DNA from: Terriglobia bacterium
GTDB lineage: Bacteria > Acidobacteriota > Terriglobia > JAIQFV01
NCBI GenBank assembly: GCA_020072965.1
Contig: JAIQFY010000056.1
Location: 1-34,206 of the forward strand
Direction: 5' to 3'
Length of the DNA: 34,206 nucleotides
The notes beneath the pieces were generated by a model, which did no database searches, was not told the DNA's origin, and saw nothing but the letters and a program-made list of their open reading frames with translations. Positions 1 through 34,206 of the stretch are shown here, in pieces; the first letter of the stretch is position 1, and each line of letters opens with the position of its first letter. Position numbers and translations under genes: made by a program.

Positions 1-315
1 TACCTCCAGTCGCTGCGGATCCGAGGTTCCAAATTAATCACACCAGCCGCTTGAACTGGCGGCGGAGGTTTCTGTGGAAAATTAGTGCTCCCGCTGTGAA
101 TTTCTCACTTGACTTCTTACCTCAGAAACCTCCGCGGTGCTCTGGTAGCCCCGCCTGGCGTTGTTTGCCCGGCGGGGGTTTGTGCCTGCGGATTTCTACC
201 GCCCGCCTCCTCCAGCAAAATTTTTTCCTCCCCTCCCGCCCCAATTCGCCCCATAATATTGGTTGGTTATCCCTTACTCGGCCCCGCAAACAACGATTCT
301 TTCAAAACTGCAAAA
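1..315. other. Non-coding left edge with a GC hairpin
   Basis: No gene is supported here. An open frame runs through in phase with the HNH gene but its translation is Pro/Ser-rich and looks like read-through. The stretch holds a stem of CCCCGCC (149-155) and GGCGGGG (171-177) followed by a T-rich run. It is preceded by GGTAGC, as are the GC-hairpin elements near 27.36, 33.85 and 34.11 kb, so it may be a diverged member of that family. It could also act as a terminator for a gene to the left of the window. Confidence 0.45.
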
Positions 316-1236
316 ATGGACACTCTCGACACCGGAATCCGATTGAAGGCCTTTCAATTCCTGGAGCAGCAATGCAAACTCCACGGCGACGTCCTCCCCC
401 GCAAGGTCTTGGCCGATGGGTTTGAGGCCGGCGGCCACCAAATACACCTGATCGGCCCGGAAGGCATCTTCAAACCCGCAATCCTACGCGAGATCCCCAT
501 CAGCATTACAACCGTCCCCATCGTGGAAGGCAGGCCACGACCCTACGAAGATGAACTCAGCGACGAAGGTGTCATCCGCTATCGTTATCGAGGAACCAAT
601 CCGAATCACCCCGACAATGTCGGCCTCCGGCTGGCCATGGAGCGCCGCATCCCACTGATTTACTTCTTTGGGATCAGGCCGAGCCGATACATGCCTGTTT
701 GGCCAGTGTACATCGTTGGCGACGATCCCCGATCCCTCACCTTCACGGTCCAGGTGGGGGACAAGCGAAATATCCTTGCATCCGTGACTGGGAGAGAGCG
801 TGAAGAACCAATCGCCGCGCGTGCCTATCGGACCATTACCGTCCAACATCGCTTACACCAGCAAAGCTTTCGCGATCGGGTCATTGAAGCCTATCGGCAA
901 AGGTGTGCTGTCTGTCGACTTCACCACACCGAACTGCTCGAGGCAGCACACATCCTCCCCGACGGCCATCCCAAAGGCGAACCGTGGGTTTCAAACGGCC
1001 TCTCGCTATGCAAACTCCATCACGGAGCTTTCGACAGCTACATCCTCGGTGTCCGCCCTGACTTGGTGATTGAGATTCGAGCAGACGTTTTGGATGAATC
1101 AGACGGCCCGATGCTGATGCATGGCCTGCAGGAATGTCACAATGCACGCTTGGCTGTCGTGCCTATCGCAAATCGCCTCAAACCAAATAAGGAATTTCTG
1201 GAAGAGCGATCTCAATTGTTTCGGACCGTGGAATAG
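316..1236 (+). CDS. HNH endonuclease with SRA/PUA-like N-terminal region (putative McrA-like restriction enzyme)
   Basis: A 306-residue protein of the predicted-restriction-endonuclease type (COG3440-like). Residues about 1-165 resemble the modified-base-reading SRA/PUA-like domain of ScoMcrA-type enzymes: a GGHQIHLIGPEGIFKP block near 39-54, a RYRG near 89-92 and LIYFFGIRPSRY near 114-125. Residues about 185-245 form a beta-beta-alpha-metal HNH nuclease: C197-x2-C200, E209-A-A-H212 as the catalytic His, N227 after the glycine turn, then C232-x2-H235-H236. If the family inference holds, it cuts DNA carrying modified cytosines, such as phage or foreign methylated DNA. The start at 316 is chosen because the protein then begins at conserved-looking helical sequence. 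An upstream in-frame start at 109 would add 69 low-complexity residues. It stands alone, with a gene-poor stretch on its right. Confidence 0.8.
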   Translation: MDTLDTGIRLKAFQFLEQQCKLHGDVLPRKVLADGFEAGGHQIHLIGPEGIFKPAILREIPISITTVPIVEGRPRPYEDELSDEGVIRYRYRGTNPNHPDNVGLRLAMERRIPLIYFFGIRPSRYMPVWPVYIVGDDPRSLTFTVQVGDKRNILASVTGREREEPIAARAYRTITVQHRLHQQSFRDRVIEAYRQRCAVCRLHHTELLEAAHILPDGHPKGEPWVSNGLSLCKLHHGAFDSYILGVRPDLVIEIRADVLDESDGPMLMHGLQECHNARLAVVPIANRLKPNKEFLEERSQLFRTVE

Positions 1237-2106
1237 CAGCGGCGGGCCTTGTTCCCAGAGAGTGGCACCTACGTCTTCATCGAGCCTGCTTTTCTCAATC
1301 ACCAAACGCTCAAGACTTATCACCTTTCTTACTCGTGTCCCCCATCACAATTCCATCCCCCTCACTCACCGTAGGATTCGGACTTTCGTTTCTGGGGTCG
1401 TGGTTTATTCAGTAGGATGACCTTGAATTGTGACAATTTTGTGCAATCTTTCTGAAGAATGGTAGATGTCGAGGTTCTTGCTTTTCCGGATCAGTTAGAT
1501 ACGACAAGTTAGATACGACAGCTTGCATCGGCCTCTGATGGGATGTATACTTGAGCCGTGCTTTTGAATGGTAGAGTGCTTCTTCCCTCCTCGAAGGCCC
1601 TTATCAGTCGCACTTTCGGATCAACTGGTTGCTGCTAAGAATAGAGGAGCTTCGAGCAGCTCAGTCCTTTCGGCCCCTGTATTCAGCACTTCACGGCGTA
1701 TGATTCGAACTGAAAGCCCGATGTCAAGGCGCTATTCATTCCTGTTGATTTCCCAAGTCATCGCATCAATGTGATGGAGGTTGAGGCTCATGTCTCTGCA
1801 GTCAGTCAATGAGAGCATTGGAGGAACCACCAAACGAGATAGAAAGAGAGGCGCTAGTACTCCCTGCGCGTTGACAGAAGCGGTAATTCGTTTTTCGGTG
1901 CAGCATTGGAAGTGGCGATAGAGACTGGGGACAGCCCGCTCTTTCACTAAATAGCAACCCGCTAGCCCAGCAACTTGACAAGCATCAGTTTCCCAGCATG
2001 CACTCTTGCGAACAAATACCCCTTAGGGAGGATTGTTGTCGATTGCAGGTGTTGAACCGATCGTCGAAGGACCTTTAGGGTGGTAAACGCGCATGGAGCA
2101 AACACA
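1237..2106. other. Gene-poor spacer of about 870 bp
   Basis: No convincing coding region on either strand; the short open frames lack ribosome-binding sites and have unprotein-like composition. It contains a tandem 14-bp repeat at 1493-1520 and a TTGACA box at 1975-1980 without a good -10 box at the proper spacing. The promoter for the rightward operon beginning at 2107 should lie here, but I cannot place it. Confidence 0.5.
1493..1520. repeat. Two tandem 14-bp units
   Basis: The unit AGTTAGATACGACA occurs twice back to back (1493-1506 and 1507-1520). It could be a small operator-like pair or a simple duplication. It lies about 590 bp upstream of the tubulin/actin operon, too far for an obvious operator. 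Confidence 0.7.
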
Positions 2107-2679
2107 ATGATAATAGACATTAGAAGAATAGGGATAATTGCCCTCATCTTGTTGTCACTTATTGTTCTAATTCCCTCTGACACTGCTGGACAAACTGCGA
2201 CAACTCCAACTCGGACCCAGTGCCGACAATGGGATGATGCCTTCATAGCAACATTTAATATTGCGTTCTGGGTAACTCTGTTTTTGACTCTGTTGTGTAG
2301 CCTCCTGATCCCGCCTTTGTGTGGAAGATTCTACTGGTGGCTCACGCGTCCGCTGTTACGAGTTGTTTGGATTTCTTTGATCTTCCTGGGCATAAGCTCT
2401 CTAGCAGTAATCGTGTGGCCATATTCTGTTGGTTTGGGATGGCTCTGGTTTAATGGTGTTGATCCCAAATACCTCGATTGTGAATCAGTTCAATTTGGCG
2501 CCAGTGGACTTTTTGACGGACTGATGGGTAGGGGGATTGCAGCGATTGCCCTGTGGCCAGTGATGTTCGCGTGTCTCCTTATAGCTGCAATTGTGGGAGG
2601 TGGTTTGGCAATTGGCACTAGTAAAATTATGTGCCGATTTCGCGGCATAGGATCGCGAGTTAAGGAGGAATCCGCATGA
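2107..2679 (+). CDS. Small multi-pass membrane protein, first gene of the tubulin/actin/motor operon
   Basis: A 190-residue protein I do not recognise. Hydrophobic segments lie at about 8-24, 48-68, 84-106 and 145-172. The first is followed by SDTAGQTA and could be a cleaved signal peptide or a membrane anchor. Between segments 3 and 4 there is an aromatic/Gly-rich loop with a DxKYLDCE stretch. The C-terminus is basic (RFRGIGSRVKEESA), so it is probably cytoplasmic. The ATG at 2107 is preferred over the in-frame GTG at 2080 because a GGAG at 2095-2098 sits eight bases before it. Its stop overlaps the next start by four bases (ATGA), so it is translationally coupled to the tubulin-like gene. 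That points to a membrane partner of the GTPase, which is inference from context only. Confidence 0.75.
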   Translation: MIIDIRRIGIIALILLSLIVLIPSDTAGQTATTPTRTQCRQWDDAFIATFNIAFWVTLFLTLLCSLLIPPLCGRFYWWLTRPLLRVVWISLIFLGISSLAVIVWPYSVGLGWLWFNGVDPKYLDCESVQFGASGLFDGLMGRGIAAIALWPVMFACLLIAAIVGGGLAIGTSKIMCRFRGIGSRVKEESA

Positions 2680-4007
2680 ATTACAAGATCGTGTGCGTTG
2701 GTGGTACCGGCCAGATGGTTCTGCATTATTACCTGCAGCTCTATTTACTTGGTGTAATCGACCATCCATTCGACGCTGTCATCATTGACACTGACGAGAT
2801 TACGGGTAGCCTCCAAGCCGCCCAGAGCTTTCTGAGTGATCTTCAATATGGACCACAAAAAAACCAAGCTCTAGGCACAAAGATCCCTCTGATAGCAATG
2901 CTCCGGGTCAGACCCCAGGGGAAGGACACAGCCCTGCAGGCTCTCACCGGAAGGAGTACTTGTCCCAGCCTTCATCCAGCTCACGCATTCTTTAACGATG
3001 ACACCCTCAGCCAGAATCTCATGCAGGGTCTCTTTGCGCGTCCGTCTCTCTCAGCGGTGGTTTCTCTTGCAAGCCTGCAAGACGACACCCTCACTCCTGA
3101 GCCAGACTCTACGGTAGTACTTGTGTGTTCCGTCCTCGGAGGAACTGGTGGTGGATTAGCAGCTCCTCTTATAGATCTAATCAGGCAACGCGTCCGGAAA
3201 GCAAACATTAAGAATGTAAGAATTCGAGCGGTGTTTTTTGGAGAATATTTCACGCCAAATCAGCAGAAGATCCATGGTGCAGTTGAACGCTTTCAATCCA
3301 ATCGAACTCTTGTGTTGCGATCGATTCAGGAAGCCATGCAAGAAGTTCATAGTTTTTACATTGTTGGTGGGCCACACTCCGATACTTCCTTCGAGAAAAG
3401 ACCTGAAGAAGAGAAAAAGGGAGCGCATATCCCTTGGCCAATAGTCGAACAGCATCCATATTGGGAAGGAGCAAAGGCGCTAGAATTTCTTTTAACAGAT
3501 ACAACCACCGAAACAAAGCCGAGTTTCGTTGAGCGCGAGATCTATTCATTTGATCCTCCCTTTACGTTGCAAGCTGCGAAAAAAAGCCTGGAGCAAAGAC
3601 TCCATGTCGTCGGAAAGCTTATCCATAAACAAGCAATCGTTAGAATGTCGAAAGATCCCTGGGCTGGAATGATTTGGGGCGAACCATTGGTTAACACGGT
3701 CGGTCATTTTTGGAGCATTGCTGCAAAAGTTCAGGGTGGGAAAGATAGAGTGAAAGGTTTTCCGCTCGAGGTTCAACGAAGATTGGAATTCATCTGGGGC
3801 GGACAGGATGGCAGACAATCTGGGTTAGAAGTAGTGTTTCCAGAGATCACCGAATCCTACACGGTTGCTCCCAAGAGCATCAGACACATTTCATGGCCAA
3901 ACATCGAGCAGGCCACTTGGAACAAAGGCATATTTGAAGGGGTTGGAATGGCAGCGCACAAGGCCGCTGCAACGCTTTTGTATAGGTCACTTCGGGAAGG
4001 AGTATAG
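2676..4007 (+). CDS. Tubulin/FtsZ-superfamily GTPase (tubulin-like protein)
   Basis: A 443-residue predicted cytoskeletal GTPase. The N-terminus (KIVCVGGTGQMVL, 4-16) fits the first beta strand and T1 nucleotide loop of the tubulin/FtsZ fold. The hallmark T4 phosphate loop is present as GGTGGG (155-160), preceded by the strand VVLVCSVL and followed by the helix LAAPLIDLIRQ. The conserved family form is GGTG(S/T)G. I do not see the T7 catalytic NxDxxD loop of canonical FtsZ, so hydrolysis or polymerisation may differ. The middle (about 235-260) is charged and the C-terminal third is of unknown role. A good Shine-Dalgarno (AAGGAGG, about 2662-2668) precedes the ATG. It is sandwiched between a membrane protein gene and an actin-fold ATPase gene, two bases from the latter. 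It resembles the bacterial 'tubulin-like' families rather than division FtsZ. Confidence 0.82.
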   Translation: MNYKIVCVGGTGQMVLHYYLQLYLLGVIDHPFDAVIIDTDEITGSLQAAQSFLSDLQYGPQKNQALGTKIPLIAMLRVRPQGKDTALQALTGRSTCPSLHPAHAFFNDDTLSQNLMQGLFARPSLSAVVSLASLQDDTLTPEPDSTVVLVCSVLGGTGGGLAAPLIDLIRQRVRKANIKNVRIRAVFFGEYFTPNQQKIHGAVERFQSNRTLVLRSIQEAMQEVHSFYIVGGPHSDTSFEKRPEEEKKGAHIPWPIVEQHPYWEGAKALEFLLTDTTTETKPSFVEREIYSFDPPFTLQAAKKSLEQRLHVVGKLIHKQAIVRMSKDPWAGMIWGEPLVNTVGHFWSIAAKVQGGKDRVKGFPLEVQRRLEFIWGGQDGRQSGLEVVFPEITESYTVAPKSIRHISWPNIEQATWNKGIFEGVGMAAHKAAATLLYRSLREGV

Positions 4008-4009
4008 CA

Positions 4010-7000
4010 ATGGGCAAGTACTCAGAAATCCTTGAGAGCTCATGGTATGAAATGACTCTATACGCGGAATCAATCCCGCATTTGTTCCATTGGGATTTTG
4101 CGTATCTTTGGATGCTGGAAAAGGAGTCGGCCTTGAGGCCGAAGGGATGGGGCGAACGGCTACAGGCGTGGCGATATTTGATTGCAGCCCTTCTAACAAA
4201 TGAGCTAGAGGTGGAAACAGAAAGCATTCGCGCCCCTTTCACAAATTTCACGCAACCATTTGGTGTAACCGAGGTACAGTGGGTTCGGCTGCGAAGGGCC
4301 ACAAAGAAAATAGGCGTCTTGAGCCCCACGGTTTTCGTGCGTCCGTTACCAGATTACACCCCCGGAGAATTAAAGGAATGGGAAGCCCTGTCCCCGAACT
4401 CGTCCCGTTCAAGTGAATTCGGTCACTTCGTCAACCTCGCCACCCGGTATTTTGAAAAGCAGGCGCCTGAAGATTCAATACGATACAGGCTGGCCAGAAT
4501 TCTAGAGCGTGAATTTCCACACGACCTGATGGCAAATGCGCCAAGAGGACGATCGATCGCAATTCCAATGCTCCGTCAGTTTGTTTGGACTCAAGAGCCT
4601 AACGAGTCAACCTTGGAAAAGATCGACATTCTGGTCAAGGGAGAACAATTCCCAGTATTCATCCCCAGATGTGATCAATGTAGTTGCCTTCTAACGAGGG
4701 AAGAAACAGCTGATGCAATCACCGTAGAGGATCAAAACCATTTTCAAGTGGCTTGCCAAAACGGGCATCAAAATGTGGTTGCACTTTCCGATTTCCTTAT
4801 TTGGGTCCGGAATAACACCGAAGTGATTCTTTGGAGCCGTCAGGGGATTATCACAACTCCCGCCAATGGGTTCCCGCCAGAACCGGCTGTCCAAAATATC
4901 GACGTTCAATTCGAATGGAATGCAGCACAGATTGAGGGAGAGCAGCGCAGAAGGTTCATAAAGCTACGGTTTTCTGGTAAACAGATAAGTAAGCGTGAAG
5001 TGCCAAGCATCTTCTTCAAGAAAATCCTTGTACCTGGCAAATTTGAAAGTTTTTCTGGAATTCCTGTGCGATGGGAATGGCGAGACGCCTTAGTGACTGC
5101 AAATCCTGCTGATCTCGGCATCGAACGGAACCGCTCAGGACCTAAAATCACATATCAAAAACTCCGATTGAAGGGTTGGCCCGATTGCTTTCCCTATGTT
5201 TTTCCCAGTTTGAGTCTAATCCAGGAACCTGAGATGGCGGTCGGAATCTACCCAGATCGGAAGTTCGTTCCCGCAAGCTGGAAGTGGTATAGGGTCTTCT
5301 TGCATGGTTCAAAGCGAGGTAGTTACCGAATGGTGATGGACTCGGCAAAGCCCATTCTCCCCTGGCTATCTGACACTGAGGAGGGCCAGCCGCGATGGCT
5401 TTCAGTCGTGCAAGATACGAACCAGGATTTTGGCGTCACATATTCGTTTGGGTCCCCAGCTGATTATCCCAGGGAGGGAGGAAGGGCCGAACTTTTTGTT
5501 GCAATTGACTTTGGAACTACAAACACAACAGCCTATTGCCTGCAACCGATCGGACAGGGCCAGATCCCTGACGAAGTGAGGTCCGACCGGGACGGCATAA
5601 AGCCATCAGAACTCTGTTCTGCTGTTGAATGGCTGGCTGAGAACCCAGCCCTTGAATCTGCGCAGACTATCGGCAATTTCCTACCAAGTAGCCGATATGG
5701 TTCAGAGCGACCCGATCCGTATATCATCCCGTCGGCGATCTGGAGAATTGACGACAGGGTACTAATCAGGTGGGGGCCTGACAAGCCAATTCCAAGCGCG
5801 GAGGCAGTCACTGGCTTCAAATGGGACTATCCGGGGAGGCATAATGGTTTACTTAGGAAGGGTTACCTCAGAGAACTCTTCTTTCTGACGATTCCTTCAA
5901 TCCTCAAGAAGACTGCTCTTCGCACTCTGAATGTTACCTTTCATATAGGGTTTGCGTTCCCCTTGGCTTTTGATTACCGTGCCAGAAACGAAATGCATAA
6001 CCTCCTTGGCGAGCTGTCCTCTAATTTAAATACCCTAACGTCCTTTCAGTTTGAATCCTACTCGATTAATGAATCTTGGGCGTGTGTACGAGCCTTTGGT
6101 TCCCCCAATGTTGGGGAGACCTTTTTGGTTGCCGACATGGGGGGAGGCACGATGGATGTTGCGCTGTTTACTGTCGGCACAAATCAATATAGAGACATGC
6201 ATGAAATCGGCTCGCTTGAGTTTGCTGGGGAAGTATTCACGCGCGCCTTGGCTGAAAAAAAACACCCAGACGTAAGTGCGCAAGAATCATTTCATTGGGA
6301 GTTGCGGGATTTGATTGCGCAGGGAAAAGCCCAAGACAAGTACGGAAATGATCAAGATGCCCAGATAACACTTACCAAGTTCAACGCTTTAGCCTTTGAG
6401 TTCCTGCGAACCATGATAGCCGCTCACCGCCAGAGAAATCCAGAAACGGCTATTCATTTAGTGCTGGTGGGTAACGGTTGGCATTTGGATGACGCAATAA
6501 GTCCTGATGCGCAAAAGTTGGACCCAAAAGCTGTATTCAGGAATCATTACCGCTATCTCGTGTCAAGGATTGGAGAGCACAGTGTGACTTTATACGAGGG
6601 AGAACCTTTACAGAGCTTGCCAAGCTCCAAACATCTGGTCGTTGTTGGGGCGTTGAGAAATGCGTTTGGCAACGAGAGGCGTAGGGAGCTCGCTGAAGAT
6701 CCAAATTTATCAAAACTACCCGCCGGCCGTGGGCTCAAGTTCAAACCCGCGCAAAAACCGCCTGCGAGGATTGAATGGCATCAACTGGTTGGCGAGTCTG
6801 TAGGTTTCGTTGGATTGACTCAGAGTGATCTTCAAGGAGGCGCCCTAAATTTTGATCTGTCTGAAATGCCTCCTATGCTGCCAGAGTGGCGAGACTATTT
6901 CCTTGGGGCTTTCCGAATCTTAGATGAATCCAAAATATCTTATCCATCAGATAGTATTCTTCGCGACCAAGTCATGAATTCCATCTGGGGAAATCCGGCC

Positions 7001-7066
7001 AAGGTTACCCGTGGTCCTCTGCAACTCGTGTTGGAGAAACACTGGGTGAAATGGTTGAAAGAATAA
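4010..7066 (+). CDS. Actin/Hsp70-fold ATPase with a long N-terminal extension and zinc knuckles
   Basis: A 1018-residue protein in two parts. The C-terminal half (about 493-900) carries the ASKHA ATPase motifs in order: phosphate 1 at 498-506 (AIDFGTTNT), phosphate 2 at 707-716 (VADMGGGTMD) and an adenosine-motif-like strand-turn at 817-824 (LVLVGNGW). This is the DnaK/MreB/actin fold. No substrate-binding domain of ordinary Hsp70 is visible after it. The N-terminal half (1-490) is unlike chaperones and contains a likely zinc site: C221-x2-C224 and C249-x3-H253. The rest is Trp-rich with beta-looking segments. GGAAGGAG precedes the ATG. It sits directly after the tubulin-like GTPase and before the VWA lipoprotein, so it may be a filament or a nucleotide-switched assembly factor for this membrane machine. 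The role is inferred; the fold is well supported. Confidence 0.85.
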   Translation: MGKYSEILESSWYEMTLYAESIPHLFHWDFAYLWMLEKESALRPKGWGERLQAWRYLIAALLTNELEVETESIRAPFTNFTQPFGVTEVQWVRLRRATKKIGVLSPTVFVRPLPDYTPGELKEWEALSPNSSRSSEFGHFVNLATRYFEKQAPEDSIRYRLARILEREFPHDLMANAPRGRSIAIPMLRQFVWTQEPNESTLEKIDILVKGEQFPVFIPRCDQCSCLLTREETADAITVEDQNHFQVACQNGHQNVVALSDFLIWVRNNTEVILWSRQGIITTPANGFPPEPAVQNIDVQFEWNAAQIEGEQRRRFIKLRFSGKQISKREVPSIFFKKILVPGKFESFSGIPVRWEWRDALVTANPADLGIERNRSGPKITYQKLRLKGWPDCFPYVFPSLSLIQEPEMAVGIYPDRKFVPASWKWYRVFLHGSKRGSYRMVMDSAKPILPWLSDTEEGQPRWLSVVQDTNQDFGVTYSFGSPADYPREGGRAELFVAIDFGTTNTTAYCLQPIGQGQIPDEVRSDRDGIKPSELCSAVEWLAENPALESAQTIGNFLPSSRYGSERPDPYIIPSAIWRIDDRVLIRWGPDKPIPSAEAVTGFKWDYPGRHNGLLRKGYLRELFFLTIPSILKKTALRTLNVTFHIGFAFPLAFDYRARNEMHNLLGELSSNLNTLTSFQFESYSINESWACVRAFGSPNVGETFLVADMGGGTMDVALFTVGTNQYRDMHEIGSLEFAGEVFTRALAEKKHPDVSAQESFHWELRDLIAQGKAQDKYGNDQDAQITLTKFNALAFEFLRTMIAAHRQRNPETAIHLVLVGNGWHLDDAISPDAQKLDPKAVFRNHYRYLVSRIGEHSVTLYEGEPLQSLPSSKHLVVVGALRNAFGNERRRELAEDPNLSKLPAGRGLKFKPAQKPPARIEWHQLVGESVGFVGLTQSDLQGGALNFDLSEMPPMLPEWRDYFLGAFRILDESKISYPSDSILRDQVMNSIWGNPAKVTRGPLQLVLEKHWVKWLKE

Positions 7067-7079
7067 TTGGGGGCATGTG

Positions 7080-8639
7080 ATGAAATTAGGGTGCGTGAGG
7101 CAAATGTGTATCTCGGCCTTGCTTCTTCTGCTTGTCACAATGGCTTCTTGCAGGGGCTGCGCCTCAAGGAAAATTGACGAGGGTAAAACAGGACAATACG
7201 AAGATGCTTTGGCACCACTCTTCGTTGATGCGCCCGTCTCGTTTTGTCGGAAGAACCCGGTTCAGCCAAAGAGGGGAAAGGTCCAAATATTAATCGACAG
7301 TTCGGGCTCTTTGATTGGCTTTCAACATACGATCGCACCATTGGCAAATTGGATTAAGAACAGTTTTAGTGGTCTGCGGGAATCTATGATTGATCCAGTG
7401 GCTTCCAGTGTCTGCCAATTCGATCAAAACAAAGGTATTTCCAACTGCACTGATTTCAATCAACCCCTGGGTCCTTACCGTCCATCTGGGGACACTAACC
7501 TCCATGATGCGTTTCGAGCATCAAGAGATAACGACTTGACATTCATATTAACTGATGGCGTGGCAGCAACAGGCTCCCGTGGTTCAGGGGATTGCGCTGG
7601 CGGTGTGGACGCGGCGTGCGTCGCACGCGCAATGAAAGACGCAATGCACGCTCAGTCACTTGAAGGGGATGATGTTGACAGAGGTCTCTGGATATTTCCT
7701 GTTGTCGCACAGTATGATGGGACCTTTTTCACGGAACAGCCTATTTCTCCAACCGCTTTCCAGCCCAACGAAACCATTCGTCGCATCCGCTCCGATTCAG
7801 ATGTTGGCGCCCAAGTGGGTATCCAGAATCCGCACGTAAGTGCGGACGGGAACCTGGTTTTCCAATACCGGGGCCCTCGGATGATCCTCTTAATCGTAAT
7901 TGCCCGGTGGGCAGACCTGGGTCGTGCAGCAGTTCAGTCGCTTTGGGAACGGGCGGAATTCCTCGGGATTAGACGCATAGATCAGATGAGAGCTTACTCA
8001 TCTGGCTTGGCTACCTTATTGCCCATTGAAGTCTACCCCGGATTTCTCAATCCAGTCCGCTGGCAGAAATTGGCAGAGCGTGATTCAAGAGGCACGATTG
8101 ACGTCGTCCTGAAACCAGTGTTGGACAAATCCTCCATCACGATTCAATGTCCTAAGAGCGCCCAAGGCGAGGGGGATTTCTCCCTCACCTCCTCACCACT
8201 AAACGAAGGGCAGGTTGCGGGATGTGTTCCCATACGCCTCCTCCCGGCAATCAATCTTCGCTTGCGTCCGGTTAGGGATGAGGACGCAACAGACTTGTCG
8301 AAGTTTGTTAAGGATTACGGGCAGCAAAAAGGATCCTATAGTGACCTTGCACTTCATCTGGCATGTACCCCAGAGCTTGCCAGGCCCTGCAATTCCAACC
8401 CAATTGTCACCCAATGGACCGGGTATATGAATTACGAAGCTGCTGCCAATTGCCTGGCGTCGCCAGAATGCCATAGTCCAAGCCTCAGCCTAATCAAAGA
8501 TCTATCCACTTCCAATGCAAGCATCGAACCGCACCGTATCTTTGGTTTAACTGACACGGTTCGGGTTTTCTTTCAAGACATCTCTGATGATAAGAGAAGC
8601 ATCGTGTTAGGAACTCTGGATGTTTGTACTAATCAGTGA
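7080..8639 (+). CDS. Lipoprotein with von Willebrand factor A (VWA) domain
   Basis: A 519-residue exported lipoprotein. Residues 1-23 form a Sec signal with a Leu-rich core, and C24 lies in a lipobox-like M-A-S-C, so the protein should be anchored to the envelope facing the periplasm. The VWA domain (about 66-240) has a complete metal-ion-dependent adhesion site: D73-S-S-G-S77, T139 and the strand ILTDG with D159. Such domains bind protein partners through a bound divalent ion. The remaining 280 residues contain many Cys and end near a predicted beta-rich region I do not recognise. The ATG at 7080 is preferred to the adjacent GTG at 7077 because a G-rich site (7069-7073) spaces better. It lies 13 bases after the actin-fold gene and 10 bases before the ZorA-like gene. 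It is probably the periplasmic sensor or adaptor of the complex. Confidence 0.83.
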   Translation: MKLGCVRQMCISALLLLLVTMASCRGCASRKIDEGKTGQYEDALAPLFVDAPVSFCRKNPVQPKRGKVQILIDSSGSLIGFQHTIAPLANWIKNSFSGLRESMIDPVASSVCQFDQNKGISNCTDFNQPLGPYRPSGDTNLHDAFRASRDNDLTFILTDGVAATGSRGSGDCAGGVDAACVARAMKDAMHAQSLEGDDVDRGLWIFPVVAQYDGTFFTEQPISPTAFQPNETIRRIRSDSDVGAQVGIQNPHVSADGNLVFQYRGPRMILLIVIARWADLGRAAVQSLWERAEFLGIRRIDQMRAYSSGLATLLPIEVYPGFLNPVRWQKLAERDSRGTIDVVLKPVLDKSSITIQCPKSAQGEGDFSLTSSPLNEGQVAGCVPIRLLPAINLRLRPVRDEDATDLSKFVKDYGQQKGSYSDLALHLACTPELARPCNSNPIVTQWTGYMNYEAAANCLASPECHSPSLSLIKDLSTSNASIEPHRIFGLTDTVRVFFQDISDDKRSIVLGTLDVCTNQ

Positions 8640-8649
8640 AGAGGTTAAT

Positions 8650-10503
8650 ATGCTTGACAGTTTTCTTCCCTACATAACAGGATTCGGAGATATCAGTAGA
8701 CAGTTAATACAGCGCTACTTTACATTCGGCTGGTTCTTTGCGATCGCTCACTTCGTTGTAATTTATTATATTTTCCTGTCCTGGCGACAGATCACCAGAG
8801 AAATTCTCACTCTTAAGGAGTGGGGGAACAACAGCTTAGGCCGTCGAGAGTTAGCTGACCGAATGCGCAATCAGGATAGTCTATCGACTATCGACAATTC
8901 TCCAGCCAAAATTAAAGGATCTTTGAATCGGATCGGAAAGACGACTACGGTACTTAGCCTATTTGTAGAAGAGTGCGAGCAACTCGGAAAACAAGGCTTC
9001 TTTGTTCCAATGACTGATTTTTCGGATCGCCTGGATTCCACGATGGAAGGAATGATTGCGGAGCTGCATGATCGCATCAATCTTCTACTTTACGTAGGTA
9101 TTGCAGGAACTTTATTTGGGGTATTTGAGTTTTCCTATAAAGCTCGGGTGGGAGGACCCGTCTCCACACTAGCCGAAGCGCTCTCGGACAGTATGTCCAA
9201 GGCATTTCCAGTTGGTTTTATGGGGATTGTTTTGACGATAATATTTCAAATATGGGCCACATCTCCCGAGAGTAAATTACGCGAGGCCTTATCCAGAGCA
9301 ACTCAGAAGGCCCTTCGGATTCGGAAGGAAGTGTCGATATCGCAAGCAACGCTCGTTGAGCAGGCAACTGAAAGAATTCAGAGTGGATTGAGGCCTCTTG
9401 AGGATTTAAGGCAGACCCTCACAGAGAGTATCGAGCCTGTAGTAAAAGATTTTGGAGAGCGTCTCGAGAAATCCCTGGAGCTGGTTAAAGTGCAATTTGA
9501 CCAGCTGGACAAAACCACGAAAGGGGTTCACGAGGCTGTCGGGAGCATTCACGATGGGATTGACCTTCTCGGAAAAACGGCGAGCAGCTTGAAAAAGTTG
9601 GTGAAAGATACACCAGAGGTACTTGCGAACCTAAACACACTCCAACAGCAACAAATCGATAGCCTTCACACCTTCAATCAAGGACTGAGCGAACATCGCG
9701 ATCAGGCGTCATTGGTCACATCCTCCCTCGATAAGACATTGAAAGAAATCGAGGCCTTTGCTCACACCCTAAATAGTCTTCCTAGGACACTCAGCGAAAA
9801 TACCAAAGCCGTATTTGGAGAGCTGGCTCAGAATTCGCTTGCGGCATGGAATACGGCCGCCAGCGATCTCATGAGGAATGTCCAGACTGAATATACCAAT
9901 TACATAAATGCCATCAATACCCGGGAGAACGCGATCACCGAATCTATCCACAATGCAAACAAAGAGCTAGAGATACTGGCAAACCAGGCATACACCCTAT
10001 TGGAGCGCCCTGTCGCCGGTGCGATCGATACAGTCAAGAGAGAGGTTACAGAAGGACTGCAAAAGTTGGACCAAGTGCTGGCTGTACGGTATCCAGAAGC
10101 GATTAGCAACATACAATCTCTCACCTCAAGTCTGGCAGACGTTATGCATCAGATTCAAAGGGTTCAAGGGGAGTTTGCCACATGGCTAAAAGATGCCGAG
10201 CGCTCTCGCGAGGTAATCAGCAGCATTCATGTGGGCCTCACAGAAATGCTAAAGGATTTTACTCAGCCGGATCACAGGCTTCCGAAGGCCAACATTGTAT
10301 CTCTGCTTGAGACGAACTCCACACAATTGGTCGAGATGAATCAACTGATGGGTAAAATTCATGGCGCCCTGCCCCATTCTGGAGATGGGTTGGGAGCAAA
10401 AGTTGACAATTCGGTCCGCCTCCTCGAGCAAATAAACCTTGGGATCGATCGGCTCAACACAAAAGAGAAGAAAGGATTTTTTCACAGGATAATCGGAACG
10501 TAA
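8650..10503 (+). CDS. MotA/TolQ/ExbB-family channel subunit with long coiled-coil tail (ZorA-like)
   Basis: A 617-residue inner-membrane protein. Membrane spans lie near 25-45, 144-163 (LLLYVGIAGTLFGVFEF) and 185-205 (FPVGFMGIVLTIIFQIW). The last two match the paired Gly/Thr-containing helices of MotA/TolQ/ExbB stators that line a proton or sodium path. From about 210 to the C-terminus the protein is almost entirely helical, with heptad-like charged/Leu patterns: a cytoplasmic coiled coil of roughly 400 residues. That long tail is the feature that separates ZorA of Zorya defence from flagellar MotA. The start at 8650 has a GAAGAGG site upstream; the earlier in-frame ATG at 8620 overlaps the VWA gene and lacks one. 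It should pair with the OmpA-type protein encoded 37 bases downstream as a 5:2-type rotary motor, as known for the family. Confidence 0.84.
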   Translation: MLDSFLPYITGFGDISRQLIQRYFTFGWFFAIAHFVVIYYIFLSWRQITREILTLKEWGNNSLGRRELADRMRNQDSLSTIDNSPAKIKGSLNRIGKTTTVLSLFVEECEQLGKQGFFVPMTDFSDRLDSTMEGMIAELHDRINLLLYVGIAGTLFGVFEFSYKARVGGPVSTLAEALSDSMSKAFPVGFMGIVLTIIFQIWATSPESKLREALSRATQKALRIRKEVSISQATLVEQATERIQSGLRPLEDLRQTLTESIEPVVKDFGERLEKSLELVKVQFDQLDKTTKGVHEAVGSIHDGIDLLGKTASSLKKLVKDTPEVLANLNTLQQQQIDSLHTFNQGLSEHRDQASLVTSSLDKTLKEIEAFAHTLNSLPRTLSENTKAVFGELAQNSLAAWNTAASDLMRNVQTEYTNYINAINTRENAITESIHNANKELEILANQAYTLLERPVAGAIDTVKREVTEGLQKLDQVLAVRYPEAISNIQSLTSSLADVMHQIQRVQGEFATWLKDAERSREVISSIHVGLTEMLKDFTQPDHRLPKANIVSLLETNSTQLVEMNQLMGKIHGALPHSGDGLGAKVDNSVRLLEQINLGIDRLNTKEKKGFFHRIIGT

Positions 10504-10540
10504 CGGTATATACATTCGCTTTTCAACATGAGGTCGTCAT

Positions 10541-11296
10541 ATGCGGGAAAGATATAATCCATGGCCGGCATTTGTTGATCTATTTTCCGCCCTATTCATT
10601 GCAGCCCTTGCAGGCTTTATCTTGATTGCAGCTGCGTTCCACCCCGATGACCAGAGTAAGAGTAATGGTGACGAGGCCCAACAAAGAGAGTATGTAAACG
10701 GTAGGATCACCCGAGTAAAGCAGACCGCAGATGATGTTACTAGCAAGATTCAAGACGAGTTAAATAGTACCGGTGGCTTGCAAGGTAAAGTCGGCCGTTG
10801 TGGCGAGGAAGAGACCTGTGTTGACCTTTATATACATTTTGACCCCAACAAAGAAGAGATCAAGTCCGGGGAGCGCAAAGGCTTGGAGAACACCATTGAA
10901 ATAATAAAGAATTCCATCAGCCAGCTTTCCGAAGGTAAAGCTGAAATGCTTCGAGATCTCGAGATATGCATTGAAGGCCATACCGATAGCACTCAGGTTT
11001 CACACTCGACAGATGAGCACACGAGATTTGCCTTCAACTGGAACCTAAGTGGAAGACGCGCAACCTCTGTCCTCCACGAGTTTGCGGCTAAGGGCATGAG
11101 CCCAAGAGACTACAATATTGTAGCCATTGGCTATGCTGATTCCAAACCGGCGTGTGACGAGAGCGTAGACACAACCTCCACATGTCGTGATCAGAACCGG
11201 CGCACTACTTTACTGTTACGACCTGATCACAGGAGGATTGAAGAGCGCTTACTGGGAGAACATAACAAACGATTACACCAGCACAAGAGCCCATAG
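10541..11296 (+). CDS. MotB/ZorB-like protein: one membrane span plus OmpA peptidoglycan-binding domain
   Basis: A 251-residue partner of the ZorA-like subunit. After a short cytoplasmic N-terminus comes a single span (about 10-32, starting AFVDLFSALF) with an acidic residue, D13, at the position of the proton-carrying Asp of MotB/ZorB. A charged linker (33-90) leads to an OmpA_C domain (about 95-235): a DLYIHFDP strand, the EGHTDS turn, the NLSGRRATSVLHEF helix, GYADS and a closing DQNRRTTLLLRP with the NRR signature. This domain binds peptidoglycan in the periplasm. Two Cys pairs (around 87-92 and near 205-214) may form disulfides. A GAGG precedes the ATG. It is the last gene of the operon; no clear terminator follows. 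Its small size and early Asp argue for a stator/motor role rather than a plain structural OmpA protein. Confidence 0.86.
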   Translation: MRERYNPWPAFVDLFSALFIAALAGFILIAAAFHPDDQSKSNGDEAQQREYVNGRITRVKQTADDVTSKIQDELNSTGGLQGKVGRCGEEETCVDLYIHFDPNKEEIKSGERKGLENTIEIIKNSISQLSEGKAEMLRDLEICIEGHTDSTQVSHSTDEHTRFAFNWNLSGRRATSVLHEFAAKGMSPRDYNIVAIGYADSKPACDESVDTTSTCRDQNRRTTLLLRPDHRRIEERLLGEHNKRLHQHKSP

Positions 11297-11594
11297 GCAG
11301 GGAATGGTTAATTGGTGCTCCTGAAGGCCCAAGTACGCTGTCTGAACGAGAGGACGCACCAATGGTAAGGACAATATTCTAAAGAAGTGCAAAAGGAGCA
11401 GTTGCGTGTTCCTCTTTGAAGCGATCCACCTACAGGATGAGACTGTCCATCCTTGCTGTTAGTTGGAGGAGAAGAATATCGTATGGGCGTTGACCCATTT
11501 CCTTCCTTCATTGCAAATTTCCCTTATTTGGCCCGAGTGCCGGCAACAAATGGCCCTCAACCTTGAGAGAATCGGGGAATTGAAGCGGCCCGTG

Positions 11595-12689
11595 ATGCGT
11601 CGAAGACTATATTTTCTCATCATTGTTGTTTCTCTAAGTCCCTCGTTAGCATTCAGTCAGGGTAATGGAAAACTTCAACTTCACTTTATGGATGTGGGAC
11701 AGGGAGACGCGGCGGTGCTTATCTCCCCCCGAGGCGAGGTAGTGCTATTTGATAATGGTGTCCAGGGGGAGTGTGACCAACTAATTTCCTACCTTCAGCA
11801 GCTTGGTATTAGTAAGATAAATTATAATATTGTCAGTCACTACCACTCGGATCATATTGGATGCACACCCGGGATATTGGCTAGGTTCCCGCTGATGAAG
11901 GAGGGGATAGACCGCGGTGGTAGCTATCCCAGTGGGACGTTTCGAAACTATGTGAAAGCAGTGGGAGGGCATCGCAAAACTGCGGTTACTGGAATGAAGG
12001 TTAATCTTGACGTCGACTCCGCAAGTCCAGTTGAGATTGAAATGGTGGCGTTGAATGGCGACGGTTTCCCCACGACCAACGAAAACGATCTTAGCCTAGT
12101 AGCCGTCGTTCACTATGGGGAATTCAATGCTGAAGTCGGCGGGGACCTAAGCGGATACGATACTAGAACCTACGACGATGTTGAATCCAGTGTTGCTCGA
12201 AGAGTTGGGCACATCGATGTGTACAAGGTCCACCACCATTGTAGTCAATACAGTTCAAATAGCACATGGCTCTCAACGGTCAAACCGACGATTGCAATTG
12301 TTTCTGTTGGTAATGGAAACACTTATCACCATCCGACCGTTAATTGCATTGAGCGGCTGCATAAGGCAGGTGTTAAGACTTATTGGACAGAGCTTGGAAG
12401 TGGCGCAACACCCCAACCAGGGATGGATATTGTAGGGGGTAACATCATAATTGAAGTTGCAGGGGGTGGTCAGACATTTGAAGTCACGCACAAACCAAAC
12501 CAACTCAATTCACCAAAGGCAGGGACCCAATCTGTAAACAAAACTCTGGCGACCTTTGCGTGGAGCAAAAGGTCAATCGTTTATCATTACAGTGACTGCG
12601 AGTACGTAAGGAAAATTAGTCCAGCAAATCTGCAGCGGGGGGACTCCCCACCCACTGGAAAGAAGCTCCATCTGGGGTGTCCAAAATAG
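11595..12689 (+). CDS. Secreted metallo-beta-lactamase-fold hydrolase (ComEC MBL-domain type)
   Basis: A 364-residue exported protein. Residues 1-21 are a classic signal peptide (MRRRL then a hydrophobic core, cut after AFS). The MBL fold starts LHFMDVGQGDAA (29-40) and has the metal motif H82-x-H84-x-D86-H87-x-G, as in COG2333/ComEC-Rec2 C-terminal domains. These hydrolyse DNA or phosphodiester-type substrates outside the cytoplasm. A later His-rich VHHHC segment probably adds metal ligands. The last 40 residues form a small Cys/His motif (H331, C335, C362) often seen at the tail of this protein group and probably another metal site. The start at 11595 is chosen for the signal peptide; in-frame ATGs at 11463 and 11550 exist. 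It lies about 300 bases after the ZorB-like gene on the same strand, so a link to that system is possible but unproven. Confidence 0.78.
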   Translation: MRRRLYFLIIVVSLSPSLAFSQGNGKLQLHFMDVGQGDAAVLISPRGEVVLFDNGVQGECDQLISYLQQLGISKINYNIVSHYHSDHIGCTPGILARFPLMKEGIDRGGSYPSGTFRNYVKAVGGHRKTAVTGMKVNLDVDSASPVEIEMVALNGDGFPTTNENDLSLVAVVHYGEFNAEVGGDLSGYDTRTYDDVESSVARRVGHIDVYKVHHHCSQYSSNSTWLSTVKPTIAIVSVGNGNTYHHPTVNCIERLHKAGVKTYWTELGSGATPQPGMDIVGGNIIIEVAGGGQTFEVTHKPNQLNSPKAGTQSVNKTLATFAWSKRSIVYHYSDCEYVRKISPANLQRGDSPPTGKKLHLGCPK

Positions 12690-12796
12690 TACCCTTAATA
12701 TAAGGTTGGGCGCAGTTCCGACTGGCAGCCGTACGATTACATTGTGGATGGTCCATCATATTCCTCCCGACGGCCCCTCTTCGTACTATCTAATAT

Positions 12797-14812
12797 ATGC
12801 AAACACCGCCTGAACCTGCATGCAACACCGCGGTATCCTCACGGGCTTGGTATGACGCGACCATCGCTGAATTCCTGAGAACCCAACCCGATGCCATTCT
12901 AGGACGACTGGCTAGAAACAGCGATTTCACTCTGCTTTCGACACAGAAGGAGGCGTGGCTGGCCCAGATTGCCATACTGCAGGACCGCCTCGTTGATTTG
13001 ACAGGCTCGTTGTTCTTGGAGTTTAACATTCCACGGATGGGACGACGCATTGATGCGGTGCTACTCATCGGCCCGGTTGTGTTTGTGATCGAGTTCAAAG
13101 TGGGGGAAATTACATTTGAACGCGCAGCGGTGGATCAGGTGTGGGATTACGCTTTAGATCTCAAGAATTTTCACGAGGCCAGTCATTCCGTTTCCATTGT
13201 TCCTATTCTCATTGCTACTGCTGCCACGGTATCGCCGACGCTGAACTTACTCTCTGACGGGGACAAGGTTTACCGCCCGATCCAAGTACACCCCGCCGGC
13301 TTTCGCCAAGCGCTTGACCTGGCTTTGCAAATCGTGAATGGGAAAGCGGTCGATGAGCAAGGATGGTCGCGCGCCCCGTATCATCCCACGCCCACCATCG
13401 TGGAAGCCGCGCGCGCACTTTATGCCCATCACTCGGTAGAAGCCATCGCTCGATACGATGCGGGTGCGCAGAACCTTCGCGTCACTTCGTGCCGCATTGA
13501 AGAACTGGTGGACGAGGCGAGAGCGCAAAACCAAAAGGTCATTTGCATCGTCACGGGTGTACCCGGAGCCGGCAAGACACTGGTCGGATTGAACATTGCG
13601 ACTCGTCGTCGAGACATGAAAGAACCGACACACGCAGTCTTTCTTTCAGGGAACGGCCCGCTTGTCGCTGTGCTCCGGGAAGCACTTACCCGTGACGAGG
13701 TTGCACGTCAAAAAAGTCATGGTATTCGAGTCCGAAAGGGGAAGGTTGCCGAGAGTATCAAAGCTTTTATCCAAAACGTTCATCACTTTCGCGACGAGGC
13801 GTTGATCGACTCCGGGCCTCCGGTGGAACACGTTGTCATCTTCGATGAGGCGCAACGTGCGTGGAATATGCGGCAAACCGCTAGCTTCATGCGACGAAAA
13901 AAGAATCGCCCAGAGTTTTCCCATTCAGAGCCTGAGTTTCTTATTTCATACATGGACCGCCATTCTACGGACTGGGCTGTCATCGTGTGCCTGGTCGGTG
14001 GCGGGCAGGAGATCAACACTGGCGAAGCAGGAATCGATGCCTGGATCGAGGCCATAAACTCAAGATTTCCGCTTTGGCATTTGTACATCTCATCGAGACT
14101 AACCGACAGGGAGTATGCGGCCGGGAAGGCTCTTGGAGCCGTACGTCAGCGACAGAATACTCACTTCGATGACACCCTGCATCTCGCCGTCTCGATGAGA
14201 TCGTTTCGGGCTGAGAATGTTTCAGCTTTCGTGAAGGCACTACTCGATTGCGAAAAACAACACGCCCATGAGGCCTTCTCACAACTCATGGACCGCTACC
14301 CGATCAACGTCACCCGCGACTTGAACTTGGCCAAGCAATGGATCCGCGCTCATGCCAGAGGAACCGAGCGGTTTGGGTTGGTAGCGTCTTCGAAGGCCCA
14401 ACGTCTCAAACCTCATGCGATTGATATTCGAGTGGATGTTGATCCGGTCCATTGGTTTCTCAATGGCAAGGAGGACACGCGGTCGAGCTACTATCTCGAA
14501 GATGCCGCCACAGAGTTTCAGGTGCAGGGATTGGAACTCGACTGGGCATGTGTGACCTGGGACGGTGACCTGCGCTTCACCGGCACAGGATGGACCTTCC
14601 ATGACTTCCGAGGCGATAGGTGGACCAATATCGCAAATCCTGACAATCGGCGCTACCTCCTCAATGCTTACCGAGTTTTACTCACTCGCGCTCGCCAAGG
14701 AATGGTAATTTTTGTTCCGCCCGGTGACCCGAGTGATCCAACACGGTCGCCTGGGTTTTACGATTCGACCTTCGAATTCCTCACCGATTTGGGCATTCCC
14801 GCACTGCCTTGA
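12797..14812 (+). CDS. PD-(D/E)XK-like nuclease fused to Schlafen-3/DUF2075-type SF1 helicase
   Basis: A 671-residue protein. The N-terminal region (about 40-130) has a restriction-like nuclease pattern: E75, D86 in GRRIDAVLL, and the E99-F-K101 strand preceded by a hydrophobic core. The helicase part starts at about 248 with Walker A (GVPGAGKT, 254-261) and has Walker B/DExx as FDEAQR (349-354). Late SF1 motifs are visible: a VQGLELDWACVTWDGDLRF block and YRVLLTRARQGMVIFVPPG near the C-terminus. This layout matches DUF2075/Schlafen group 3-like DNA/RNA helicase-domain proteins, which are frequent in defence islands and act on nucleic acid. No good Shine-Dalgarno precedes the ATG, and the protein starts with Thr/Pro-rich residues. 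It is a single gene, convergent with the HNH gene at 15080-16216. Confidence 0.82.
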   Translation: MQTPPEPACNTAVSSRAWYDATIAEFLRTQPDAILGRLARNSDFTLLSTQKEAWLAQIAILQDRLVDLTGSLFLEFNIPRMGRRIDAVLLIGPVVFVIEFKVGEITFERAAVDQVWDYALDLKNFHEASHSVSIVPILIATAATVSPTLNLLSDGDKVYRPIQVHPAGFRQALDLALQIVNGKAVDEQGWSRAPYHPTPTIVEAARALYAHHSVEAIARYDAGAQNLRVTSCRIEELVDEARAQNQKVICIVTGVPGAGKTLVGLNIATRRRDMKEPTHAVFLSGNGPLVAVLREALTRDEVARQKSHGIRVRKGKVAESIKAFIQNVHHFRDEALIDSGPPVEHVVIFDEAQRAWNMRQTASFMRRKKNRPEFSHSEPEFLISYMDRHSTDWAVIVCLVGGGQEINTGEAGIDAWIEAINSRFPLWHLYISSRLTDREYAAGKALGAVRQRQNTHFDDTLHLAVSMRSFRAENVSAFVKALLDCEKQHAHEAFSQLMDRYPINVTRDLNLAKQWIRAHARGTERFGLVASSKAQRLKPHAIDIRVDVDPVHWFLNGKEDTRSSYYLEDAATEFQVQGLELDWACVTWDGDLRFTGTGWTFHDFRGDRWTNIANPDNRRYLLNAYRVLLTRARQGMVIFVPPGDPSDPTRSPGFYDSTFEFLTDLGIPALP

Positions 14813-15079
14813 GCCTTTATTATCGCGGTGGTTACTGCCAAGACTGGGCTCATTGGAGAAATCAGAGGTGTTCCCTAGCTTCAGTATGGATTCGGGGCTT
14901 CCAATGATTTCCATCAGTCAAATGAAACGGATACGGGTTATTTTATTGAATCAGCGGAGCTTCGAGCTTAAGGGCTAATGGAGCGGACGACCGACGGGAG
15001 AGGGGAGGAGCGCCCGTGACAATTCGGGTTTGATCTCACTGACGAGACGGTTTATTACATTCGGGACATCCAGAATGTG

Positions 15080-16216
15080 CTACTCGGCGAAGTGAAATGC
15101 TGTCCGAATCCGCTCGAGGTCAGCACTCACGAATTCTCTCTGGAAATGCCACAGCTTATAATCGGTCTGTAACCTCAGATAGATAACCCTTGCGGCACTC
15201 CACGTCCTGTCGGGGTGACGTTCCCACCCAATGGGCTCAGCAATTGTCTTCAACGAAATTGCCTCCCTTGAACTCGGGGAAAACCTGGTACTCCAACGCA
15301 GCACGTGTTCGCCGGCCGCAAGAAAATCACGCTTGTAGCCATTGCATGTTTTGTCAGCGACAACGAGATTCTCGATCCCGTTGTCCGGGTATCGTGACCA
15401 GGGAATAAAATGGTCCAATTCAGCGGAATGGGGCTCGCGGATTCGCGTGGAGCAATAAAAGCATCGCTCTTGCTGAAGTTCCCATATTCCGCCACGAATC
15501 CTCGTCGTCGACGTTCTGTCTACTCCGAACAGAAAATCCTCCAACTGAGCGTCATGCAGCTTGTTCAGACGCGAAACCATGGCGGCCCATTTTCTGTGGA
15601 TTAGTGGCCGGAGGAGGCCGTTCAATTGCAAAAGGTATTCTCCCACGCCGGGTTTGAACCGAATCTGGTTATCGAAATGTCCACGCTCACCGCGCTGGTA
15701 TTTCAGAACCTCCTCTCTCTGGACGTCCTCGGTCCAGCCGATCTCGTAAACGAAACGATCCTCGGTCGTCTCAAACCTCTGAACTCGCGGGAGAGGCATT
15801 TGAATTAGCTTCCATTCGATGCGATTCACCAAACGTTCAAATGCAGGTCGTGCTGCTGCCCTAGCCTGGGCAAGAGGCGTCGACAGGTCCGGGGCATGTT
15901 TGGTGCGAAACGTTGCAATGGAAGAAACGATTTCAGCTTGCCCATTGGTGTTTTGGAGCAAAATCGAAGGGCTGGAATCCGGATTGAAGAAAGATGTCTG
16001 AGGCCAGTAGATCTCGATAACTTTTTCTGCCAGTTGGCGGGTTGTCACGCTCTCTGGGGCGAGTCCGGACTCCAACGAATTCTCCATGCATAAATCCATC
16101 AAACCGATCAGAACCGCGTACTTGTAAGTCGCCGTGAATCTTCCTTCATCAAGCAGTGCGAGCAGCTTCTCGGCGAAACCGATGATGCCGCGTCCTTTAT
16201 CGTCAGGTTGAGTCAT
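15080..16216 (-). CDS. HNH endonuclease, second gene of the HIT-HNH pair
   Basis: A 378-residue protein. The N-terminal 240 residues are helical with no recognised domain. The HNH nuclease spans about 245-300: C252-x2-C255, the catalytic D268-H269 within ELDHFIPWS, N283 in the IENLV turn and C291-N292-x2-K295. This is the form found in many phage-defence and CRISPR-type HNH domains. Its start overlaps the stop of the HIT gene by ATGA (16213-16216), so the two are translationally coupled and probably work together. The gene converges on the helicase gene at 12797-14812. The substrate is unknown. The large N-terminal region may recognise the target or a partner. Confidence 0.82.
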   Translation of the reverse strand: MTQPDDKGRGIIGFAEKLLALLDEGRFTATYKYAVLIGLMDLCMENSLESGLAPESVTTRQLAEKVIEIYWPQTSFFNPDSSPSILLQNTNGQAEIVSSIATFRTKHAPDLSTPLAQARAAARPAFERLVNRIEWKLIQMPLPRVQRFETTEDRFVYEIGWTEDVQREEVLKYQRGERGHFDNQIRFKPGVGEYLLQLNGLLRPLIHRKWAAMVSRLNKLHDAQLEDFLFGVDRTSTTRIRGGIWELQQERCFYCSTRIREPHSAELDHFIPWSRYPDNGIENLVVADKTCNGYKRDFLAAGEHVLRWSTRFSPSSREAISLKTIAEPIGWERHPDRTWSAARVIYLRLQTDYKLWHFQREFVSADLERIRTAFHFAE

Positions 16217-16596
16217 TCCTTTTCCCAGTACGGCGCTTGCGAAGGCAAAACCCAGCGGATCCCCCCACGCGGGTCTTCTACGTCACCAAGGTAGCGAGGA
16301 ATGATGTGCAGGTGAGCATGTGCTACGGTCTGCCCAGCCGCCTTTCCCGCGTTAATGCCAATATTGTACCCGTCTGGTGAATGTTTCGTCTCAATGTGCT
16401 TTCGAGTGAGGTCGACTAGCCCCCAAATCTCCTCTTGCTCTTCTTCTGTCAGTCTGAAAAAGTCGATTTCATGCCGTCGAGGCACGATTAACACGTGCCC
16501 GGGGCTGACTGGAAATTTATCGAAAAATGCGACGGCAAGATCGGTTTGTAAGATCGTGTCACCCAAAGAAATCCGCTCACAGAAAACACATTCCAT
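16213..16596 (-). CDS. HIT-family nucleotide hydrolase/transferase
   Basis: A 127-residue protein with the histidine-triad motif H93-A-H95-L-H97-I-I and a zinc-type C3-x2-C6 at the front (MECVFCE), as in the HINT/Fhit-like branch. These enzymes cleave nucleoside phosphoramidates or dinucleoside polyphosphates. The start at 16596 is chosen because CxxC-type HIT proteins begin just before the first Cys. The open frame extends upstream to 16809 with low-complexity, unprotein-like sequence. It is the first gene of a two-gene operon with an HNH nuclease. An HIT enzyme coupled to a nuclease is unusual for housekeeping and could reflect a nucleotide-signal or AMP-transfer control step, which is inference. 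Confidence 0.85.
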   Translation of the reverse strand: MECVFCERISLGDTILQTDLAVAFFDKFPVSPGHVLIVPRRHEIDFFRLTEEEQEEIWGLVDLTRKHIETKHSPDGYNIGINAGKAAGQTVAHAHLHIIPRYLGDVEDPRGGIRWVLPSQAPYWEKE

Positions 16597-16940
16597 GCCA
16601 TGAATCTTAGCAAGATTCGAATGACCCGTCACGTCCGTAGGTTTCTTTTGAGGTCTTGCCTCCCACAGTGAGCCCATTTCATTGTCTGAGAATAACGCTA
16701 AGCTCAAACTCACTCGTCGACGATAAGAGACACTGGGTCGCAAGCGGGAGGCCGGGGCCGGCCTTGATTCACATTGAGCCCATAAGCGAGAACCCAATCC
16801 CAAACCCAACAGGCGCTATCTCTTGAGACGATTCGCACAAGCCCATTGGAGGATATCATTGGGACTAGGTGTTTTCATTTCATAAAAGACCCCAATCATC
16901 TCCTGTGTCACATATACAGAAAATTCGATGCGAGGACCCT
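16597..16940. other. Divergent intergenic region
   Basis: This spacer separates the leftward HIT-HNH operon from the rightward DUF6361 operon, so it should hold promoters for both. I see no clear -35/-10 pairs, and no repeats beyond a GGCCGGGGCCGGCC-like GC palindrome near 16752-16763. Confidence 0.4.
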
Positions 16941-18164
16941 ATGATCTCAACTTTTTCATGGCTTGACTACTCAGAGAAGGAAAGACGTAGGGTCGTTGAA
17001 GTCATCAAGGCCTTTGAAGAGCCGGATACTCGGGACGAACTTGGAATCGGGGCGGTGAGGGATGGCTTTGCGGATCTTTTTTTCCCTGGGACAAGCACGA
17101 TCCAGACACGGGCCAAGTATTTCTTCTTCGTCCCGTGGGTCTATCTCCAACTCGAGCGGCAAAAGGTTCCGTCGAGTGAAATCGCCCGGAAGGCTCGCCA
17201 ACATGAAATCAGCCTTATCGATGCATTATGCAAGTCTGGGGAGAAGGACGGGGTGATCGGGATTGAAGCCCGCTCCACCCTTAAGCGGTTACCCAGCAAT
17301 ATCTACTGGCAGGGCCTGGCGACTTGGGGTATTCGCCTTTATCCAGGCTCGCAAGACCAGTATCACCGTTCAATCGGTGCTTTTTACCAGAGTAAACAAG
17401 AGCAACCGCGAAATGACGACGGCGAGCCAATTGATGGGAGTATATCCCGCAACTGGCATGCCCCGTTGCCCCATGCCCCTGGAGGTTTTCCTGATCAATC
17501 AACGTTTCGCCTCAAACCGACTGAAGCAGAATACCTCCGCGAACGCATCATGGCACGCTTGCCGGGTACGCTGTTGGCGTTCCTGGTTGATCGAGGGCAC
17601 AAGTCCGACCCAGTCGATTTCCCTTGGGAGCATCCGCAACACGCTGAATTTCCGGCTCGTTGTCGTGAGCAACTTGAGCACGCCCGAAATTTTTCCGAAA
17701 TGATCCACGGCGCCCAGCTGCTCTACAACCTTCTGCTGGCAGAAAAGACTGCCGACAAGGAAAAACTTGGCAGCTATACCAAGCGTCTTGAAGAGTGGTT
17801 CACGAGAATTCGGACGCGGTCCACGGCTTTCGACAGCTGGGATCGCCGACAATTCTGGGACGTTGTCGTTTCAGGAGGAGCGAGAGTCACGCTACTTACT
17901 CAATCCTTCATTAACACTTGGCTGGATTTGGCTTCTGGCCTGACGTCCGCAGCGACCCTTATCAAGGACGATCACGCACGCAGGTTGATTTGTGAGCGCG
18001 AACTCGCTTTGAAGCGCGATCAAGCACGCCTTCAGAATCCCCGGGCCCTCGAACTTTGGAGTGGTGCGGCTGGAACTGCCCAACTTAATTACCGCTGGCG
18101 AATAGCACAAACAATTGTAGGAGACATCCTCGAGGGCCTATTACGGGATAAGACAAATGCTTGA
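16941..18164 (+). CDS. DUF6361 family protein, first gene of a PLD/helicase defence-like cassette
   Basis: A 407-residue protein whose N-terminus (FSWLDYSEKERR, then DELGIGAVRDGFADLFFPGTS and TRAKYFFFVPW) matches what I know of the DUF6361 family. Biochemical function is not established. It is mainly helical with no nuclease or NTPase motif I can see; later parts contain WHAPLPHAPGGFP and a Trp/Arg-rich C-terminus. The ATG at 16941 follows a GAGG five bases upstream. The open frame begins at 16869, but that extension looks non-coding. Its last eight bases overlap the start of the phospholipase D-like gene, so the three downstream genes form one translationally coupled unit. It probably acts as a structural or recognition subunit for the nuclease and helicase. 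Confidence 0.75.
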   Translation: MISTFSWLDYSEKERRRVVEVIKAFEEPDTRDELGIGAVRDGFADLFFPGTSTIQTRAKYFFFVPWVYLQLERQKVPSSEIARKARQHEISLIDALCKSGEKDGVIGIEARSTLKRLPSNIYWQGLATWGIRLYPGSQDQYHRSIGAFYQSKQEQPRNDDGEPIDGSISRNWHAPLPHAPGGFPDQSTFRLKPTEAEYLRERIMARLPGTLLAFLVDRGHKSDPVDFPWEHPQHAEFPARCREQLEHARNFSEMIHGAQLLYNLLLAEKTADKEKLGSYTKRLEEWFTRIRTRSTAFDSWDRRQFWDVVVSGGARVTLLTQSFINTWLDLASGLTSAATLIKDDHARRLICERELALKRDQARLQNPRALELWSGAAGTAQLNYRWRIAQTIVGDILEGLLRDKTNA

Positions 18165-20004
18165 GCCTGACGATCGCCGCCTGCTGTTCGAAGCTCTCCG
18201 CCCGCCTGAGAGCTATACCCTTAACTGTGGAGTAGGCACCACTTTCTCGCTCGACCTCCTTGCGCTGCTTACTGTGCCACTTGCGTATACACTCTTCGAT
18301 TGGGGCGACGATGAAGACCCGTTACATGCCAATCCACTGGCCCTTCTCGAGGCGATACGAGGTAACTCCGACAAGCTCCACATCTTCTGCCAGGGAGGTC
18401 GGATTACAGTCCCAACTCGTCATCAGCATCTCTTCGGCTACTTTGAAGACTCCGTCATTCAGGTAACGCCTTCGTCTCCAGACAAGGTTTTTCATCCTAA
18501 AGTATGGATATTACGTTTCACGGCTCAGAACAAGCCTGTCCTTTACCGATTGCTTTGCATGAGCCGAAACCTTACCTTTGACTCCTCTTGGGACACTCTC
18601 CTGGTACTGGATGGTGAGTTATTCGATCGGACGAATGCCTTTGCCGTGAATCATCCCCTTGCGGATTTCGTCACGGCTCTCCCAGGGCTGGCCATTCACC
18701 CGGTTCCCCCGCCCGTGAAACTGGATATTGAGCAGATGGGGCAGGAATTGCGGCGAGTAAAATTCGAGCTGCCCGAGGGCTTTGACGACGTGGCTTTCTT
18801 CCCACTTGGTATCGAAGGTGCAAGGAGTTGGCCATTCCAGGGGCGAATTGACCGGATTCTCGTAATTTCTCCGTTCATTTCGGCAAAGTGTCTTTTGCGC
18901 TTAACGAGGGAGGGTGATCACAATATTTTAGTCAGTCGAGTGGAAAACTTGGCTGTAGTGGGACAAGGGTCACTCGAAGGATTCGAGCGAGTAAAGGTAC
19001 TCAGCGCGGGAGCCAACTTAGAGAACAGCGAGTTGGAAAGCTCGAACGGCCCTGCAGATGTCCCTTTTTCTGGATTGCATGCCAAACTCTACGTTGCAGA
19101 TGCCGGATGGCAGGCCAGCCTGTGGACGGGGTCGGCAAATGCCACGGACGGAGCGTTCAGCGGCAATGTCGAGTTTCTTGTCCGGCTGCGAGGAAGTAAG
19201 AGTCGATTCGGAGTCGATGCTGTCCTGGGCCAGGGTGATGATAAAACGAGTTTTTCCAACTTGCTGCAAGACTTTGCACCGCCACAAGAATCAGTAGATG
19301 TAGACCCAGATCAAGAGCATCTTGAGCAGCAAGTTGAAGATATCCGCCGCGCGCTCGTGCGTGCTGACCTGATCGCGAAGGTGGAGTCAGGCGGCGATAC
19401 CGGATCCTTCAAGCTCCAAATTTGGGTGGCAGCAACTCTACAGGATATCCCCAGGGAAGTCATGGTTCAATGTTGGCCGATCACCTTGCAAGAGGAACGC
19501 GGGATTCCTCTAAACAGAGGTCAAGTTATGCTGGGCGAATTCCCGCAGTTGTCATTTGAAGCCTTAACGTCATTCTTCGCCTTCAAAGTGACGGCAAGCA
19601 ATCAGGGGAAGACGGCTTCCGTACGTTTCGTTCTCAACCTGCCACTTGAGGGGGCTCCCTCCGACCGGAAGGAACGTATTCTCAGGTCTTTCCTGCACAA
19701 CCGAGGCCAGACCTTACAATTGTTGCTCTTACTTCTTTCTGATGGAGAGGCCGGCATCCCACAGTTTCTAATCCCTGGGCAAGGTTCAAAAGAAGGGCAT
19801 GACGAGAATCAATCGGTCGGTTGGGGATTCCCGCTTTTTGAATCTATGGTTCGTGCTCTTGATCGCGATCCTGCCAAACTCGAGCAAGTCGCGCGGCTGG
19901 TCGAGGACCTTCGCAAGACTCCCGAAGGTCAGGGACTACTCCCCGAGGAGTTCGACGCGGTTTGGCAGCCGATTTGGACCGCCCGTGAAAGGCTAAGAAG
20001 GTGA
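18157..20004 (+). CDS. Phospholipase D-like (HKD) nuclease-family protein
   Basis: A 615-residue protein with two HKD-type half sites. The first is around residue 113 (HPKVWILRF followed by MSRNLT). The second begins at H308 (HAKLYVAD, with K310 and D315), followed by the GSANAT turn. PLD-superfamily enzymes with this layout include nucleases such as those in DISARM-type systems; they work through a covalent phospho-His intermediate. The first half site lacks the canonical Asp, so the second is more likely to be catalytic. The C-terminal 230 residues are beta-rich then helical, and unassigned. It overlaps the DUF6361 gene by eight bases. Its stop overlaps the GTG start of the helicase by four (GTGA), an arrangement that points to equimolar production of a complex. 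Confidence 0.82.
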   Translation: MLEPDDRRLLFEALRPPESYTLNCGVGTTFSLDLLALLTVPLAYTLFDWGDDEDPLHANPLALLEAIRGNSDKLHIFCQGGRITVPTRHQHLFGYFEDSVIQVTPSSPDKVFHPKVWILRFTAQNKPVLYRLLCMSRNLTFDSSWDTLLVLDGELFDRTNAFAVNHPLADFVTALPGLAIHPVPPPVKLDIEQMGQELRRVKFELPEGFDDVAFFPLGIEGARSWPFQGRIDRILVISPFISAKCLLRLTREGDHNILVSRVENLAVVGQGSLEGFERVKVLSAGANLENSELESSNGPADVPFSGLHAKLYVADAGWQASLWTGSANATDGAFSGNVEFLVRLRGSKSRFGVDAVLGQGDDKTSFSNLLQDFAPPQESVDVDPDQEHLEQQVEDIRRALVRADLIAKVESGGDTGSFKLQIWVAATLQDIPREVMVQCWPITLQEERGIPLNRGQVMLGEFPQLSFEALTSFFAFKVTASNQGKTASVRFVLNLPLEGAPSDRKERILRSFLHNRGQTLQLLLLLLSDGEAGIPQFLIPGQGSKEGHDENQSVGWGFPLFESMVRALDRDPAKLEQVARLVEDLRKTPEGQGLLPEEFDAVWQPIWTARERLRR

Positions 20005-23000
20005 GTGGTCAACTTGCAAGGCCCAATGTTGATGAAATACTTCGCGGTCTCAAAGACTTCCAGCGAGAAACGGTGGATTATGTTTTCCATCGTCTTTATC
20101 TTGATCCGGATCACACAAGACGGTTCTTAATTGCCGACGAGGTCGGGTTGGGCAAAACTCTCGTCGCGCGCGGCCTGATAGCCAAAGCGATCGATTATTT
20201 GTGGCATGTCGACCGGATCGACATCGTTTACATTTGTTCCAATGCTGACATCGCTCGTCAGAACATTAATCGCTTGAATGCAGGTGCGGGAGACAGTTTC
20301 TCGCTCCCTACCAGACCCACACTTCTGCCTATAGTAATCAGCGACCTCAGCAAGAAGAAAGTGAATTACATCTCTTTCACGCCCGGAACAGGTCTCGATC
20401 TGACATCTGGCCTGGGAATCATCAAGGAAAGGGCCGTTATCTACCACTTGTTGGACCGGGCATGGGGGCTGAGTGGCGCTGGTCCCCTAAATGTACTCCA
20501 AGGCTTGGCAGGAAAGGAAAACTTCCGGGAAACTGTGCATTCCCTTAAAAAGGACCACCCAATCGACCAGAAGCTGGCGGATGAGTTCGGAACGATACTC
20601 AGTAGCCGAAACGACCTTCGCACCCGTTTCGATCAGCTGTGTGATCATTTCTCTCGAGCTCGAATCAACATACCTGAGGAGCAGGAGTCCGAGCGGAGGA
20701 AGTTTGTTGCTGACATTCGCGCTCTGCTGGCCCAGACCTGCATTAAAGCGCTTGAACCTGACCTGATCATCCTCGATGAGTTCCAACGTTTCAAGTACCT
20801 TCTCGACGATGACGATGAAACCGGCGAATTGGCTCGCCAACTCTTCAATTACTCAGATGAAGCTGGCGAGGCCCGTGTTCTCCTCCTCTCGGCCACCCCT
20901 TATAAAATGTACACACTCACCGATGAAGCCGGAGCGGAGGACCACTATCAAGATTTTCTGCGGACTCTCAGCTTCTTACAAGACAATTCAAATGGAACTG
21001 GAGATTTTGAATCTCTGCTTTCCGAATACCGGCACGAGTTATACCGTTTGGGAGACGGAGCGAATGCACGACTGCCTGAGATAAAAAAGGAGCTGGAAGC
21101 TAGGCTACGAAGGGTGATGGTTCGCACTGAGAGGATTGGAGTCTCGAAAGACCGAGACGGGATGCTTACAGAAATCCTTGGCCAGAATTCGAGACTGCAT
21201 GCCGATGACCTTGAATCATACATCGCCCTTCAGAACATTGGGCGGATGCTCGAGCAGGGTGACCTGATGGAGTACTGGAAATCTGCCCCTTACCTCCTGA
21301 GTTTCATGGAAGATTATGAGCTAAAGAGTGGGTTCGATGACGCAATTGATTCTCGCGAGGGGTCCGGAGAACTCGCCCGCATCATCAGTAATGCCCGGGG
21401 TTTGGTGATCCCTTGGAATGAAATAACCTCATACTCGCAAATTGATCCCAACAACGCCAGACTTCGTGGCTTGATCGCCGACACCATTGAGGTGGGCGCG
21501 TGGAAACTTTTGTGGATGCCCCCATCCTTGCCTTACTACCAGCCAGGCGGAGCCTTCTCCGATCCCGGGTTGGCACGCCTTACTAAACGCCTGGTTTTTT
21601 CTTCCTGGAAAGTCGTTCCCAAAGTTATTGCCACATTGTTGAGCTACGAAGCCGAGCGGCTGATGATCCGGTCGTTTGAAAAAGATCCCCAAAATCCTCC
21701 CGAGAACTCTCCCGACGCTCGCAAGAGGCGGCGTCCGCTACTGCGTTTCACTCGCACGGACGAACGTCTCAGTGGCATGCCCGTTCTCGGCATGATCTAT
21801 CCGTGCGTTACGTTTGCGAGAAAGTTCGATCCGCTTTCATTTATGCCAGCGGAGGCGACGAAAGAGGGACCCCCTGCCCTAGGAGACGTCATTTCGCTAG
21901 TTCAGAAACGCATTGAGGAGCTTCTCCCATCAATAATTCCAAGCGAACAACGACCTGGGCCAACGGACGAGACCTGGTATTGGGCTGCCCCAATACTGTT
22001 TGACCTGCAACTGGAAGAGGGCGCAACCCGTGATTGGTTCGCCTCAGAAGGACTCGCAGAAGAATGGCAGGGGGAAGAGGGTTCCGAGGCGGAGGGCGAA
22101 GAGGAATCCCTCTGGTCTGCCCATGTCGATAAGGCAAAACAGCTCGTTGCTGGAGAGATCCAGCTGGGTACTCTACCTCAAGATTTGTCACATGTTCTTG
22201 CTCTCATGGCTCTTGCTGGTCCCGGAGTAGCCGCGCTGCGAGCACTTTCCAGACTGTGCGGTGGCCCCTCGAGCCTATCAAACCCCGCAGTCAGGACCAG
22301 TGCGGCCACTGTAGGTTGGGCATTCCTCCGGCTCTTTAATCTACCGGAGGCTACAGCTCTTCTCCGTGGCATTAATTCGCAGGAGCCCTACTGGGAACGG
22401 GTTCTCGAATACTGCGTGGATGGGAATCTGCAATCTGTGCTCGATGAATATGTTCATATTCTTCGCGAGTCGGAAGGGCTCATGTGGAAGGAAGCGGAAA
22501 CTGTTGCAGAAGATGTCTCTTCTGCGGCCTGTCAAGCGCTTTCATTGCGAACTTCCACTCTCGGATTGGATACGATAAAGCTTGAATCCGACGAAACCAT
22601 CTCGATGGAACCCAAAGGATTGCGTGCGAGGTTTGCCCTCCGCCTGAATGAAGAAAAAGTGGATGGAACTGAACAGATTACGCGCGCCGACCAGGTTCGG
22701 AGATCGTTCAACTCGCCGTTCTGGCCCTTCGTGCTCGCAACGACCTCAATTGGCCAGGAAGGCCTCGATTTCCATCAGTACTGTCACGCTGTAGTGCACT
22801 GGAACTTGCCTTCTAACCCAGTGGACATCGAGCAGCGCGAGGGACGGATACAACGGTATAAAGGTCACGCCATACGGAAGAACGTAGCTCTCAGGATCGG
22901 AAGACCGGCAGTAACGAAGGAATTCGGCGATCCATGGGAATGTTTGTTCAGCGCTGCCGAGCAGCAGCGGCCTGCCGACGCTTCAGACCTCATCCCTTAC

Positions 23001-23246
23001 TGGGTGTATCAGATTGAAGGTGGTGCGAAAATTGAACGTCATGTACCGGCATTGCCTCTGAGTCGTGACATGGACCGGCTCAATGCGTTGCGCCGGTCGC
23101 TTGTGATCTATCGCATGGTCTTCGGGCAGCCTCGACAGGAGGATCTCATGAATTATCTTCTGACTAATGTGCCCGCCTCAGAATTACTTCATCTCATCGA
23201 AGAGCTTCGCATTGATCTGAGTCCACCACGATCATTAACTGGGTGA
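20001..23246 (+). CDS. Large SNF2/DEAD-type superfamily 2 helicase
   Basis: A 1081-residue protein. The first helicase lobe has Walker A ADEVGLGKT (about 45-53, with K52), the DEFQ box at 259-262 replacing DEAH, and motif III SATPYK at 297-302. The second lobe, near 900-960, has TTSIGQEGLDFHQYCH, then NPVDIEQREGRIQRYKGH with the arginine-finger motif VI. Between the lobes lies an insertion of several hundred residues, rich in acidic residues near 690-710. This is the design of DNA-translocating helicases in defence operons. The GTG start at 20001 overlaps the PLD-like stop by four bases with AGAAGG immediately before it. It completes the DUF6361-PLD-helicase cassette, in which it most likely scans or unwinds target DNA for the nuclease. 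Confidence 0.85.
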   Translation: MSGQLARPNVDEILRGLKDFQRETVDYVFHRLYLDPDHTRRFLIADEVGLGKTLVARGLIAKAIDYLWHVDRIDIVYICSNADIARQNINRLNAGAGDSFSLPTRPTLLPIVISDLSKKKVNYISFTPGTGLDLTSGLGIIKERAVIYHLLDRAWGLSGAGPLNVLQGLAGKENFRETVHSLKKDHPIDQKLADEFGTILSSRNDLRTRFDQLCDHFSRARINIPEEQESERRKFVADIRALLAQTCIKALEPDLIILDEFQRFKYLLDDDDETGELARQLFNYSDEAGEARVLLLSATPYKMYTLTDEAGAEDHYQDFLRTLSFLQDNSNGTGDFESLLSEYRHELYRLGDGANARLPEIKKELEARLRRVMVRTERIGVSKDRDGMLTEILGQNSRLHADDLESYIALQNIGRMLEQGDLMEYWKSAPYLLSFMEDYELKSGFDDAIDSREGSGELARIISNARGLVIPWNEITSYSQIDPNNARLRGLIADTIEVGAWKLLWMPPSLPYYQPGGAFSDPGLARLTKRLVFSSWKVVPKVIATLLSYEAERLMIRSFEKDPQNPPENSPDARKRRRPLLRFTRTDERLSGMPVLGMIYPCVTFARKFDPLSFMPAEATKEGPPALGDVISLVQKRIEELLPSIIPSEQRPGPTDETWYWAAPILFDLQLEEGATRDWFASEGLAEEWQGEEGSEAEGEEESLWSAHVDKAKQLVAGEIQLGTLPQDLSHVLALMALAGPGVAALRALSRLCGGPSSLSNPAVRTSAATVGWAFLRLFNLPEATALLRGINSQEPYWERVLEYCVDGNLQSVLDEYVHILRESEGLMWKEAETVAEDVSSAACQALSLRTSTLGLDTIKLESDETISMEPKGLRARFALRLNEEKVDGTEQITRADQVRRSFNSPFWPFVLATTSIGQEGLDFHQYCHAVVHWNLPSNPVDIEQREGRIQRYKGHAIRKNVALRIGRPAVTKEFGDPWECLFSAAEQQRPADASDLIPYWVYQIEGGAKIERHVPALPLSRDMDRLNALRRSLVIYRMVFGQPRQEDLMNYLLTNVPASELLHLIEELRIDLSPPRSLTG

Positions 23247-23544
23247 TGAGTCAGTTTTTCTTCAAAGGTTGCATGGAGGGAATGCGGACTCCGACTATCC
23301 ACGGGTCCTTCCTTAGAAATTGAATTGCACCTGGCACAGATCCGGTCGTCCCATTTGAATTTTCTTCCGATGAGGCAGCGAGCAACTATCTCCAAACTGG
23401 ATTCTTGATTAATCGGAACGAAGGATTCTGACGATAAGTTAATTTGTGTAACAAGCATCGGGGCTGGCCCGAAGAGCGGAACTGGCCTCATTTTTCAAAG
23501 GCACCAAACTTTAACTCGGGACCTCCCGACGATTGGATCTTGAA

Positions 23545-24441
23545 ATGAAGAATCGCATCTATCAATGGTTAGAGGTATCGCCGGCGCCAAACCGGACGAG
23601 CCATCTCACTCATTCTTTTCTGATGGTTTTGATTCTCTCTAACGTCCTCGTTGTGATTCTCGAATCGGTGCACACGCTAAAGGCGCGGTTTGGGAGAGAA
23701 TTCTTCTGGTTTGATGTCCTTTCTGTGAGTGTGTTCACCGTCGAGTATCTACTGCGGCTGTGGGTGTGCACATCACATCACAAATACCGTTCGCCCTTGT
23801 GGGGGCGGATCAGATTTGCTCTCTCCCCATTCGCGCTCATTGACTTGCTTGCCATTCTGCCGTTCTACCTGCCCTTCGCGCATGCCGATCTGCGGTTTCT
23901 CAGGGGAATACGCATCTTCCGGATGTTGAGAATCCTGAAAATCGGTCGCTACTCGGATGGATTCAATGTCCTCGGAAAGGTTGTGAGAGAGAAGCGCCAT
24001 CATTTGGCGGCCAGTTTTACGGTCCTGTTCACCCTGTTGATTATCGGAGCCTGCACAATGTACGAGACCGAACACCTTGTCCAGCCGGACAAGTTCTCGA
24101 ACATCCCTGCGGCCTTATATTGGGCGACCGAAACAATGGCCACGGTGGGGTATGGCGACGTGTATCCCATTACCGGAATCGGAAAATTCATTGGAGCGCT
24201 CATCGCGATCCTGGGAATTGCCGCATTTGCGTTGCCGACCGCCATTATCGGGGCAGGGTTCGTTGAGCAAATTCATGCACGGAAGGAGATACTTCAGTTT
24301 TGTCTTCATTGTGGATATCCGATGCAGGTTCTTCCTCGAATCGCACAAAGAGAAGAGACGACATTGACGACGGGACCTGGCGCCAGGAATCTACAAGATG
24401 CCGAACGTCAATATCATCCGCCAGTGCTTGTGGATCATTAG
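23545..24441 (+). CDS. Voltage-gated-type potassium channel
   Basis: A 298-residue six-span channel. Spans lie at about 24-42, 55-72, 93-111, the S4 voltage-sensor-like helix 116-133, 155-172 and 212-240. S4 carries basic residues at every third position (R117, R120, R123, R126, R129, K132). The pore loop has the full selectivity filter TVGYGD at 200-205. The cytoplasmic tail contains a C253-x2-C256 knuckle (CLHCGYP). The channel passes potassium across the inner membrane. The ATG at 23545 is chosen over an in-frame TTG at 23533. It follows the helicase by about 300 bases, so co-transcription is uncertain. Potassium-channel effectors occur in some abortive-infection systems, but nothing here ties this one to defence. 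Confidence 0.88.
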   Translation: MKNRIYQWLEVSPAPNRTSHLTHSFLMVLILSNVLVVILESVHTLKARFGREFFWFDVLSVSVFTVEYLLRLWVCTSHHKYRSPLWGRIRFALSPFALIDLLAILPFYLPFAHADLRFLRGIRIFRMLRILKIGRYSDGFNVLGKVVREKRHHLAASFTVLFTLLIIGACTMYETEHLVQPDKFSNIPAALYWATETMATVGYGDVYPITGIGKFIGALIAILGIAAFALPTAIIGAGFVEQIHARKEILQFCLHCGYPMQVLPRIAQREETTLTTGPGARNLQDAERQYHPPVLVDH

Positions 24442-24506
24442 ACCTACCTTGATTCGGGGTTGTTACGAATTCCCAAAAGACTAAACGAGGGAGATGAGTA
24501 GTTGTT

Positions 24507-24953
24507 ATGGATAGTATGGCAGCAATCCAGGCGGCCGGATCTATTGCAACAGCTGTAGGGGTGTGGTTCGCCTTTCGTCAGCTCCGGATGACCAAGCAGC
24601 AAGCCGTCGCTTCGTTCGAGAACCAGTTGAACCATCGCTACCGGGAGATTGCCGAGCAGCTCCCCGTGGATCTGCTCCTTGGCGGCTCTCTCTCTGAAGA
24701 AGATATTAAGAGGCATTTGAAATACTTCTATCAATACATCGATCTAACGAACGAAGAGATCTTTCTGCGAAAGAACGATCGGATCTCGGACTCGACTTGG
24801 GAGAGTTGGCGGGAAGGAATCGAGTGGACTCTTTCACTGCCCACTTTCAAATCAGCTTGGGAGACTATCAAGCGGCAGTTGCCGGACGGTTTCCAGGAAT
24901 TACGCCGCCTGGAAAATGAGAATTTTCGCAGAAACCCGAAAGATTGGAAGTGA
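24507..24953 (+). CDS. Hypothetical protein with N-terminal membrane anchor
   Basis: A 148-residue protein with an N-terminal hydrophobic stretch (about 5-22, AAIQAAGSIATAVGVWFAF), then a charged helical region. It resembles small single-span proteins whose cytoplasmic part begins with FRQLRMTKQQA and contains several conserved-looking Trp (W101, W104, W110). A GGGAG lies about 15 bases upstream of the ATG; a second ATG at 24516 is possible. I do not recognise a function. It is on the same strand as the channel gene, 65 bases away, and is followed by a repeat-rich spacer. Confidence 0.6.
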   Translation: MDSMAAIQAAGSIATAVGVWFAFRQLRMTKQQAVASFENQLNHRYREIAEQLPVDLLLGGSLSEEDIKRHLKYFYQYIDLTNEEIFLRKNDRISDSTWESWREGIEWTLSLPTFKSAWETIKRQLPDGFQELRRLENENFRRNPKDWK

Positions 24954-25348
24954 TCGGTCCTCGTCCATTGGAGGCAGACATCGACGGCGAAGGTCTGCCC
25001 TCAACAAGATACATTGTTAGCTTGGACAACACAGGGCTCAGATCCGGACAATTTTGTAAGAAATTTAGAATTCAGGTCAGCGACAAATTTCAAAATCTTT
25101 CGCCCCCGACGGGGCTGGTTGCCCTGGTTGATGCATGTTCCCACGGCTGTCGCCGTGGGCCAAAGATCTACGCGCCCCGCAAGCGGGGCTGAGCTCAAAA
25201 ACTCGTAAAACTCGGGACACTTCCAAATTTCCGATCGAGTTGTTGAATGGCGCGGCATCAACGACGCGCTTTTCGGCAGCGGCCAGTGTGCGTCGTGCTG
25301 GTGAAAAACCCACGAGACAGAAACTGACTCCGATTCCTGAGGCTATCA
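24954..25348. other. Spacer carrying a REP-type palindrome block
   Basis: No gene is supported. Convergent between the rightward hypothetical gene and the leftward PD40 gene, it contains the REP block at 25094-25192. Short frames here read through the repeat and are not genes. Confidence 0.6.
25094..25192. repeat. REP-like palindrome block (copy 1)
   Basis: Three GC hairpins follow one another: CGCCCCCGACGGGGC, CCCACGGCTGTCGCCGTGGG and GCCCCGCAAGCGGGGC, linked by CAAAGATCTACG. The same order recurs at 27719-27812 and partly at 27826-28095. It lies between convergent genes, a typical REP site. Confidence 0.8.
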
Positions 25349-26263
25349 CTACTTATCTTTATTATTACCACGCAGCTTCTCTCGCGTGGTGACATAGATA
25401 TCCGATTGGCCCTCGCCTCCATCACGTACGGAACTGAAGTAGAGCATGCGGCCGTCGAAGGAGAAGGACATGCGGCCCCCGTCAAAAAAAGGACCGTTGA
25501 GGATCGTGAGGTTGACCGGAACCGACCACGGGGCCGAAGAACTCTCCCTGGTCGCTGTCCACACATCCCTCTGGCCGAGTCCATCCGGGCGGGTCGAATC
25601 GAACACGATCTCCAGTCCGTCTCTCCGGACAGCCGGACCCAGTTCGTCGAACTCGGTGTTCAGTTCTGCGACAGGAGTGACTGGACCGAATGTGTCGTCG
25701 TCTCGCATGCGGGTCTCGTAGATATCAAAGCTCCCAGCGCGGTTGCTGCCAAAGTACATCACTTCTGCGCCAGTCTCGTCCTCAAAGAAATACGGTGTCT
25801 GGTCCCTCCCTGGACTGTTCACTTGGCAGCCAATGTTCTCGGGCGGTCCCCAGCCGAAGTCATCGCGCCGGTCGTGACGGCGGGAGACGTAAATATCAAG
25901 TAACCCACAACCACCCGGACGATTGCTGGCGAAGTAGAGTCGGTGCTCGTCGAGGCTGAGGGCGGGGCAGAATTCATTGGAGCTCGAATTGACGTTCGGA
26001 ACCAACTCCGGCTCCCCCCAAGGCTCATCGATGCTGGCCCGCTTGGACACGTATAGATCAAAAAGCGCTGACCCATTCGGGGAGCGCCCGAAGTACAGGC
26101 TCAGCCCGTTCTTGGAGACAGATACGCAGGTCTCGAAGGCGGACGAGTTGACTGGCGCCCCCAGGTTCACCGGAGACGACCAGTCGGTGAACTGCGCATA
26201 CAAAAGCACCGTAAAGAACACTAACATGAAACTCAAACTAATAATGACAGTCATTCGCTTCAT
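25349..26263 (-). CDS. Secreted PD40/WD40-like beta-propeller protein
   Basis: A 304-residue exported protein. Residues 1-24 are a signal peptide (MKRMTVIIS then a hydrophobic core ending LLYAQ). The rest consists of about five PD40-type blades, each with a form of LYFxSxRxGG...DIYVSxR: near 57, 105, 158, 204 and 255 onwards. This is the propeller found in TolB and in OmpA-associated surface proteins. The start at 26263 is fixed by a strong AGGAGG upstream on this strand (about 26269-26274); the frame extends further without support. The protein is probably periplasmic or extracellular; its ligand is unknown. Confidence 0.82.
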   Translation of the reverse strand: MKRMTVIISLSFMLVFFTVLLYAQFTDWSSPVNLGAPVNSSAFETCVSVSKNGLSLYFGRSPNGSALFDLYVSKRASIDEPWGEPELVPNVNSSSNEFCPALSLDEHRLYFASNRPGGCGLLDIYVSRRHDRRDDFGWGPPENIGCQVNSPGRDQTPYFFEDETGAEVMYFGSNRAGSFDIYETRMRDDDTFGPVTPVAELNTEFDELGPAVRRDGLEIVFDSTRPDGLGQRDVWTATRESSSAPWSVPVNLTILNGPFFDGGRMSFSFDGRMLYFSSVRDGGEGQSDIYVTTREKLRGNNKDK

Positions 26264-26598
26264 AAGATCCTCCTCAATAGAAACCGGCGGTCCAGACTGC
26301 GACATCCCGCCTGAACCAAGCGAGCTGTTTCCGGTCGCAGTCGTAACCGGCACGAGACTTGATCGCGATGTATTTGATCAACTACAGCCAACGATGAAGA
26401 ATGGTTCCGAAAGGGAAAATTTGGAGAAAATCCTACTCAGAATTCGTGAATAAGTAGGTTTGGCCGCGCCGAGTAAATTGCGCGCACAACCCCAATGATG
26501 TTAGCCATTAATACTATGTGAAAGTTATCACAAATACCTTCAATACACAAGGATGATTTTGATAACCGAATAAATTTGAGATAGTACCGAATTCCCCA
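26264..26598. other. Divergent intergenic region, AT-richer
   Basis: It separates the leftward PD40 gene from the rightward PD-(D/E)XK-like gene. Apart from the Shine-Dalgarno of the PD40 gene I see no clear sites. The last 12 codons before 26599, back to a stop at 26563, read in frame as a plausible protein stretch without a start codon. The following gene may therefore have lost its original N-terminus. Confidence 0.45.
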
Positions 26599-27060
26599 AT
26601 GCGCGGCTTACTTGCGGAGTACATCGTTGCCCGCGCGCTGGGCGTCGATACGGGACGTGTGCGCGAGGGTTGGGCTACGTTCGATCTGACGACACCTGAA
26701 GGCGTGAAGGTGGAAGTGAAGTCGGCTGCGTACTTGCAGAGTTGGTACCAGAAGGAGCCTTCGGTTATCAGCTTCAGCATAAAGAAGAGTCGCGCTTGGA
26801 ACCCGGACACAAATGAGTTCGAAGGCGATCGGCGACGGCAGGCCGACGTCTACGTTTTTGCGCTGCTGGCTCACCAAGACAAGGCGATGTTGGATCCCCT
26901 TAATTTGGATCAGTGGGAGTTCTATGTGCTTGCGACTCGGGCCATTGAAGAGCATGGGGCAAACAAGCATTCGATTTCGCTGCCGGTGCTTTGTGGGCTG
27001 GGGGCAGGACCTCATAGGTACCAGGCGCTGCGGCGGGCGGTTGCGATGGCTGTTGAGTAA
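26599..27060 (+). CDS. Small PD-(D/E)XK-like protein, possibly 5'-truncated
   Basis: A 153-residue protein starting MRGLLAEYIVARALG. Related proteins, as I recall them, have a longer N-terminus before the RG-x-LAEYIVA block. It has a GVKVEVKSAAYLQSW segment (about 35-49) with the E-x-K of restriction-like nucleases, then RRRQADVYVFALLAHQDK and LDQWEFYVLATRAIEE. Substrate and role are unknown. No Shine-Dalgarno is visible before the ATG, and in-frame sequence continues upstream to a stop at 26563, which supports an N-terminal loss or a non-standard start. Two broken copies of its C-terminal half occur at 27543-27719 and 30242-30540. All three copies are followed by an AATCTTTCGCCCC hairpin. 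Confidence 0.65.
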   Translation: MRGLLAEYIVARALGVDTGRVREGWATFDLTTPEGVKVEVKSAAYLQSWYQKEPSVISFSIKKSRAWNPDTNEFEGDRRRQADVYVFALLAHQDKAMLDPLNLDQWEFYVLATRAIEEHGANKHSISLPVLCGLGAGPHRYQALRRAVAMAVE

Positions 27061-27077
27061 TGAAGAGAGGGCGAAGG

Positions 27078-27188
27078 AATCTTTCGCCCCTACGGGGCTT
27101 TGGCGTCGAGGGTGGGGTTACCCCGGGCTTGCTCCACAAAAAGCGTGGAGCGGCGCCCGGGGCTACATTCTTTCCGGCCCTCTGGGCC
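27078..27188. repeat. Hairpin cluster after the PD-(D/E)XK-like gene
   Basis: First comes the AATCTTTCGCCCCTACGGGGCT hairpin unit in a slightly shortened form. A strong two-part stem follows: CCCCGGGC (27121-27128) with GCCCGGGG (27155-27162), enclosing GCTCCAC (27131-27137) with GTGGAGC (27145-27151) around a 7-base loop. Last is GGCCC-TCT-GGGCC (27176-27188). It may stop transcription of the gene on its left, although no T-run follows the big stem. Confidence 0.75.
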
Positions 27189-27284
27189 TACATCTAGAAA
27201 GATTCGGGACGGTCTGACAATTGGGGACAGCCCCGAACTTGGAGAATCCAGTCTTGAACTACAGGATCGTGCCTGAGGTACTGG

Positions 27285-27388
27285 GAACAGCGGGGGATCA
27301 CCGCTAAGGCGCAGAGAGCGCGGAGTTCATAATTCGATGTTTCAAGGGTTGGTAGCCTCCCCGCGGCTTCATGCGGGGGGGGCGTTTG
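27285..27388. repeat. Composite repeat with GC-hairpin (copy 1)
   Basis: It begins GGGGATCACCGCTAAGGCGCAG and ends in the hairpin at 27355-27383, with the left arm GCCTCCCCGC and a G-run right arm. The same order of parts is found at 33789-33876 and 34028-34134. Confidence 0.75.
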
Positions 27389-27502
27389 CGTGAAGATGGC
27401 AGAACAGGTGATTTCTTGTAAGCCGAAGGCACAAGCCCACGCAAAGCACAAATTGCCGGGCGGAGCGACTAGGAATCAACTCCTTGAAATTTGCGCGCAC
27501 AA

Positions 27503-27534
27503 GCCCCCCCCGCACAAACCGCGGGGACGCTACC
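27503..27534. repeat. GC-hairpin element, inverted copy
   Basis: The strand-swapped form of the hairpin at 27355-27383 (G then eight C, GCACAAACCGCGGGG, ACGCTACC). The two copies face each other about 120 bases apart. The inverted copy ends about nine bases before a fragment of the PD-(D/E)XK-like gene begins. Confidence 0.75.
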
Positions 27535-27542
27535 AGAGCGTC

Positions 27543-27719
27543 AACCTGGCTCAGTGGGAGTTTTATGTGCTTGCGACAAGGGCCATTGAAGAGCGTGGGG
27601 CAAACAAGCAGTCGATTTCCCTATCAGCGCTTCGGAGGCTGGGGGTGGGACCTCATGGGTACCAGGCGCTGCGGCAGGCGGTTGCGGAGGCTGGAGCGTC
27701 AGGGAAAGAGGGCAAATGA
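27543..27719 (+). pseudogene. Partial copy (C-terminal third) of the PD-(D/E)XK-like gene
   Basis: It translates to NLAQWEFYVLATRAIEERG and onwards, matching residues about 101-153 of the protein at 26599-27060 with scattered substitutions, and ends in TGA at 27717-27719. It lacks the N-terminal two thirds, including the E-x-K strand. An open frame continues upstream to 27390, but that part is repeat DNA. Confidence 0.75.
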
Positions 27720-28095
27720 ATCTTTCGCCCCTGACGGGGCTCGTTGCCCTTGTTGATGCGTGTTCCCACGGCTGCCGCCGTGGGCTAAAGGTCTAGTGCC
27801 CCGCAAGCGGGGCTCAATGCGAACAGCTGGCGCCGTGGGCCAAAGATCTAACGGCCCCATAAAGGGGGCTGAAAGGGATTGGTTACCCAAGATTGAGGCC
27901 GAGGGCTAAATCCGCCCGAGGCGCACTAACGCCCCGCAAGCGGGGCTCTGCATTCTTTGGGGATTCGTGACCCACGGCTGGCGCCGTGGGCCAAAGATCC
28001 AGCGCTCCGCAAAGCGGAGCTGAAAGGGATGGGTTACCCAAGATTGAGGCCGTGGGCCAAATCCGCCCGAGGCGGACCGCGAAGCGGGGCTGAGA
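27719..28095. repeat. REP-like palindrome cluster
   Basis: It starts with AATCTTTCGCCCCTGACGGGGCT (27719-27741), then repeated CCCACGGCTGxCGCCGTGGG and GCCCCGCAAGCGGGGC hairpins with CAAAGATCTA linkers. A longer unit, GAAAGGGATTGGTTACCCAA followed by GATTGAGGCCG and AAATCCGCCCGAGGCG, occurs twice (27871-27926 and 28022-28075). There is no coding potential; short frames here are repeat read-through. Confidence 0.8.
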
Positions 28096-28226
28096 CGGAT
28101 TGGATCCACTGTCAAGAACTCAGGACGGCGACGAATTTCTTGGTTGGCTGTTTAAAAGCGGGCCCGGAAATACACCGAGCGGAGACGAAACCAAGCGGGG
28201 CCGGTCTGCGCCGGCCCCGCACCTGG

Positions 28227-29924
28227 CTAGAACAGCAACGTGATGGACTTTTGATAGCCGGCAGCGCCGTGTATATAACCCCAGCCGTTAATGACCCGGT
28301 CCCATGCATACAGGAAAAATGAATGTGCGCAGTGGATCGAGGTCGGGTCGCCGGCCACCTTGGCATTCCAGGGCGTCGGGCCTGGCGGCGGAACGGCGAC
28401 ACCGGTGATGCCCGCCCAGAGGCGCGTCGGTGTAATGTGGTTGTTGTAGTTGTCCGACGAGACGGACATGGACTTATTATCTCCCCAGTAAGCCGTAAGG
28501 CTCCAACCCAGCAGGTGGGATTGAGGCGCCGAGGCCGTTACCTGGAACGTGAACGTGGGGGTACCGGTGTTGACGATCGCGCAGGTGTTGACGGGCACGT
28601 TGCCCGGTTGTTGGAGGATCTGCTGGATGCTGGCGACCGGCAGGGTGTTGTCGATCATCACCCTGGCGAAGCGGCCGGGATCGGTAGCGTGTCCAATCTC
28701 GGACGCAGGGCTCTGAGCGGAGAACAGTTTGATGCTGATCGTGTTGACGCCGTTCGGCTGGCCGGTGGTATCCAGGAGAAGGCCCAGCCAGAAGTTGAGC
28801 CAGATCTGGCCCGGGGAGCGCAAAGGATAGTAGCCGCCGGGGGCCGGAATCGTGGTGACCAGCTCGAACCGGGTGAGCGGGACGCTCCAGAGGTAGTCGC
28901 CGAATGCCTGCGTCACCTGGACTGGGGGCCCCCCCAAGCCGGCGATGAACACCTGATAGAAATTGGCTCCCATGCTGCGCGCATGTTGCCAGTTGATCAT
29001 CAGCGGAAGAGTGCCTCCGAAGGGGCAATCTTTGACCTGGAAGAAATAGGTCGGGTCCATGGTGGTATCCGCATAACCGTTGGGCAGGTGCACCGCATCG
29101 GCCGGCACAAAGCCGATCCCGAGGAAAATGGGCCCGGCCGCGGTATAGACGGAAGCGGTCAGATCGACCTCACTGACCTCCGTCGCGCAGGCGATCAGGA
29201 CTTGATTGGAAGAAAGGACAGCGACGCTGTAAGGCGCGAATGCTGTGGGCCCGGCGATGCCCATGACCGTGGCCGGCGAGGTGGTGAGGTCGGCCTTGAG
29301 CACGGTACCTGTGGGGTTGGGTTGTGGAAACAGGATGGTGCTCTCGCCGGCGTCCGCCCACGTCAAATGGCGGGGACCGTTCAGGCCACTGGCAATGACG
29401 ACGCTCGTGTTCGTCGAAAGGTCGAATCGGGTGATGGTGCCGGCATCGGAGCTGACATAGAGGAAACGGCCGTCGCCGGTGACCAGTACGCCGCGGGGGT
29501 TGGAGATCGTCGCCACCACCGTCTTGACGCCGCTGGTGAGATTGATCTGCTGGATGTGGCCGCCCGTAAACTCTGCCACGTAGGCCACGCCATGCGCCTC
29601 ATCCAGGGCAACCTGGGAAATGCCGTTCAGTCCGCCGGCCACCACGCTGGCGGCGGCCCGGTTCATGTTGGTCAAGCTAAGGCGCAACAGTGTGCCGGGA
29701 CCCTCCGTGACATAGGCATGGAGGCCGTCGGCGCTGAGTTCAACGTCGTGCGGTGCATTGTACCCGCTGCCAAGAACAGTCTTGACGTGAGTGTGGGCGG
29801 TCACGGCGATTATGTTGCCGGAACCGGCATCCGCAGCGTAAAGTTGGTCGGTGCTGACCCGGTAGGAACTGCCTTGCAGATCAGCATAGCCGGTAGCGAT
29901 GGTCGTCGGAACTGGTAGTGGCAT
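28227..29924 (-). CDS. Beta-propeller (NHL/YVTN-like) protein with unassigned C-terminal domain
   Basis: A 565-residue protein. Residues 1 to about 290 hold six or seven propeller blades with forms such as LYAADAGSGNIIAV, AYVTEGPGTLLRLSL, AYVAEFTGGHIQQINL and LYVSSDAGTITRFDL, typical of NHL/YVTN/SMP-30-like propellers. Residues about 300-565 contain a beta-looking domain with PGQIWLNFWLGLLLD and Trp/Tyr-rich ends that I do not recognise. No signal peptide is apparent. A GGGAGG about 5 bases upstream of the ATG supports the start at 29924. The gene is clearly more GC-rich than its surroundings, and the opposite strand is open for about 530 codons as a by-product. Both points suggest a different origin from the left-hand genes. 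Confidence 0.8.
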   Translation of the reverse strand: MPLPVPTTIATGYADLQGSSYRVSTDQLYAADAGSGNIIAVTAHTHVKTVLGSGYNAPHDVELSADGLHAYVTEGPGTLLRLSLTNMNRAAASVVAGGLNGISQVALDEAHGVAYVAEFTGGHIQQINLTSGVKTVVATISNPRGVLVTGDGRFLYVSSDAGTITRFDLSTNTSVVIASGLNGPRHLTWADAGESTILFPQPNPTGTVLKADLTTSPATVMGIAGPTAFAPYSVAVLSSNQVLIACATEVSEVDLTASVYTAAGPIFLGIGFVPADAVHLPNGYADTTMDPTYFFQVKDCPFGGTLPLMINWQHARSMGANFYQVFIAGLGGPPVQVTQAFGDYLWSVPLTRFELVTTIPAPGGYYPLRSPGQIWLNFWLGLLLDTTGQPNGVNTISIKLFSAQSPASEIGHATDPGRFARVMIDNTLPVASIQQILQQPGNVPVNTCAIVNTGTPTFTFQVTASAPQSHLLGWSLTAYWGDNKSMSVSSDNYNNHITPTRLWAGITGVAVPPPGPTPWNAKVAGDPTSIHCAHSFFLYAWDRVINGWGYIHGAAGYQKSITLLF

Positions 29925-30174
29925 TGGAGCCTCCCCTCCTCAGGACTGATTTTGCGTTCAACCCGGATTTCGATATTGGTTTCTTGAGTCAGAGCAGTAT
30001 ACACCCCCACGTCCGCAACCACAATTTTGCATTCCAGGCCCCCGCCCGTGAAGGAAAAGCAGGTGTCAGGTGCAGGGAGAGAAGGTTATAGGTGATAGGT
30101 CGTAGGTAATAGGAGAAAGCAGTTCAAAGTTCAAGGTTTCAAGTTCAAAGTCGAAAAGCCAGAATTCGAAGAGA

Positions 30175-30234
30175 AGGGACAGACACCTGGTTTAGAGAAG
30201 GTTCAAAATACAAGAGCGTGAGGTGTCAGTCCCT
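30175..30234. repeat. Inverted-repeat mini-element, copy 1
   Basis: The left arm AGGGACAGACACCT (30175-30188) pairs with the right arm AGGTGTCAGTCCCT (30221-30234), with one mismatch. The core of about 32 bases ends GAGCGTG. It could be a non-autonomous element or a REP-type hairpin mobilised by a Y1 (RAYT-type) transposase encoded elsewhere. Confidence 0.75.
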
Positions 30235-30241
30235 ATTCTTT

Positions 30242-30312
30242 GAAGGCGATCGGTGACGGCAGGCCGACGTCTATGTTTTCTCGCTGCTGGCGCACCAAGA
30301 CAAGGCGACGCT
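30242..30312 (+). pseudogene. Internal fragment of the PD-(D/E)XK-like gene
   Basis: About 70 bases match 26819-26888 of the intact gene (the EGDRRRQADVYVFALLAHQDKA region) with several substitutions, including a CGA to TGA change giving a stop. Mini-elements lie on both sides. Confidence 0.75.
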
Positions 30313-30319
30313 GAAGAGA

Positions 30320-30379
30320 AGGGACAGACACCGGCTTCAGAGAAGCTTCTAAGTGATAGAGCGTGAGGTGTCAGTCCCT
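30320..30379. repeat. Inverted-repeat mini-element, copy 2
   Basis: Arms AGGGACAGACACC (30320-30332) and GGTGTCAGTCCCT (30367-30379) match copy 1. The core is diverged, but GAGCGTG is kept beside the right arm. It replaces about 17 bases of the PD-(D/E)XK-like reading frame, between the HQDKA and QWEFY codons. Confidence 0.78.
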
Positions 30380-30381
30380 AT

Positions 30382-30540
30382 ATTTTGGCTCAGTGGGAGT
30401 TCTACGTGGTGGCGACGCGAACCATCGAAGAGCATTTGTCCAATCGGCAGTCAGTTTCTTTATCGGCGCTTCAGAGGCTGGGGGCGGGACCCCATAGTTA
30501 CAAAAGCCTGCGGAAGGCGGTTGCGGAGGCTGGCGCGTAA
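30382..30540 (+). pseudogene. C-terminal fragment of the PD-(D/E)XK-like gene
   Basis: From QWEFYVVATRTIEEH to a TAA at 30538-30540 it keeps 49 codons in frame without internal stops, matching the C-terminus of the protein at 26599-27060. It has no start codon of its own in this frame. An AATCTTTCGCCCC hairpin follows at 30558, as it does after the other copies. Confidence 0.75.
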
Positions 30541-30578
30541 GGAAGAGAAAGAATAGGAATCTTTCGCCCCTGACGGGG

Positions 30579-30611
30579 CAAGAAATTGGGGGCACCGCGG
30601 AGCCGCAGGGA
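30579..30611. repeat. 33-bp dispersed repeat, copy 1
   Basis: GCAAGAAATTGGGGGCACCG followed by CGGAGCCGCAGGGA. It recurs with a single change (CCACAGG) at 31433-31465. Confidence 0.8.
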
Positions 30612-30736
30612 GCGCGGAGCGGGAGAGTCCAAGGTCCAAAGTCGGAAACCAGAAACCCAATACAGCTCGTTGTGCCTTCCGCCACTGAGGGCAGGAGTTC
30701 AAGGTGAAGGACAAGGGCAGCCGGCGGATTCTTGAC

Positions 30737-30997
30737 TCAACGATAGGCTTCCTTGCGGTGACGAACGGCGATGATGTCGACGAGTCGCTGGTGATCATCA
30801 ACGGTGAAAACGACCCGGTAGGGACCCACGCGAATTCGCCACAGATTTTCTTCTCCCCGCAGTTTCCTGCAACCGTGAGGACGCGGATTGGATGCCAGCG
30901 CCTCGATGGCAGGAAAGATCCGACGAACGATCGAGGCATCCAAGCCCTCCAATTCTTTGCGGGCTGATCTCGCAAAGGTGAGAGCATAGTTATTCAT
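30737..30997 (-). CDS. RelE/ParE-family toxin
   Basis: An 86-residue protein with the compact RelE layout: an N-terminal strand (YALTFARSARKEL), a helix pair including LDASIVRRIFPAIEALASNPRP, then KLRGEENLWRIRVGPYRVVFTVDD and a final VDIIAVRHRKEAYR. R67-type and H82-type residues (PYRV, RHRKE) are those used for ribosome-dependent mRNA cleavage in RelE homologues. The start overlaps the antitoxin gene by eight bases. It forms a type II toxin-antitoxin operon with the upstream gene on the same strand. Confidence 0.88.
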   Translation of the reverse strand: MNNYALTFARSARKELEGLDASIVRRIFPAIEALASNPRPHGCRKLRGEENLWRIRVGPYRVVFTVDDHQRLVDIIAVRHRKEAYR

Positions 30998-31187
30998 GGG
31001 TGCGCAGTTTGCCCTGGCGCTGCAAACGCTCTTTTACGCTTTGCAGGGATTCTCGGGGTTCATGTTTTCGTTGACGGGCGACCAACCGGTCGAAGACGTC
31101 CTCCCAAAGATCGCCGTGCTTTTTGAGGTCGAGGACGACCCCCGTCCGTTCACCCTTCTCGTTAACAATGAAATGAACACCTTGCAT
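30990..31187 (-). CDS. Antitoxin of the RelE-type pair
   Basis: A 65-residue acidic/basic protein (VHFIVNEKGERTGVVLDLKKHGDLWEDVFDRLVA, then a charged tail). The pattern is that of short Phd/RelB-like antitoxins: a strand, the T-x-VVLDL segment, then a helix that wraps around the toxin. AGGAGG lies 11 bases upstream of the ATG. It probably neutralises the toxin and represses the operon promoter, as is usual for the family; I see no clear operator palindrome. Confidence 0.8.
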   Translation of the reverse strand: MQGVHFIVNEKGERTGVVLDLKKHGDLWEDVFDRLVARQRKHEPRESLQSVKERLQRQGKLRTHE

Positions 31188-31319
31188 TGGTGGCTCTTCC
31201 TCCTAGAATTGTGGGTGGTTATTATAACACTGCCATGAGAGCCTCCATGAGAAAGTAATAGCCGGGCGCCGAAAGTATGGTAGGACTGGGGGTCAGCGCG
31301 GAGGCGCAGAAACCGCAGG

Positions 31320-31376
31320 ATTCAAAGTTCAAAAAAGCAAGTCCAAAGTCCAAGGTCCAAAGTCCAAAATCGAAAA
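31320..31376. repeat. GTCCAAA-type short direct repeats
   Basis: AAGTTCAAA, AAGTCCAAA, AGTCCAAGG, TCCAAAGTCC and similar units follow each other with a 7-10 base rhythm. Similar short blocks are at 30118-30165, 30625-30645 and 33829-33841. Confidence 0.7.
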
Positions 31377-31432
31377 CCCCCATTGACCATTTTCAGCAGA
31401 GGCGAGACAAAAGCCTTTTCGCCACTGTCCGA

Positions 31433-31465
31433 GCAAGAAATTGGGGGCACCGCGGAGCCACAGGG
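31433..31465. repeat. 33-bp dispersed repeat, copy 2
   Basis: Same sequence as 30579-30611 with one substitution; the two copies flank the toxin-antitoxin genes in direct orientation. Confidence 0.8.
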
Positions 31466-31748
31466 ATGAGAAGTTGGGTGCCGCGGACATACTCTTTGTG
31501 CATGTCTGCGAACAAGGCCGCGGGAGAATGTCCTGCGGATTTGGATACGGAGCGCAGGCATGTCCGCCGCGGCGGACGCGCCTGCGGCACCCGTGCGGAT
31601 GACGCGTAAGGATTCGCGAGAAGGGGGCCATAAACTCGTGACTGTCCCGAATAGTGCTTCACATTTTCAGTCATTACTTGAGTCAAGATGAAATGCTTTG
31701 GGGGGAGTTCGGCAAAATTCAGAATGCTTCAATTGGACCGGAGGCTTG

Positions 31749-32876
31749 TCATGTTCGAGGGGCTGCTGAAAGGCGTTTAATGCCTGCGTCAATCCCCTTT
31801 CGCATCCACCAAGTGGCATTCGTGGGGAGCTTCAAACGAACCGCCTGAAAAGTCCGCAATGCCTCTGCACGCTGACCCGCCGCCTCTTCAAGCATAGCCA
31901 GGTAGTAGTCCCGGCTCAAACGCTTCGAGTCGTCAAAGTCCGCGCCACCGAACAACCATCGAAATGTAGCCAGCTGCTCGGCGGGAGGAAGAGCGGAAAT
32001 CAATCTTTCGATCGACGCCCCGCCGGGATCCGCAATGAAGTGCGAATAATAGATGAACCAGATGTTTTCGCGTGTGGCGGAATCGATGTTTTCATTTTTT
32101 TGCCGCATGTCGTTGGCCACCCGGATCAACTCCAGTTCAGGCTCTTCGCTTTGCACATTCCAGAGGGCAGCTAACTGCAGTGTGCGCACATAATCGCGTC
32201 CCCGAGTCCCGGCAAGTGCCCCGGCGAAATGTGTCCTGGCATCCTCGATCTTGCCCCGATTCCAGAGTATCCAGTGTCCCCACATGGCATGAGCATAAGG
32301 GTTGTGGGGGTCGACCTCCAACGATTGACGGTAACGCTGCTCGGGGTCTAATCCTGCAACTCCATCCCTTGTCCGGAGAAAATCGGCCCAGCCGAGGTGT
32401 GCCAGAAGATCTGCCTTTCGTGAACCGTTGGCCTTCGTGGTGCCGACGATGATTCGTGAACCGTTGGCCTTCGTGGTGCCGACGATGAGCACGGGAGTGA
32501 CTTTGTTGGCAATATCCGTGAAAGTCTCCTGCCGTCCACCCAAGTGAACATCTTCAAGCCATGCCATCGCGAGGTTTTCCCGGGCAGTACGTACCTCGGG
32601 ATCCTCATTCAAAATGTGGGCCGCTTCTTCAAAGGTCGTCCATGCGGAGGAAAAATCACGCCCGCCCTGTTGCAGTTTGCCAGCTGCCAACAGTTCAGCG
32701 GTGCGACGATGCCGTTCGCGATAGCCAGACACAAGATTTGTGAGCTGATATATCCCAAAAATCAACGAGAGGATCGCGGTAGCACCACCGACCCATTTCA
32801 TGGCGGTACCGGTCTTGCCGGAAGGCCCGGGAGATTGGTGTTCCCCGGAGGGTGCTTTCTTCATTTTGTTCGTCAT
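31749..32876 (-). CDS. Membrane-anchored TPR-like protein
   Basis: A 375-residue protein with a short cytoplasmic N-terminus, one membrane span (about 27-48, WVGGATAILSLIFGIYQLTNLV) and a large helical domain. TPR-like pairs are visible: GRDFSSAWTTFEEAAHILN, the YRQSLEVDPHNPYAHAMWGHW block with GKIEDARTHFAGAL, and RAEALRTFQAVRLKLP. It should serve as a protein-protein scaffold in the envelope. An exact 12-residue duplication (IVGTTKANGSR and one more residue, twice) interrupts the domain. The start is uncertain: 32876, 32912 and 32921 are all ATGs, none has a good Shine-Dalgarno, and the frame remains open to 33206. I chose 32876 because upstream codons run through an ATT-repeat. Confidence 0.7.
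   Translation of the reverse strand: MTNKMKKAPSGEHQSPGPSGKTGTAMKWVGGATAILSLIFGIYQLTNLVSGYRERHRRTAELLAAGKLQQGGRDFSSAWTTFEEAAHILNEDPEVRTARENLAMAWLEDVHLGGRQETFTDIANKVTPVLIVGTTKANGSRIIVGTTKANGSRKADLLAHLGWADFLRTRDGVAGLDPEQRYRQSLEVDPHNPYAHAMWGHWILWNRGKIEDARTHFAGALAGTRGRDYVRTLQLAALWNVQSEEPELELIRVANDMRQKNENIDSATRENIWFIYYSHFIADPGGASIERLISALPPAEQLATFRWLFGGADFDDSKRLSRDYYLAMLEEAAGQRAEALRTFQAVRLKLPTNATWWMRKGIDAGIKRLSAAPRT
32417..32488. repeat. Perfect 36-bp tandem duplication inside the TPR-like gene
   Basis: The unit TTCGTGAACCGTTGGCCTTC and 16 further bases occupies 32417-32452 and repeats at 32453-32488. The length is a multiple of three, so the frame is kept. Confidence 0.9.
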
Positions 32877-33153
32877 AATAAGATTCGTATTATTATTATT
32901 CGGGACGGGCATAATTTCCATGAAAATTAGGAATAAAAAACGAAGGGGGTCAGCCTGGACATAGGTCAGAGAGGTATTGTGGAAACGGCGAATCGTCGAG
33001 AGAGGATGTCCTTGGGTTGGGCCATGGCAACGGGTGTATGATTGCGGGGCGGACGTTACGGGGAAAGTGATCAGCTCCGAGCGGGCCTTCTCAGTTTGAC
33101 CCCCTTTGTTCATTATAATATGCCCAATGAGACTCCTTCCGTTGGAGAAAAAC

Positions 33154-33729
33154 ATGACTCGAAGATTCAGGCCTGTGTTTGTCTTTATCGCATTGGGGTG
33201 CCTCACGGCATGCGCCGCCGTTTCACATCACCCACAAAGCAAGCCAGTGGGCGTGGATGGAATTGCTTGTGTGGGAGATGTGATGCAGCCACCACCCGGG
33301 CTCGTGGAAATAGAGAACGCGGAGCTATTGGCTGAAGCACGTGGACCGTCTGGAGAAGGAAAATTGTGCGCGGGAAGGGTTTTTCGGGTCACACACCCAC
33401 TGACGGTCTATCGGGTGTGGGATAACTCGAAAGGCTATTCCGAATATGGCCGCTGGTGGTCGTTTTCACCTCCTCAAGGGCCTCGGGAATCTTACCGTGA
33501 AGCCAATGAAGTCTGCACATCGTGGAGTCCACTGGATCGTCTGAGTGCCTGTATGCTCAAAATCGGTGCACTCATTGTCATCGGTCCAGGGCAGAGTGCT
33601 ACTTGCAGTGGTACGAGCTATGGAAAGTCGCCCGTAAATCAAGTTTATGTGCCCAACGATTTGAAGAACGGTCAATTATACGTTGAGAATTGTATTGCGA
33701 CCGGAAAGTGGCCAATCAACTCGCCGTGA
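33154..33729 (+). CDS. Small lipoprotein, function unknown
   Basis: A 191-residue protein. The signal peptide MTRRFRPVFVFIALGCLTAC ends in the lipobox L-T-A-C with C20 as the lipid-modified residue. The mature part begins AAVSHHPQSKPVG and carries at least six more Cys, suggesting disulfides in the periplasm. It has aromatic stretches (VYRVWDNSKGYSEYGRWWSF). I do not recognise the family. GGAG six bases before the ATG fixes the start; the frame begins at 33106 without support. The gene is divergent from the TPR-like gene, about 277 bases away. Confidence 0.8.
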   Translation: MTRRFRPVFVFIALGCLTACAAVSHHPQSKPVGVDGIACVGDVMQPPPGLVEIENAELLAEARGPSGEGKLCAGRVFRVTHPLTVYRVWDNSKGYSEYGRWWSFSPPQGPRESYREANEVCTSWSPLDRLSACMLKIGALIVIGPGQSATCSGTSYGKSPVNQVYVPNDLKNGQLYVENCIATGKWPINSP

Positions 33730-33754
33730 GCTGTCACCTCCAAAGTCGTTTCCA

Positions 33755-33949
33755 AAAGAACTCGAGACAGTCTCAAATTTCACAGGGAACGACTGGGGAT
33801 CACCGCTGTGGCGCAGAGAGGAAGAGCCCAAGGTCCAAAGTTTTGGTAGCCTCCCCGCGGTTTTTGCGGGGGGGGCTTTTCGGGGAGGTGTGCAAAAAGG
33901 TTGGTGATCTGAGATTGGAAATTGGAGATTTGAGATCGGCACCCGACTA
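33755..33949. repeat. Long composite repeat, copy A
   Basis: It begins AAAGAACTCGAGACAGTCTC, then TCAAATTTCACAGG, GGGGATCACCGCT, GTCCAAAG, the GC hairpin at 33849-33876 (with CTTTT after the right arm), and ends GAGATCGGCACCCGACT. Copy B follows about 35 bases later. The hairpin could also terminate the lipoprotein gene, whose stop lies 120 bases upstream. Confidence 0.85.
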
Positions 33950-33984
33950 CAAGCCCCCGCAGAGCAGAAAATCCGCCGCAACGG

Positions 33985-34206
33985 AAAGAACTCGAGACAG
34001 TCTCAAATTTCACAGGATCGTGCGTGAGTTTCTGGGAACGACTGGGGATCACCGCTATGGCGCAGGGGGCGCAGAGAGGAAGAGCCCAAGGTCCAAAGTT
34101 TTGGTAGCCTCCCCGCGGTTTTTGCGGGGGGGGCTTTTCGGGGAGGTGTGCAAAAAGGTTGGTGATCTGAGATTGGAAATTGGAGATTTGAGATCGGCAC
34201 CCGACT
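33985..34206. repeat. Long composite repeat, copy B (runs to the window edge)
   Basis: Same order of parts as copy A and almost identical. It has 19 extra bases (ATCGTGCGTGAGTTTCTGG) after TTCACAGG and about 9 extra bases in the GCGCAGAG stretch. Its GC hairpin lies at 34107-34134. The window ends exactly where copy A's similarity would continue, so a third copy may follow outside. Confidence 0.85.

Follow-up and report, generated by a model that had tools for sequence, protein, structure and literature searches.

A six-gene Acidobacteriota operon encoding predicted tubulin-fold and actin-fold NTPases beside a ZorAB-like motor pair

What might a bacterial operon do that encodes a predicted tubulin-fold GTPase next to a predicted actin-fold ATPase, together with a VWA lipoprotein and a motor-like membrane pair? 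Tubulin-fold and actin-fold proteins normally belong to separate systems, with FtsZ-FtsA the textbook contact between them. Here, we analysed the window, a contig stretch of 34,206 nucleotides from a Terriglobia bacterium (JAIQFY010000056.1), in which six same-strand ORFs, A-F, are packed within positions 2107-11296 of the + strand and are followed by a neighbour, G:

2107-2679, + strand: gene A, small membrane protein with an N-terminal signal/TM and ~3 more TM segments
2676-4007, + strand: gene B, predicted tubulin/FtsZ-fold GTPase of 443 aa, its C-terminal part helical and with no match to a tubulin C-terminal domain
4010-7066, + strand: gene C, 1018 aa, with a predicted actin/Hsp70-fold ATPase domain at residues 493-890
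7077-8639, + strand: gene D, VWA-type protein with an intact MIDAS and a lipoprotein-like signal
8620-10503, + strand: gene E, ZorA/MotA-like membrane subunit with ~3 TM segments and a ~412-aa coiled-coil-type cytoplasmic tail
10541-11296, + strand: gene F, ZorB/MotB-like subunit with one TM carrying an invariant Asp13 and an OmpA peptidoglycan-binding domain
11463-12689, + strand: neighbour G, secreted metallo-beta-lactamase-fold protein (ComEC-like) with the base composition of the operon

Adjacent genes overlap by 4 bases (A/B) and 20 bases (D/E) and are otherwise spaced by 2, 10 and 37 bases, with good Shine-Dalgarno sequences upstream of B and C. A promoter and terminator scan gave a signal no better than shuffles. 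The ATG of gene A at 2107 lies within a GTG ORF beginning at 2080, and gene E has an alternative start at ATG 8650. The original prediction for this DNA had described six close or overlapping genes on one strand and quoted motifs from them, all of which are present; its account of their composition holds for five named parts and passed over the first gene, A, a homologue of which also sits before the tubulin gene in other loci of what we call clade I. G is a possible seventh member in the window copy, and was not seen in other copies.

No library model matches B, C or D at its cut-off. B is seen weakly by sequence libraries, with a Tubulin_2 score of 21.9 bits against a cut-off of 27 and a Pfam Tubulin match that is also below cut-off. 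It nevertheless contains the motifs VGGTGQ and SVLGGTGGGL, the latter a glycine-rich SxxGGTGGG T4 loop, and its AlphaFold model (pLDDT 76.5) matches FtsZ over residues 1-293 with a Z-score of 15.3. The modelled GTPase fold, combined with the T4 loop, places B in the tubulin/FtsZ superfamily. Structural matches stop near residue 300 and a clear T7 catalytic-loop motif is not seen in the B alignment, so that GTP hydrolysis and polymerisation by B are uncertain. Canonical FtsZ is present in all ten member genomes tested, and B is therefore an extra paralogue.

The motifs DFGTTNT (residues 500-506) and DMGGGTMD (709-716) of C correspond to positions at which DFGTTN and DxGGGT are invariant or nearly so in the C-family alignment. 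Sequence matches of C go to DnaK, and residues 493-890 of its structural model align with DnaK, MamK and MreB (Z 19-20) as well as FtsA (Z 18.5). On this model C has the two-lobed actin fold with phosphate-binding loops of the ASKHA superfamily. The 'giant actin-fold ATPase' first proposed does contain an actin-fold domain, but this accounts for just ~400 residues; the ~490 residues N-terminal to it carry zinc-ribbon-like cysteines and were not assigned a fold, and beyond the actin domain the model has low confidence. Both models, that of B and that of C, were built on 5-6 sequences. SrfB, considered as the actin-like relative, gave no match in Pfam scans of the window C and five related proteins.

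D, to which no library model matched, is classed as VWA from its MIDAS pattern alone. The set is complete (D74-S76-S78, T140 and D160) and invariant in an alignment of five members, with a degenerate MIDAS in the D-like protein of the more distant locus L040. Together with the lipoprotein-like signal, this agrees with the earlier proposal of a MIDAS protein that faces the periplasm, as D is predicted to do.

The last two genes probably encode a MotA/MotB-type pair. The best full-length match of F to a solved structure is type I ZorB (8VVN chain B, E 2.7e-13), its OmpA domain is recognised at E 2.5e-9, and the PADLOC ZorB models match four of four F members tested. Asp13 of F, invariant in four members, aligns to ZorB Asp24, a residue linked to ion conductance on which Zorya defence critically depends (PMC11890865). 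A TM aspartate in the B subunit and an OmpA peptidoglycan-binding domain are the features expected of a MotB-type protein, and their joint presence in F points to such a role. E has ~3 TM segments and ~412 residues beyond the last of them, a tail with heptad periodicity (shuffle p 0.007). Its matches to ZorA fall mainly in the coiled coil, so its membrane part is assigned from the arrangement of the TM segments, from the tail and from the constant order E-F. The prediction of a MotA/MotB-type pair with a ZorA-like coiled coil is thus supported by a clearly ZorB-like F and, less securely by sequence, by the long-tailed membrane protein E.

The operon was first presented as a single unit, and the same gene order indeed recurs in other Acidobacteriota instead of homologues scattered singly. 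In clade I, a complete A-B-C-D-E-F set in the same order is found in genome G863, where identity to the window proteins is 47% for B and 44% for C; a distant complete A-F copy (20-33% identity) is present in G625, the A-F set of G608 is spread over two contig ends (L024, L025), and that of G394 (L007) is cut off by a contig end. In G142 (L008) B and C form one ORF of 1478 aa in an otherwise unchanged gene order. A decayed copy in G384 (L009 7444-10724) has a frameshifted tubulin gene B, and its actin gene C is interrupted by a DDE_3 transposase gene. Among the matches listed from a scan of contigs for copies beyond Acidobacteriota there were, besides the decayed copy L010, proteins matching the actin-fold part alone. 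The system is rare and patchy: under a sampling almost wholly of Acidobacteriota, it occurs in 4/399 genomes of the class, the source genome included, and is absent from the single other sampled genome of the genus.

Two further clades were reached via weaker profile matches. In clade II (L038, L039 and L040), placed apart from clade I, tubulin and actin parts share one ORF of 1428, 1625 and 1599 aa, respectively. Downstream of the fused gene, L038 has E-like, F-like and VWA-lipoprotein genes and L040 has D-like, E-like and F-like genes; the L039 locus is cut by a contig end. By hhalign, the halves of the fused proteins align to B at E 1.6e-10 and to C at E 1.5e-20. The clade III loci L036 and L037 contain a VWA lipoprotein gene, then separate tubulin (567 and 583 aa) and actin-like (1154 and 1156 aa) genes; profile-profile comparison links the actin-like protein to C at E 5.5e-19 and the tubulin to B more weakly (69% probability). 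Further genes of these two loci (L036 1753-8342, L037 8248-11378), placed after those for tubulin and actin, encode zinc-ribbon TPR proteins together with a secreted, conserved protein of coiled-coil type.

Trees of B and C recover the same main clades and place the L008 fusion within clade I, separate from the fusions of clade II. Fusion therefore appears to have arisen at least twice, or once and then been undone, of which we take twice as the simpler. Conserved order and fusions rule out unrelated genes that merely happen to be adjacent. At the clade III loci L036 and L037, the tubulin, actin and VWA genes occur with no recognised motor. Not every version therefore needs one, which suggests a core of tubulin, actin and VWA to which the motor is added as a module of clades I and II. 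A looser relative is seen at L035 927-6796, where three genes stand side by side, for a C-like actin-fold protein, a VWA lipoprotein and a DnaK-like protein, ahead of one for a zinc-ribbon/PKD-type protein; the contig edge there shows no tubulin gene.

Profile, fold and conservation evidence supports the composition, the trans-envelope layout and the ZorAB-like motor put forward in the original prediction. How these parts assemble, which way a signal runs, what triggers it and what purpose it serves we infer as follows. E and F would form a ZorAB/MotAB-type ion-driven stator, in which F holds peptidoglycan via its OmpA domain and the coiled-coil tail of E extends into the cytoplasm. B, with its tubulin fold for GTP, and C, with its actin/Hsp70 fold for ATP, would form an obligate complex at the inner membrane, close to the E tail and to the small membrane protein encoded by A, with a stoichiometry that is most likely 1:1 because the two are fused in two separate clades. 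On the envelope side, D may use its metal site to bind a ligand or protein, and so report or anchor an envelope change. When the envelope is perturbed, F would engage, ions would flow and the E tail would move, switching the nucleotide or assembly state of B-C. This outside-to-inside direction is suggested by the long tail, a hallmark of ZorA; we know of no such cytoplasmic tail in TolQ or ExbB. A trans-envelope machine whose motor acts via a long cytoplasmic tail on a tubulin-actin hetero-NTPase is our preferred reading, held tentatively and at slightly less than an even chance.

The case for a new class of bacterial machine seems to us evenly balanced. In it, a GTPase of tubulin fold would unite with an ATPase of actin fold into a single hetero-NTPase, encoded as one polypeptide in several lineages, and an ion-motive motor spanning the envelope would drive or gate the pair. 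If true, two major cytoskeletal folds would be joined in one working part. Fusion into one chain in two clades implies a direct 1:1 mechanical or allosteric partnership. If this part is coupled to a ZorAB-type motor, such motors could feed cytoskeletal-fold NTPases, beyond nucleases, and Zorya-like signalling would gain a second kind of output.

The purpose first suggested as possible for such a machine was defence, and the surroundings of the window copy form a defence island:

109-1236: HNH endonuclease-domain gene, left of the operon
12797-14812: Schlafen group 3 helicase protein, PADLOC candidate defence family PDC-S41 (E 3.6e-281)
15080-16809, minus strand: HNH_4 gene overlapping a HIT-domain gene
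16869-23246: ZacABC defence operon (DUF6361, PLD-like, helicase), with nearly full-length PADLOC matches (ZacA 6e-140, ZacB 3e-181, ZacC 0)

A gene for a voltage-gated-type ion channel (Ion_trans, 23533-24441) adjoins ZacC. The operon could on this basis be a dedicated anti-phage system, a Zorya relative in which damage to the wall by phage triggers the motor, and the tubulin-actin module, as cytoplasmic effector in place of a nuclease or helicase, blocks or kills the infected cell. The ZorAB-like pair and the island itself fit this reading, as do the patchy rarity of the system, a GC content of 47-51% in the operon versus 53-56% in the HNH, helicase and Zac genes, and the copy decayed through transposase insertion. 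Rarity, lower GC and decay are, however, what would fit an accessory, mobile function, and do not indicate which. The flanks of five other clade I copies (96 ORFs) contain no clear defence system: eight PADLOC models match there at E <= 1e-20, a raw count without a random-region control, and these matches look generic, resembling RtcR-type regulators, DNA polymerase, adenosine deaminase, helicase and similar proteins, with Pfam recognising tRNA synthetase, RNase PH/PNPase, PurH, Suf and other housekeeping genes. Because of these flanks, the island setting is assigned to the window copy and is not established for the system. The operon also has no nuclease, toxin or Zorya effector, and none of the viral, phage and plasmid collections searched holds a copy, which likewise sets aside a phage or plasmid origin. 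Of the trans-envelope machine for defence originally envisaged, the layout and motor are supported and the defence part is weak; we consider a dedicated anti-phage system possible but doubtful.

FtsZ and FtsA, of tubulin and actin fold respectively, are known to work as partners, which raises the alternative of a device for remodelling or constricting the envelope, a side-line counterpart to FtsZ-FtsA with Tol-Pal, in which a tubulin-actin scaffold at the membrane would work with a motor that moves the outer layers via D. The alignment of the C model with FtsA, a motor family that takes in TolQR and the location of copies among housekeeping genes are consistent with such a device, and Makarova and Koonin (2010) proposed membrane remodelling for FtsZl1-VWA-OmpA loci (PMC2875224). 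It would, however, be a rare and patchy one in genomes that, wherever tested, also have canonical FtsZ, the long tail of E has no known equivalent in TolQ/ExbB, and D is not an OmpA-type Pal, all of which makes this alternative unlikely. Least probable by far, and in our view very improbable, is an Hsp70-like chaperone machine for envelope proteins, with C as chaperone-type ATPase, B as regulatory GTPase and D as substrate-binding side. The DnaK matches of C, the DnaK-like neighbour at L035 and the service of VWA domains as chaperone partners in MoxR systems (PMC7159879) speak for it; against it are the lack of a recognisable Hsp70 substrate-binding domain in C and the confinement of that neighbour to one divergent locus.

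Among the closest known systems is Zorya, with which the operon shares a ZorB-type subunit, with its peptidoglycan-binding OmpA domain and conserved aspartate, beside a long-tailed membrane protein. It differs in its tubulin-fold and actin-fold NTPases, VWA lipoprotein and small membrane protein, and in having a motor-less related clade. Neither ZorC/ZorD, ZorE nor any other Zorya effector was found among the operon proteins and near neighbours, the sole ZorD match near the operon being a weak helicase match to ZacC, and with the effector missing Zorya proper is ruled out.

The FtsZ-like/VWA/OmpA system predicted in 2010, which the original prediction mentioned, is a different one. In both, a VWA protein and at times an OmpA protein accompany a divergent tubulin-fold protein, and the VWA component of the FtsZl1/VWA/GTPase system has its counterpart in D with its full MIDAS. 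FtsZl1 (Pfam Tubulin_2) is, however, a protein of ~1000 aa with a long coiled coil, found with a P-loop GTPase and kinases (PMC2875224), whereas B has 443 aa and scores below the Tubulin_2 cut-off. In five Acidobacteriota FtsZl1 loci (L047-L051), at least two of which carry VWA genes, none of the families B-F has a homologue at E < 0.01, and a B profile search did not match the FtsZl1 proteins there. Size, score and the lack of the operon families in these five loci rule out FtsZl1 membership and argue for a different system. In L049 and L051 the canonical Tubulin_2 (FtsZl1) genes adjoin VWA genes, as in the 2010 prediction, and no actin-like gene is present.

Tubulin-family, Hsp70-family and vWA proteins also occur in the DO-GTPase/GAP1-N2 systems, predicted membrane-near conflict systems in which DO-GTPase and GAP1 define the system and the tubulin-vWA and HSP70 themes are non-overlapping; MotA does not appear in the text describing them (Kaur et al. 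2020, PMC7159879). GAP1 is not at the operon loci, GAP1-N2 being absent from 9/10 member genomes and on another contig in G863, which together with the non-overlapping themes rules out this identity. FtsZ-FtsA and Tol-Pal are separate core machines, encoded apart; with them the operon shares tubulin-fold and actin-fold partner proteins and an ion-driven trans-envelope motor, and it differs in that each member genome tested has canonical FtsZ as well. No named system with this six-gene set was found in the open-licence literature, in keeping with the original view of a combination without a name. With the caution that the nearest predicted systems, FtsZl1-VWA and DO-GTPase-tubulin/HSP70, are uncharacterised too, we regard an NTPase core of tubulin fold and actin fold, side by side or in one chain, as what distinguishes the operon, even though each part of it comes from a known superfamily.
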